Part shown: positions 1-43,317 of the stretch, piece by piece
How positions within the stretch are numbered: the first letter of the stretch is position 1
Layout: the number at the start of each line of letters is the position of its first letter
Notes under the pieces: generated by a model
Told to the model about the DNA's origin: nothing
Databases searched by the model: none
The model's input: only the letters and a program-made list of their open reading frames with translations
Source: a virus
Virus record (IMG/VR): IMGVR_UViG_3300050821_005623
Location: 1-43,317 of that record
Strand: one strand, 5' to 3'
Length of the DNA: 43,317 bases
Position numbers and translations under genes: made by a program

Positions 1-266
1 GTGGTGACGTTAGTTGTTCCCGCGATACTTGCGGCCTGCGCAAGTTGGACCGTCTGATTGGTGGTGATTGTTCCAAGATTGCCGCCGCCCATCGAAAGGG
101 AATTCGCTCCTAGAACCTCGCTTCCATTAAGCAGGGTTCCCAGTCCTTGGGCCGAGGAAAGGAAATTGAGAAGGTCGGTCAGCTGACCCAGAAACAGTTG
201 CTGGTGTGGCTTGTCCGAGAGATCAAACGACTTCCACAGCAGGGGACTGAACTGGGTATTTCCCAT
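1..266 (-). CDS. Virion protein, 5' part of a gene that crosses the window ends
   Basis: Leftward frame starting at the ATG at 266-264, two bases after the TAG stop of the upstream collar fibre (the junction contains a CTAG motif). It encodes 88 complete residues beginning MGNTQFSPLLWKS and is still open at base 1. If the sequence is circular, the split codon at bases 2-1 is completed by base 43317 and the same frame continues to a TGA at 43092-43094, giving a 163-residue protein. The product is rich in Ser, Thr, Gly, Asn and Val with no charged clusters, as in small beta-structured phage virion proteins. I recognise no family. Its place directly after a collar-domain fibre suggests a tail or fibre accessory role. 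The frame and joining are seen in the sequence; the role is inferred. Confidence 0.8.
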   Translation of the reverse strand, partial: MGNTQFSPLLWKSFDLSDKPHQQLFLGQLTDLLNFLSSAQGLGTLLNGSEVLGANSLSMGGGNLGTITTNQTVQLAQAASIAGTTNVT

Positions 267-267
267 T

Positions 268-1143
268 CTAGAAGGCCCTGATGATGAAGTTCACTGACAG
301 GAAGGCTGGCTGATTATTGATCGCAGTTCCAGATCCAGTTGCTCCGATCGAACCAACGACCTGATTATTACTCCCGGTCACCGCCGCCGCCTGAGTAAAG
401 AACGTACCTCCTCCGGCCTGCAGCCCGACGATGGCTCCCGGAGATGTGTAATTATGGGTGTGGCCGTTATCAATCCACTGGTGGGTGTGTGACGGAAGAT
501 TGGCCACTGTCAGAACAGTTGTGTTAGCGCCTCCAACGGTTCCCACATTGCCTGAGTTGGTCGGGAAACGGTTGGTGAAGTTGGGGAGATTGAAGGTGGT
601 GGACCCGTCACCCGCTCCGTAGGTGGAGGCAATCACCCCGAACAGTGCCGCGTACTGGGTTCTGGAAACAGCCGAACCATTGCAGGCCAACCAGCTGACG
701 GGAATAGCCGAGGATGGTCCTCCGAACATTAAAATCTGACCCACCATAACACTGGCATTGGGAGAGATGATCCTCATTGCCCCGTTGATACACATCAGGG
801 TGTAAAGGGTTCCCACCTGAATTACCTGCGGGGTCAGTGCGCTTCCGTTCGATGAAAGGATCTGGATATTACCCAAATTGTTTACATTGATCGAGCTAGG
901 TCCGGTGTTGGCGTTTAGTGGGAGAAACGAAAGAAAGAATCCGTTGGTGTACCCTGCGGCGGGAGGCACCAGATTGACCACGTAGCTATTGACGCTCCCG
1001 GTATCAACCGCCGCATTAGTCCATCCAGCTGCCGAGTCATTGGTGATCGCGGTCAGGGCATTGAAGTTCTGATCTAGAAGGGAAGCAGAAACTGTCCCGC
1101 TCAACTGACCGAAAACATTAGGCTCGACTACTGGTCTTGGCAT
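268..1143 (-). CDS. Tail fibre protein with tail-collar domain
   Basis: 291 residues. The middle (about 135-200) has the tail-collar signature: GQILMFGG, then WLACNGS, then YAALF..I..TYG.GDGSTTFNLPN, as in T4 short-tail-fibre and Mtd-like collar proteins. The C-terminal part has an SHTHQW...HTHNY cluster, typical of metal-binding trimeric fibre tips, and ends in NNQPAFLSVNFIIRAF, the usual closing strand of this family. The N-terminal ~130 residues are a Ser/Asn-rich beta region that probably attaches to the tail. The start overlaps the previous gene's stop as TAATG. A second collar protein lies at 31474-32187 with a parallel ending (NNIQPYLSLNYVIKT). Family assignment is firm; host receptor is unknown. 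Confidence 0.88.
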   Translation of the reverse strand: MPRPVVEPNVFGQLSGTVSASLLDQNFNALTAITNDSAAGWTNAAVDTGSVNSYVVNLVPPAAGYTNGFFLSFLPLNANTGPSSINVNNLGNIQILSSNGSALTPQVIQVGTLYTLMCINGAMRIISPNASVMVGQILMFGGPSSAIPVSWLACNGSAVSRTQYAALFGVIASTYGAGDGSTTFNLPNFTNRFPTNSGNVGTVGGANTTVLTVANLPSHTHQWIDNGHTHNYTSPGAIVGLQAGGGTFFTQAAAVTGSNNQVVGSIGATGSGTAINNQPAFLSVNFIIRAF

Positions 1144-3104
1144 TAGCTACCCCATCCGGCCTCTGTCGAAACGATTTCAAAGGCCAACGCTTGAAATGAT
1201 AATCCTACACTGGTTGCAGTCCAGCTGGAACCTAGAACACGAACCATATTCTCGGTGTTGTACTGCCAGACCTTGTACTGAAGGGTGTTCCCGCTCGACC
1301 ATTGCAGGAGCTGCTTGGGCACTTGGGGAATGAAAGAGGCAAAACCTTGGATCGCCAGAGTAGCCCGAAGGGTTCCTCCGGGGAACAGACCCATGTTGGC
1401 CAGACCGGAGATGCCGACGGTCGGCTGAACCAGCCTGAACGCGGAAGCGGTGGTGATCGCACGTCCTGCCAAGTTGACCACCGCATTGTTGAACGTGCCG
1501 CCTTGAGTAAACCCTGAGAAGAACCCGGCTGCACGGCCACGGATGGCGACTGTGGCCGAAAGAGAAACCACATTGGTGGCAACCGGAGTCAGGAAGGCCC
1601 GACCTAGAACCCGGAGAGTTCCCGGAATGCTGGAAGGAGGAATGAAGAACCTTGCCGTGGCCCGGCCTGCGAAGTGAACACCACCGAAGATGTTGTTGGT
1701 TCCGCCGAGAGTCGGGTTCGGGGTCAGGGTTACCCGGCCCTGAATCAGGACCTGAGGACCCTTGGTGACCAGAGGATTGAGGGTCATCCTCGCCCGTCCC
1801 ATCAGGGACACCTTGCCCTGAACCGGAATAAAGATCGGGTTTCCGGCTTCTATAACGACCTGAGCACCCTTCATCACCCGAGGTGAGATGGTCGTAAATC
1901 TGGCCCGGCCCTGAATTACCAGTGTGGCGTTGATCGCTCCCGGACCTGTGACCAGTGCCGCCAGAGTCAGCTTCGCCTTACCTAGAACGGAGAGGGTGGA
2001 ATTTCTGGTGACCTGAGGATTGGGAGTAAGAGTCGCCCGGCCATTGATAGAAACCTGATAAAGAGGGATGGTCGCCCTCAGAGTCAGGAAGGCGCGGCCA
2101 ATAAACTGGTTGATGACAACGTTGTTGGCCGCAAAACCAAACAGATGAACCGTCGCATTGACCTGAGTTGGATTCGATCCGGCGTTGAACCTAGAAGCTC
2201 CAGCAGATCCCTGGATCGCAACTGATGCGTTGTGAGTTACGAACGGGGCAAGAGTTGCTGTCGCCTTACCTTGCGCTCTCTCAGTTTTGAGCTGAGTTGA
2301 TTGCCCGGTGAAGGTGGTGGAAGTCGCCTTACCTTGAAGGATGGCGTGTCCGAATACTCCTAGATCGCACCTGAATGTTGCCGCCGCTCCCGCCGCGCAG
2401 AAGAAGGTTGCATCCTTGGTAACCCTCGGAGTGATGGTTGCGAACTTGGCGGTTGCCGCGATAGCGACCGTGGCATTGACCGGAGTTGCTCCGGCAGATG
2501 CCTTGAAGGCAAAGAGGGCAACTCCAAAGGCGTCGCTCGGGCTCTGGGTAAAGGTCGAGGTGTAGGTGCTGGTTGCCGAAACAATCCTGTACGCACCCTG
2601 AAAGAAGTTCGTCTCAGTGGTAAAGCTGGCAGGTCCTGCGGTTCCGGTCTGGGCGCAGTTGTTGAAAGCAATCAGGAGGTCGTTGGCATTGGTCGTCGTC
2701 AGGCCAGCGCTCAATGCGCAGCTGGTCGAAGTCCCTGATCCGGTTGCTCCGGCTCCATCGGCAGGACTGGAGGTGGCAACTCCGCTGAACTCGTAAATCT
2801 CGATCAGCATGTTATTGCCGCCGTTGATCGTATTTACGGTGATGGTCGGAGTGGTTCCTCCGGTGATGTTCAGGGCATACCAGATTTCAACCGAGAACCC
2901 GTTGGCCGGAGCAAAGGCAATTGCCTTGGTGTAGGTGTTCACCCCACCGCTGTCGGCAATGGTGTTGACCGTCTGCCCGGCTCCGGCAATCATCACACCA
3001 ACGACAATGAAATTGCCGCTGGTGGTGTTCGATCCGAACTGAATCGTGGGGCTGGCCGCTCCTGAAACAACCCCGATCGGAGCCTGTACGAAAGCTATCG
3101 CCAT
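1143..3104 (-). CDS. Large repeat-containing virion protein (G-R-A beta repeats)
   Basis: 653 residues. The N-terminal ~205 residues form a beta-sandwich-like domain (VVGVMIAGAG, TIADSGGVNTYTKA, NITGGTTPTITV) of a type common in phage and bacterial surface proteins. The remaining two thirds consist of about 15 imperfect repeats of roughly 25-40 residues, each built round a strand pair such as VSINGRATLTPNP, VLGKAKLTL, VIQGRARFTT or VLIQGRVTLTPNP, mostly preceded by P.V.(T/K). The last ~50 residues (LLQWSSGNTLQYKVWQYN) differ. The gene lies between tailspike and collar fibre, so a tail-appendage or decoration role is likely. Two small late proteins, at 33197-33448 and 31329-31472, carry single units of the same kind. 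The enzyme role, if any, is unknown. Confidence 0.75.
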   Translation of the reverse strand: MAIAFVQAPIGVVSGAASPTIQFGSNTTSGNFIVVGVMIAGAGQTVNTIADSGGVNTYTKAIAFAPANGFSVEIWYALNITGGTTPTITVNTINGGNNMLIEIYEFSGVATSSPADGAGATGSGTSTSCALSAGLTTTNANDLLIAFNNCAQTGTAGPASFTTETNFFQGAYRIVSATSTYTSTFTQSPSDAFGVALFAFKASAGATPVNATVAIAATAKFATITPRVTKDATFFCAAGAAATFRCDLGVFGHAILQGKATSTTFTGQSTQLKTERAQGKATATLAPFVTHNASVAIQGSAGASRFNAGSNPTQVNATVHLFGFAANNVVINQFIGRAFLTLRATIPLYQVSINGRATLTPNPQVTRNSTLSVLGKAKLTLAALVTGPGAINATLVIQGRARFTTISPRVMKGAQVVIEAGNPIFIPVQGKVSLMGRARMTLNPLVTKGPQVLIQGRVTLTPNPTLGGTNNIFGGVHFAGRATARFFIPPSSIPGTLRVLGRAFLTPVATNVVSLSATVAIRGRAAGFFSGFTQGGTFNNAVVNLAGRAITTASAFRLVQPTVGISGLANMGLFPGGTLRATLAIQGFASFIPQVPKQLLQWSSGNTLQYKVWQYNTENMVRVLGSSWTATSVGLSFQALAFEIVSTEAGWGS

Positions 3105-3105
3105 A

Positions 3106-6100
3106 TCATCTTATGAACACACTGGCAAAGACTGGTTGGATTGCGGAAGTGGCTCCTTGATAGGCACCACGATCCCATGCGGTTGCGGTTCTAACTACCG
3201 AGTTAATGCTGTTATTGTAGGATAATGTCTGGGTTCCATCAGATGCGGTGTAACTCTGGAATCCGTAGTTGGCATTGATCCCTGAAGTTCCTTCTAGAAA
3301 GAAGCCCATCCCCGGCTGACCAGTGGAGTAGGTGCTGTCAGTCCACGTCACGATCTGCGCCCCATTCAGGAAAGCCGTGATGGTAGTTCCCGAGATGGTG
3401 GCCATGAAGATATCCCCATCAACTCCGTGAACTCCACCCTGACTGTTCAGGAGGGTGAAGTTTCCAAGGGGTCCGTTCCACCGGACAATCTGACAGTACA
3501 GGTTATTCGTGTTGGTGGAGACAGAAAGGTTGACCTCGTATCCCGTGCAGGAGTTGCTTCCGAAGTTGCTTCTAAGTCGGCATTCCACCTCGGTGAAGAT
3601 CGAGGAGGATGATGGAGCAGAGAGAACCCGCAGCTTGGCGGTGACCGTCTGGTTTGGCCCCCATGTTCCAGTGAGAAGAGCGGTAGAGTCAGCGAACTGC
3701 TGCGGCTGGGAAAGGGTTCCAAGCTGGGTTCCGAAAGCCAGACCTGCGGTGGTCCTGACATCCGAGAACCCAAAGGCCGCTCCGCTCTGCCAGTGACCGC
3801 TTTCCGAGATAGGATTCTCGGTGAGTGGGAACAGGGTGTTGTATCCGCCTCCGGTCGAGAGAACGGCACCTGAGTTGAGACCGGGTGATCCGGTGATCAG
3901 GGAGAGGCCGTTGGCTGCCGGAGCCAGGGTCGATCCGTAGACTCCGGCGAAGACCGTAGGAAGGTTGGAGGTGCTGGCAAAGAGAGGATCTGAACTCAGC
4001 GCCGTTGCCTCGTAGTTCGAGAGAGTGGCCGCCGTGTAGTTGGTTGCCCCGCTGGAAACCAGAGTCCCTGAAGGAGCCCGGAAAATGTTGTTGGAGTGAA
4101 GCTGGATCTTTCCCCCGGCATCAGTGAGAGGGATTCCGTTTCCGATTCCCACGCAGATATTATTCCTGAACTCGAAGGCAGTGACCGTGGCCGGGAAGTT
4201 GGTGAAAACAACGGGAGCGTTATAGAACGTGTTGTTGTAGATCAGCAGCGACATCGTGCTGCCGTTCTCATTTCCGATGTAAAGACCTCCGGTCGTCGTC
4301 TCGTTGTAGACAATGTTTCCGTAAATCTTCAGATCCTTAGGATCTGATCCGCTGGCCTGACTGTAAACCCGAATCCCTCCGTTGACGTTGTTGGTCGTCG
4401 CTACGTTGTAGCGGATGTGGATGTTGACCAGACCAACACCCGCGAAGTGATTCGTCTCATCCGAGGAGATAAAGATCGGGGCGCCCTTGGTGTCGTGAGC
4501 GTAGCAGTATTCCACCGTGCCGTTGGTCACCTGACCCTTGACCAGAAATCCAGAGCCTGCGGTATAGGCCGGGTCCTGACCAGTGTTGTATGCCTCGCAC
4601 ATCCTGACCGTGCAGTTGGTGATGTTGCAGTTGGCGTCCTGATCCCCGGTGTAAAGACAGATGGCATCCCGCGAGGTGTCGTGACAGATCGTGCTGATGA
4701 TCTCCACATTGGCAACCAATCCCTGAAGTCCTCCATTGTTGGACACAATGATCCCGTAGGTGAACTGGTTCTGTGTCTGGTCCGAGAAGTTGTTGTGGAC
4801 AATGCAGTCCTGAACCCGCTTCGTGGCGCCGTTCATCAGGACAAAGAACCGATGGTTGATGTCGATTCCGTTGTTGACCTGATTATTGGTATCTACCTCG
4901 AATCCCTGAAAAATAGTCGGAATGGTCGGGTGGTCGATGAAGCGGACGGTGCCTGCTGTCAGGGTTCCGCCTGCGCGGAGGATCGCCCGGGCGGTTCCAG
5001 TTCCGAAGCTGTTCCCGATATAGGTTACTCCCCCGGTCAGGTATAATCCTTGGTTCGCCGCTGGCATTGTCCACGTAGAAGCCCGGTCAAAGTAAACCGT
5101 GTCTCCGGGGTTCAGTACCCCAGACCCTGTGTAGGTGGACATTCCGGGGCAGTTCTGCCAAGGGGTTGTCGGGGTGTTCCCGTCGTTGCTGTCGCTTCCT
5201 AGATTGAAGGAAACGTAATGAACGTTACTCGGAGTGGTGGCGTTCTGAAGCGGGTGAGGATACGACAGAGCAGTGTAGGAAGTGAGTGGAAGTCCGGGAC
5301 CGGGAGCCTGAGCGAAGATGTTGGTGTTCAGCGCCAGCCCGGTCGGGAACTGAGGAGAGGTGGCATTCGGGAAAAAGAGCGGTGCTCCGTTGGTGGTGTT
5401 GTTATAGAAGTAGGAACCTAGAAGGGTTTCAACTCCGTTCACACATCCTTGCCCGACCTTCTCAAATCCGTTGGTGCTGTCGTTAGCAAACTTGAAACAC
5501 TGGTTTGGAAACCCTACCGCTCCGGGAACAAAGGTGTTGTTGTAGGCAATGGTTACCCCACCCCGGTTGTAAAGACCATAGTCTGCCGGGGAACTGGCCC
5601 CGTTCACGATGGTTAAGGTGTTGTTATAGAATTCTACCTGAAGGGTGGAATTCGGAGCCGAGTCAGCACCGTGCAGCACACAGGTCCAGTTGGTGAAGTT
5701 GCAGTGCCGCGCCACCCACCGGACTCCGAAGTAGGCCGAGTCAATGGCTGGCCGACCGATGACCGATGAGGTGTTGTTCCCGGTATTGTTCCAAGTGCAA
5801 TCCTCAATGTAGATCGCATCGGTGGTGCCGAGGGTCATGCTGGTCGCCCACTGGTTGGCGGTCCCACCGGCAAAACTGTAGATACCATTCATCCCTTCAC
5901 CAGTCTGGGTAAAGGCGCAGTGATCAATCAGTCCGTAAACAGTGGCGTTGTTCTGGTTATCGTCGTTGATTTTGATCGCGAACGGCTGGGTGTCTGCGAA
6001 ATCACAGTTGTCGATCCTGAAGGCCAGTCTGGCAATCCCGCTGGCCGGAGGCTGAACATGGAGAAATCCTCCGGCGTTGCTTCCCGTCGAAGTGAAGATG

Positions 6101-6399
6101 CAGTTGGTGAAGCGTGCCAGCTTGTTGTTGTTGGTCTGAAGGGTGATCGAGGAATAGTTGCTGTGGGTCGAGGTGATCTTCGATCTGGTGGTAGTCGATC
6201 CGGCGCCCGTGATCGTGTAGACCTGATTGAAGGTGCTCGGAATGGTCAGGGTATTCGTCCAAGTGTACGACCCGCCATCGACCCCGATCGTAATAACCCA
6301 TCCATCCTGAGCCTTACCTACCATGTAGGTGACTGCGGCCTGTACGTCGGCAAGACTGCCGTCAGTTGAGATCGTCTTGGCGGTATCGTTCGGGGTCAT
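3106..6399 (-). CDS. Tailspike, parallel beta-helix with C-terminal lectin-like domain
   Basis: 1097 residues. The first ~350 residues have short Asn-rich, strand-like turns (FTNCIF, FRIDNCDF, LIDHCAF, YNNT) typical of right-handed parallel beta-helices. From about 395 a second block opens with YVSFNLGSDSNDGNTP, a common entry to pectate-lyase-like helices, and continues with rungs such as IYGNIVYNETTTGGLYIGN. The last ~200 residues (TAKLRVLSAPSSSSIFTEVECRLRS ... FLNGAQIVTWTDSTYS) resemble a concanavalin/laminin-G-like sandwich. Such proteins bind or degrade host surface glycans. No catalytic residues can be assigned by eye. The start ATG overlaps the previous stop as ATGA. The gene is poor in the genome-wide CTAG motif, which may mean recent acquisition. 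Confidence 0.82.
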   Translation of the reverse strand: MTPNDTAKTISTDGSLADVQAAVTYMVGKAQDGWVITIGVDGGSYTWTNTLTIPSTFNQVYTITGAGSTTTRSKITSTHSNYSSITLQTNNNKLARFTNCIFTSTGSNAGGFLHVQPPASGIARLAFRIDNCDFADTQPFAIKINDDNQNNATVYGLIDHCAFTQTGEGMNGIYSFAGGTANQWATSMTLGTTDAIYIEDCTWNNTGNNTSSVIGRPAIDSAYFGVRWVARHCNFTNWTCVLHGADSAPNSTLQVEFYNNTLTIVNGASSPADYGLYNRGGVTIAYNNTFVPGAVGFPNQCFKFANDSTNGFEKVGQGCVNGVETLLGSYFYNNTTNGAPLFFPNATSPQFPTGLALNTNIFAQAPGPGLPLTSYTALSYPHPLQNATTPSNVHYVSFNLGSDSNDGNTPTTPWQNCPGMSTYTGSGVLNPGDTVYFDRASTWTMPAANQGLYLTGGVTYIGNSFGTGTARAILRAGGTLTAGTVRFIDHPTIPTIFQGFEVDTNNQVNNGIDINHRFFVLMNGATKRVQDCIVHNNFSDQTQNQFTYGIIVSNNGGLQGLVANVEIISTICHDTSRDAICLYTGDQDANCNITNCTVRMCEAYNTGQDPAYTAGSGFLVKGQVTNGTVEYCYAHDTKGAPIFISSDETNHFAGVGLVNIHIRYNVATTNNVNGGIRVYSQASGSDPKDLKIYGNIVYNETTTGGLYIGNENGSTMSLLIYNNTFYNAPVVFTNFPATVTAFEFRNNICVGIGNGIPLTDAGGKIQLHSNNIFRAPSGTLVSSGATNYTAATLSNYEATALSSDPLFASTSNLPTVFAGVYGSTLAPAANGLSLITGSPGLNSGAVLSTGGGYNTLFPLTENPISESGHWQSGAAFGFSDVRTTAGLAFGTQLGTLSQPQQFADSTALLTGTWGPNQTVTAKLRVLSAPSSSSIFTEVECRLRSNFGSNSCTGYEVNLSVSTNTNNLYCQIVRWNGPLGNFTLLNSQGGVHGVDGDIFMATISGTTITAFLNGAQIVTWTDSTYSTGQPGMGFFLEGTSGINANYGFQSYTASDGTQTLSYNNSINSVVRTATAWDRGAYQGATSAIQPVFASVFIR

Positions 6400-6638
6400 A
6401 GTTTTCCCTGATCGTGCAGAACAAACATCATCCCGAGTTCAAACCAATCCTGTGGCCGAAGAGTGTTCTCCATGACCGGATCTCCAACTTTTTGCCATGA
6501 CCACATTACTCCGCGCTCCTGCCAATTGGGATGACGTTGCAGGAGTTCGGCTTTCATGGCCTCGAATTCCATGAGTTGATTCATGGACATTCGAGCCGTG
6601 ATGTAGACCTCGGCGTTTACTGGCGTGGGTTTTGTCAT
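6396..6638 (-). CDS. Small protein of unknown function upstream of tailspike
   Basis: 80 residues, mostly alpha-helical by composition: an opening strand (AEVYITARMSM), then a helix with MEFEAMKAELLQRHPNWQ, then a Trp/Met-rich stretch (VMWSWQKVGDPVMENTLRPQDWFELGMMF). No signal peptide or membrane segment. Its stop overlaps the tailspike ATG as ATGA, so the two are probably translationally coupled and it may be a tailspike chaperone or adaptor. I recognise no family. The alternative reading frame over the same bases starts with a poor composition and was rejected. Confidence 0.65.
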   Translation of the reverse strand: MTKPTPVNAEVYITARMSMNQLMEFEAMKAELLQRHPNWQERGVMWSWQKVGDPVMENTLRPQDWFELGMMFVLHDQGKL

Positions 6639-6651
6639 AACCCACTATGTA

Positions 6652-7056
6652 CTAGGTCAGCTGGACAGAAAAGTTGTTCGCGAGGAATTGGAACACGTTG
6701 TTGGTTCCGACCGTCTGCGAAGCAACCAAGTCTCCGAAGTAAAGGATGTTGCTGTTTCCGTGCTCAACCACGAACACCGTCGTGACCGTTCCCCATGTAC
6801 CAGTGCTGGTAACGAAGGTGAGGGTGACGTTGTTGTTGATCGTGGTCGTCGCTCCAGAGATCGTTGGGAAGGTGGTCGTGCTCGCGGGTACGCTCAGACG
6901 AACGTAAGATCCGCCAGTGACCTCGGTTCCCAGCGCGGAGGCCGAGCCGGAGGTGGTGCAGAGTGCTAGGTCAACACCGACAAAGGTGTAGGCCGTTCCG
7001 CCGAACTGCTGATTGAGCAGCTTTTGAATGTAGTAAACGCCGAATCCAGTAGCCAT
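6652..7056 (-). CDS. Beta-structured virion protein (head or tail fibre type)
   Basis: 134 residues. After a short helix (YYIQKLLNQQF) the protein is all strands: VDLALCT, EVTGGSYVRLSV, TINNNVTLTFV, GTWGTVTTVFVVEH, and a closing FQFLANNFSVQL. This G-G-S-Y-x-R, N-x-x-x-L-x-F, x-W-G plan is one often seen in small phage structural proteins encoded beside tail genes. It lies between the nozzle protein and tailspike, which suits a tail or head-fibre component. The same domain, with matching landmarks (EVSGAGYARV, GDWGYI, FQFTPGNFSISL), recurs behind a Tat-like leader at 30736-31140. The gene ends in TAG within a CTAG motif. Role inferred from context. Confidence 0.75.
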   Translation of the reverse strand: MATGFGVYYIQKLLNQQFGGTAYTFVGVDLALCTTSGSASALGTEVTGGSYVRLSVPASTTTFPTISGATTTINNNVTLTFVTSTGTWGTVTTVFVVEHGNSNILYFGDLVASQTVGTNNVFQFLANNFSVQLT

Positions 7057-8418
7057 TTAATTAGTCCAGTTTATGGGGTTTCCGTCTTTGCCGATGAAGA
7101 TGAGAAGCGAGGTTACGCTTTGGGTTTGCGACCCGAAAGGCGCGGCAAGAGCCATCCCGGAGTCGTTGAAGAGATTCATGGTTGCGGTGGCCGTGGCACT
7201 GATCATCGTGGCCACACCCATCTTGAGAACCCGCTTGTATCCGATCGGGGTTCCGAAGTTCCAGTACTTGAACCCCCACGTTGAGGTCACCGGATCTGTC
7301 AGGTCGGTGAACATCGTGAAGATGTTCAGGCCGTCCGTTCCCCAGCAGGTAGCAACGTTGTTGATCGTTCCGTCAGTAACGAAGTTGGTCTGACCTAGAA
7401 CGACCCTGAACCAGAGGTTGTTGATTACGCTGTAGGCCAGAAGTCCGTAGGCGTTGTCGTTGGAAGTGTGGACCGCCCACGCGAGACAAGGCTCCGAGTA
7501 GATTTCACAGAAGCAGCTGGCCAGTGTGGAGTCACTCTCCTGCTGGTCGAAGAAGTTATCCACCGGCATGCTGATCTTCTGCGGAACCGTTCCAGTGAAA
7601 GACCAGATCCCATTCGGATTGGCCCAGTAGAGAGTTGATCCGAAGGTGATCAGCGACCACTTCGATGAGAGGCCGACCTGAACCTCGATCGTGTACTTGG
7701 TGAACTGGAGAACTGCGGGGGAACCGGAGACAAAGAGGTTACCTAGAACCTGGACCCAATCTTGCCCGAAGATATAGAGCAATCCGTTGAAAGGAAACAG
7801 TGCTTGAATCGGGGTGATGCAATCGGAATCAATGATAAGGAAAGACCCTGAGTCGCCACCCAGACTATTGAATGTTCCGCCCTGTGTGAATACGACAACG
7901 TTTCCGTGTGAGAGCCAGAGGCGTCCTGAGAATACAGTAATGAAGGCTCCCTTAACCCCATCGAGAGCAGTGATGTGGGTGAAGGTTGTCCCGTCCCATG
8001 AGTAGGTTTTGCTGACATCTGGATCTGAGATAATTACGTTCGTTTCCTGCCAGAGCGCAATGTCGCAGTTGGGGCCGAGACTGGTGGAGGTGGAGCAATC
8101 AACGATCGCTCCACCGGGAATGGCTACCTGCCTGAGGTGGCCGTCCTCGCAGAGAGCAAAGATGAAGAAACCGGCGTTCAGCTGGAACTCGATCATCCAG
8201 ATGGCCGGAGATGGGAGGGTGACGAAGGGCGCGGAGTTGCCGGGGATCTGCTTGATGCTAGGTCCCATCGGGATCGCATTGATCAGATCATCAAACTGGT
8301 TGTCCTGAATGGTGTAGCGGCTGAACTCCTCGTACCGGTTGATCCCCGACCACGGAGCACCCCCGGAGGGGATCATGATCTCCTTGACCTTGGGTTCTAA
8401 TGTCTTCTGGTAGGGCAT
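7057..8418 (-). CDS. Podovirus-type tail nozzle/tubular protein
   Basis: 453 residues, beta-rich, with repeated propeller-like segments (FGSTLYWANPNGIWSF, LLYIFGQDWVQVLG, NDNAYGLLAYSVINNLWFRVV). Position immediately after the adaptor-type gene (8427-9125), size and composition suit the nozzle of podoviruses (functional counterpart of T7 gp12 or P22 gp10). It would form the distal tube of the short tail, with the tailspike and fibres attached. The start MPYQKTLEPKV follows the adaptor stop by a few bases. No signal peptide. The assignment rests on gene order and fold-like features, not on a diagnostic motif. Confidence 0.7.
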   Translation of the reverse strand: MPYQKTLEPKVKEIMIPSGGAPWSGINRYEEFSRYTIQDNQFDDLINAIPMGPSIKQIPGNSAPFVTLPSPAIWMIEFQLNAGFFIFALCEDGHLRQVAIPGGAIVDCSTSTSLGPNCDIALWQETNVIISDPDVSKTYSWDGTTFTHITALDGVKGAFITVFSGRLWLSHGNVVVFTQGGTFNSLGGDSGSFLIIDSDCITPIQALFPFNGLLYIFGQDWVQVLGNLFVSGSPAVLQFTKYTIEVQVGLSSKWSLITFGSTLYWANPNGIWSFTGTVPQKISMPVDNFFDQQESDSTLASCFCEIYSEPCLAWAVHTSNDNAYGLLAYSVINNLWFRVVLGQTNFVTDGTINNVATCWGTDGLNIFTMFTDLTDPVTSTWGFKYWNFGTPIGYKRVLKMGVATMISATATATMNLFNDSGMALAAPFGSQTQSVTSLLIFIGKDGNPINWTN

Positions 8419-8426
8419 CTAGAGTT

Positions 8427-9125
8427 CTAGGTCATCAGTGTGCCGTACTGGCTGGGGATACGCCAGAGAGATTTGATCGGGATTCTGACGTTGAAGAGTT
8501 GCAGCGCCATCTTCTGAAAGTTCTCAGCCTCGTTGTAGCTGTTCTCGTAGAGCTTGGCCCAGTAGCAAGCCTCTATCGGAACCAGATCAGTCCACGGTTT
8601 CACGAAAGCCGTCTCCACGTCTGAGGTATTCACTAAATCAGGGGGAGCGCAGAGCACATCGCATTCTAGAACGTAGGTATCCGAGGGGATGGGGGCCACG
8701 TAGAACTGGGTGTCTCCGTACATTGACCAGATCGAGGGGTAGATCGAGATCGGGAAGGCCCGGTAGATCGCGGAGAACCTAGACCACGGGTAGTAGTCGA
8801 GCTGATAGGTCAGAATTCCCTGAGTGGCAGGGATATTCGGGGCCGGAGAGGGGTTGTTGTACTCGACCGTCAGGGTGAGGATCGAGAGAATCTGCTGGTA
8901 ATTGAACCCATTGCCCTGAATTGCGGCCAAAATGGGGTCAAAAGAGTAGCTTTGGACCCCTTGAATGAGGTTGATCAGACCGAGCGCACGGGTCGATCTA
9001 GCAGCATAAATGACATCATTTCGGGCTAAATTGATGCATTTTGTGAGGTAGGTCTGGTCGTAGAATAGGTTTTGACTATCCCGCAAGAACTTCTGCGTGA
9101 GGTAAAGATAGTCTCCTAGATTCAT
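8427..9125 (-). CDS. Head-to-tail adaptor protein
   Basis: 232 residues. The N-terminal helices (LGDYLYLTQKFLRD, TKCINLARNDVIYAARSTRALGL) followed by Y.FDPIL and a strand-rich middle (VLECDVLCAPPDLV) and a final helical pair (PIEACYWAKLYENSYNEAENFQKMALQLFNVRI) fit the adaptor/gatekeeper family of short-tailed phages (P22 gp4, T7 gp11, phiKMV-type). It would dock under the portal and carry the nozzle encoded next. A weak AGG ribosome site lies 8 bases before the ATG. The stop TAG is in a CTAG motif, and a second CTAG lies 8 bases away in the intergenic gap. Confidence 0.72.
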   Translation of the reverse strand: MNLGDYLYLTQKFLRDSQNLFYDQTYLTKCINLARNDVIYAARSTRALGLINLIQGVQSYSFDPILAAIQGNGFNYQQILSILTLTVEYNNPSPAPNIPATQGILTYQLDYYPWSRFSAIYRAFPISIYPSIWSMYGDTQFYVAPIPSDTYVLECDVLCAPPDLVNTSDVETAFVKPWTDLVPIEACYWAKLYENSYNEAENFQKMALQLFNVRIPIKSLWRIPSQYGTLMT

Positions 9126-9132
9126 TCATGAC

Positions 9133-9537
9133 CTACTTGAGGGTCAGCTTATCGAAATCGACTGCTGCAATCTTCTTGGTGGACTTGACCAGCTTGAACT
9201 CGAAGTTGTCGAACCATTCCCGGCCCTTGGGCGAGTTGGCCGCCCCGTATTTGATCAGGCATTCGTTATAGAACGAGTTGGAATTGCCACCCGGAGAGAA
9301 TTGCTTGTCCCTGATGCACTTGATCGTCTTGCCGGGAGGGGTCCGGGTGTCCACCGCGAACAGTGCGAAGGCCGCCTGAGTGTCGATCACCTCGGCTACG
9401 TTCGGTTCAAACTCGTAGTCGTACCCATCAAAGCGGAGAACCGCCTTCTCAGGGTTGCGATTCATCACCGCAACCTTGACATCCACTGGAAAGGTCAGTG
9501 GATGCTCATTCAGAACTTCAACACCGGGATTGGGCAT
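9133..9537 (-). CDS. Small virion-region protein of unknown function
   Basis: 134 residues beginning MPNPGVEVLNEHPLTFP. It has a strand-rich N-terminal half (VKVAVMNRNPEKAVLRFDGYDYEFEPN) and a charged C-terminal tail ending in KIAAVDFDKLTLK. No signal peptide or membrane segment. Its ATG overlaps the previous stop as TAATG, so it is coupled to the 139-residue protein before it. Position between capsid and adaptor genes suggests a head completion or decoration role. I recognise no family. Confidence 0.65.
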   Translation of the reverse strand: MPNPGVEVLNEHPLTFPVDVKVAVMNRNPEKAVLRFDGYDYEFEPNVAEVIDTQAAFALFAVDTRTPPGKTIKCIRDKQFSPGGNSNSFYNECLIKYGAANSPKGREWFDNFEFKLVKSTKKIAAVDFDKLTLK

Positions 9538-9956
9538 TACGCTCGGATCGGGTACAGGGTGAAGGTGCAGGAAGTGGTAGCGTTGATACGCACGTTGGTT
9601 CCATCAGACACGAAGTAGGTCGTGGTGGTGGAGGTCAGGGTCAGGATGGTGACCCACGTTGCGACCGCTCCGACCTGAAGCTGGAGGGTTCCCCCGGTCG
9701 ATGCCGTGCAGACCAAGTATCCTTGGCCGGGAGGGATGACGTAGGAGGCGACACCCAGAGTCTGGACGTTCGGAATCTGGAAGAAGCAATCCGGCACATC
9801 GACAGCGGTTCCGTAAGGAGGCTGGGCATAGAACGGACTGGTTCCGGCGAACGAGGAAAGACCTTGGTTCGAGGCTGTGGTTGTCCACGCGACCGCCGTA
9901 GGAATCGGGGCCGCTGCTGGGTTTTCTAGAATGATTCCAACACCGGGTAGTGGCAT
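9537..9956 (-). CDS. Small beta-rich head-region protein
   Basis: 139 residues, rich in Thr, Ala, Pro and Val, starting MPLPGVGIILENPAAAP. Landmarks are IPPGQGYLVCTASTGG and a C-terminal run of Thr-rich strands ending FTLYPIRA. No charged clusters and no membrane segment, as in capsid decoration or fibre proteins. It starts three bases after the stop of the 73-residue protein and its own stop overlaps the next start, so it belongs to the capsid-adaptor transcription unit. Family unknown; a decoration protein is the best guess. Confidence 0.6.
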   Translation of the reverse strand: MPLPGVGIILENPAAAPIPTAVAWTTTASNQGLSSFAGTSPFYAQPPYGTAVDVPDCFFQIPNVQTLGVASYVIPPGQGYLVCTASTGGTLQLQVGAVATWVTILTLTSTTTTYFVSDGTNVRINATTSCTFTLYPIRA

Positions 9957-9959
9957 AAA

Positions 9960-10181
9960 TTAGAGTGGTACTTCGTTGGCCGAGGTTGCGGCTGAGTTGA
10001 TTAGATAGGCTTCCATTTTCCCGGTGGCTTTCCACATCACTTCCTCGACCGCCGTCCGCAGATTCGCGTGAGTGTAGAACCCCCACGGAGCGGTGACTGT
10101 CCAGACCAGTGCGCCTTGGTACTGTCCACTTCCGGGAGTGGTGGAAGCACAGGCGATATTGAATGAAGTGGGAGCTGCCAT
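9960..10181 (-). CDS. Small protein after the major capsid gene
   Basis: 73 residues starting MAAPTSFNIACASTTPGSG. The middle contains WTVTAPWGFYTHANLRTAVEEVMWKATGKMEAYLIN, which reads as a strand followed by an amphipathic helix. It lies two bases after the capsid stop, in the slot where many phages encode a decoration or head-stabilising protein. No motif identifies it. Coding is supported by tight packing with neighbours and a sensible protein composition. Confidence 0.6.
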   Translation of the reverse strand: MAAPTSFNIACASTTPGSGQYQGALVWTVTAPWGFYTHANLRTAVEEVMWKATGKMEAYLINSAATSANEVPL

Positions 10182-10183
10182 AC

Positions 10184-11185
10184 TTAGATCGTCACTGAGT
10201 TCAGTCCGGTGATTACGGCACAGGACTTAGGTTTGGTCAGGGTCAGTGCTAGAACGATGAAGACCAGCCCGAGGAAACCGATCTGGTTGACGGGGGTCAG
10301 CGGCACAAAGTCGATCACTTCCCACTGCGCTTCCTCGTGAACCCGCATCGTCAGGTAGTTGGTGTTGATCAGGTACATGGTGCCGTCCGGGCAGTAGGGG
10401 TCCATGTAGATCGGAACGCCTGCTACCTCGATGGCGCGGAAGGCCGAGTTATAGGTCTCGCCCTTCATGTCGTTCGGGTAGTACCGTTCTAGTCCGAGGA
10501 AGTCTTGGGCGAGAAGAGCCCAAGTACCGGGAGAAGTGATTCCAAAATCTGGAGTTTCTCCTTGGGCTTTAGCTGATCCCACAATCCATTGCATAACGTT
10601 GGCTCTGGTCGGGTTGACTGATCCAGCAGCGTAACGCTTAGCCTTCCAATCAGGGAAGGTGGTCCGGTTAATTCCAGCGTAAACGTTAAGATTGGTTCCA
10701 TCGTCGATGGCTCCATTGATCCCAATGATCTGGAGAGGGTTGAGGGTTGCGGTGACACCGTTGTTATAGAGCGCTGTCGCGAGCAGGTCGCGCATGGCGT
10801 TACCGGCATCGGTCAGGCGAAGGTCAAGGATGTCCTGGATCTTCTGCTTGTCCTGAATCAGGATCTCAGAACCGAAGATCGGAATCGGAACGACCGCCCA
10901 GTCCATCGACCAAGCAGCTTGCTGCAAGCCTTGGACGTTGGTGGCCGCAGTGAAGGCGCCTTGGTAGCCAGTCCACTGGGGCATCACGAAGCCCTGCATC
11001 TGAACGTTGGCGAGGAAGGAGTCAACACCACCAGCTTCCAGAGCGGCGTTTGAAAGCAAACCGCAGATCAGAGGCGAGGAGTTGTAAATCTGTACAACAC
11101 CTTTGTCGAGGATCGCCCTACGGGTGATGTAAGAGAGTTGCGTGCCGATTGCACCCGATGGGAGATAACCTTGTCCTAGAGGCAT
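10184..11185 (-). CDS. Major capsid protein
   Basis: 333 residues. Position after a scaffold-like gene and before small head genes, size, and a plan of an N-terminal arm (SYITRRAILDKGVVQIYNSSPLIC starts it in two parts), a long helical middle (KIQDILDLRLTDAGNAMRDLLATALYNNG) and a strand-rich C-terminus fit the HK97-fold capsid subunits of small podoviruses. A Trp-rich segment (PQWTGYQGAFTAATNVQG) lies in the first third. No Shine-Dalgarno sequence is obvious before the ATG; the leader is A/T-rich. The N-terminal arm (residues 9-44) is duplicated in the small Tat-leader protein at 14591-14845, with 23 of 36 residues identical. Confidence 0.85.
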   Translation of the reverse strand: MPLGQGYLPSGAIGTQLSYITRRAILDKGVVQIYNSSPLICGLLSNAALEAGGVDSFLANVQMQGFVMPQWTGYQGAFTAATNVQGLQQAAWSMDWAVVPIPIFGSEILIQDKQKIQDILDLRLTDAGNAMRDLLATALYNNGVTATLNPLQIIGINGAIDDGTNLNVYAGINRTTFPDWKAKRYAAGSVNPTRANVMQWIVGSAKAQGETPDFGITSPGTWALLAQDFLGLERYYPNDMKGETYNSAFRAIEVAGVPIYMDPYCPDGTMYLINTNYLTMRVHEEAQWEVIDFVPLTPVNQIGFLGLVFIVLALTLTKPKSCAVITGLNSVTI

Positions 11186-11219
11186 AAAAATGTTCTGCGG
11201 TAACTAAATGTGCGAGGTA

Positions 11220-11780
11220 TTATTCTTTGAGGTAGTCGCCACTCATTACTTTGGCGTAAGCGTCATCGAAGGTTGATTGGTAACTTGAGTTCTTGTTGCC
11301 CTTGAAGACTCCTTTGAACTTGTCATTGAACTCTTTTCGGGATTGTCTGATCGACTTGGATCGCTGAGATCCTCCGATCCCAAGACCGGAAGGTCTGCTC
11401 GGGGTGGTAGTCGCCTTGTAGTAGTCGGCAGCCAAGGCGTAGGAGGGAAACTCCTTATCCTTGATCAGCTTCTCCACCTCCGCGATATCCTCCTCATCAA
11501 AATTATAAGGAGGACCAGCCAGCCTAGAACGTTCTCCATTGTATCTGGATTCCAGTTCAGCCTTCAGCCGCTCGGACTCCAGCTTCTCGATCCGATCCTG
11601 AAGCTCCTTGCGTTCGTCGGAAAGCCTCTTGTTCAGGGCCTCCTCCTGATCTAGGTCGGGAGTAGGGGCCGATGGAATGGCCTCCTTTATGACCCTCTGG
11701 AACTTCTTGCGAATCTCCGGGTCCTTGGTCAAAGCTCTCCGCATCTCGCGGAGCTGCGCCAACTCTTCAGCGTCGGTCAT
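11220..11780 (-). CDS. Scaffolding-like protein
   Basis: 186 residues, highly charged and helical: an N-terminal pair of helices (ELAQLREMRRALTKDPEIRKKFQRV), a coiled-coil segment (DQEEALNKRLSDERKELQDRIEKLESERLKAELESR), then a C-terminal basic region (SRKEFNDKFKGVFKGNKNS). This composition and the place directly before the major capsid gene are those of phage scaffolding proteins, which direct capsid assembly and are then lost. A GGAG sequence lies about 9 bases before the ATG. It is coupled to the 34-residue gene before it by an ATGA overlap. Assigned from context and composition. Confidence 0.72.
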   Translation of the reverse strand: MTDAEELAQLREMRRALTKDPEIRKKFQRVIKEAIPSAPTPDLDQEEALNKRLSDERKELQDRIEKLESERLKAELESRYNGERSRLAGPPYNFDEEDIAEVEKLIKDKEFPSYALAADYYKATTTPSRPSGLGIGGSQRSKSIRQSRKEFNDKFKGVFKGNKNSSYQSTFDDAYAKVMSGDYLKE

Positions 11781-11881
11781 TCAAATTGACTCCAAAAGAA
11801 CTCGTTGGCAGACTCGCGCTCCCAATCGGTCATAGGTCGGGAGTCTTTCAGGAATTCCTTAATCAGTTCCTCTATGGTCAT
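11777..11881 (-). CDS. 34-residue acidic helical micro-protein before scaffold
   Basis: The frame begins MTIEELIKEFLKDSRPMTDW and ends ANEFFWSQFE. It overlaps both neighbours by ATGA (start at 11881, stop at 11777-11779), the tight chaining typical of this operon. The product is a single amphipathic, acidic helix with a Trp-containing C-terminus. I know no family. It may act in head assembly given its position just before the scaffold gene. Confidence 0.55.
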   Translation of the reverse strand: MTIEELIKEFLKDSRPMTDWERESANEFFWSQFE

Positions 11882-12042
11882 TTCTTACCAACTCGCATCG
11901 TTCGTTGAGCGAAGGCACGCGGTGCGACCTTCTTGATTTCGAGGGAAGCGATCTGAGGGATCACTGGAGGGCAGATCAGGTCGCGATCGACTTGGTTGGT
12001 GTCGGTCGGCCTGCGGGTGGAAAAGGTATTTGGCTTTCTCAT
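11878..12042 (-). CDS. 54-residue basic small protein in head operon
   Basis: Starts MRKPNTFSTRRPTDTNQVDR, has PPVIPQIASLEIKKVAPRAF in the middle and ends RTMRVGKK. It is basic, has no membrane segment, and is linked to both neighbours by ATGA overlaps. The upstream 52-residue protein has a similar end (RTAGKK), so the two may be related or share a localisation or binding tail. Function unknown; likely a minor head or assembly protein. Confidence 0.55.
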   Translation of the reverse strand: MRKPNTFSTRRPTDTNQVDRDLICPPVIPQIASLEIKKVAPRAFAQRTMRVGKK

Positions 12043-12197
12043 TTCTTTCCTGCTGTTCTAACTAGTTCTGAAACTGGCCTCTGCTTGATGGCTCTCTTGT
12101 CCATCGGCACTCCACGGTAGACGCCCCTCATCTGAGGCTCTGCGCTATCGTTGGTAGAGGCATTCTTAACGTACGAAGAAAGGTTTGGGCATTTCAT
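12039..12197 (-). CDS. 52-residue basic small protein in head operon
   Basis: Starts MKCPNLSSYVKNASTNDS, continues with PQMRGVYRGVPMDKRAIKQRP and ends VRTAGKK. Basic, soluble in composition. Its start overlaps the stop of the 144-residue Gly/Pro-rich gene and its stop overlaps the next ATG, both as ATGA. A CTAG motif (12062) lies inside. No recognised family. Confidence 0.55.
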   Translation of the reverse strand: MKCPNLSSYVKNASTNDSAEPQMRGVYRGVPMDKRAIKQRPVSELVRTAGKK

Positions 12198-12628
12198 TGA
12201 CCGCCTCCGGTGGCTGATGGAATCGGGCCTCGATTAGGCTGGGCCATTCCCGGCTGACCGCCGCCCTTGGCCGCCATGGCCCTTGCCATCAGCGCTGACA
12301 TGGCGTCGTTCTTTCCGCCGCCCTTGTCTCCGTCTCCTCCTCCTCCATAGGGAGCGAGGGCATTGAGAGCTTTCTGAACGGCCTTTCCTTCCTCTGAATT
12401 GAGAGGGAAGGATGGGAAAATCTTGGTGTGGAGAGCGTGGACGATCAGCTTGAGCTGCGCCCGGGCCATTGCTTCCTGACCTAGAGCGCTAGGTTGCTGT
12501 GCTCCGGCAGCTCCTTGGGGCGGGAGGGTTCCGCCTCCCGGTGGTGCACCACCCTGCGACGGAGGGGCTGGCGAGTCCGGTGGCATGGGAGCGTCGCCGC
12601 CTCCTGCATCTGGTTGTTCGTCAGCCAT
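12194..12628 (-). CDS. Gly/Pro/Gln-rich protein between portal and scaffold
   Basis: 144 residues. Both ends are low-complexity: the N-terminal ~45 are Pro/Gly/Ala-rich (PPSQGGAPPGGGTLPPQG) and the C-terminal ~50 are Gly/Asp/Ala-rich (YGGGGDGDKGGGKND). Between them lies one helical unit (ALGQEAMARAQLKLIVHALHTKI ... GKAVQKALNALA). Proteins of this build often sit between portal and capsid genes in podoviruses and may assist head assembly. The ribosome site AGGAG abuts the ATG at 12628. Function not established. Confidence 0.65.
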   Translation of the reverse strand: MADEQPDAGGGDAPMPPDSPAPPSQGGAPPGGGTLPPQGAAGAQQPSALGQEAMARAQLKLIVHALHTKIFPSFPLNSEEGKAVQKALNALAPYGGGGDGDKGGGKNDAMSALMARAMAAKGGGQPGMAQPNRGPIPSATGGGQ

Positions 12629-12648
12629 CTCCTAGATATGACAAAACG

Positions 12649-12768
12649 TCAGATGACGGAATTACTTCCGGCGACCACGTCGGTGTCTGCGAAACGAAGG
12701 AATAAGATCCATAGTGTCTCCTCTTTTCTGTTTAGGTTGATCGGACTTCCAAACTTAATTGGAGCCAT
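12649..12768 (-). CDS. Candidate 39-residue ORF in the gap before the Gly-rich gene
   Basis: A leftward frame starting MAPIKFGSPINLNRKEETLW and ending in TGA at 12649. It lies in the 209-base gap after the portal gene, which otherwise holds three CTAG motifs and a 16-residue Arg-rich frame. There is no clear ribosome site before the ATG. The N-terminal half reads like protein, the rest less so. It may instead be an untranslated leader for the next gene. Confidence 0.3.
   Translation of the reverse strand: MAPIKFGSPINLNRKEETLWILFLRFADTDVVAGSNSVI
12662..12712 (-). CDS. Candidate 16-residue Arg-rich micropeptide
   Basis: The frame MDLIPSFRRHRRGRRK lies behind a strong ribosome site (GAGGAG, 5 bases before the ATG), the best such site in this part of the late operon. 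It overlaps the 39-residue frame in another phase. The half-basic sequence could bind nucleic acid. Its shortness makes it uncertain; the good ribosome site is the main support. Confidence 0.35.
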   Translation of the reverse strand: MDLIPSFRRHRRGRRK

Positions 12769-12837
12769 GGTCCGAGTTAAACCGTTCTAGCAGTGATTCT
12801 AGAACAATGCAACAGAGATTATTGCAAACGTGATCAA

Positions 12838-14607
12838 TTACTTGGCCGAGTCCTTGCCTGATCTCTTGGCCTGCTGCTGAAGTTTCATCTGCTGCTCGGC
12901 CACCATCTTGGCCATCTCGATCTTCCGCAGCCGGAACTTTATCAGCCCCTTCATTTGAGGATGTATAAGGTCAACGAGCGTCGTCGGAGTGAGAACACCC
13001 GCTCTCTGTAGAGCTTCAGCCTGTCGGGCGTTATCTTCGACAAACAGCGGACACTGGCTATGACCATCAACCTTGATACGGGCCTCCTCGGGGAAGTCAG
13101 CCAGAACAAAGCTCTCGCCGTTCGGACCAGATAGCTTCTCATCTTCGTACCTTCTCTTGAAGAGGAATAAGAGAGAAGCGATCTCCTCAATCTGCTTTTC
13201 AACCGTGAGAGCAATCCGTCTAACCGGGGCCGCACCAACCCGCATGAACTGCGATGCAATCCCCTCCGTGCGTGCACCCTGCTGATCCTGCTTGCCAAAC
13301 ATCGAGGGTCGCATCGAGGAGTAGTCATAGAAGGTATCCCTGATTGATTCTAGAATCTCAAGAGCTTGGGGCGGGACCGACCGATCCATCTCCTGGACGC
13401 TGGCTCCCGGCTGACCGATGAACGCAGTTCCGCCAGCAGTGTTGAGAGCACGGTCGATTTCGTCATCCAGCCCACCCATTCCCATGATGACGCGGGGTTT
13501 ATCAAGCGACTTCTCAAATGTTTCATCGAGCTTGTTCAGTCTTGCCGAGTACCAGTTCTGGATAACCTGCAGGCCGTCAACGAGCGACCACCCCCAGAAA
13601 TAATTTCGGATAGGGTAGGGGCAAATCTTGACGAAAGGGAGTCGGCCCTTGATCCCGTTTCCGTTTTTAACCAAAGCTCCGTTCGGAGCATACTCTCCGC
13701 CCACGAGGAGATCTGCAATGATCCTGTCTCCAATGACCTTGAAGTATCTATAATCCCCTTCGTTATCGTCCCAAGCATAAAGTTCGTGTAGCTTGTAGAG
13801 AGGCGCACCGTGGTGAGGGGCGTAGTCAAACTGGCCAGTAAAGACTCCAAGGGGTGAACCTGAGATCGAGGTGTCATTGGCAGAAGTTGGGAAGACCCGG
13901 CCAGCGGAAACCTGATCGTTCTCTCCCGGTTCCATGCCCTTCATGATGTCTTCCAGGTCGGGCATGAACCTGAGAAGAAACCGGACTTCCGGCTCTGAAA
14001 GGTGGGTGGTGTGGCTGACCGCCTGCTGCTTGCTAAGAGACTTCTGATCTTCCCGCCAGACCCCGAAGAACTCCGGCATGATCGGGTAACTGACGATCGA
14101 ATTCTTGCCGTCGCTTCTCTGCTCGGCCTGCAGGGTGACGATCGAGGAGCCGTCGATCAGGGCATTGTCGATCGCGTCTCCCAGTTCTATGTCGATGTCG
14201 GTGTCAGTCCAGCTGTCATTGAGTGAGTCGATCACCGACTCGATCCGGTCGAACTGGATGGACTCCAGCATCTGCTCCAGCTTGTCTTCCGGGATCGCCT
14301 GCATGGTGTCGATCTGGGAAAGCTGGGCCATGGTGGCATCGGGGATGTCACCCCAGTTGGCCAGTGCCTCCGGTCCTAGGTCGGCCCAGAAGTTGACTGA
14401 CTCCGGCGCATAGAGGAACGAGGAAAGGCGGTCAACGATCGGCTTGATCCGGTTGTCCTTGCACTCGATACCTGAGTGGGCGCCATACCTGTGGATGTGG
14501 CGCACCGTCCTGTAAAATGATGCCCTCTCGTTCTGGGAAGACCGGCAGACTTCTAGAACCTCAAGGGCCAGATTCTCTCGCTTCGCCGGGTTATGCCTGA
14601 ATCTCAT
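12838..14607 (-). CDS. Portal protein
   Basis: 589 residues from the ATG at 14607 (MRFRHNPAKRENLALEVL). A longer open frame upstream is not protein-like and overlaps the 84-residue gene, so it was not used. Portal landmarks: a helical N-terminus with VDRLSSFLYAPE, a strand-rich wing (YRYFKVIGDRIIADLL), the stem-like FYDYSSMRPSMFGKQDQQGARTEGIASQFMRVGAAP (two parts of the long helix), and VEKQIEEIASLLFLFKRRYEDE. It forms the dodecameric ring at the capsid vertex that TerL docks on and the adaptor seals. The gene overlaps the preceding one by 17 bases. Size fits podovirus portals. Confidence 0.85.
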   Translation of the reverse strand: MRFRHNPAKRENLALEVLEVCRSSQNERASFYRTVRHIHRYGAHSGIECKDNRIKPIVDRLSSFLYAPESVNFWADLGPEALANWGDIPDATMAQLSQIDTMQAIPEDKLEQMLESIQFDRIESVIDSLNDSWTDTDIDIELGDAIDNALIDGSSIVTLQAEQRSDGKNSIVSYPIMPEFFGVWREDQKSLSKQQAVSHTTHLSEPEVRFLLRFMPDLEDIMKGMEPGENDQVSAGRVFPTSANDTSISGSPLGVFTGQFDYAPHHGAPLYKLHELYAWDDNEGDYRYFKVIGDRIIADLLVGGEYAPNGALVKNGNGIKGRLPFVKICPYPIRNYFWGWSLVDGLQVIQNWYSARLNKLDETFEKSLDKPRVIMGMGGLDDEIDRALNTAGGTAFIGQPGASVQEMDRSVPPQALEILESIRDTFYDYSSMRPSMFGKQDQQGARTEGIASQFMRVGAAPVRRIALTVEKQIEEIASLLFLFKRRYEDEKLSGPNGESFVLADFPEEARIKVDGHSQCPLFVEDNARQAEALQRAGVLTPTTLVDLIHPQMKGLIKFRLRKIEMAKMVAEQQMKLQQQAKRSGKDSAK

Positions 14608-14845
14608 TCTTGGAATTCTTGGAAAGCATTCCGCAAAGAACCGGAGAAGTATTGTATATCTGCATGATGGCAGGCTCCAGATACGACCTTCGGGTGATAT
14701 AGGAAAGCCGGGTTCCCAAGGCGCCCTCGGGAATGATTGGCGTAACCGGCAACTGAATTGCTGGTTTTGGCAATCCGGGAACCTTGGGTAGAAACCTAGA
14801 ACCAACCGCCAGCCCGATTAAACCGAGAAACCCTCTCCTATTCAT
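14591..14845 (-). CDS. Tat-like leader fused to a copy of the capsid N-terminal arm
   Basis: 84 residues. The N-terminus MNRRGFLGLIGLAVGSRFLP has a twin-arginine motif and a hydrophobic stretch, as in Tat signal peptides. A Pro-rich linker (24-38) follows. Residues 39-74 align with residues 9-44 of the major capsid protein with 23 of 36 identical, sharing GTxLSYITRR and QIYNxSPxxCGxLS. The rest of the capsid protein is absent. The gene lies between the zinc-ribbon gene and portal, overlapping both. A second Tat-leader gene with a virion domain is at 30736-31140. It could be a remnant duplication, a capsid-assembly regulator or an exported decoy. The sequence relationship is seen; the function is unknown. 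Confidence 0.75.
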   Translation of the reverse strand: MNRRGFLGLIGLAVGSRFLPKVPGLPKPAIQLPVTPIIPEGALGTRLSYITRRSYLEPAIMQIYNTSPVLCGMLSKNSKNEIQA

Positions 14846-15281
14846 TTGGTGTAAGATCCATCCGTTCAGTGGGAACGTTGCCGCCCCATGCCTGATGAGG
14901 CGGGGCCTGCTGACTCATGTCTACGTGCGGGACGGCAAGATTGGCCCGACCACCGGGAAGCTGTGGAGGAGTGAGGGGCTGCATAGGAGAGTACTGCTGC
15001 TGGATGTTGGCCAACTGGCCTTTGCCCCACCCTGCCTTGATCCCGTTGTAGTCTCCAGTTCCGTAATTAACGACCGGACGACCTCCCGCGTTCGTATAGT
15101 TCGAGATACTGCGTCGAGCGAACTCTCCATTGATAACGCGGTCGATGCTCTTAGCCTTTCCAAATCCAAGTCCAACTGGAGTTCTAAAGACCCGAGTAGC
15201 CTGTTCGCCGCATTTAGGACATCTGGGTAATCCAGATTCAAAGTCTCCGCAGGTTGCACAGTTGAATTCCTTTCTGATCAT
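14838..15281 (-). CDS. Zinc-ribbon protein between terminase and portal
   Basis: 147 residues. The N-terminus has C8-x2-C11 and C20-x2-C23 (FNCATCGDFESGLPRCPKCG), a classic zinc ribbon, followed by GLGFGKAKSIDRVING. The C-terminal two thirds are Gln/Pro/Gly-rich and look disordered. Small zinc-ribbon proteins are often found beside phage terminase genes and may assist DNA packaging. The start overlaps the TerL stop by ATGA. The TAG stop overlaps the ATG of the next gene. Zinc binding is likely; the packaging role is inferred. Confidence 0.72.
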   Translation of the reverse strand: MIRKEFNCATCGDFESGLPRCPKCGEQATRVFRTPVGLGFGKAKSIDRVINGEFARRSISNYTNAGGRPVVNYGTGDYNGIKAGWGKGQLANIQQQYSPMQPLTPPQLPGGRANLAVPHVDMSQQAPPHQAWGGNVPTERMDLTPNE

Positions 15282-17107
15282 TTCTTCATCACCTTGTCTC
15301 TCCAGCCCATCAGGCGGTCATGGATCAGGTCACCGACTTTGTATTGTTCATCAGAGGTTTGTCTTTCGCGAACGAAATCCTCGGAGTCATATGAAAATTT
15401 CCTTCTAGCTTCCTTTCCGGCGAACTTGAAGATGATGTGATCGGTAAAGATGATCAGGGCAATCGCCAGTGCCATTACCCGGTCGTCCTCTCCCGCCGTC
15501 TCTATCTTTCCCGCTCCGGTACGAACTAGAATGGCCAGTTCATCGACCAGGGCTTTGGATCTCAAGATCATCAGCTGGGGCTTCTCGACAAAGGTCCTGA
15601 TCGCCTCCATCATTCTTTCCCGGTTATCGGGGGTGGTCTTCCAGTGGATGGTGCTGAACGCCTTCTGACGGGTGTCGGGACGGGCGTAGAGATAATGCTG
15701 GAGACCGGCAAAATGTCGGCACATGTCAAGGGGAATGGCCGCCCCAACCCGAGCTTGAACACGTTGGATCTCAGCGTAGACCTCATGACCGCCGCCTTGA
15801 ACTTCGACAGAAAAGATACACTCTGAATGGTATGCGCCATATAGATAAAGAATTACCCACGCTAACTGATATGCTGGCAGATTCTTGCGAGAGAACTCAG
15901 CAACTTGCTCAATCTTGTCTGCGTAGCAACGAAGCACCTGTACACTTGCGTTGCAGGATTCTTCTGAGGATCCATGTGCGGGATCTGCGCCGATTACATA
16001 GACAACTCCGAGACCTGTCCTTGGGGGTTCCCAGACAATCAGGTCATACCACCCCGACTTCCGGGGAACCTCGATCATCTTCATCTCCATGAACTCGGAG
16101 GTGGCGCCTCCGGGAAATACGAACCTGAAGTACCTAGCACGTTCTAGAGCGTCCGAGCTTTCCTGCAGGCGGTAGTTCAGGGCCTTCTTGGAGAGGAAGG
16201 GATTGCCGCTGAACTGGAAGGCCAGTTCGGGGTGGGGCGGGTTCTCCTGATACATCATCTCAAGGTCGCCGTTGAACTTCTCGGAAAGGGTGTACCTCCA
16301 CCATGCCATGTGCTCGGGGGTGATCTCTACCCCATAGCGTCTCTCAACGACCTTCGCCCACTTCCGTTCCTCCTGATCAAAAGCCGGGTCCGTCTCCCAA
16401 TAGGTCTTGTACTGCGGGGTGTCCTTCTCGTAGCGGAAGTCCTCATGGAGCCACCAGCCCACGAAGATCGCCTTCTCGACGGCTGATCGCTCGGAGGTCT
16501 CCCACATGCTCTTATACATGTTGTGACCTTGAGCGGTGCCCTCGAAGATGAAAAGGCGGTTCGGGTTCTTGGTAGCCAACGAAGACAAGAGAGAAGCAAG
16601 GCCAGCCTGATCTTTCCATAAGCCGACCTCCGTGCCGTGAACCATCGAGACGCCCATTCCGCGCCCGAGGTTGCCGACCGATCTCTGATTAGCGTGACTG
16701 AACACCAGCATGGATCTGTTTTGCAGAGCCACATACTCGTTGTTCGATTTATCCACCGGGATGTGAAAGTCAGGAAATTGATCGAGCGATTTGATGTAGT
16801 CATTGATCAACTGGGAAAAGAAGGACCTTCTCTCGTTGTTGTCGGCAATGAAGCTGCCGATCAGTCCCTCGTGCCGGAAGATCCAGAACAGCTCGAAGGC
16901 CAGACAGATGGTGGTGACACGGGCCTGCCTGCACTTCAGGACGGTGAAATGGTGGATACCCTGCTCCAGTCCTTCTAGAATCTGGTCGATCAGGTAAATC
17001 TGGGTGGGTGACGGCCTGAGATTAATCAGACCGTACTCCTTGGTCGGGATCTTCAGCTTGGTGCAGAAGTTGAAGAAAGTATCCCGGTCAATGCCGTGAC
17101 TGCTCAA
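15278..17107 (-). CDS. terL: Terminase large subunit (TerL)
   Basis: 609 residues. N-terminal ATPase: a deviant Walker A (KCRQARVTT, residues 58-66) and the Walker B-like GTEVGLW preceded by GVSMVH. C-terminal RNase H-like nuclease: VIGADPAHGSSEES carries the first metal-binding Asp, EVQGGGHEVYAE a second acid, and GEDDRVMALAIAL the last Asp pair. TerL pumps DNA into the prohead through the portal and cuts it. The start is a TTG immediately after the TAA of the upstream gene (TAATTG); no better start fits the length. The small gene upstream may be the small subunit, but this cannot be shown. Identification is firm. Confidence 0.92.
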   Translation of the reverse strand: MSSHGIDRDTFFNFCTKLKIPTKEYGLINLRPSPTQIYLIDQILEGLEQGIHHFTVLKCRQARVTTICLAFELFWIFRHEGLIGSFIADNNERRSFFSQLINDYIKSLDQFPDFHIPVDKSNNEYVALQNRSMLVFSHANQRSVGNLGRGMGVSMVHGTEVGLWKDQAGLASLLSSLATKNPNRLFIFEGTAQGHNMYKSMWETSERSAVEKAIFVGWWLHEDFRYEKDTPQYKTYWETDPAFDQEERKWAKVVERRYGVEITPEHMAWWRYTLSEKFNGDLEMMYQENPPHPELAFQFSGNPFLSKKALNYRLQESSDALERARYFRFVFPGGATSEFMEMKMIEVPRKSGWYDLIVWEPPRTGLGVVYVIGADPAHGSSEESCNASVQVLRCYADKIEQVAEFSRKNLPAYQLAWVILYLYGAYHSECIFSVEVQGGGHEVYAEIQRVQARVGAAIPLDMCRHFAGLQHYLYARPDTRQKAFSTIHWKTTPDNRERMMEAIRTFVEKPQLMILRSKALVDELAILVRTGAGKIETAGEDDRVMALAIALIIFTDHIIFKFAGKEARRKFSYDSEDFVRERQTSDEQYKVGDLIHDRLMGWRDKVMKK

Positions 17108-17458
17108 TTACTCGTCGATCCGGTTTACCTTCCCGCTGCCTGAGAGATCCGCCGACGCGGAGACCGGAGTCGGAGGTTCTAGAAAGGGATTGGGTTCGAT
17201 GACCTCCTGCTCCTCGGGTTCCGGGGGCGGAGGGAGGAGGGCTGCTTCCAGGTTGGTGACCAGATCATTGAGGATCGTTACATCGTGAACCAGCAAGGTT
17301 CCGTGGGCGGTATTGGTTATCCCGTCGGTCCTCTCCTGATGCCTGAGATACTCGACCAGCGCTCTGGCCGGATCTTCAAGGGTGTTGACGGTGGGCTCTG
17401 CTTCCTGCTCTGGAAAATCCGAGACAGTATCATCATTCTGCTTTCGTTTCTTCGACAT
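17108..17458 (-). CDS. Small acidic protein before TerL (possible small terminase)
   Basis: 116 residues. Basic start (MSKKRKQNDD), then an acidic linker, then a helix (LEDPARALVEYLRHQERTDG) and a second helix (TILNDLVTNLEAALLPPPP), ending in a Pro/Glu-rich tail. The place directly before TerL is the usual site of the small terminase subunit, but no helix-turn-helix is visible, so this remains a guess. It is the first gene of the leftward late module and is divergent from the rightward early genes across a gap of about 135 bases. Confidence 0.6.
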   Translation of the reverse strand: MSKKRKQNDDTVSDFPEQEAEPTVNTLEDPARALVEYLRHQERTDGITNTAHGTLLVHDVTILNDLVTNLEAALLPPPPEPEEQEVIEPNPFLEPPTPVSASADLSGSGKVNRIDE

Positions 17459-17515
17459 GTCTTGACTCTAAATCCTTCATGACGTAAGAGCAATTATTCT
17501 CATGGGACTGTTTTC

Positions 17516-17542
17516 TTGTGAGGGCTTGTGATTATCTATATT
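17516..17542 (+). promoter_or_regulatory. Possible early promoter
   Basis: A TTGTGA-like -35 and a TATATT -10, 15 bases apart, lie in the divergent gap between the late and early modules and point rightward toward the terminator-like hairpin and the 17594 gene. The spacing is shorter than ideal, so the call is tentative. Confidence 0.35.
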
Positions 17543-17552
17543 CTGTGATTCG

Positions 17553-17593
17553 CCCTGCCGGGTTTAGTGATGTTTTCCCGGCAGGGTCTTTTT
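17553..17593 (+). terminator. Perfect intrinsic-terminator hairpin in front of the first early gene
   Basis: A perfect 10-bp stem (CCCTGCCGGG at 17553-17562 with CCCGGCAGGG at 17577-17586), a 14-base loop, then TCTTTTT. The rightward T-run makes it a terminator for rightward transcription, yet it lies between the putative promoter and the ATG at 17594. It could act as an attenuator. It gives no U-run on the other strand. Confidence 0.7.
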
Positions 17594-17773
17594 ATGTACG
17601 AGATCGGAACTGAGGTGACTGGCAAGATCGACGACTACCCTTTCCGGGGGAAGGTGGTGGAGGTTGACTCGGCCAAGAACTGTTACCTGATCGAGTACGT
17701 CTCCGGGCCGAAGGACGGCGCCACCCAATGGTTCGTTTCCAAAGAGATGAACAATGGACTGGAAAACGCTTAG
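17594..17773 (+). CDS. Small SH3-like early protein
   Basis: 59 residues from the ATG at 17594 (MYEIGTEVTGKIDDYPFRG). Alternating strands with turns (GKVVEVDSAKNCYLIEYVSG, GATQWFVSKEMN) look like a small SH3-like barrel. It directly follows the terminator-like hairpin and overlaps the next gene by 20 bases in another phase. No enzyme motif. The upstream extension in the same frame is encoded by the hairpin and was rejected as start. Confidence 0.7.
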   Translation: MYEIGTEVTGKIDDYPFRGKVVEVDSAKNCYLIEYVSGPKDGATQWFVSKEMNNGLENA

Positions 17774-17969
17774 CTCCTCCCTCCTGCAGTCTGCGGCCTA
17801 CGACGAAGAGTCTGGGACCCTCTACATCCAGTTTCATCAGGGGCGCCGGTACGCCTACCAAGGGGTGGATCAGGTGACCGCCGACCGCTTCTTCTCCCAG
17901 GGTTCCGGGGCCTACTTCCACCGCTCGATCAAACCCTACTATCAAGGGGTCGAGGTCACTGAGGAATAA
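17754..17969 (+). CDS. KTSC-domain protein
   Basis: 71 residues. The pattern SSSLLQSAAYDEESGTLYIQF, then GRRYAYQGV, then FFSQGSGAYFHRSIKPYY matches the KTSC domain (here S-S replaces the eponymous K-T-S-C start). Such small proteins are common in phages and bacteria; they have been linked to RNA binding or lysyl-tRNA synthetase fusions, but the role in phages is unknown. Gene is coupled to the preceding one by overlap. Confidence 0.78.
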   Translation: MDWKTLSSSLLQSAAYDEESGTLYIQFHQGRRYAYQGVDQVTADRFFSQGSGAYFHRSIKPYYQGVEVTEE

Positions 17970-18184
17970 ATCTCCGGGGATCAGAGGCTTGAACTCTGGT
18001 TCACGTTGCTCCCCGGTAGACAACGGGCGATCATCTTCCAGTCAGCTTCAGGCTGACGTTGCCGCCTTTCGCGGTGGCGACCGGTTTGTTTTCCACTCTC
18101 GGACGGCGACCTTCGTCGGGGATTTCTCCCTGTTGGGCTAGGTCCACCCTACTCAACGGCAACGCTGATCAGTTGAAATAAAAT

Positions 18185-18216
18185 AGCCCGGGACATTGCA
18201 CACGCAAGCCCGGGCT
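18185..18216. terminator. Bidirectional terminator-like hairpin
   Basis: A perfect 8-bp stem (AGCCCGGG at 18185-18192, CCCGGGCT at 18209-18216) with a 16-base loop. Rightward it is followed by TTGGTT, leftward by ATTTTATTTC, so the leftward U-run is better. It could end the KTSC transcript or a structured RNA. Confidence 0.6.
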
Positions 18217-18273
18217 TTGGTTAAGCACTACTGACAATCTTCTTACGAAGGATTCACGGTAACAAAAAGAAGA

Positions 18274-18310
18274 AGGGCCGCAAGTGTCGATTGACATCGC
18301 GGCCCTTTTG
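18274..18310. terminator. Second terminator-like hairpin
   Basis: A perfect 9-bp stem (AAGGGCCGC at 18274-18282 with GCGGCCCTT at 18300-18308) and an inner TGTC/GACA stem. Rightward it ends in TTTTG; leftward it is followed by CTTCTTTTTG. It can serve in both directions and lies only 58 bases after the first terminator. Confidence 0.62.
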
Positions 18311-18335
18311 AGTCACACCTTAAGGGTCCAGCTTA

Positions 18336-18369
18336 AGGAGGAACAGATAAACCGATTTCTTACCTCCTT
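18336..18369 (+). promoter_or_regulatory. Consensus ribosome site paired with its own complement
   Basis: AAGGAGG at 18336-18342 is an ideal ribosome-binding sequence, and CCTCCTT at 18363-18369 is its perfect 7-bp complement 20 bases on. No start codon follows at proper spacing. It may be a sequestered site, part of a structured RNA, or a 16S-rRNA-tail mimic. Confidence 0.45.
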
Positions 18370-18670
18370 CAACTGGAAACGTGGCGCGGACATCAGATCA
18401 GCAACGGCGGTTGCCATGTCCGACTCGTAGAACCTTCTGCCTCCGGTTCAATCCCGGCGCAGTTGAGCGGAGTCTGAGAGACACAGCTCCCATGGCAAAA
18501 GGTTTCACTTTTCTCTTGTCCAGCTGTCACGCCTTCCTTTTCTTTTCCTCTCTTATGTCTTTTCTTTGGGGGCTTTCTTTTCTTTGTTCTCTTCTTTTCT
18601 TTTGACTCCGCCAGAGCTTCGGCCTCGATGACTCGGACCTCGCTAGGTGAGAGGCCGCTTTCAGTAGGAA

Positions 18671-18711
18671 GAAAGCAAAAAGCAGCGGAGCGAACAGCTT
18701 TTTGCGCTTTC
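18671..18711. repeat. Long imperfect hairpin
   Basis: GAAAGCAAAAAGC at 18671-18683 pairs with GCTTTTTG and CTTTC at 18697-18711 with a two-base bulge (CG), around a 13-base loop. It is about 13 paired bases. Rightward it is followed by a T-rich stretch, so it may end a transcript. Confidence 0.5.
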
Positions 18712-18773
18712 ATTTACTTTCACTTTTCAGGATTTTATTGGGGATTCAGAATTTTTCTGTGGTAGGGAAACGA

Positions 18774-18848
18774 GTGACCACCTCGGAGAATTCGGGAGCG
18801 AGGCCCCGCGAGTTTGTGCAACTGGCCGAGCGGAGAACGGGTGGTCAC
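18774..18848. repeat. 75-base inverted-repeat structure
   Basis: The ends GTGACCACC (18774-18782) and GGTGGTCAC (18840-18848) are perfect 9-bp complements. Inside lie CTCGG/CCGAG and CGGG/CCCG pairs, so the whole can fold as one extended stem. It lies just upstream of the probable promoter for the 19065 gene. An RNA element or a protein-binding locus is possible. Confidence 0.5.
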
Positions 18849-18857
18849 GAGGATGAT

Positions 18858-18886
18858 TAGTCATCAGATAAATCCTATTTTATACT
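18858..18886 (+). promoter_or_regulatory. Probable sigma70-type promoter for the 19065 gene
   Basis: TAGTCA (18858-18863), a 17-base spacer, then TATACT (18881-18886). Transcription would start near 18893, leaving a leader of about 170 bases that holds two perfect hairpins. Confidence 0.5.
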
Positions 18887-18964
18887 ACTAACCTTGTATG
18901 ATGTTATGACAGAAACCTTTGATACTCAGTTACTTACAACTGAAAGCCATGTACCAAGGTCGAA

Positions 18965-18992
18965 AGCTATTTGTGCAAGCACAAATGAGCTT
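18965..18992 (+). promoter_or_regulatory. Leader hairpin 1
   Basis: ATTTGTGC (18969-18976) and GCACAAAT (18979-18986) form a perfect 8-bp stem with a two-base gap, extended by AAGCT/AGCTT with one bulged base. It may be an operator or an RNA control element for the gene at 19065. Confidence 0.5.
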
Positions 18993-18995
18993 CTA

Positions 18996-19016
18996 GATCA
19001 GTGCTTGTCACTGATC
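18996..19016 (+). promoter_or_regulatory. Leader hairpin 2
   Basis: GATCAGTG (18996-19003) and CACTGATC (19009-19016) form a perfect 8-bp inverted repeat with a 5-base centre, directly before an AGGAGGG sequence. It overlaps a CTAG motif at 18993. Tandem with hairpin 1. Confidence 0.5.
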
Positions 19017-19064
19017 GCAGGAGGGAGAGATCATCCATAAAGAGATCAGGAGAAGTCGATTCTC

Positions 19065-19550
19065 ATGCACGCATACACGTTCACTGATAATCCTAGAAGC
19101 ACACTGGAAGCTGTCAGAATGTTGCTGTTCTACTTCTCTGACGGAGGGAATGGAAAGCCCGTCATTCACTTCAAGGCGATCAGACGGGCTTCTAGGTTAC
19201 TCAAATTGATGACTAAAACGGACGATGAAGGAAACCTGTTCTGGGTCAGAGCCAAAGAATGGAAGTCCAGACTTGTCCTTTCTGGTCTCGACCCTGACAC
19301 ACTTGAAATCGTCGACCAAGGACGCTGGGATCTGGCTTGGCAGCAAATGTCTCGCACTAGAACCTTTCGGGATGACATCCAACGCAGGGATATCGCGATG
19401 GGAAAGATTGCCCCTAAGGCTGAACCTTTCATTCGTTCTAAAATACTAGAATCGAAGAAACGTGAATCTCCAGCTGTCAATAGCACGGTTATTGATTATT
19501 TGTCACCCGCTAAAAAGGCCGCTCTTCTAGGGAGAAGTAAGAAGAGATAA
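19065..19550 (+). CDS. Early protein of unknown function, basic C-terminus
   Basis: 161 residues starting MHAYTFTDNPRSTLEAVRML. The first half is helical (VRMLLFYFSDGG, IRRASRLLKLMTKTDDEGN) with a LFWVRAKEW strand; the C-terminus is basic (YLSPAKKAALLGRSKKR). No signal peptide. Several GGAG sequences precede the ATG, the nearest ending 13 bases upstream. It follows a long structured leader and precedes the AAA+ ATPase by 92 bases. Six CTAG motifs lie in or next to it, the densest cluster in the genome. I recognise no family; its basic, helical nature allows DNA binding, which is only a possibility. Confidence 0.65.
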   Translation: MHAYTFTDNPRSTLEAVRMLLFYFSDGGNGKPVIHFKAIRRASRLLKLMTKTDDEGNLFWVRAKEWKSRLVLSGLDPDTLEIVDQGRWDLAWQQMSRTRTFRDDIQRRDIAMGKIAPKAEPFIRSKILESKKRESPAVNSTVIDYLSPAKKAALLGRSKKR

Positions 19551-19642
19551 AGATTTATTTGACAGCATCTAGAACGTAGTGTTTCTTTCATATCGTTGGT
19601 TATTTTAGTTTAAATTCAAACATCACCTACAGTTTAAATCAT

Positions 19643-20983
19643 ATGGAAAACATCACCGAATCCTCCCTCGAACTAGTCACCGTCTTCATTCACGGCGCTG
19701 AGTTCAATGTCCCTAAGTCCGATTGCCAGCTGGACCCCATCGCTCAAATTTGGGGATTGAAACCCGAGAATCTTCAATCTGACGACTGGATCAATACTTG
19801 GCTGAAACCAGTGTCTGACCCCGTTCTAGAAGATCCATTCAAGGAAGAGTCAGCTACTGTTCCCGTTCCCGTCGTTCGTCAAGCTCATGAGTACGAATTG
19901 ATGACGGTGAAGGAGCTTAAGACTGAAGCGATGGCCAAGTGCGATGCCATGGCCGTCAAGAAAAGCTGGATTCAAACGACCAGCAAAGCCGAATTGATTG
20001 CATTCCTTCTCACTGGACAAACTCCTATACCCTTCCGATCGGAATCCCCTGTGAACGTTACCCCTGTTTCAACTGGACGGCTCGGCGATGGCCAGTCTGA
20101 CCTAGGTCAGATGCTGGCAGCTGCCATCGCACCGTTTCTAGGAAACCTGACATCCAAGGTCGACGAAAGCGATGTCATCCGAATCGTTGAAGAGCGTCTT
20201 GAAGATTTCCGCCGTCCGAATCTGGTCGTCGTCAAGGATCTGAAAGGCAGGGTCTCTCCCTCCACTCTGCAGCATAAGCAGTTTGGAAAGCTTCTGAACT
20301 ACTGCTCTCAGCGGAAGAACGTCTACCTTGTCGGTCCAGCTGCCTCAGGCAAAACCCATGTCGCCAAGGCGGTCTCCAAGGTTCTGGACCTTCCCTTCTA
20401 CGCAATCAGTGTTTGCGCTCAAACCCCTGTATCGGCCTTTTTCGGATACATGGATGCGATGGGCAACTATGTCCCTACCAACTTCTACCGTGCCTATAAG
20501 GATGGCGGAATCTTCCTTCTGGATGAGTTCGACAATGGCAATCCAAACACTGGCGCAGCGGTTAATCAGGCAACGGCAAACGACGAATGCGGTTTCCCCT
20601 GTGGAATGGTTCAGAGACATCCAGACTTCATTGTCATTTGCGCTGGCAATACCTATGGCACTGGTGCTGATCGTCAGTACGTTGGCCGTAACCAGCTTGA
20701 CGCAGCTACCCTCGATCGCTTCGCCTTCATCAACTGGTCTTACGATGAAGACCTGGAACTTGCTATCGGCTGTAACGCCAACTGGACCAAGCACGTTCAG
20801 AGGATACGGAAGGCTGTTGCTGATCTGAAGATCCGCCACGTTGTTTCGATGAGAGCTTCCGAGAACGGTGGCATCATGCTGGCAGCTGGCGAAAGCTGGA
20901 TTGACGTTGAACAGGAGTATATCTGGAAGGGTCTCGATCGCAACGAAGTCGCCAAGATCGTCGCTCACATGGCCGCTAACTAA
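19643..20983 (+). CDS. SAP-domain AAA+ ATPase of the MoxR/CobS type
   Basis: 446 residues. An N-terminal SAP-like segment (about 86-123: YELMTVKELKTEAMA ... SKAELIAFLL) suggests DNA binding. The AAA+ core has Walker A GPAASGKT (231-238), Walker B FLLDEFD (291-297), sensor 1 VICAGNT (331-337) and the arginine-finger region QLDAATLDRF (351-360). This plan is that of the MoxR/CobS/NirQ branch, whose members remodel partner proteins. The next gene, nine bases on, is likely its partner. Phage CobS-like ATPases are known but their job is not settled. Two AGTTTAAAT repeats lie just upstream of the ATG. Confidence 0.82.
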   Translation: MENITESSLELVTVFIHGAEFNVPKSDCQLDPIAQIWGLKPENLQSDDWINTWLKPVSDPVLEDPFKEESATVPVPVVRQAHEYELMTVKELKTEAMAKCDAMAVKKSWIQTTSKAELIAFLLTGQTPIPFRSESPVNVTPVSTGRLGDGQSDLGQMLAAAIAPFLGNLTSKVDESDVIRIVEERLEDFRRPNLVVVKDLKGRVSPSTLQHKQFGKLLNYCSQRKNVYLVGPAASGKTHVAKAVSKVLDLPFYAISVCAQTPVSAFFGYMDAMGNYVPTNFYRAYKDGGIFLLDEFDNGNPNTGAAVNQATANDECGFPCGMVQRHPDFIVICAGNTYGTGADRQYVGRNQLDAATLDRFAFINWSYDEDLELAIGCNANWTKHVQRIRKAVADLKIRHVVSMRASENGGIMLAAGESWIDVEQEYIWKGLDRNEVAKIVAHMAAN

Positions 20984-20991
20984 GGAGATTT

Positions 20992-21927
20992 ATGGCACGT
21001 AGAAGACATAGAACATCCACCAAGCCAGCTTTCACTCCCGAATCTGGTATTCCTAGTGGAAAGTACCCATCCACCATCGTCAGCCGTAGCGAAACCGAGC
21101 TTATCCTTACCTATGAGGAGTACATTGACTTTTGCATCAACTGTCAGCCACACCCGGAGAGATCGGGATGTTACCAGACTTCCCGTGACAATGGGCGCCC
21201 ACAATGGCACGGGACAGATAATTTCGAGCATGCTGCCAGACTGGAGCGGGAGGGCTGGCCAGAAGGGTGTCAAAAAATGGCTAATATCGTCGCCAAGCTC
21301 GATCTGAAGCAATCGGGTGACATTATGGTACCTCAGCCTATAATGGATGTTTCAGGGGATTACGTGGATGTTGCCACCTTTATTCAAGGTGTTCCCGAAT
21401 GCATGGTCCGTTGGGAAGAAGTGGAGACACAGAAGCGAATCGCCAAGATTCTCTTCAATGGCTCGGTTTCCGGGGGAGTCTCAGTTGATGCGATTCAATG
21501 GAAAGGGGCAACCGTTCTAGCACTGATTGACAGACTGGAAGCAACGGGAATACGTGTTGAACTTGATATTATCAATATCTCAGTCTCTCACAGGGATGAA
21601 AGGGATTCGACCCTCTACACCGTCAAGAAAGCTCAGGACAGTCTACACATTGACAGACTGGCTTTCCACCTTGTCAATCCATCTTCCCTCCGCCGATTTA
21701 ACTTCGCGTGCTGCGAGAACAAGGAGCCGTGGATCTGTGAGCGAATGGATTACCAGCATGGGTACGGATCACCCGGAAACCCTTCACCCAGACAGAGGAA
21801 AGGTTATGATCTGATTGTCCCGGAATTGCACCTATGCACGGTTGATCAATCCATCAAGGAAATTGAGAGGATGTTCAATACCGTATGCAAGGTTGGTGAA
21901 CTGGTTTCAGACGAATGGAATAGCTAA
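20992..21927 (+). CDS. Partner protein of the AAA+ ATPase, unknown family
   Basis: 311 residues starting MARRRHRTSTKP. An early Cys/Trp-rich segment (FCINCQPHPERSGCYQT, GWPEGCQKM) is followed by a helical block and then KILFNGSVSGGVSVDAIQWKGATVLALIDRLEATGIRVELDII, which has the strand-helix-strand rhythm of a von Willebrand A-like fold but lacks a clear DxSxS metal site. MoxR/CobS ATPases usually act with a VWA partner, so a distant or degenerate VWA protein is plausible. A GGAG ribosome site precedes the ATG. Family not confirmed. Confidence 0.65.
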   Translation: MARRRHRTSTKPAFTPESGIPSGKYPSTIVSRSETELILTYEEYIDFCINCQPHPERSGCYQTSRDNGRPQWHGTDNFEHAARLEREGWPEGCQKMANIVAKLDLKQSGDIMVPQPIMDVSGDYVDVATFIQGVPECMVRWEEVETQKRIAKILFNGSVSGGVSVDAIQWKGATVLALIDRLEATGIRVELDIINISVSHRDERDSTLYTVKKAQDSLHIDRLAFHLVNPSSLRRFNFACCENKEPWICERMDYQHGYGSPGNPSPRQRKGYDLIVPELHLCTVDQSIKEIERMFNTVCKVGELVSDEWNS

Positions 21928-21941
21928 GAGAGCACGTCCAC

Positions 21942-21966
21942 AGAACACCCTCACTGAGGGTGTTCT
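21942..21966 (+). terminator. Strong hairpin after the ATPase-partner gene
   Basis: A perfect 11-bp stem (AGAACACCCTC / GAGGGTGTTCT) with a 3-base loop, 14 bases after the stop codon. There is no T-run, so it may protect the mRNA end or reduce read-through. Its 3' arm runs into a CTAG motif (21965). Confidence 0.6.
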
Positions 21967-21994
21967 AGGATGTTCTAACGAGCATCAACTGAGT

Positions 21995-22019
21995 AAAACT
22001 TAATAAGGAAATCACAGAA
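21995..22019 (+). repeat. Duplicated gene leader, copy 1
   Basis: 25 bases (AAAACTTAATAAGG and on) lying just before the ATG at 22022 and repeated exactly at 22268-22292 before the ATG at 22294. It contains an AAGGA ribosome site. Confidence 0.75.
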
Positions 22020-22021
22020 AA

Positions 22022-22261
22022 ATGAACACAGTAAAACGCAAGTACATCGTCACCGCTACCGTCCGTTTCCTAGTCGAAGCTGAGAATAAGAGCGACGCCG
22101 TCTATAAGGCTCTGGATGCTGATTTGAGCAGAGCCACTAATCGCAAAGGGGTGCAGCTGCAAGGCACTCGCCGAGAGCATGTTGCTACAGAAGCAATGGA
22201 TAAGCTGGAGCACATAGCAATGAGAGAGGGAAGACCGCCGATGGAATTTCACAAGATTTAA
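22022..22261 (+). CDS. Small early protein, unknown
   Basis: 79 residues: MNTVKRKYIVTATVRFLVEAE, then a helix (NKSDAVYKALDADLSRA), then a charged tail. The beta-strand followed by helix resembles small alpha/beta regulatory or RNA-binding folds, but no family is evident. It is preceded by a 25-base leader that is repeated exactly before the next gene. Confidence 0.65.
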   Translation: MNTVKRKYIVTATVRFLVEAENKSDAVYKALDADLSRATNRKGVQLQGTRREHVATEAMDKLEHIAMREGRPPMEFHKI

Positions 22262-22267
22262 ATCCAC

Positions 22268-22292
22268 AAAACTTAATAAGGAAATCACAGAA
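22268..22292 (+). repeat. Duplicated gene leader, copy 2
   Basis: Exact copy of 21995-22019, here two bases from the ATG at 22294 (the first copy is followed by two bases, AA, before its ATG). The genes behind the two copies are unrelated, so only the translation signal was duplicated. Confidence 0.75.
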
Positions 22293-22293
22293 T

Positions 22294-22482
22294 ATGTACC
22301 CAAAAGGTAGAATTGGAAACCGTCACCACGATTGCGCTGGCTCTCGATGGGATAAATTCACCGATGAGGAATTAGGTGTTTTGGCTAGTCACCTAGTCGA
22401 GAGCATAACTTGTCAGTGCGACTCTGATTTATTGAACGAAATAGAGAGCGAGATTTGCAGGAGGGTGCGCGAGGTAATATGA
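22294..22482 (+). CDS. Small early protein, unknown
   Basis: 62 residues: MYPKGRIGNRHHDCAGSRWD, then DEELGVLASHLVESI, CQCDSDLL and NEIESEICRRVREVI. A His/Cys pattern (HHDC, CQC) could bind a metal, but it is too loose to call. Helical C-terminus. The stop overlaps the next ATG as ATGA. Confidence 0.6.
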   Translation: MYPKGRIGNRHHDCAGSRWDKFTDEELGVLASHLVESITCQCDSDLLNEIESEICRRVREVI

Positions 22483-22685
22483 AAGCATCAACCAGATTGG
22501 ACATCCGCCTTGAAAAGGGCGTGAAGCACTGGAGGAAGTTTCCAGCTGTCACATTGAACCATCATGAAACGGAGGAGTTAATCAAGGTCTTACCTTTGGG
22601 ACCATTCCGAGAGAATCTCTCGGAGACCCTAAGGGATGCTAGAATGAAGGCAGCCTATGAGAATCGAATGGGGGAAAAGGTATGA
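22479..22685 (+). CDS. Small early protein, unknown
   Basis: 68 residues from the ATG at 22479 (MKASTRLDIRLEKGVKHW), preceded by a GAGGT ribosome site. A strand-rich start is followed by HHETEELIKVLPLGPF and a helical end (SETLRDARMKAAYENRMG). Coupled to both neighbours by ATGA overlaps. No recognised family. Confidence 0.6.
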   Translation: MKASTRLDIRLEKGVKHWRKFPAVTLNHHETEELIKVLPLGPFRENLSETLRDARMKAAYENRMGEKV

Positions 22686-22756
22686 TCTGGCTCATTATCT
22701 GGGTAATTGGCACTTATGCTGTTCTGGCCTTGTGCGGAATGGCGAAAGGAAACTGA
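22682..22756 (+). CDS. 24-residue membrane micropeptide
   Basis: The frame MIWLIIWVIGTYAVLALCGM ends in AKGN and is almost wholly one membrane helix. It overlaps the previous stop as ATGA and lies behind a GGGGGAAAAGG purine run. Such single-helix micropeptides in phages can inhibit host membrane enzymes or act as pinholin-like regulators; which applies here is unknown. Confidence 0.5.
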   Translation: MIWLIIWVIGTYAVLALCGMAKGN

Positions 22757-22758
22757 AT

Positions 22759-22935
22759 ATGAACGACCTAGAACTACTTGAACAGGCACTAGGCGGTATG
22801 GCAGTTGCCTGCCTGATCCTGATCGCTCTTACCCTGCTAGGCTGTATTGAGACGGTTCAGCAACTTCGCAGGAGACAGAGACGGAAACTGCGCAAGACGG
22901 AGACCGAGCGCAGGTTGGGGAGGGAACGGTTATGA
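22759..22935 (+). CDS. Small membrane protein with basic tail
   Basis: 58 residues from the ATG at 22759 (MNDLELLEQALGGM), behind an AGGAAA ribosome site. One membrane helix (MAVACLILIALTLLGCI) is followed by a strongly basic tail (RRRQRRKLRKTETERR), so the C-terminus should face the cytoplasm. A longer in-frame start upstream is less likely. It directly follows the 24-residue membrane micropeptide; the two may act together. Confidence 0.62.
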   Translation: MNDLELLEQALGGMAVACLILIALTLLGCIETVQQLRRRQRRKLRKTETERRLGRERL

Positions 22936-23159
22936 AAACATCGAACGACAGCACTAAAGAGACACTGGATCACCTAGAAGGGCTGATCACACTGGAAGTG
23001 GGGCCAGATATAAGGTGGACGCTGATCATCGAAACCGAGGACAGAAAGAGCAGCGCGATCATGACCAGCAAAGGGATTGGAGGGAGACAGAACGTCATGG
23101 GTATCCTGATCACCACCTTGATGATGATGCAGGAAGGGGACGGGGAGGATATCTCCTAG
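22932..23159 (+). CDS. Small early protein, last of the rightward run
   Basis: 75 residues: MKTSNDSTKETLDHLEGLITL, then strands (RWTLIIETED, SSAIMTSKG) and a Met-rich helix (MGILITTLMMMQEG). It overlaps the previous gene by ATGA. Its end overlaps the convergent endolysin gene by four bases, where a CTAG motif (23156) lies. Unknown function. Confidence 0.6.
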   Translation: MKTSNDSTKETLDHLEGLITLEVGPDIRWTLIIETEDRKSSAIMTSKGIGGRQNVMGILITTLMMMQEGDGEDIS

Positions 23160-23860
23160 GCTGGAATAGGCCAGGGCTGATGGCATAGCGGACAGATCCG
23201 CACAGGTTCAACCGGAATGGGTGATTGGCTTTTGCCAGTCGCCCATTCTGCTTTCAGCTGGTCAGCGGTGCCGTCGTAATGGTTGCAGTCGATCGTTCCC
23301 GATACTCCCGCTACGCTGTGTGGCGACGGTCCAGACTCTCCGTCGGTGTACTGCCATAGCCAGTACTTGGCCCATGGCGCGGGAACGACAGGCTTGGAAG
23401 CGTACTGGGCCAGCCAGAGCCTTCTAGAACCCCAGAACGGCTGATCCTGCGGCCTCATCGTTTCCTTGATCAGGTTGCCGGAGTACAGAACGCACTGGTT
23501 GACCCGTCCTAGGTCATTCTCAACCTGTGTCGTCCAGTCGATCGCCTGCTGAATCGACATCTGTGAGTCGGCATTGTTCTCGTAATCGAGACAAAACAGG
23601 TCCCCTGCCGTCACGTCGGCATGATTGAGGAAGTTCTGGGCTTGAGTCTTTACGCTGCTGCCGTCACCAAAGTGATAGGCGCCCCACAGGAGGCCGTTCT
23701 TCAGCGCCGAGGCACGCTGACCCGAATAAGTGGTGTCAACGTTCCCTGACCCCTGCGTGGCTTTGTAGATGACCCCTGCGATACCAGCTGCTTTGACTTT
23801 GCTGTAGTCGGACGCTTCGTCCCAATGGCTCAGGTCGATGACGAGGAAGTTGATGTTCAT
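23156..23860 (-). CDS. Endolysin, GH25 muramidase
   Basis: 234 residues. GH25 landmarks: VIDLSHWDEASDY (7-19), AGVIYKATQGSG, WGAYHFGDG, FCLDYENNAD (catalytic Asp/Glu region, 89-98), CVLYSGNLI, LWLAQYAS, WLWQYTDG and TIDCNHYDGT. It cleaves the glycan strands of peptidoglycan at the end of infection. There is no signal peptide, so it should need the holin. The extreme C-terminus carries a short CPLCHQPW motif that could bind zinc. It is the last gene of the leftward lysis block and meets a rightward gene tail to tail. Confidence 0.9.
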   Translation of the reverse strand: MNINFLVIDLSHWDEASDYSKVKAAGIAGVIYKATQGSGNVDTTYSGQRASALKNGLLWGAYHFGDGSSVKTQAQNFLNHADVTAGDLFCLDYENNADSQMSIQQAIDWTTQVENDLGRVNQCVLYSGNLIKETMRPQDQPFWGSRRLWLAQYASKPVVPAPWAKYWLWQYTDGESGPSPHSVAGVSGTIDCNHYDGTADQLKAEWATGKSQSPIPVEPVRICPLCHQPWPIPA

Positions 23861-23923
23861 TTTGTGGGTAGGCGAATGCTAGAATGACGTAGAACGGGTA
23901 AAAGAGGATCTGATCCATTCCAT

Positions 23924-24115
23924 TTATTTCATGGAATTCTCTTGGTCGGTTTCCTTCTTGGTCAGCTCCGCTTGAACGAGGGCCGCTGACGCTGCGAGGG
24001 CTTGTCCGAGACCGAAGGGGATGGGGAGTAATCCACCAAAGGAGCGTATGAGGACTGAGGCGGACAGTCCGAAGTGTATCCACGCAAGTGTGGCTGACCC
24101 GGGTTTAGCTGGCAT
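23924..24115 (-). CDS. Small membrane protein of the lysis block (nested candidate)
   Basis: 63 residues from the ATG at 24115. Two hydrophobic stretches (ATLAWIHFGLSASVLI, GLLPIPFGLGQALAASAAL) are followed by a charged tail (TKKETDQENSMK), a holin-like or antiholin-like layout. It overlaps the 71-residue frame at 23962-24177 in another phase. No ribosome site is seen. The composition is clearly protein-like, so it may be reached by coupling or by frameshifting from the overlapping gene. Confidence 0.5.
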   Translation of the reverse strand: MPAKPGSATLAWIHFGLSASVLIRSFGGLLPIPFGLGQALAASAALVQAELTKKETDQENSMK

Positions 24116-24177
24116 AGGAGTTCGTACCGTTCTAGTTCTAGGTTCTGAAGACGGATGAGAATGTTTTCCCTGCTCAT
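23962..24177 (-). CDS. Small helical protein overlapping the holin-like gene
   Basis: 71 residues: an amphipathic helix (SRENILIRLQNLELERYELLC) followed by a Pro/Ser-rich tail. The ATG overlaps the stop of the 104-residue holin-like gene as ATGA, a strong sign of coupled translation. The tail composition is poor and coincides with the better-looking membrane frame at 23924-24115. Either both are real or the N-terminal helix is joined to the membrane segment by frameshift. Uncertain. Confidence 0.45.
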   Translation of the reverse strand: MSRENILIRLQNLELERYELLCQLNPGQPHLRGYTSDCPPQSSYAPLVDYSPSPSVSDKPSQRQRPSFKRS

Positions 24178-24488
24178 TTTGGTGGTGCTGGGGTATTAGT
24201 CGTTGGAACCGGATGGGCCAAAGGAACCGCCTCCTGTGGAGCCGGGCTTGAAACCGGGACCACATTCTGGGCTACCGCCAATGGGGTGGGACTGTTTGAG
24301 ACCCCTGACTGCTTGGCAGTCGCCAGCCCTGCTGCAACCAAGATAGCAAAAACAAGGCCACTGATTTGAGTAGCATCGTCGGTGCTCATATGAGCATAAC
24401 GAGTAAGGAGAAAGAACAGGCCCGCTGGCCCAACTGCTGTAAGTATTGCCGCTACCTTGGGTTGCCATGATGCTCCGAGGAAGTTCAT
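24174..24488 (-). CDS. Holin-like membrane protein
   Basis: 104 residues from the ATG at 24488 (MNFLGASWQPKVAAILTAVG). Two membrane helices (AAILTAVGPAGLFFLLT and ISGLVFAILVAAGLATA) are separated by a short polar loop, and a Pro/Ala-rich soluble tail follows. Size, topology and position near the muramidase suit a holin, which would permeabilise the inner membrane for the endolysin. The upstream extension of the frame is Arg/Ser-rich and was rejected. Coupled to the previous gene by ATGA. Class inferred, not proven. Confidence 0.65.
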   Translation of the reverse strand: MNFLGASWQPKVAAILTAVGPAGLFFLLTRYAHMSTDDATQISGLVFAILVAAGLATAKQSGVSNSPTPLAVAQNVVPVSSPAPQEAVPLAHPVPTTNTPAPPK

Positions 24489-24637
24489 AAACGGTGACCT
24501 AGAAGGAGATAAATAACGAGGCTGATGAGAATAAGGCCGGCAATCCCGATCCCTCCCCGGTAGGCCGGATATGCTCCGTATCCCCAACCTCCCCCGCAAA
24601 GGAGGAGGACCAAGAGAACGATCAGGAGGAAACTCAT
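24485..24637 (-). CDS. 50-residue membrane protein, DUF3309-like
   Basis: Starts MSFLLIVLLVLLLCGGGWGY, continues with a Gly/Tyr turn (YPAYRGG) and a second helix (IGIAGLILISLVIYLLLG). This two-helix plan with a central Gly-rich turn resembles the DUF3309 family of tiny membrane proteins. It starts two bases after the lipoprotein stop and its own stop overlaps the holin-like ATG. It may belong to the lysis machinery or act on the membrane otherwise. Confidence 0.62.
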   Translation of the reverse strand: MSFLLIVLLVLLLCGGGWGYGAYPAYRGGIGIAGLILISLVIYLLLGHRL

Positions 24638-24639
24638 TT

Positions 24640-25038
24640 CTAGAATCCTGCGCTGAGTAACCCGTTGCCCACTGCCGTCACGTAAGCCAGGACGGTGGCG
24701 TTATGCTGTCCGAACTTGGCCAGGGCCAGATTCAGGTCGGCGGTCGCCGCCGCGATCAGGCCAGCGGTGTAGGCCGAGACATTGGCCGGGATCTTCGAGG
24801 TGATTATCGCCAGATTTGAGGCATCCACGTTGGCCATAGCCAGAGAGAGCAGGTCGGTGGCGAAGGCGTGGACGATTGCTTTGTCACCAGCGGTCAGCTT
24901 TGGCGCAGCAAGTGCTCCTAGAACCGAGATGGTGGTCTGGACGTTCGCCGGAGTGGCCAGCGAGGCCAGTTGTGGGGCCGAGGCGCAACCAGCGAGAAGT
25001 CCGGTCGCGAACAGAAGGGAAAGAGCGGTCTTTTTCAT
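24640..25038 (-). CDS. Lipoprotein, possible outer-membrane spanin
   Basis: 132 residues. A signal peptide with lipobox LLAGC (acylated Cys18) follows MKKTALSLLFATG. The mature part is Ala/Leu/Asn-rich and helical (TISVLGALAAPKLTAGDKAIVHAFATDLLSLAM). A lipoprotein beside a holin and muramidase is typical of o-spanins, but it is longer and less Pro-rich than most, so another envelope role is possible. The TATAAA box ends only nine bases before the ATG. A diderm host is implied. Confidence 0.65.
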   Translation of the reverse strand: MKKTALSLLFATGLLAGCASAPQLASLATPANVQTTISVLGALAAPKLTAGDKAIVHAFATDLLSLAMANVDASNLAIITSKIPANVSAYTAGLIAAATADLNLALAKFGQHNATVLAYVTAVGNGLLSAGF

Positions 25039-25047
25039 CAGGTATTT

Positions 25048-25053
25048 TTTATA
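25048..25053 (-). promoter_or_regulatory. -10 box very close to the lipoprotein start
   Basis: Leftward TATAAA whose last base is ten bases from the A of the ATG at 25038. Transcription would begin within a few bases of the start codon. No good -35 is visible. Confidence 0.4.
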
Positions 25054-25083
25054 AGACAGTGAATTTTAAACCTTCTATAACGA

Positions 25084-25112
25084 TTGAGCAAGATCAGATT
25101 CAATGATACTCT
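25084..25112 (+). promoter_or_regulatory. Possible promoter giving a leaderless transcript
   Basis: TTGAGC (25084-25089), a 17-base spacer and TACTCT (25107-25112) with TG-like extension. The start point would fall at about the ATG at 25119. Confidence 0.42.
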
Positions 25113-25118
25113 CGCGCA

Positions 25119-25370
25119 ATGCTATCAGAGATTCCCGGTGGAGACTTCAATACCGCGCTCGTGGTGGTAGGAGGGGGAATTCTCGCTCAGATCGTCACCG
25201 CTGTTCTGTCATGGATGCAATCCAGAAAGAACGGGGAAAAGACGGACAACCTGAAACACGAGTTGAATTCGAGACTGACGGAGCTTCTGGAAGTGACCAG
25301 ATCCTCGGCTCATGCTGCCGGAAAGCTGGAAGGCGAAATAGCCGAGAGGAATAAAAACTCTCAAATCTGA
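25119..25370 (+). CDS. Membrane-anchored coiled-coil protein (holin or spanin type)
   Basis: 83 residues. One N-terminal membrane helix (TALVVVGGGILAQIVTAVLSW) is followed by a basic stop-transfer (MQSRKNGEK) and a heptad-like helix (LKHELNSRLTELLEVTRSSAHAAGKLEGEIAERN). Such a layout occurs in i-spanins and in class III-like holins. It is transcribed rightward, divergent from the lipoprotein gene and against the lysis block that surrounds it. No ribosome site precedes the ATG, and a promoter-like sequence ends six bases upstream. Confidence 0.6.
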   Translation: MLSEIPGGDFNTALVVVGGGILAQIVTAVLSWMQSRKNGEKTDNLKHELNSRLTELLEVTRSSAHAAGKLEGEIAERNKNSQI

Positions 25371-25416
25371 CCCATTCGGAGTATTGCCTAACGGTACTAA
25401 TCAGGTATTGGACGCA

Positions 25417-25445
25417 TTGATCGGAAATGCGTACTGGCGTAATAT
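25417..25445 (+). promoter_or_regulatory. Good sigma70-type promoter
   Basis: TTGATC (25417-25422), a 17-base spacer and TAATAT (25440-25445). It ends four bases before the ATG at 25450, so the start point would be at or inside the start codon. Confidence 0.5.
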
Positions 25446-25449
25446 ACCT

Positions 25450-25821
25450 ATGTTGAGTAACATTCATGAATTCGTGGAAAACCAGAATTCTAAGAATGGG
25501 CTGTGGAGACTTCAGTTCAATCTTGGTCACCTGCTGACCTTCATCGGAATAATCATTGTGGTAATTCCAATGTGGTACGGGCAGGTCTCCAATGACGTGG
25601 AGGCCCGGCGTTCACTGAACGAAACCAAGAACGCTCTAGAACACATCCAGAACGAGACGAAGACCTCGCTGGAGGAAATCAAGGTTCACCTGAACTCGAT
25701 AGACAAGACGACCACCATGTCACTGGTCGATGATGATCGTCTTCTCAGGGTCCAAGAGGATATCAAGCAGATTCAGGCTGAGATTGGGCAGATTCAGGCG
25801 CGGATGAATTCGGCGCACTGA
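25450..25821 (+). CDS. Membrane-anchored coiled-coil protein
   Basis: 123 residues from the ATG at 25450 (MLSNIHEFVENQ). One membrane helix (LGHLLTFIGIIIVVIPMWY) is followed by a long heptad-repeat region (RRSLNETKNALEHIQNETKTSLEEIKVHLNSI ... QEDIKQIQAEIGQIQARM). It pairs with the similar 83-residue protein before it, so the two may form an envelope-spanning complex. A TTG start at 25384 with a GGAG site is an alternative. Its end overlaps the convergent leftward gene by 59 bases. Confidence 0.58.
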   Translation: MLSNIHEFVENQNSKNGLWRLQFNLGHLLTFIGIIIVVIPMWYGQVSNDVEARRSLNETKNALEHIQNETKTSLEEIKVHLNSIDKTTTMSLVDDDRLLRVQEDIKQIQAEIGQIQARMNSAH

Positions 25822-26005
25822 CCCAGATTCTAAGCCCTTCCTTGGTTGATCTGGTCTTGATCCTCATTCCAAACATCTTAGCCGTTCCGTGCAGGTTATG
25901 CCTTCCCCCTTCCCAGATGAAGGACCCTCCCTCTGGGCACCCCTGGAGAGCTTCTAGGAATTCCTGCTGGAACGTCTTTGGCATCTCGAAGGTGTCGTAG
26001 TTCAT
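25763..26005 (-). CDS. Small accessory protein, unknown
   Basis: 80 residues: an N-terminal helix (MPKTFQQEFLEALQGCPEG) then strands (GSFIWEGGRHNLHGTAKMFGMRIKTRS, LRIWVSAP) and a Ser/Gln/Pro tail. Coupled by ATGA to the 94-residue gene before it. It overlaps the tail of a rightward gene by 59 bases. No recognised family. Confidence 0.58.
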   Translation of the reverse strand: MNYDTFEMPKTFQQEFLEALQGCPEGGSFIWEGGRHNLHGTAKMFGMRIKTRSTKEGLRIWVSAPNSSAPESAQSQPESA

Positions 26006-26286
26006 CCTAGAATATCCCCCGGCTCTTCATTGACTTCGAATCCCGGCCTCGCCTTGACCCGCCTTAACCGTGAGGCCCAGCCGTGCTTGGGGCATTTCAC
26101 CCCGAAGTACCAAGCTAGAACCCATCCGTAAGCATTCAGGTATGGCCGCCAGATCGGTTCAACCACCTCGCCGTATCCGCAGGGGCAGGTCGCCCGTTCG
26201 GGTTTTGGCCGCTGTTCCGGCGCGGGTTCGTGCATCAGGATGCGAACCTCGCGCTCTGTCTTTGGCGTGTTGTCTAAGGTGCTCAT
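26002..26286 (-). CDS. Small zinc-binding-type accessory protein
   Basis: 94 residues. C34-x-C36 in TCPCGYGEVV and a later CPKHGW give four possible metal ligands, and the middle has an aromatic run (WRPYLNAYGWVLAWYFGV). No signal peptide. Chained to both neighbours by ATGA. The fold looks like a small zinc ribbon; function unknown. Confidence 0.58.
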   Translation of the reverse strand: MSTLDNTPKTEREVRILMHEPAPEQRPKPERATCPCGYGEVVEPIWRPYLNAYGWVLAWYFGVKCPKHGWASRLRRVKARPGFEVNEEPGDILG

Positions 26287-26504
26287 TTGAATAAACCTAG
26301 AACCTCAGGATCTTTTACCATGTCCCAGTGATACCAGATTGGTTCTTCCCCGAAGGAAAGGGGTTCTCCGAATTCCATGCATCGACAGTAATCCCACCCC
26401 CTCGCCAGTCTTCGTGCTAGGTCCTTCAACCGCTCGATCTCGGCGTCTTTCGCTTTCAATGCCTCTCTCCATTGCCCGGTTGGCCAAATAGGCTTCTCGT
26501 TCAT
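26283..26504 (-). CDS. Small helical accessory protein
   Basis: 73 residues: REALKAKDAEIERLKDLARRLARG is a strong amphipathic helix, followed by a Trp/Cys/Glu-rich part (WDYCRCMEFGEPLSFGEEPIW) and a MVKDPEVLGLFK end. Similar helix-first small proteins are common in phage accessory blocks. Chained by ATGA overlaps. Unknown function. Confidence 0.58.
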   Translation of the reverse strand: MNEKPIWPTGQWREALKAKDAEIERLKDLARRLARGWDYCRCMEFGEPLSFGEEPIWYHWDMVKDPEVLGLFK

Positions 26505-26938
26505 CGTGTCGCCTCCCGTGCGCGTTGGAGGAGTTCTGGCGGCGTATTCTCATCAGCCCATTTCGCCAGTTCGGTGATGAGCTGCTTAAAACAAATAAAC
26601 TCAACCCGCGCCTCTCCAAGTCGCATTTTCAACCGCTCGATCTCGACCTTGAGATCCATAACGACTTGCTCATCAGTCATCAGGTTCAATTGCTTCAGTC
26701 TGTCCCGTTCCAGAATGATTGCCTGACACGCCTTGATCGACTCGTAGTCTCCATGGACGAACAGCTGACCTGTCCCGTCTCCCACGCCCAGAGAGTTGCA
26801 GTACATTCCCCCCATTCTGGAGCATTCCTTCGCCAGCCTGACATTCTCAGCCTGAAGGTCAGAGATCATCTGGTCCTTCTCATTCACTCGTTTCAGTAAT
26901 GTTTTTATCATTTCCTCGGCCTCCTGTTCGTTCATCAT
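26501..26938 (-). CDS. Coiled-coil accessory protein
   Basis: 145 residues. Heptad-like helices at the start (EEMIKTLLKRVNEKDQMISDLQAENVRLAKEC) and in the second half (LKVEIERLKMRLGEARVEFICFKQLITEL) flank a Gly-rich middle (GGMYCNSLGVGDGTGQLFVHGDYES). Two ATGs are adjacent at the start; 26938 was kept. The gene begins just after a TAG stop in a CTAG motif. No family recognised. Confidence 0.6.
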   Translation of the reverse strand: MMNEQEAEEMIKTLLKRVNEKDQMISDLQAENVRLAKECSRMGGMYCNSLGVGDGTGQLFVHGDYESIKACQAIILERDRLKQLNLMTDEQVVMDLKVEIERLKMRLGEARVEFICFKQLITELAKWADENTPPELLQRAREATR

Positions 26939-26939
26939 T

Positions 26940-27197
26940 CTAGAACACGTCCTCTTCCGTTTGCCTTCTGGCGGTCGGCCTGCCGCCGCTTCTGTTTCCG
27001 GTCCATGGTTCTTGGAAGGAGAGCGAGAGGAACTTCTGCCCGGCGTGCTCTCCGTTCTTGATCGTCTTAGTCCACGCGGAAATCTTCATCTTCTTTCCGT
27101 TGATCATTCCCTCACCTTTGAAGTCAGGGTGTTTATCCTCGGTCTTGTCTTCGTTTCGGAACATTGTTCCGCTGTTATCTCTTTGCTCGAATGCCAT
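26940..27197 (-). CDS. DUF736-like small protein
   Basis: 85 residues. The pattern NSGTMFRNEDKTEDKHPDFKG, MINGKKMKISAWTKTIKNG and QKFLSLSFQEPW fits the DUF736 type of small beta-barrel protein (five-strand, OB-like), found in plasmids and phages. The basic tail (RSGGRPTARRQ) could bind nucleic acid. It lies between a membrane-anchored protein and the coiled-coil gene. Family match is by motif only. Confidence 0.68.
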   Translation of the reverse strand: MAFEQRDNSGTMFRNEDKTEDKHPDFKGEGMINGKKMKISAWTKTIKNGEHAGQKFLSLSFQEPWTGNRSGGRPTARRQTEEDVF

Positions 27198-27200
27198 ATT

Positions 27201-27578
27201 CTATAGGTTCGGTTGTGTCAGGGTGACTACCTGAATTATTGGTTTTGGATTTGGGATGAGGGTGATCATGGCGACTTCCGCCAGACAGTCCCTCCGATGA
27301 AACCTGACCATGAAGACCCACGCCCGGCGCCCGTAGGCATCCACTCCCTCGAAGGCCGCACCCACTTCATCTAGAACGCAGGTATCCCCCTTGACCTGCT
27401 TGTCGGCCACCATGTTTAAGGCCAATTGCACCCCCTCCTGCCCATGCATTGACTTGACCCACTCGAAGGGTTGAGTCTGAGGGTCCGGGAACTCACCCCC
27501 GAGACACAGCAAGGCAAGAAACATCAGCACGAGGATGACGATCGCTGCCATCACGAACATCTGGGAATGGGGTCTCAT
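27201..27578 (-). CDS. Membrane-anchored accessory protein, first of the leftward block
   Basis: 125 residues. One N-terminal membrane helix (MAAIVILVLMFLALLCLGG), then a soluble domain with ALNMVADKQVKGDTCVLDEVGAAFEGVDAYGRRAWVFMVRF and a final strand pair (VAMITLIPNPKPIIQVVTL). The soluble part looks alpha/beta and faces the periplasm. The ATG used (27578) lies six bases from the -10 box, so it may be leaderless; the ATG at 27557 is an alternative. Function unknown. Confidence 0.62.
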   Translation of the reverse strand: MRPHSQMFVMAAIVILVLMFLALLCLGGEFPDPQTQPFEWVKSMHGQEGVQLALNMVADKQVKGDTCVLDEVGAAFEGVDAYGRRAWVFMVRFHRRDCLAEVAMITLIPNPKPIIQVVTLTQPNL

Positions 27579-27584
27579 AGGCGA

Positions 27585-27614
27585 CTAATACGGCTCTCGT
27601 GCCTAAATTGTCAA
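27585..27614 (-). promoter_or_regulatory. Strong promoter for the leftward accessory and lysis block
   Basis: On the leftward strand a perfect TTGACA (27614-27609), an 18-base spacer and TATTAG (27590-27585). The start point would be near 27578, the first base of the next gene's ATG. It lies in the 80-base divergent gap before the HTH gene. Confidence 0.6.
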
Positions 27615-27658
27615 TAAAATAACTTGCTACATGAAAAATTCGGTAAGATGGTATCCCT

Positions 27659-27889
27659 ATGTCAGAAGACGAAAGAGAGCAACTTCTGAAGGTTTCAGAC
27701 GTTGCCGAGAGGTGCCAGATCAGTATAGGGACAGTTTACGCTGCTATACAATCAGGCAGGCTCAAGGCCACACGTCTGGGAAACAAGAAGGCTCTAAGAA
27801 TCAAACCAGAAGAACTCACAATATGGATACGCAACCAGCAGGAACAACCGAACGAAAGCAGATCAGGGGAAAGTACCTTGATAGTCTGA
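27659..27889 (+). CDS. Excisionase-type helix-turn-helix protein
   Basis: 76 residues. LLKVSDVAERCQISIGTVYAAIQSGRLKATRLG then KALRIKPEELTIWIRNQ is the MerR-like helix-turn-helix-plus-wing plan of excisionase/HTH_17 proteins, which bind DNA as small regulators or in recombination. No integrase is present, so a regulatory role is more likely. It is divergent from the leftward block and lies beside its promoter, making it a candidate controller of both directions. Confidence 0.8.
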   Translation: MSEDEREQLLKVSDVAERCQISIGTVYAAIQSGRLKATRLGNKKALRIKPEELTIWIRNQQEQPNESRSGESTLIV

Positions 27890-28239
27890 CCCCTGAGGAG
27901 ATACTCGCCCTCATCGAAGACGCGGAGGGCCTCACTGAGGAAGATGTCGCAACCCTTGAGCAGTACTGCCGTGGTTTCGGAATGAGAATGACCCAGAAGC
28001 ATTTGTTCTGGTTCCTTGGAAAGATCCCTGAAGTCATGACCTTCGGTAATAAGATGTACCAGAGCGATGAGGAAGGGGTGGCATTCAGTATGGGATGGGC
28101 ATATGGCGCCTATCAGGCTTTTTTCGGGAATCGCATCGGAGAACGGATGTCTCAGATAGAACTGACCTCAATCGCGAGGGTGGCAATCGAGGCTCACAAA
28201 AGAATGAAGGAGGAGCAGGATGGACAATCCCGCAACTAA
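27823..28239 (+). CDS. Early protein of unknown function
   Basis: 138 residues from the ATG at 27823 (MDTQPAGTTERKQIRGKYLD). Helical throughout: LTPEEILALIEDAEGLTEEDVATLEQY, then QKHLFWFLGKIPEVMTFGNKMYQ, then GWAYGAYQAFFGNRIGERMSQIELTSIARVAIE split over two helices. The gene overlaps the HTH gene by 67 bases in another phase, and the ERF gene by 20. A longer upstream reading of the frame is an antisense-like shadow of the HTH gene and was rejected. No family recognised. Confidence 0.68.
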   Translation: MDTQPAGTTERKQIRGKYLDSLTPEEILALIEDAEGLTEEDVATLEQYCRGFGMRMTQKHLFWFLGKIPEVMTFGNKMYQSDEEGVAFSMGWAYGAYQAFFGNRIGERMSQIELTSIARVAIEAHKRMKEEQDGQSRN

Positions 28240-29182
28240 TCCTCTGGCGATCGCATTGGCCGCAGCTCACAAGGAGCTGCGGAATCCGGCCAAGGATCGG
28301 ACAAACCCGTACTTCGGCAGCAAGTACGCTACCCTGGATGCGTTACAGGACGCTTCTAGGTCGATACTGGCCAAGCACGGACTGTCCGTGTCCCAGGTCT
28401 GCCAGCCAGCCGGGACCTTGGTGATCGACTCTGAAAAGGTAATCACCGAAGCAACGGACAAGGAGGGAACGGTAATCAAGGGGGAGGGTCTGAAGATTCA
28501 CCCTTTCCTCTGGGAACTGAAAACCATTCTGATGCATGAGTCCGGTGTCTCGATCGAGTCTGTTTTCCCTCTGGTCGCCGTTACCAAGGGGCCGCAGCAA
28601 TTCGGCTCCGAGCTGACCTACATGAGGCGCTACGCCTACGCCGCGATCCTCAACATGACAGCTGATGAGGACGATGACGGGAATGAGGCGCAGAACAGCG
28701 GGAATACTCCCATCGTTCCAGAGTCCGAGGTCAAGAAGATGGTCCCAAAGAAGACCAAGAAGTCTGACGACATTCTAGAAAGGACTCCCTCACCAGATCC
28801 CGGCCCGGAAGTGGACCCGTGGAGAGTCAGAAGGCCAACCGGGCCAGTCCCCACGGTTAGACCCACCACGGAAACGGGACCAGTGGACACGGAGGCCAAT
28901 CGACCTGACGAAATCCCCGGCCTGGAGTCAGCTGCGAAGATCGCTGAAGAGGTCTTAGGGGCCAAGAAGCTGGAGGAGATGACCCTTCTAGAACAGGTTC
29001 AGGCCCATCTGGACATGGATGGATTCAAGGAAGAGGACCTGATGACCCTGCTCCGGCAGTTCAAGCTGACCCGCGCCCAGCAGATCATCAACGTGGAAAA
29101 CAAGACGCTTTCCACGGTGGTTGATAAATGGGAGACGATCAGCAAGAGGCTGAAGGACAGCAAGAAGGAGGAAATCCTGTGA
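28220..29182 (+). CDS. erf: ERF-family single-strand annealing protein
   Basis: 320 residues. ERF signature in the first 155: LAAAHKELRNPAKDRTNPYF, SKYATLDALQDASRSILAKHGLSVSQV, MHESGVSIES, QQFGSELTYMRRYAYAAIL and the acidic DEDDDGNEA. These proteins load on single-stranded DNA and anneal it, giving phages recombination and often genome circularisation. The C-terminal half is Pro/Glu/Lys-rich (155-240) then helical (AHLDMDGFKEEDLMTLLRQFKL). It heads a recombination cassette with the exonuclease and resolvase genes below. A GGAGG site precedes the ATG. Confidence 0.88.
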   Translation: MDNPATNPLAIALAAAHKELRNPAKDRTNPYFGSKYATLDALQDASRSILAKHGLSVSQVCQPAGTLVIDSEKVITEATDKEGTVIKGEGLKIHPFLWELKTILMHESGVSIESVFPLVAVTKGPQQFGSELTYMRRYAYAAILNMTADEDDDGNEAQNSGNTPIVPESEVKKMVPKKTKKSDDILERTPSPDPGPEVDPWRVRRPTGPVPTVRPTTETGPVDTEANRPDEIPGLESAAKIAEEVLGAKKLEEMTLLEQVQAHLDMDGFKEEDLMTLLRQFKLTRAQQIINVENKTLSTVVDKWETISKRLKDSKKEEIL

Positions 29183-29406
29183 GCTATTGCCCTTACTGCG
29201 CAGACCCAGCCCGTTACGGCCTGAAGGAGGCCGAGATGTGCGTTCTAGGAGAGGACAGCACATTGAAACTGCCAGATGGTCAAAAGTACATCTGGTACAA
29301 CTCAGAGGATCAATCCCGAGTCGGTGATCTTTACATGGGCCACAAGGAGGTGGCCCCGATCAGAGATTATCCCAACTACAACATTCGGTGTTGTGCTGAA
29401 GAATGA
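29179..29406 (+). CDS. Small Cys-rich protein in recombination cassette
   Basis: 75 residues from a GTG at 29179 that overlaps the ERF stop as GTGA, behind an excellent AAGGAGG site. It begins MSYCPYCADPARYG and ends YNIRCCAEE, so four or five Cys residues could bind zinc. The middle (LPDGQKYIWYNSEDQS) is strand-rich. A longer upstream start is not credible. Likely a small DNA- or protein-binding zinc protein. Confidence 0.65.
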   Translation: MSYCPYCADPARYGLKEAEMCVLGEDSTLKLPDGQKYIWYNSEDQSRVGDLYMGHKEVAPIRDYPNYNIRCCAEE

Positions 29407-30062
29407 GCTTAGTTTTCGATATTGAGACATCGGCGCTGACGCGGGAAGAAATTCTCGCGTCAGTTCCCCCTTTTGACCGGGATAACGTCAAGCTGGGCAA
29501 TCGTAAGACCCCAGAAGCAATCCTGAAATACATGGAGAGCGCAGAGGAGGAATACTATGAACACTTCGTGGAGAGAGCCGCGTTGGATGCCAGAACAGCT
29601 ACCGTGCTCTGTATTGGGTATTTTGACCCATTTAAGCCGGGAGGAGATGCGCTCGAAGTTAAGGGCGCCGGAGAAAGCGAGAGAGCCGTCGTATCCGATT
29701 TCTGGATGCGGTGGGACCGCCGTGGATCAAGTAGGCTGGTTGGATTCAACATCTTGCGCTTCGACCTCCCCTTTATGGTTCGACGGTCTTGGCAATTGGG
29801 AATTCCGGTCCATCCCTCTGTATTCGATGGAAGGTATTTTAATCGAGGATTTATAGACCTAGCGACTTATTGGCAGATGGGAAACAGAGACGAGATGATC
29901 TCTCTGGATGCCCTTGCTAGGTTTCTAGGTCTTCCGGGGAAGAAGGGGAATGGCCTTAGATTCTCTCATCTATGGAAGGAGAACAGGGAGGAGGCAATTG
30001 AATACCTGAGGACTGATCTGGAGATCACGACTCAGGCAGCCAGGAGGATGATGTTGCTGTGA
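29403..30062 (+). CDS. DEDDy 3'-5' exonuclease (DnaQ/RNase D-like)
   Basis: 219 residues. Exo I: FDIETSA (5-11, Asp6 and Glu8). Exo II: GFNILRFDLPF (114-124). Exo III: the YLRTDLEIT near the C-terminus, with the Tyr-x3-Asp spacing of the DEDDy class. It would degrade DNA from 3' ends and, with ERF, make a recombination or nuclease pair. The ATG overlaps the preceding stop as ATGA. No polymerase domain accompanies it. Confidence 0.85.
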   Translation: MSLVFDIETSALTREEILASVPPFDRDNVKLGNRKTPEAILKYMESAEEEYYEHFVERAALDARTATVLCIGYFDPFKPGGDALEVKGAGESERAVVSDFWMRWDRRGSSRLVGFNILRFDLPFMVRRSWQLGIPVHPSVFDGRYFNRGFIDLATYWQMGNRDEMISLDALARFLGLPGKKGNGLRFSHLWKENREEAIEYLRTDLEITTQAARRMMLL

Positions 30063-30214
30063 ATATAACCCAAGTTATAATCGAATTGGAAAAGATCCGT
30101 GGCATTTACGGCAATCTAGATGTGGCAGTCAGTCAGGAATGTAGTGGTGTTTCATTTGTCGTTGCCGTGGTTAAGCCAATCAGGGCGGAATATGCGGAGG
30201 TAATAGCAAGATGA
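30059..30214 (+). CDS. 51-residue early protein
   Basis: Begins with a GTG at 30059 that overlaps the exonuclease stop as GTGA, behind GGAGG. The product starts MNITQVIIELEKIRGIYGNL and has strands (GVSFVVAVVKPI) and a helical end. Its stop overlaps the next ATG. Too short for long-ORF lists, but well supported by ribosome site and chaining. Unknown family. Confidence 0.6.
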   Translation: MNITQVIIELEKIRGIYGNLDVAVSQECSGVSFVVAVVKPIRAEYAEVIAR

Positions 30215-30384
30215 CCGTTCTAGAAGTGATTGAGGGGTTTTGGAAGGAGTGGGAAGGGCAGGAGGGGTGTAAGCACGAGGTGGTCTACCATCAAAGCGTG
30301 GGTCAGTATTGCATACATTGCGGTGCGGATGCCTTCCAGATTCAGAAGAGTGGTCACGGGTACGGGTGCCCATATCACCCATGA
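30211..30384 (+). CDS. 57-residue Cys/His protein, zinc-finger-like
   Basis: Starts MTVLEVIEGFWKEWEGQEG. C20-x-H22, CIHCG and CPYHP provide Cys/His pairs of a small zinc-binding fold. A GGAGG site precedes the ATG by about ten bases, and the stop overlaps the ATG of the resolvase gene. Likely a zinc-binding accessory in the recombination cassette. Confidence 0.6.
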   Translation: MTVLEVIEGFWKEWEGQEGCKHEVVYHQSVGQYCIHCGADAFQIQKSGHGYGCPYHP

Positions 30385-30743
30385 CCAAGCAGGAACTAGA
30401 TCGGCTGGTTAAAGCAGCCAGCCGATCCTTTCAACGTGAAAATCCGACTATCAGTCAAGTACCGCACCCCAAGCCTGAACGTCACAAAAAGGCAGCACTG
30501 GGCGAAACAGTATCAGGAAAAAAAGACTGCTTGGAATGCCCTGAGGTCCGCTTTATTGGATACCGCATCAGACCCTGTGACCCAGATAATTTCAGCGCCG
30601 GTTGTAAAGATTTGCTTGATGGCTTACGACACGCTGGGCTTATACTTGGAGACGAACCCTGGAAAATCAGGTTCGTTACGGAACAAGTCAAAGTCCGTTC
30701 TAGGTCGGAAGAAAGAACAGAAATAGAGATCACGTATGGATAG
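30381..30743 (+). CDS. RusA-like Holliday-junction resolvase
   Basis: 120 residues from the ATG at 30381. The second half is diagnostic: YRIRPCDPDNFSAGCKDLLDGL then AGLILGDEPWKIRF and a final strand EERTEIEIT, the RusA plan with catalytic acids in CDPDN, DGL and GDE. The first half (PHPKPERHKKAALGET) is basic. A second reading frame over the 5' half (GTG at 30436) also looks like a RusA N-terminus (SLNVTKRQHW ... KKTAW), suggesting a past or programmed frame change. It resolves recombination or replication junctions. A 10-bp hairpin lies in its 5' end. Confidence 0.75.
   Translation: MTKQELDRLVKAASRSFQRENPTISQVPHPKPERHKKAALGETVSGKKDCLECPEVRFIGYRIRPCDPDNFSAGCKDLLDGLRHAGLILGDEPWKIRFVTEQVKVRSRSEERTEIEITYG
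30399..30427 (+). promoter_or_regulatory. Perfect 10-bp hairpin inside the resolvase 5' end
   Basis: GATCGGCTGG (30399-30408) pairs perfectly with CCAGCCGATC (30418-30427) round a 9-base loop. It lies 18 bases after the ATG at 30381 and 8 bases before the alternative GTG at 30436. No T-run follows, so translational control or a frame-choice element fits better than a terminator. Confidence 0.6.
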
Positions 30744-31140
30744 AAGAGACTTCTTTAAAACCACAGGACTGGGTGTCTTCAGCCTGTTCCTGCCTAAGTT
30801 CGAGCATGGTATCTGGAAACCCAGACCCAGGCCCGATTGGGAGTTGGCGCTTCTAGATAATAACCTGAAAGAGGTTTCCGGCGCGGGGTATGCAAGGGTT
30901 ACTGGATCTTGGGCAGACTTATATGACCCAGTGACCGGCCTGTTTGCCAACAAGGCAACGCTTCAGTACCCAGAAGCTAAAGGTGACTGGGGGTATATCC
31001 ACGCTGCTAGGCTTATAGAAAACAGAAAGAAGTTACCAAAGGACTGGTGTCATGAGGGATACGTTCAAGCTGTTCACCATGTTCGTAAAAATGAAACCTT
31101 CCAGTTCACTCCTGGGAATTTCTCTATTTCTCTAACCTAG
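30736..31140 (+). CDS. Tat-like leader fused to a virion beta-domain
   Basis: 134 residues. The N-terminus MDRRDFFKTTGLGVFSLFLP is a textbook twin-arginine signal (RRDFFK plus a hydrophobic stretch). From about residue 35 the protein follows the layout of the tail/head protein at 6652-7056: LALL, EVSGAGYARV (46-55), FANKATLQYPEAKGDWGYI and a closing FQFTPGNFSISL. The leader closely resembles that of the 84-residue capsid-arm protein at 14591-14845. So the early region carries an exportable-looking version of a virion domain. A decoy or exclusion factor is possible. The resemblance is seen, the function inferred. Confidence 0.72.
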   Translation: MDRRDFFKTTGLGVFSLFLPKFEHGIWKPRPRPDWELALLDNNLKEVSGAGYARVTGSWADLYDPVTGLFANKATLQYPEAKGDWGYIHAARLIENRKKLPKDWCHEGYVQAVHHVRKNETFQFTPGNFSISLT

Positions 31141-31141
31141 A

Positions 31142-31345
31142 ATGGAAACCAGAACAAAAGTCCTGACAGAGATTCTCCAGCACATCAAGGACACTGGAGC
31201 GAAGCCGGATGGATGGTTTATTCCTGAGAAGGAATACAAGGAGCTAGAGGAAGAACAAATGATCTGGAGCTTTCGTCAATGGGTTCCAGATGGTCCGGTA
31301 ATGCTGGCCGGGGTTCCTGTTCACCCTCTCAAATATCCACAATAG
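31142..31345 (+). CDS. Small early protein, last of the rightward block
   Basis: 67 residues: METRTKVLTEILQHIKDTGA, then DGWFIPEKEYKELEEEQMIW and a Pro-rich end (PDGPVMLAGVPVHPLKYPQ). It reads like a small two-helix protein with a flexible tail. It meets the leftward 47-residue gene tail to tail, overlapping it by 17 bases. Unknown function. Confidence 0.62.
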   Translation: METRTKVLTEILQHIKDTGAKPDGWFIPEKEYKELEEEQMIWSFRQWVPDGPVMLAGVPVHPLKYPQ

Positions 31346-31472
31346 CATCCTTTGCGACTCTCGGTCGATGAACGGTGGTGACCCTTCCATGGATTGCCAC
31401 CGTTACTGTTTGTGGGTTCTCGTACGGAAAGGGAGCGTCGTAGGGAAGAGGCCCGTCGTAGACAGTTGGCAT
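31329..31472 (-). CDS. 47-residue late protein with one G-R-(A/V) unit
   Basis: Starts MPTVYDGPLPYDAPFPYENP and has VTVAIHGRVTTVHRPRVAKD, which copies the ATVAIRGRA/VLIQGRVTLTP unit of the 653-residue repeat protein. It begins one base after the collar fibre stop (TAG, then an A, then ATG) within a CTAG motif, like the gene after the other collar fibre. It is the last gene of the late module. Probably a small virion component. Confidence 0.6.
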   Translation of the reverse strand: MPTVYDGPLPYDAPFPYENPQTVTVAIHGRVTTVHRPRVAKDAIVDI

Positions 31473-31473
31473 T

Positions 31474-32187
31474 CTAGGTCTTGATCACGTAATTCAGCGA
31501 AAGGTACGGCTGAATGTTGTTGTGAGGGGTGTTGCTGCCGTTGGAATTGGTGGTGGTGATTCCCGCCGAAGATGCTCCCACGGTGATGTTGGCATTACCA
31601 ACCCCGGTGCTAATCTGGGCAGGGAGAAAGTATGTGGCTCCCCCAGTCTGCAACCCCTGAATCGTCTGATTGAAAGCATTGGTTACCGTGTGGGTATGGC
31701 CGGAGTCTGTCGCTGAATGAGTGTGATTCGGAGAGGTGACGGAATGAGTGTGGGAAGCTAATTCTGTCAGGGAGAGCTGATGGGTGTACTCTCCACCTGT
31801 GGTTCCCAGTGGGAACGATGGAGAGAAGGCCGAGATGGCTCCGACCACCACCTTTCCCCTCAGATCAGGGACCGCAAATGTCCCTACTCCGCTACCGTAG
31901 GTGGTTCCGATGACATTGAAGAGAGCGGCGAAAGTCGTGGTGGAATAGGATGACCCGTCGCACATCACGTACCCCGGAGGCGCCGAGGTCCCGGCAAATG
32001 CCATGATCAGGCCGGGTGGTGGAGTCCACGCAGGAGAGTTGGCCAGCAGCCAAGTCTCCACTGCCGTCATTGCCTCCTGAAGGAGGTTGATTCTAGAAGA
32101 CAGCGTGGGGGGTACGTTGCAATCCGTGGTGGTGGGATTGGTGATATCGGGAAGCGAATCAATCCCACCCGGAAAGGCAGAGGCCAT
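31474..32187 (-). CDS. Second tail fibre protein with tail-collar domain
   Basis: 237 residues. Collar signature: LIMAFAGTSAPPGYVMCDGSSYS, then FAALFNVIGTTYGSGVGTFAVPDLRGKVVVG. The His-rich tip follows (ASHTHSVTSPNHTHSATDSGHTH) and the ending is NNIQPYLSLNYVIKT. It parallels the 291-residue fibre at 268-1143 but is shorter at the N-terminus and more divergent in the tip. Two collar fibres allow two host surfaces or a two-part spike. The gene ends in a TAG within a CTAG motif. Confidence 0.86.
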   Translation of the reverse strand: MASAFPGGIDSLPDITNPTTTDCNVPPTLSSRINLLQEAMTAVETWLLANSPAWTPPPGLIMAFAGTSAPPGYVMCDGSSYSTTTFAALFNVIGTTYGSGVGTFAVPDLRGKVVVGAISAFSPSFPLGTTGGEYTHQLSLTELASHTHSVTSPNHTHSATDSGHTHTVTNAFNQTIQGLQTGGATYFLPAQISTGVGNANITVGASSAGITTTNSNGSNTPHNNIQPYLSLNYVIKT

Positions 32188-32188
32188 T

Positions 32189-32551
32189 CTAGTTCGTCGG
32201 GCTTACGGTCGCCCGGATCTCCACGTAGGTAACGGTGCTGACCGCCAGAGCGGAGAGAGCAACGCGGATTCCGTGGTAGGCGCCCGTCAGGATCACGTTG
32301 GTGGTCGCGGAGGAAAGCGAGATGGGCGCCGGAGTGGACATTGCTCTCCACGTCCCGTCAAGACCTAGCTCCTGAAAGGTCAGGGTTCCGGTCGCCGTTG
32401 CGTTGACGATCGTTGCCGTCACGTTGGTCAGCAGGGAGCAGGCAGCCATTGCCGCCTGCGGTTGGCCTGCCTGCCAAGTCTGGATGGCGCAGAAGTTTCC
32501 ATTGGCACCTAGAACAGCGCCCCCATTGTTGTTCGCGATGCACATGCTCAT
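32189..32551 (-). CDS. Small virion beta-domain protein
   Basis: 120 residues. After CIANNNGGAVLGANGN it is strand-rich: TATGTLTFQELGLDGTWRAM, then PAPISLSSATTNVILTGAYHGIRVALSA and VSTVTYVEIRATVSP. This F-Q-E-x-x-D-G-T-W-R ... G-I-R-V ... T-Y-V-E-I-R layout is a small phage surface-domain type. It precedes the collar fibre by one base, so it is probably a fibre-base or decoration protein. Confidence 0.7.
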   Translation of the reverse strand: MSMCIANNNGGAVLGANGNFCAIQTWQAGQPQAAMAACSLLTNVTATIVNATATGTLTFQELGLDGTWRAMSTPAPISLSSATTNVILTGAYHGIRVALSALAVSTVTYVEIRATVSPTN

Positions 32552-32554
32552 TCG

Positions 32555-32986
32555 TTATTCTCCGTCAATAGACTCGCCATTCGTAAGAACCGCTTCTCCG
32601 TGTCCTCGTTCGAGGTCAGATAAATCCAGTCCCTCTGAATCTCCACCCTCTCGGTCGCTGAATACGACTGATTTAGGATCTGCCTCAGGATAGGGTGAGG
32701 GAGCGGATGCCTTTGGGATTTCAGGATTTCCTGCTTCCAGATTATTGAATGTTTCATCCCATTGTTTCTGTGCAGTCTTCTGGTAGTTGATCCATCCGGC
32801 CAGAGGCTCTGCCACCACCTGTAGTCCATCCTTGAGAGCAGTTTCCAGTATCTTCTGACTGGATACTCCCGACAAGGATGAAAGTCGAGCAACGGCTTGA
32901 TGCGCCCAATGAGGAACGCGGAGGCCGCTATTCTTTGGGCGCCCCTTCTTCGGGGGGTTCTGGTTCTGAGTTTTCTGCTTGGGCAT
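32555..32986 (-). CDS. Ribbon-helix-helix-like protein in the late module
   Basis: 143 residues. A basic start (PKQKTQNQNPPKKGRPKNSG) leads into LRVPHWAHQAVARLSSLSGVSSQKILETALKDGLQVV, which has the strand-helix-turn-helix plan of ribbon-helix-helix DNA binders. A helical middle and an acidic tail (SDREGGDSEGLDLSDLERGHG) follow. It overlaps a second, similar protein by 59 bases. DNA binding is likely. Such a regulator in a late operon is unusual. Confidence 0.6.
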   Translation of the reverse strand: MPKQKTQNQNPPKKGRPKNSGLRVPHWAHQAVARLSSLSGVSSQKILETALKDGLQVVAEPLAGWINYQKTAQKQWDETFNNLEAGNPEIPKASAPSPYPEADPKSVVFSDREGGDSEGLDLSDLERGHGEAVLTNGESIDGE

Positions 32987-33200
32987 TTCGGTAGTCTTGT
33001 TTGAGGCTCACGAGGCCACGGGTGAAGACGTGATTCATGAGCGAGTGACCGTCTAGTCCGGTCATGCTGGCATACTCATGAAGTGCCGTCATCAGTTCAG
33101 GAGTGACCTGAATCTGAAAGGTTACCATCGGCACCTGTGACTGGCCGATGAGCGGGGTGTTCCCGCTTCTAGAACCGTTGAAGGATTGAGGAAAGTTCAA
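32928..33200 (-). CDS. Second ribbon-helix-helix-like protein
   Basis: 90 residues. VTFQIQVTPELMTALHEYASMTGLDGHSLMNHVFTRGLVSL (strand, helix, turn, helix) is the Arc/MetJ/CopG type of DNA-binding fold, here with a Ser/Pro-rich start and an acidic tail. It precedes and overlaps the 143-residue protein. Proteins of this type bind short palindromes as dimers or tetramers, which makes the genome-wide CTAG palindromes a natural candidate target. Target not shown. Confidence 0.62.
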   Translation of the reverse strand: MNFPQSFNGSRSGNTPLIGQSQVPMVTFQIQVTPELMTALHEYASMTGLDGHSLMNHVFTRGLVSLKQDYRNAQAENSEPEPPEEGAPKE

Positions 33201-33448
33201 TGTTTTGATCCAGTTGCTTTAGGGAACGAAAAAGGTGGTGGCTGCTTGGTGGTCACCGTCGCCTTGAGTGACAAGACAGCTTTTCCAGAAAGATCGACGG
33301 TAGGAATCTTGAATATCGGAGGGGGTTGAATTACTGACGGACTCGGCAGGTACGATCCCACTCCCCGGATGTTCAGAGTGGGCGCTATGACCACTGGTGG
33401 AGGTGTCAGGTTGGACACCGTTCCTCTCATTGTCAGTTTTGCGCTCAT
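33197..33448 (-). CDS. 83-residue protein with beta repeat units
   Basis: Starts MSAKLTMRGTVSNLTPPPVV and has the units NIRGVGSYLPSP, VDLSGKAVLSLKATVTTK, each like the G-R-A repeats of the 653-residue protein, separated by Pro-rich linkers. It starts directly after the stop of the 31-residue basic peptide and its stop overlaps the next ATG. Probably a small virion or fibre-associated protein. An alternative frame over the same bases is not protein-like. Confidence 0.6.
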   Translation of the reverse strand: MSAKLTMRGTVSNLTPPPVVIAPTLNIRGVGSYLPSPSVIQPPPIFKIPTVDLSGKAVLSLKATVTTKQPPPFSFPKATGSKH

Positions 33449-33544
33449 TCACTTTGCTTTAGGCATCTTCATACCCTTACCCGGCTTGATCTTGATCTTG
33501 GCGGGTTTCTGCATTTTGACTTTTATACCTGAGGCTTTTTTCAT
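33449..33544 (-). CDS. 31-residue Lys-rich peptide
   Basis: The frame begins MKKASGIKVKMQKPAKIKIK and ends GKGMKMPKAK; 12 of 31 residues are Lys. It is linked by ATGA to the 101-residue gene and abuts the ATG of the next. Such a basic peptide in a late operon could condense packaged DNA, like the mu peptide of adenovirus or small virion basic proteins of some phages. It might alternatively stabilise RNA. Coding support is the tight chaining. Confidence 0.55.
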   Translation of the reverse strand: MKKASGIKVKMQKPAKIKIKPGKGMKMPKAK

Positions 33545-33846
33545 GATAAGGTCACGTAGTGTTTGGTTTCCTCTAAGGACTTGATACCACTGTCCATTCT
33601 GTCCCGCTCAACCCACTGGCGCTTCATCTCAGATTCAATCTCCTGAATGAAGATGGCGTATACGCTGGATATGTCTGGGTGGTAGTCACGTCTGTTGTCT
33701 TCTAGAATTCTCTTGATGGCTGATAGATCATCTCTGGAAAAACAGCTCCATCTGTTCAGTCCCTGACTGCTGGAAATTAGAACCTTTAGAGCTTCCTGAA
33801 CCTGATGCTCTCGCACCATGGTTATCCTGCCTTCTGCTGTGTTCAT
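33541..33846 (-). CDS. Small late protein, unknown
   Basis: 101 residues, helical: MVREHQVQEALKVLISSSQGL, DDLSAIKRILEDNRRDYHPD, and SSVYAIFIQEIESEMKRQWVERDRM. No membrane segment or metal motif. It overlaps the small membrane gene before it and the 31-residue peptide after it, both by ATGA. Unknown function. Confidence 0.6.
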   Translation of the reverse strand: MNTAEGRITMVREHQVQEALKVLISSSQGLNRWSCFSRDDLSAIKRILEDNRRDYHPDISSVYAIFIQEIESEMKRQWVERDRMDSGIKSLEETKHYVTLS

Positions 33847-34121
33847 TCTTTGAATCCGAATCGGGTTATGAGAAACGAGGTGAGAGTGAAAGCTCCGGCG
33901 ATCGCCAGTCTAATCCATCTCGGAAGAATCATACTCCAGATCGCCAGCGAGAAATTCATCACCAGAACCAGAATCAGAGTCGTCCTCTTCGTCAGAATCT
34001 GGGCTGTTACGAACAGCAACTGGCTTAAAGGATCTAGCATCCTTGAGTTCTGCGCCTTTTGGCTTTCGCTTGAGTCCGGTTCCGTATGTGTTTCCGAGTT
34101 CTTTAATCTGTTTTCGGGCAT
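33843..34121 (-). CDS. Small membrane protein nested in the 156-residue gene
   Basis: 92 residues from the ATG at 34121 (a TTG two codons earlier is the alternative). Hydrophobic stretches TLILVLVMNFSLAIWSMIL and IRLAIAGAFTLTSFLITRF make two likely membrane helices, with a charged loop between. Its first 212 bases overlap the 156-residue gene in another phase, and its end overlaps the next ATG as ATGA. This could be a second holin-like or virion-membrane protein. A shorter start at 33959 would leave one overlap of 50 bases. Confidence 0.5.
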   Translation of the reverse strand: MPENRLKNSETHTEPDSSESQKAQNSRMLDPLSQLLFVTAQILTKRTTLILVLVMNFSLAIWSMILPRWIRLAIAGAFTLTSFLITRFGFKE

Positions 34122-34380
34122 ATCCAATGGCTCTGCTGACTGGAAGAAACTCTTTTAATTCGAGAGGAATGAATTCCACACCGATCGGAATTCCCTTCTC
34201 AACAAGATGTTCTAGTTCTTTGGTCTTTGCATCTATATTCTTTCTGAAATTCTGCACATCGTACTTTCGTTTAACGTACATTATCAGAGCCGATAGGATT
34301 TGAGCTTTCTCCTTCGGGGATGCGTCAGGCCATTGAGCCTCGTATTCTTCTAGAACGACATCATTGATTTCCGAATTCAT
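33910..34380 (-). CDS. Late protein with acidic tail, unknown
   Basis: 156 residues. Helical start (EINDVVLEEYEAQWPDASPKEKAQILSALIMYVKRKY), a middle with EFIPLELKEFLPVSRAIGYARKQIKELG and a basic patch (LKRKPKG), then an acidic tail (DSDEEDDSDSGSGDEF). It follows the giant ejection-type gene and overlaps its end by 20 bases. A chaperone or assembly role is possible. The last 212 bases also encode a membrane frame. Confidence 0.6.
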   Translation of the reverse strand: MNSEINDVVLEEYEAQWPDASPKEKAQILSALIMYVKRKYDVQNFRKNIDAKTKELEHLVEKGIPIGVEFIPLELKEFLPVSRAIGYARKQIKELGNTYGTGLKRKPKGAELKDARSFKPVAVRNSPDSDEEDDSDSGSGDEFLAGDLEYDSSEMD

Positions 34381-37300
34381 TGCGAACCTCCGGGGAGGCG
34401 TATTGAAGATACTCTTTTCTTTCCTCCGGCGACATCTCTTTCAGTCTTTGCCGCTGTCTGTCATGTGACAACTGATTGAATACTTTCTGTCCGGTCGAGA
34501 GGTGAGCGGTCGTCTCAATGTTGTGGATCTGCCTTTCGGTCAACTTCAGGCGCACTAGGTTGCTTCTAGCTTCGTCAATGTCCTTCTGGACACCGGAATT
34601 AAATGCCCTCCGGTATGCTTCCCTTGCATCATGAACCTCCTTGGTCCCGCCCTTGGACCCAGACCACTCGTTGACAATCGAGTTATCAGTCCCGCTGTCC
34701 GATGTCCACCGACCACTCGGAGTGAACCCAAGTCCATCCATGATGGCATCCCCGATGCTGATCTTTCCCTCCTTCTTGACGGTATCTAGAATATTGGCAC
34801 CTGAAATAGGAAGCGCTACACCCTTGACCCAGTACTGAAGGATATCCAATGCGTTCCCGATCGGCTTGCCCATGTAATCCTTGTTGTAGGCAGCTTGCAG
34901 GGTGGTGGAGATTGACGGGTTGAGCTTGTTCCCGGCCCAGTGAGTGAGTCCACCAGCTATTCCAGTTGGCCATCCTCCGTTCTGGTTTATGTACTCATTG
35001 GTCGCAGGAAACTCCTTCATGAATCCCTGCATCTGAACCCGCTTCTTGGGGTCATTGGGATCGACTCGTGGAAAGACCATATCCCAGAGGGTGGGAACCG
35101 TTCTGGTAGCCATCCATGTTATCGCGGCCCCGGTCATCAACTGAGACGCATTGTAGTTCAGTCCGAACGCCAGACGGTTAGACCATCCCGGACCCTTCTC
35201 CTTGGACATCCTCGCCATATGGGCAACGTTCTTGGTCATGTCCATCACGGCATCACCCGTGGTTCTGACTAAACCGATCTGCCAGCCGAGAGCTAGAAGG
35301 TGGGAGGTCCCAAGCTCCTTGGCCATTCTGGGCCAGAGCAAGGTGTCGTAATTCATCTCTCCGTATCTGCCCTCGATGTCCCGGTTGATCTTCTGGTACT
35401 CTTTCAGAAGGGCAGCCCGGTTCTGGGGCTTGAAGAGATCGGGGTTGGTTTTGTAGAGGGTGTCCCGGCGCATCACCGCCGATGCCATCTTGATTCTAGG
35501 GGTCAGCTCTCCGAACCACCAGTGAGAGAACCACTCGCCGGAAAGCGTTCTATAACCCATTCTGGCAAGATTGGAGAGAGTATGGTCATTCCTCCACATG
35601 TCCCTGATTGCCTTGGGAATCTGATCAGTGATGAACTTGTGGAACATCATCTGTGTTTCCTCAGACACGTCCACCTTCAGGCCCATGTCCATGAACATCT
35701 TGACGTTCTCCTTCACCGTAGCAGTCGCCTGTGACCAAGGAATTCTTCCCTTGAGGACGTTGACCTCATCCGCCATTCCCATGAAACCCCTAGCAACATG
35801 CCAGATTCCCATTGGTGGAATCTGCGCGGTAAAGGCATTGGCCACATCACCCTTATTGGCCACGCCCAGTCCTGTCCTTCTCTGGGCCTCCGTGGCAATG
35901 TCGGCGCCTGCGATCTGGGCAATGTGCAGAGGGTGAAAGAGTGACCACTGGAGCTTGATGCTTCCGAGACCTTTCAGGCCATTGACGACCTTGAAGTAGG
36001 TTCTGGTCATCGCGCCCATCTGCATGTAACTGCGCTGATCAAAAGCGTTATTGAGAACTGGGACCACTCCGGGACTGACTCGGTAATTGATCTTGTGGCT
36101 TGGCTCTCCCGTCTTAGGATCAAAGGCTGATTCAGCGGTGGGAAACTCGGACCACTCCGACTTCACATCATACGGGAGATTGGGGTCATCCGAGCGGTAG
36201 GCCAGCCCCTGCTGTTCAAACTCACGAAGGGTGCGGATCTTCTCAATCGCCCGGTCACTGGCCGCCCATCTCATCTGCATCAGGCGTTCTGGGTTGTCGG
36301 TCAGCATTTTGTGACCTAGAGCCAGACGGAGGGCCAGCATCATCTGTCTCGGCTTGACGAAGCTCTGGCCACCTACTGATTTCCTGACATCGTTGAGCAG
36401 CCGGGGAAGGGCATCCCTCGGATGACTTAGAAGCTGGAAAAAGTAGTTCTCCCGTTCGTCGTAAACGATGTGGTAAGACTCATCCCTCTTGGCGATTGCC
36501 TCGTACATCGGGCCGTAGACATTCTTGTAGATCCAGTCGGCCTTAGGGTCTGACAAGGTTCTGCCTTCCTGATAATCAACGAAGTGCTGCACCCTCTCAT
36601 CGGATGAGAACTTGTTGAAGTAGTTCTCCCGGTTGTGGGATTCAATCCCTCCCTTCAGCTTGGCCTCGATCCCGGCCTGCCGCGCAATCTCGGCCTGCGC
36701 CATGTTCCGCATTCCTGCGGTTCTCCCCTTCTCGGCCTTGACGATGGCACCCGCTGTCTCCGACTCATCCCCGGCATAAGTCTCAGGAGAGAACTTAGCC
36801 TTGGCATCATACTTCAATTCCTTGGGGGTTTCCCCGAGGCTTATATGTGGTAATCCGGCGTAGAAGTTGACTCCTTCTTCTTTGTCTCGGGCGAACTTGG
36901 CGAGCTTGGGGGCTTCCCCCAGCATCGCATCCAGGTCGTCAGGATTAATAGGCACCCCAGAAAAGAAATAGTCATTAAATGGGTCGTCAGAGGATTCATT
37001 CGACTTCTTATTTTCGGCAGGCGTTCGCTGTTCTTTAGTCGTTCCTAAATCCTCGATCTTATCAATCACCTTCTTGGAGAAATCCTTCTGCTCCTCAGGG
37101 GTCATGAGGGCAATGGCTCGATCCAGATGATCATGCGCCTCATCGACGTTTCCCTTCTCGTGGTGATCGACCGCCTTGGTGACTTCCTCGTTGACTGCCG
37201 GGTTGTCGTGGAAGGTGAACTCGCCGCCCTGCGCATCCTCGTTGAAGGTGACTGACCTTCTGGGAGATCCCAGATCCTTCAGCCAGTCCACGCCGCTCAG

Positions 37301-38920
37301 ACTCGGGTTGACCGGCCTCTCCGCACTGGTGGCGATCGGATTGACAGGGGACTCCACCTCTGATTCCTGACCTAGAACACTAGAAGCCGAGACTGGGTAT
37401 GACTTTGGAGCAGGAGGTCCCGTTTCACCGATGTGCATGTCATCCTGAATCTCGCCCTTTTCGGAGAGAGGGCTTTTGTACTCGCCTCCCTTTCCGTGGG
37501 ACATCAGGACCCCTGTGACCAGCCCGACAATCCAGGACTTAGCATCCTGATTAATCGAGCTAGGTCGTCCCTGAATCCAGTTCTCAACCTCGGAGTCGGC
37601 AGCTGAAGCAACTGAGTTGGCGAATCCACTGGCCACCCGGCCCCACCCGGTGTTCATCAGCAGCTGCGAGAACCCGCGCATCCCCATCTCCTGAACGGAT
37701 GAACCCACAGCATTCTTCTGGTGCTCTTCCACGGCCCTTCCGTAACCAGTAGTTCCCTCCCATGCCATCCCCCAGAGTGCCGCCGCCTTCCCGGTCGATC
37801 CCATTCCGAAACTAATTGCTACTCCGGGAACGGAACCCACGGCTTGGCCGGCCACTCCCGCTACCTGAGAACCTAGATCGCTTCCGGTCGCTTCCTGCCG
37901 CTGATTGGCCTGCTGATCGAATTGGTCAGCCCGTTCCTTCGCGCTCTTGGTGAAACTCCTGAAATAGTCATCAGCTCCGGCGTATCCCGGCACGTTCTTT
38001 CTGGCCCAGTCGGTTGCGGACTGTTCCCATCCGTAAATTCCGGCCGCTTTCCAGAGATCAGCCAGAGACTGGGGCGCCCGGTCAATGTCGGCAAAGGTGT
38101 GCTCTTCTGCGGCCTGCACGTTCTGGGCGAACGCCGCCAGCCCGACAGCATTGGTGCTAGGTTTCGGAGGGTTGAGCCTCTCCTTGAACTGGTCGTAATC
38201 CCCCTTGGCTCCCTGATTGTCATAGAGCCACCGGGATAGGTCGTCATCAGATTTCCCCTTCGCGATATCGGGGTAGGCAATCTTGAACTTCTCCAGGGGC
38301 GTTCTAGGTCGTTCTTCCTCTTCCTTGATCAGCTTGGCAGCGTTGGGGTCACGGGCATAGACCTCCAGTTTGTCGGCAGAAATCTCAGGGAAAGCTGGCC
38401 TGATTACCTTATTGAAAATGTCCTGATCTGACTCTTTACTAAGTTCAGGATGATCATTCTTCAGCTTTGTAAAGAGATCACCAGTCGGAGATTGTTTTGG
38501 CTCCTCTGGCTTTTCTTCTTCAGGAGCCTGTTTCTCGTAATAATTGGGAAGAAAGGCTAGGTACTTCTCTCGGATCTGCTCATCAGACATTGCCATGTTG
38601 GCAACGTGTTGATACTCATCCGCGTGGGTTCCTTCCTGAGGACCGGAAGGAGAATAGATGTCCACCCGGCGATTGCTCTCCGGCGCTGAGTCCTCATCAT
38701 AGTAGACTGCGCCGTTGTACTCGAATGGCTGGCCTGTGGATTTTCCCGAAACCCCAAACCTTGCGATTCTCTCTGCTTGGGTCAGCGCTACCGAATGATG
38801 GGAGGGATCTGCTGACAACTGGTTGTCCCGATCTCCAATACCTGCGGCTGATGCCGAGTCGTAGTCTGGATCTCCGGGGCGTTCGTAGCCGTAGTAAGTT
38901 GTCTGGGTTTCGTCGGACAC
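34361..38920 (-). CDS. Giant polyvalent-type virion/ejection protein
   Basis: 1519 residues from a GTG at 38920 that overlaps the previous TAG by one base. The N-terminal third is charged and disordered-looking with repeated F.(K)L...P.L short units (LFTKLKNDHPELSKES, LEKFKIAYPDIAKGKS). A Gly/Ala-rich segment near 350-480 (GSVPGVAISFGMGSTGKAA) is membrane-like. The C-terminal half (RENYFFQLLSHPRDALPRLL ... IEGRYGEMNYDTLLWPRMAKELG ... LLALGWQIGLVRTTGD) fits the large-polyvalent-protein-associated domains of giant podovirus proteins carried in the virion and ejected with DNA. No lysozyme motif is visible. Confidence 0.75.
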   Translation of the reverse strand: MSDETQTTYYGYERPGDPDYDSASAAGIGDRDNQLSADPSHHSVALTQAERIARFGVSGKSTGQPFEYNGAVYYDEDSAPESNRRVDIYSPSGPQEGTHADEYQHVANMAMSDEQIREKYLAFLPNYYEKQAPEEEKPEEPKQSPTGDLFTKLKNDHPELSKESDQDIFNKVIRPAFPEISADKLEVYARDPNAAKLIKEEEERPRTPLEKFKIAYPDIAKGKSDDDLSRWLYDNQGAKGDYDQFKERLNPPKPSTNAVGLAAFAQNVQAAEEHTFADIDRAPQSLADLWKAAGIYGWEQSATDWARKNVPGYAGADDYFRSFTKSAKERADQFDQQANQRQEATGSDLGSQVAGVAGQAVGSVPGVAISFGMGSTGKAAALWGMAWEGTTGYGRAVEEHQKNAVGSSVQEMGMRGFSQLLMNTGWGRVASGFANSVASAADSEVENWIQGRPSSINQDAKSWIVGLVTGVLMSHGKGGEYKSPLSEKGEIQDDMHIGETGPPAPKSYPVSASSVLGQESEVESPVNPIATSAERPVNPSLSGVDWLKDLGSPRRSVTFNEDAQGGEFTFHDNPAVNEEVTKAVDHHEKGNVDEAHDHLDRAIALMTPEEQKDFSKKVIDKIEDLGTTKEQRTPAENKKSNESSDDPFNDYFFSGVPINPDDLDAMLGEAPKLAKFARDKEEGVNFYAGLPHISLGETPKELKYDAKAKFSPETYAGDESETAGAIVKAEKGRTAGMRNMAQAEIARQAGIEAKLKGGIESHNRENYFNKFSSDERVQHFVDYQEGRTLSDPKADWIYKNVYGPMYEAIAKRDESYHIVYDERENYFFQLLSHPRDALPRLLNDVRKSVGGQSFVKPRQMMLALRLALGHKMLTDNPERLMQMRWAASDRAIEKIRTLREFEQQGLAYRSDDPNLPYDVKSEWSEFPTAESAFDPKTGEPSHKINYRVSPGVVPVLNNAFDQRSYMQMGAMTRTYFKVVNGLKGLGSIKLQWSLFHPLHIAQIAGADIATEAQRRTGLGVANKGDVANAFTAQIPPMGIWHVARGFMGMADEVNVLKGRIPWSQATATVKENVKMFMDMGLKVDVSEETQMMFHKFITDQIPKAIRDMWRNDHTLSNLARMGYRTLSGEWFSHWWFGELTPRIKMASAVMRRDTLYKTNPDLFKPQNRAALLKEYQKINRDIEGRYGEMNYDTLLWPRMAKELGTSHLLALGWQIGLVRTTGDAVMDMTKNVAHMARMSKEKGPGWSNRLAFGLNYNASQLMTGAAITWMATRTVPTLWDMVFPRVDPNDPKKRVQMQGFMKEFPATNEYINQNGGWPTGIAGGLTHWAGNKLNPSISTTLQAAYNKDYMGKPIGNALDILQYWVKGVALPISGANILDTVKKEGKISIGDAIMDGLGFTPSGRWTSDSGTDNSIVNEWSGSKGGTKEVHDAREAYRRAFNSGVQKDIDEARSNLVRLKLTERQIHNIETTAHLSTGQKVFNQLSHDRQRQRLKEMSPEERKEYLQYASPEVRNEFGNQ

Positions 38921-39999
38921 TACTGATCTCCAAACAGAGTTTTTCGCACATCATCTGCTGTCGGTGACTTAGGTTTGGCATCCTTGGCAGGGTGATTCCT
39001 TCGACGATCAGCAGCTGTGGATTCCGTGTCTTTCCAGTCCGTGTACTTCTCCACCTTGTCTGCGCCCACCGGGTCAGTTTCCGGGTCAACCTTGCCGTCC
39101 GTCTTGTCCTTGATGTACTGGCGGTAGTCCTGCCAGTCTCTCGGGTGCAGGACCTTGGCCGTCTTATCCGCCCCCCTGACGAACCTCGAATCCGCCTTCT
39201 CCTGATTTTCGAGATGCTTGACCACACCTTTCATGTCCCTCGTTCTAGCAGCCTTCATCATTGTAGGATCTAGAAACTCAGATGAGACCGCGTGGATCAT
39301 CTTGAACTGGTCATCGAGAGCCAGTCGCTTGTTACCGAGGATGTCTTTGTAAATCTGGTGGCGCTGCTGATTGGAGGCGTGGATTGCCTGCACCTGCTCC
39401 TTCCATTCAGTCCAGTCGTTCTTGGCCGCCTGATCCCGGCCCTTGGTGTAGTTCTGCATGAACGAACCCAGAGCAGACATCATGGCACCCTTGGCAAATC
39501 CATTCCCCTTGGCGCCGAACATCATGGCGATCGGAACCGCGACAGCTAGAAGGTTGGTGACCGCTCCCATCCAGGTCTGTTTTTCATGAGATGGAGGAGG
39601 CGGATAAGGCTGATCGTCCTCGCCTTCATGTTGCCGCGCCTGCTGGTCGTCCTGCGCCATCTGCCGGTATTTCTCCCACATCGGAGCCGTTCTAGCTTGC
39701 AGCTGATCATAGGACCTTCTGGCAGATCGCGTTTGCTCCATCGAATGCTGCATCCTCTCCTCTGGGGTGTACGGCTGAGTGACATCGGCCACGTCTCCCT
39801 CTCCCCGTCCCTCCTCATCTTCCGGGATAGCAGGAACAGAATCACCGGGGTCAGTGTGCAGATCCCCGCTGGTATCCCCCTTTGGTTCGTCGGTATTCGC
39901 TGGCTTTAGTGGAATATCCCCGGAGTCCTTCAGTTGCTGCTCGCCAGTTGCAAGGGCCTCATCCGGGTCGATGTCTCTTCCGTAGTCGTCGTCAGCCAT
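38920..39999 (-). CDS. Internal virion-type protein with a membrane-like segment
   Basis: 359 residues. A long acidic N-terminus (1-80), then a helical, Gln/Arg-rich part (MQHSMEQTRSARRSYDQLQ), then one hydrophobic segment (TWMGAVTNLLAVAVPIAMMFGAKG) and a charged helical C-terminus with many DWKD- and KDKTDGK-like runs. This plan recurs in podovirus ejection proteins that pass into the host envelope. It lies between the TfuA gene and the giant protein. No enzyme motif. Confidence 0.65.
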   Translation of the reverse strand: MADDDYGRDIDPDEALATGEQQLKDSGDIPLKPANTDEPKGDTSGDLHTDPGDSVPAIPEDEEGRGEGDVADVTQPYTPEERMQHSMEQTRSARRSYDQLQARTAPMWEKYRQMAQDDQQARQHEGEDDQPYPPPPSHEKQTWMGAVTNLLAVAVPIAMMFGAKGNGFAKGAMMSALGSFMQNYTKGRDQAAKNDWTEWKEQVQAIHASNQQRHQIYKDILGNKRLALDDQFKMIHAVSSEFLDPTMMKAARTRDMKGVVKHLENQEKADSRFVRGADKTAKVLHPRDWQDYRQYIKDKTDGKVDPETDPVGADKVEKYTDWKDTESTAADRRRNHPAKDAKPKSPTADDVRKTLFGDQ

Positions 40000-40005
40000 A
40001 CTTTC

Positions 40006-40539
40006 CTACTCTGCCAGAATTCGATCTAGAATCACTTGCAAAAACGGGGTTATTGCTTCTTTGTTCAATGTGGTGGATACTTTTTCCGTATTAGACCGTG
40101 AAAACTCAACAGCTTCTAAAGCATCTTCACGCTTCGCTTCGTGCCCAACGCGAGGTGTTGAAAGAGGTCTGTAAGTCTCTGGATCAAAGTTCAGGATTAC
40201 CAGAGAGTCATCCTCTTCACCATCACGGAAGCGTTCGTAGATTCTTCCTATTCCCTTCATTCCGTACCGATCCAATTCCGCTGCACGAATTGCTCCCATC
40301 GAAGACGAGCCAATACAGTAAACTCCTTGTAGGAGAGCAAAGACCAACTCTTTGTGCCAAACCGATAAAGTTTGGTTAAAGGTTCCGTCGATCAGTACGA
40401 TCTGCCTCGGTTCTAGGTTGAGGACATCACGGATAACATCTCCTTGAGCTGCTGGACCTTTCCAGAGTTCTCCGGGCCAAGGCTCTGGATAGTGTCCATA
40501 TAGACTTGGGCCAACGTAGTAAATCGTATCGGTCTCCAT
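40006..40539 (-). CDS. tfuA: TfuA-like protein, partner of YcaO
   Basis: 177 residues. Landmarks of the TfuA-like core: YVGPSL (8-13), GDV (33-35), IVLIDGTFNQTLSVWHKEL (47-65), GSSSMGAIRAAEL (77-89) and YGMKGIGRIYERFRDGEEDD (92-111). TfuA proteins act with YcaO enzymes to place sulfur in backbone amides: known cases are thioglycine in methyl-CoM reductase and thioamide RiPPs. Here the gene directly follows a ycaO gene and overlaps it by 127 bases in another frame, with both ends protein-like. Phage carriage inside a virion operon is very unusual. Substrate unknown. Confidence 0.87.
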   Translation of the reverse strand: METDTIYYVGPSLYGHYPEPWPGELWKGPAAQGDVIRDVLNLEPRQIVLIDGTFNQTLSVWHKELVFALLQGVYCIGSSSMGAIRAAELDRYGMKGIGRIYERFRDGEEDDSLVILNFDPETYRPLSTPRVGHEAKREDALEAVEFSRSNTEKVSTTLNKEAITPFLQVILDRILAE

Positions 40540-41612
40540 GTATCCTCACTGACGAATTGCGGACATTCCAGACCAAGGATGATCGTCTTCACTGCGTGAA
40601 AATCACCTAGATCAATGTGCTTGTAATAGATATTATTCCTCCATGCGGACAGCTTATGAAGAACTAAAGTCAGTTCGTCCTTCACGGATAATTCGGGCAT
40701 TTGGTCGGGAGGAAAAGGAACGGTGGGTATTGGATCAAGTTCTGACCGCACTTCTTTTAGAGTCCGATCTCGATTGCTTACAAAGTCTCTCCGAAGAATA
40801 TCATCTCTTGCACCGGAGAGCCACACAGCACGGCTCTGGATCGCTTCTAGAATCGCCCGTTCAGCAGCTCGTGAACTCGTTATGCTACATCCGAAACCGG
40901 AAAAAGAACCCTCATCCCCGGCAATGACCGCCCAGTAGACAGGAAGGTGAATGTCCCATGAGCATGAAAAAAGGTAGATGGACAAACCTGCCCTCTTGGC
41001 AAGCTCTTCAAGATTTGGTGGAAGAGATACGCGAGGAGCAGGAACTCCAAGATGTTTCCACGCCACGCGGCGAAGCGTTACCTGATCCCGTTCTACCACC
41101 TCTAAAAGACCCTGCAAGAAAGCGTCATCGAAAGTACCGCCCACTGCCTGCCCGTTAGACGAACGCATGAAGTGTTTAGGCAATTCGACTCTCTTTGTCA
41201 TCCAGATCATCTCGGATGGAAAAATGATGGACTTGTCACTGGCGTAATGAGTCACCGTTTCCAGTGCAATTGGCGACTCGGTTGTCCATTTAGAACCCTT
41301 GCATGTTGGGAGGCCGGGATCGTGCTCAAGAGGTCCAACATAGAATCTCCCGGTCGGGTTCTCGAAGGTGTGAAATTCAATAGCCTCCGCGACTGCCCCT
41401 GCCCTCGCCGCCTCCCGTGTCGTTCCTTTTCCTCCGCTGACCGATATGGATTTGCCGCACGGCCTAGAACATGAGTAGACCGGAACTCCAATGATGTCGT
41501 AGCCAGTGAGGTCGGCCACCCGTGTTACCTCGAAGCGCTCGAATAACTCATCTCTGGTCAGGCAGTTCAGATCACATGCCGTCAGCCAACGAGAATCCGC
41601 ACGGGTCATCAT
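40413..41612 (-). CDS. ycaO: YcaO-domain peptide-backbone-modifying enzyme
   Basis: 399 residues. YcaO landmarks: GGKGTTREAARAGAVAEAIE (60-79), the ATP-binding helix; SNGQAVGGTFDDAFLQGLLEVVERD (152-176) in two parts, the second nucleotide/metal helix; later SGFGCSITSSRAAERAILEAIQSR. YcaO enzymes activate backbone amides with ATP so that Cys/Ser/Thr cyclise or sulfide adds. The C-terminus (KEMLSVMSST) lacks the PxPxP tail of azoline-forming cyclodehydratases, which with the adjoining TfuA favours thioamidation. The ATG overlaps the stop of the Gly-rich ejection protein as ATGA. Enzyme class is firm; product is inferred. Confidence 0.9.
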   Translation of the reverse strand: MMTRADSRWLTACDLNCLTRDELFERFEVTRVADLTGYDIIGVPVYSCSRPCGKSISVSGGKGTTREAARAGAVAEAIEFHTFENPTGRFYVGPLEHDPGLPTCKGSKWTTESPIALETVTHYASDKSIIFPSEMIWMTKRVELPKHFMRSSNGQAVGGTFDDAFLQGLLEVVERDQVTLRRVAWKHLGVPAPRVSLPPNLEELAKRAGLSIYLFSCSWDIHLPVYWAVIAGDEGSFSGFGCSITSSRAAERAILEAIQSRAVWLSGARDDILRRDFVSNRDRTLKEVRSELDPIPTVPFPPDQMPELSVKDELTLVLHKLSAWRNNIYYKHIDLGDFHAVKTIILGLECPQFVSEDTWRPIRFTTLAQVYMDTIQSLGPENSGKVQQLKEMLSVMSST

Positions 41613-42697
41613 GCCACAGCTGCCAGCCCTGCCGCTGAAACCGCCGCCGAAGCTCCGGCCCCGGCGCCGGTCCCGATCCCTGCCGCGCCAACGCCACCGA
41701 TTATGCCGCCCAAGCTACCAGCAGCTCCACCGAACAGGCCGCCCAGAGAACCTAGAAGCCCACCGCTTCCACCAGAACCGCCGCCGCCCTTACCCATGAT
41801 CGACCCCAGGCCGCCCATCATGGAACTCTTGCCCTGCGAGGATGCCTGAGATTCAGCTGTTTCCAGCTGGGCGTTGACCTGTGCTTGATCTGCTTCCTGC
41901 TGTAGCTGAAGTTGAAGACCTTGAAGCTGCACTCCGTAAGTCTGACCAATCTGGTTGAAGAAGGAACCTAGAACCCCTGCCCCTCCAACCGCCTGAGAAA
42001 ATGCTTGAGCATTCATCCCTCCCGCCTGTTGAGCCACATTTGACCACATGGCACCTAACGCCTGAAGGTTACCTGCGGAAAGTCCCTGCTCTCCCGTCAC
42101 TAATTGCTGGGCAAGTTGAACTCCTTGTTGAGCGAGTTGAATGTTTCCTTGGGTCAACTGACCAGCAGTGGCCGCTCCAGATTGAGCGACTTGATTCTTC
42201 AGCATCGCGTTCTGAGTTGAAGAAGTCAGTCCTTCGCTTGCAAGCTGTTGCTGGATCGCTGCTTGACCTGATTGAGTCGCTTGATCAACGTATGCCTGCT
42301 GAGACTTGTAGAGCCCGGTCCCATTTTCCAGCTGACTGACTTGGTTCTCAGCGTTGTTCAGGTAGCCCTGACCTTGCTGTTCTAGGTTATTCGCGGTATT
42401 GACCTCACCCTGCATCTGGCCGGAGAGGCCCATCAGGTTTGCCAGTCCTTCAGATTCCAGACCCCACGGGTTGGTTCCGATCCCTGCACCCAGCTGTCCT
42501 TGCCATTCACCCTGCCCCTGCTGGAACATGGTGTTGATCCCGCCTTGCTGGTTGAGAAACTGGGATTCCTCGGTAGTCAGGTCGGTCAGCCCCTGCATGA
42601 TTGAAGGGGTTCCCGGAGCGTTCTGATTGAACAGCAGAGGCAACGGCCTTATTGCTGTAGCATCACTCGGACCTGTACCGCCTCCACCTTTTCCCAT
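41609..42697 (-). CDS. Gln/Gly-rich internal virion (ejection-type) protein
   Basis: 362 residues. An N-terminal Gly patch (MGKGGGGTGPSD) is followed by a long Gln/Ala/Asn-rich helical region (SGQAAIQQQLASEGL, GNIQLAQQGVQLAQQLVTGEQ, LQLQLQQEADQAQVNAQLET), then a final ~75 residues dominated by Gly, Ser and Ala (GKGGGGSGGSGGLLGSLGG ... GIIGGVGAAGIG). Such proteins in podoviruses are packaged and form a channel in the host envelope. A ribosome site (CAGGAA) precedes the ATG. Its stop overlaps the ycaO ATG, so a modifying enzyme is made right after it; the Gly/Ser tail is the best candidate substrate by proximity. Confidence 0.72.
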   Translation of the reverse strand: MGKGGGGTGPSDATAIRPLPLLFNQNAPGTPSIMQGLTDLTTEESQFLNQQGGINTMFQQGQGEWQGQLGAGIGTNPWGLESEGLANLMGLSGQMQGEVNTANNLEQQGQGYLNNAENQVSQLENGTGLYKSQQAYVDQATQSGQAAIQQQLASEGLTSSTQNAMLKNQVAQSGAATAGQLTQGNIQLAQQGVQLAQQLVTGEQGLSAGNLQALGAMWSNVAQQAGGMNAQAFSQAVGGAGVLGSFFNQIGQTYGVQLQGLQLQLQQEADQAQVNAQLETAESQASSQGKSSMMGGLGSIMGKGGGGSGGSGGLLGSLGGLFGGAAGSLGGIIGGVGAAGIGTGAGAGASAAVSAAGLAAVA

Positions 42698-43307
42698 GAT
42701 TTCTATTCCTGAACTTTACTGGGTCACCGACAAAGTTAATAAATACTGCCGATTCGATAACGTTATCACAAGTCAGTTCAAAGACGATCTAGAATTCAAA
42801 CGGCTGATACGTCTCTGGCTGATCTGGGCCAATCGAAAAGGGTTCATCCATGTCCTCGGAGATCCACCGATCGGTTGCGTCATCGCAAGGCCATGCAATG
42901 GGTTCAGCACTGAGCTGTCGGATTTCTTCTTCTCTGAAGAGGATGGGGATTCCCTGTGGGTGGATTTTCTTTGGGCGCCCCATAACTGGCCAGCTGTTCG
43001 TGACTTCCTCATCAGTACCGGAAAGCTCTATGGAGGGTGGGAGCGAAGGGATAACTTTAAGGTTCATACGATTGATATTAGAAAGCTGTGCTCACGTCAC
43101 ATTGACCAGAAGGTCAAGACTCGTTCCGTAGCTGTTACCGGAGAACATGGCATTGGTTCCGGCAGGAACGGATATCCCGGTACTGACCATATTAATGGCA
43201 GCAGACCCGCTGGGAAAAGCGCTGATGACAAAGGCGTTTCCACTGGGGTTGGTGGCCGCGAACTTCAAATTAACAGCGCTGCCGCTGGCGTTTCCAAAGC
43301 GGAATGA
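42696..43307 (+). CDS. Rightward gene within the late module, unknown
   Basis: 203 residues from the ATG at 42696, which overlaps the leftward ATG of the ejection protein by two bases. No ribosome site is seen; a TTG at 42627 with GGAG is an alternative. The first ~130 residues look real: YWVTDKVNKYCRFDNVI, IWANRKGFIHVLGDP, LWVDFLWAPHNWPAVRDFL, GGWERRDNFKVHTIDIRKL, a Trp-rich layout I associate with small phage proteins of acetyltransferase-like type. The last ~70 residues are antisense to the junction-spanning virion gene and are poor in composition. So the gene may truly end earlier by frameshift. Function not assigned. Confidence 0.5.
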   Translation: MISIPELYWVTDKVNKYCRFDNVITSQFKDDLEFKRLIRLWLIWANRKGFIHVLGDPPIGCVIARPCNGFSTELSDFFFSEEDGDSLWVDFLWAPHNWPAVRDFLISTGKLYGGWERRDNFKVHTIDIRKLCSRHIDQKVKTRSVAVTGEHGIGSGRNGYPGTDHINGSRPAGKSADDKGVSTGVGGRELQINSAAAGVSKAE

Positions 43308-43317
43308 GAACGGGGTT
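43092..43317 (-). CDS. Virion protein, 3' part of the gene that crosses the window ends
   Basis: Leftward frame open from base 43317, with 74 full codons after the split one, starting TPFSFRFGNASGS and ending GTSLDLLVNVT, stop TGA at 43092-43094. In circular form it joins in frame to bases 1-266. The half is of the same type as the 5' part: beta-rich and Ser/Gly/Asn-rich (NPSGNAFVISAFPSG). There is no start codon of its own near 43317, which supports the joining. Confidence 0.8.
   Translation of the reverse strand, partial: TPFSFRFGNASGSAVNLKFAATNPSGNAFVISAFPSGSAAINMVSTGISVPAGTNAMFSGNSYGTSLDLLVNVT

Follow-up and report, generated by a model that had tools for sequence, protein, structure and literature searches.

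A YcaO–TfuA enzyme pair at a fixed position in the ejection module of uncultured short-tailed phages: a candidate system for thioamidation of an ejected protein

In other organisms, YcaO and TfuA act together to replace a backbone oxygen of proteins by sulfur. The window analyzed herein, a virus record of 43,317 bases (G000), encodes both enzymes side by side among its virion genes. This raises the question of what a phage would modify with such a pair. An earlier note had described the locus as a full YcaO and a full TfuA-like protein chained between genes for ejection-type virion proteins, and it had proposed that the phage modifies the backbone of one of its own virion proteins or of a host protein late in infection. 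The features on which the present analysis is built are collected in Table 1.

Table 1. Pair, ejection-position and other virion genes of the window
Feature	Position (strand)	Size	Basis and remarks
Tail protein, N-terminal part	3..266 (-)		Continues in frame at 43317-43092
Tail collar-domain protein	268..1143 (-)		PF07484, E 1.7e-20
Tail nozzle-like protein	7057..8418 (-)		Matches in L002 (E 5e-119) and L120 (E 8e-27)
Major capsid protein, podovirus type	10184..11185 (-)		NF033394, E 2.6e-39; 43% identity to MW202825
Portal protein	12838..14805 (-)		Annotated portals of MW202825 (E 9e-59) and MW202753 (E 4e-60)
Terminase large subunit	15278..17107 (-)		Annotated terminases of MW202825 (E 5e-114) and MW202753 (E 1e-123)
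Giant gp16-like ejection protein (putative)	34361..38920 (-)	1519 aa	Homologue L026 8577-13439, E 9e-88
gp15-like internal virion protein (putative)	38920..39999 (-)	359 aa	Homologue L026 5152-6171, E 3e-23, same position
TfuA, short form	40006..40539 (-)	177 aa	PF07812
YcaO	40413..41612 (-)	399 aa	PF02624
gp14-like ejection protein (putative)	41609..42697 (-)	362 aa	Gly-rich at both ends; homology to L002 and L026
gp13-position ORF	42627..43307 (+)		Homologues L002 6535-6996(-), E 5e-21, and L026 1560-2099(+), E 6e-16; true start probably an internal ATG
Tail protein, C-terminal part of end-crossing ORF	43092..43316 (-)		

The ORF that is cut by the left end of the window is continued, in the same frame, at the right end; joined, the two parts give a protein of 163 aa that aligns over its whole length with one protein of a related contig (L002 5609-6241, E 3e-16). 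Because its ends join in this way, the window is probably a near-complete podovirus genome, for which the end join points to circular permutation in a record that IMG/VR classes as linear. The virion genes extend from about 18 kb downward, past the joined ends, and on to about 34 kb, and the YcaO–TfuA pair lies inside this run. Terminase, portal, major capsid, and nozzle proteins homologous to those of the window are found in two phages from Manatee Spring (MW202825 and MW202753). Unlike the window, these phages are devoid of YcaO and contain nothing that matches its gp14-like or giant genes. Apart from the virion genes, the window encodes an AAA ATPase followed by a DUF7192 protein (19643-21927).

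Both enzymes proved to be complete, as the earlier note had claimed, and the motifs it quoted are present. The profile PF02624 matches the window YcaO over positions 2-325 of 325 (E 7.4e-42, 144.3 bits with a cut-off of 25.7) and PF07812 matches TfuA over positions 1-111 of 119 (E 9.6e-29, 100 bits with a cut-off of 30), both well above the cut-off. The catalytic ATP-binding residues of YcaO are intact. Among 26 phage YcaOs, G61, K62, E76, E79, N153, E171, E174, R175, D176, R252, E256, Q259, and R261 are invariant, and so are the ATP/Mg-site positions Gly-Lys, ExxE, N-G, ExxERD, and ExxQxR, which are common to 6pe3. The AF2 model of the window YcaO (pLDDT 83, pTM 0.87) finds its best PDB match in the YcaO of M. 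jannaschii (6peu, E 3e-20, TM 0.69-0.71 by query), meaning that the nearest fold is that of an archaeal thioglycine-forming YcaO. For TfuA, the core residues are invariant in the phage alignment, and PDB 6xp8 matches the window protein with E 3.9e-20; many other phage TfuAs are of a long form of 430-480 aa. Comparisons of close relatives gave a dN/dS of 0.055-0.08 for YcaO, of 0.08-0.11 for TfuA, and, at a similar level, of 0.09-0.13 for gp14. The pair is under purifying selection, with dN/dS of about 0.06-0.1.

The genes around the pair are tightly interlocked. The start codon of YcaO overlaps the stop codon of the upstream gp14-like gene (ATGATGA), the ATG of TfuA, closely preceded by a GAGG stretch, is located 127 nt within YcaO, and the gp15-like gene begins 6 nt after TfuA behind GGAAAG. 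The YcaO/TfuA frame overlap (40413-40539) is longer than that of most relatives. Promoter-like sites above shuffled expectation were not found in the pair region. T7-type ejection genes are ordered gp14, gp15, and a larger gp16 (PMC8954989), and the same order of gp14-like, gp15-like, and larger gp16-like genes is seen in the window; in contrast to the T7-type module, YcaO and TfuA are inserted between the first two. Pfam and PHROG models supply no names for the ejection-position genes of the window, and profiles of the known ejection families do not match them. Their putative identity comes from synteny and homology with related contigs, including relatives without the pair. Homologues of the gp14-like protein occur in L002 (6997-8799, E 8e-43) and L026 (2092-3507, E 8e-29), each with YcaO immediately after it, and L026 repeats the whole run of gp13-position ORF, gp14-like gene, YcaO, TfuA, and gp15-like gene, followed by three extra ORFs and a giant of 1620 aa. 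The overlapping genes and this synteny bear out the chaining of the pair between ejection-type genes that had been noticed earlier. In the window and in L002, but not in L026, the gp13-position gene has the opposite orientation to the virion operon; a GNAT fold considered for this small protein was dropped, as its structural support was not significant.

How far the arrangement extends was assessed by profile scans, which were needed because single-sequence searches, of viral contigs for YcaO and of INPHARED by tblastn, returned no matches. The pair is present in 79 IMG/VR contigs, comprising 26 distinct ones of a first group and 53 of a second; these are contigs and not independent events, with near-duplicates within the second group, and their frequencies, obtained with phage-seeded queries, are no estimate of prevalence. 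Among 50,697 phage records, the pair gave no match. YcaO precedes TfuA in every phage locus examined that has both genes on the contig. As the earlier reading would lead one to expect, the pair recurs next to the ejection genes of further phages: directly upstream of it, 76 of the 79 contigs (25/26 in the first group and 51/53 in the second, with L229, where the YcaO frame is interrupted, included by hand) have a gp14-like or gp14-position gene, in most cases with an overlap of a few nucleotides at the YcaO start. Downstream follow gp15-like and then giant, gp16-like genes, the giants being found in 35 of the 39 group-B loci with room for them. Since the position is identical in dozens of viral contigs, the pair is far beyond chance. 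Three loci deviate. In L015 of the first group, the pair sits between the portal and the scaffold/capsid genes, and in L226 and L265 of the second group it forms a separate operon among early genes; the L226 contig shows no match to a gp14-like gene. The carriers constitute a widespread, previously undescribed group of short-tailed phages.

Several of these loci contain further genes. A gap separates YcaO from TfuA in L018, L019, and L021, and small zinc-ribbon-like ORFs occupy it in L019 (9739-9996) and L021 (9547-9852). The virion run of L016 contains a TROVE/Ro60-like protein after TfuA (11675-12982; PF05731, E 8e-18). Giants at the ejection position carry domains typical of injected polyvalent proteins, namely ART-PolyVal in L016 (15495-20384, E 4e-21) and RadC/LPD3 in L024 (11944-19116). 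In L237 (4114-4512) and nine similar second-group loci, the gp13 position is occupied by a SET-domain protein (PF00856, E 6e-13), a member of another protein-modifying enzyme family adjoining ejection genes.

The phylogeny is favorable to the earlier reading. Of the 26 first-group phages, 24 fall into one clade in both the YcaO tree (SH-aLRT 98) and the TfuA tree (SH-aLRT 96). L015 and L024 stand apart from the other phage YcaOs in the first tree, and a single phage YcaO clade is not rejected for the 26-sequence set (p-AU 0.71). When the second set of contigs is added, the phage YcaOs divide into a main group and a second group near different bacterial sequences, and L016 shifts. At the gp14/gp15 position, both of these distinct YcaO groups are found. 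In a tree of the nozzle protein, carriers appear in more than one lineage, which requires at least two to three changes; the window and L002 are herein found beside the Manatee phages that lack the pair. The carriers do not belong to a single tail lineage, and hence the pair has been acquired or exchanged repeatedly and is found at the same junction.

The tail nozzle protein served as the query for an empty-site control and yielded 77 loci. Every locus with the gp13-position profile and enough downstream sequence carries the pair, and more distant nozzle relatives are without it. In four loci lacking the pair (L154, L173, L182, and L184), the gp14-like and gp15-like genes are separated by 1-8 nt or overlap slightly, and YcaO is absent from all 32 pair-minus records searched whole, many of which are fragments. 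The record that contains L265 (G048) offers the converse arrangement. Here, the pair lies far from the ejection genes, but a carrier-type gp14-like protein is still present (E 1e-47), followed after 3 nt by the gp15-like gene and then by a giant of 1564 aa. The retention of this gp14-like protein despite the relocated pair favors, within this one genome, a working link with the gp14-like protein over mere position.

Three known systems can be compared with the phage pair. The archaeal pair that modifies a glycine of McrA in methanogens (PMC5589413) likewise consists of adjacent genes with a presumed protein target and provides the closest PDB folds (6peu and 6pe3) and the best NCBIfam models. 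However, the proteins of the window remain far below the cut-offs of these equivalogs (TIGR03266 and NF033432; 100.6 versus 365 and 115.9 versus 235.2 bits), the phage sequences form a separate clade, and a phage has no McrA. Bacterial thioamitide and RaS-RiPP pairs (PMC6511847, PMC8120280) are adjacent as well, and the long TfuA is also found in bacteria; the phage loci differ by having neither precursor nor RiPP tailoring genes, by their placement in a virion operon, and by their phage-specific clades. The YcaO of Escherichia coli introduces a thioamide into the ribosomal protein uL16, a target that it reads in folded form (PMC13063428). A full-length protein as target resembles the role proposed for the phage enzymes, whereas the E. 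coli enzyme works without TfuA, has a longer C-terminal region, and is a weaker fold match to the phage model.

The fixed place among genes of ejected proteins suggests that these phages probably edit the backbone of an ejected protein of their own. To the view that the pair serves the ejection apparatus as a dedicated module for TfuA-assisted thioamidation, for which we infer chemistry, substrate, sulfur source, and effect, we assign about an even chance. In such a module, YcaO would bind ATP and activate an amide in the backbone of one of the phage ejection proteins, the likeliest substrate being the gp14-like protein, which is translated immediately ahead of YcaO. In organisms low in sulfide, YcaOs that form thioamides tend to draw on a thiocarboxylated carrier of the ThiS type, which TfuA hydrolyzes (PMC13063428). 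As neither ThiS nor ThiF was found in 17 carrier records, sulfur and carrier would be those of the host; TfuA would free sulfide from the host carrier and pass it to YcaO. The product would be a thioamide (+16 Da) in the backbone of the ejected protein, which may alter its folding or its behavior as a membrane pore, or may protect it. The gp14-like sequences are too divergent to reveal a single conserved modified site. Their poly-Gly N termini are common in carriers and not universal, and a C-terminal CWVAREVYG domain was rejected as a marked site, being present in phages without the pair and missing from the gp14 of the window.

Synteny with ejection genes may, however, reflect the timing of expression rather than the substrate, and it is operon membership that points to late timing of the pair. 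A host protein, such as a ribosomal or envelope protein, could then be thioamidated late in infection, much as E. coli YcaO acts on folded uL16, and the separate operons of L226 and L265, from which both enzymes act in trans, would agree with this. What makes a host target unlikely is the wide divergence of the phage YcaOs (28-45% identity to that of the window), which contrasts with the slow change of uL16-modifying YcaOs, as well as the occupation of the gp14/gp15 position by two YcaO groups in more than one tail lineage. Slow divergence has been argued for YcaOs whose host targets are conserved, and fast divergence for those whose substrates change (PMC13063428), and the phage enzymes would resemble the latter, which is an argument rather than a test. 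Genomic context favors a virion protein over a host protein as the target. The enzymes themselves might also be packaged, ejected together with the gp14-gp16 proteins, and act early in the new host. Such a role would fit their location inside the ejection-protein run and the effector-like polyvalent domains of some giants there (L016 and L024), but it appears improbable given that no packaging signal was found and that the pair lies outside this run in L226 and L265.

The chemistry allows for alternatives too, since YcaO proteins catalyze several backbone reactions, and weak matches of the window YcaO to the SagD-type and E. coli-type NCBIfam models could speak for azoline, amidine, or peptidase activity. 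The constant adjacency of TfuA and the archaeal YcaO as best fold match argue against this, and the hallmarks of azoline cyclodehydratases are missing, with no PxPxP C terminus among the 26 sequences and no ThiF partner in the 17 carrier records, so that a reaction other than thioamidation has little probability. Production of a small thioamidated peptide from a neighboring gene, by analogy with the thioamitide clusters of bacteria, would be in line with the assignment of most mined bacterial YcaO–TfuA pairs to RiPP clusters (PMC8120280, PMC6511847). In most loci, however, the gp14-like, YcaO, TfuA, and gp15-like genes overlap or lie a few nucleotides apart, which leaves no room for a precursor; no precursor gene was found beside the pair, nor was a transporter or peptidase gene seen there, and this explanation is very improbable.

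Taken together, many uncultured phages carry, within their ejection module, a fixed and selected enzyme pair, which is most simply read as a system for thioamidation of an ejected protein. A search of the literature, which covered few subscription journals or preprint servers, found no published description of a phage YcaO–TfuA pair, in agreement with the earlier note, which knew of no such system. The literature found describes protein thioamides for two targets, McrA and the ribosomal protein uL16, in addition to some peptides. That a large set of tailed phages matures its gp14-like ejected pore protein by a YcaO–TfuA thioamidation system of its own, which would be unprecedented both as a backbone modification of a virion protein and as a viral system for thioamidation, is put forward tentatively, as somewhat more doubtful than probable. 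If true, viral thioamidation would be a third use of this modification, encoded by a virus and tied to genome ejection, which is among the least understood steps of infection. The phage loci also provide a new sampling of YcaO–TfuA partners, in which the substrate is probably encoded next door.
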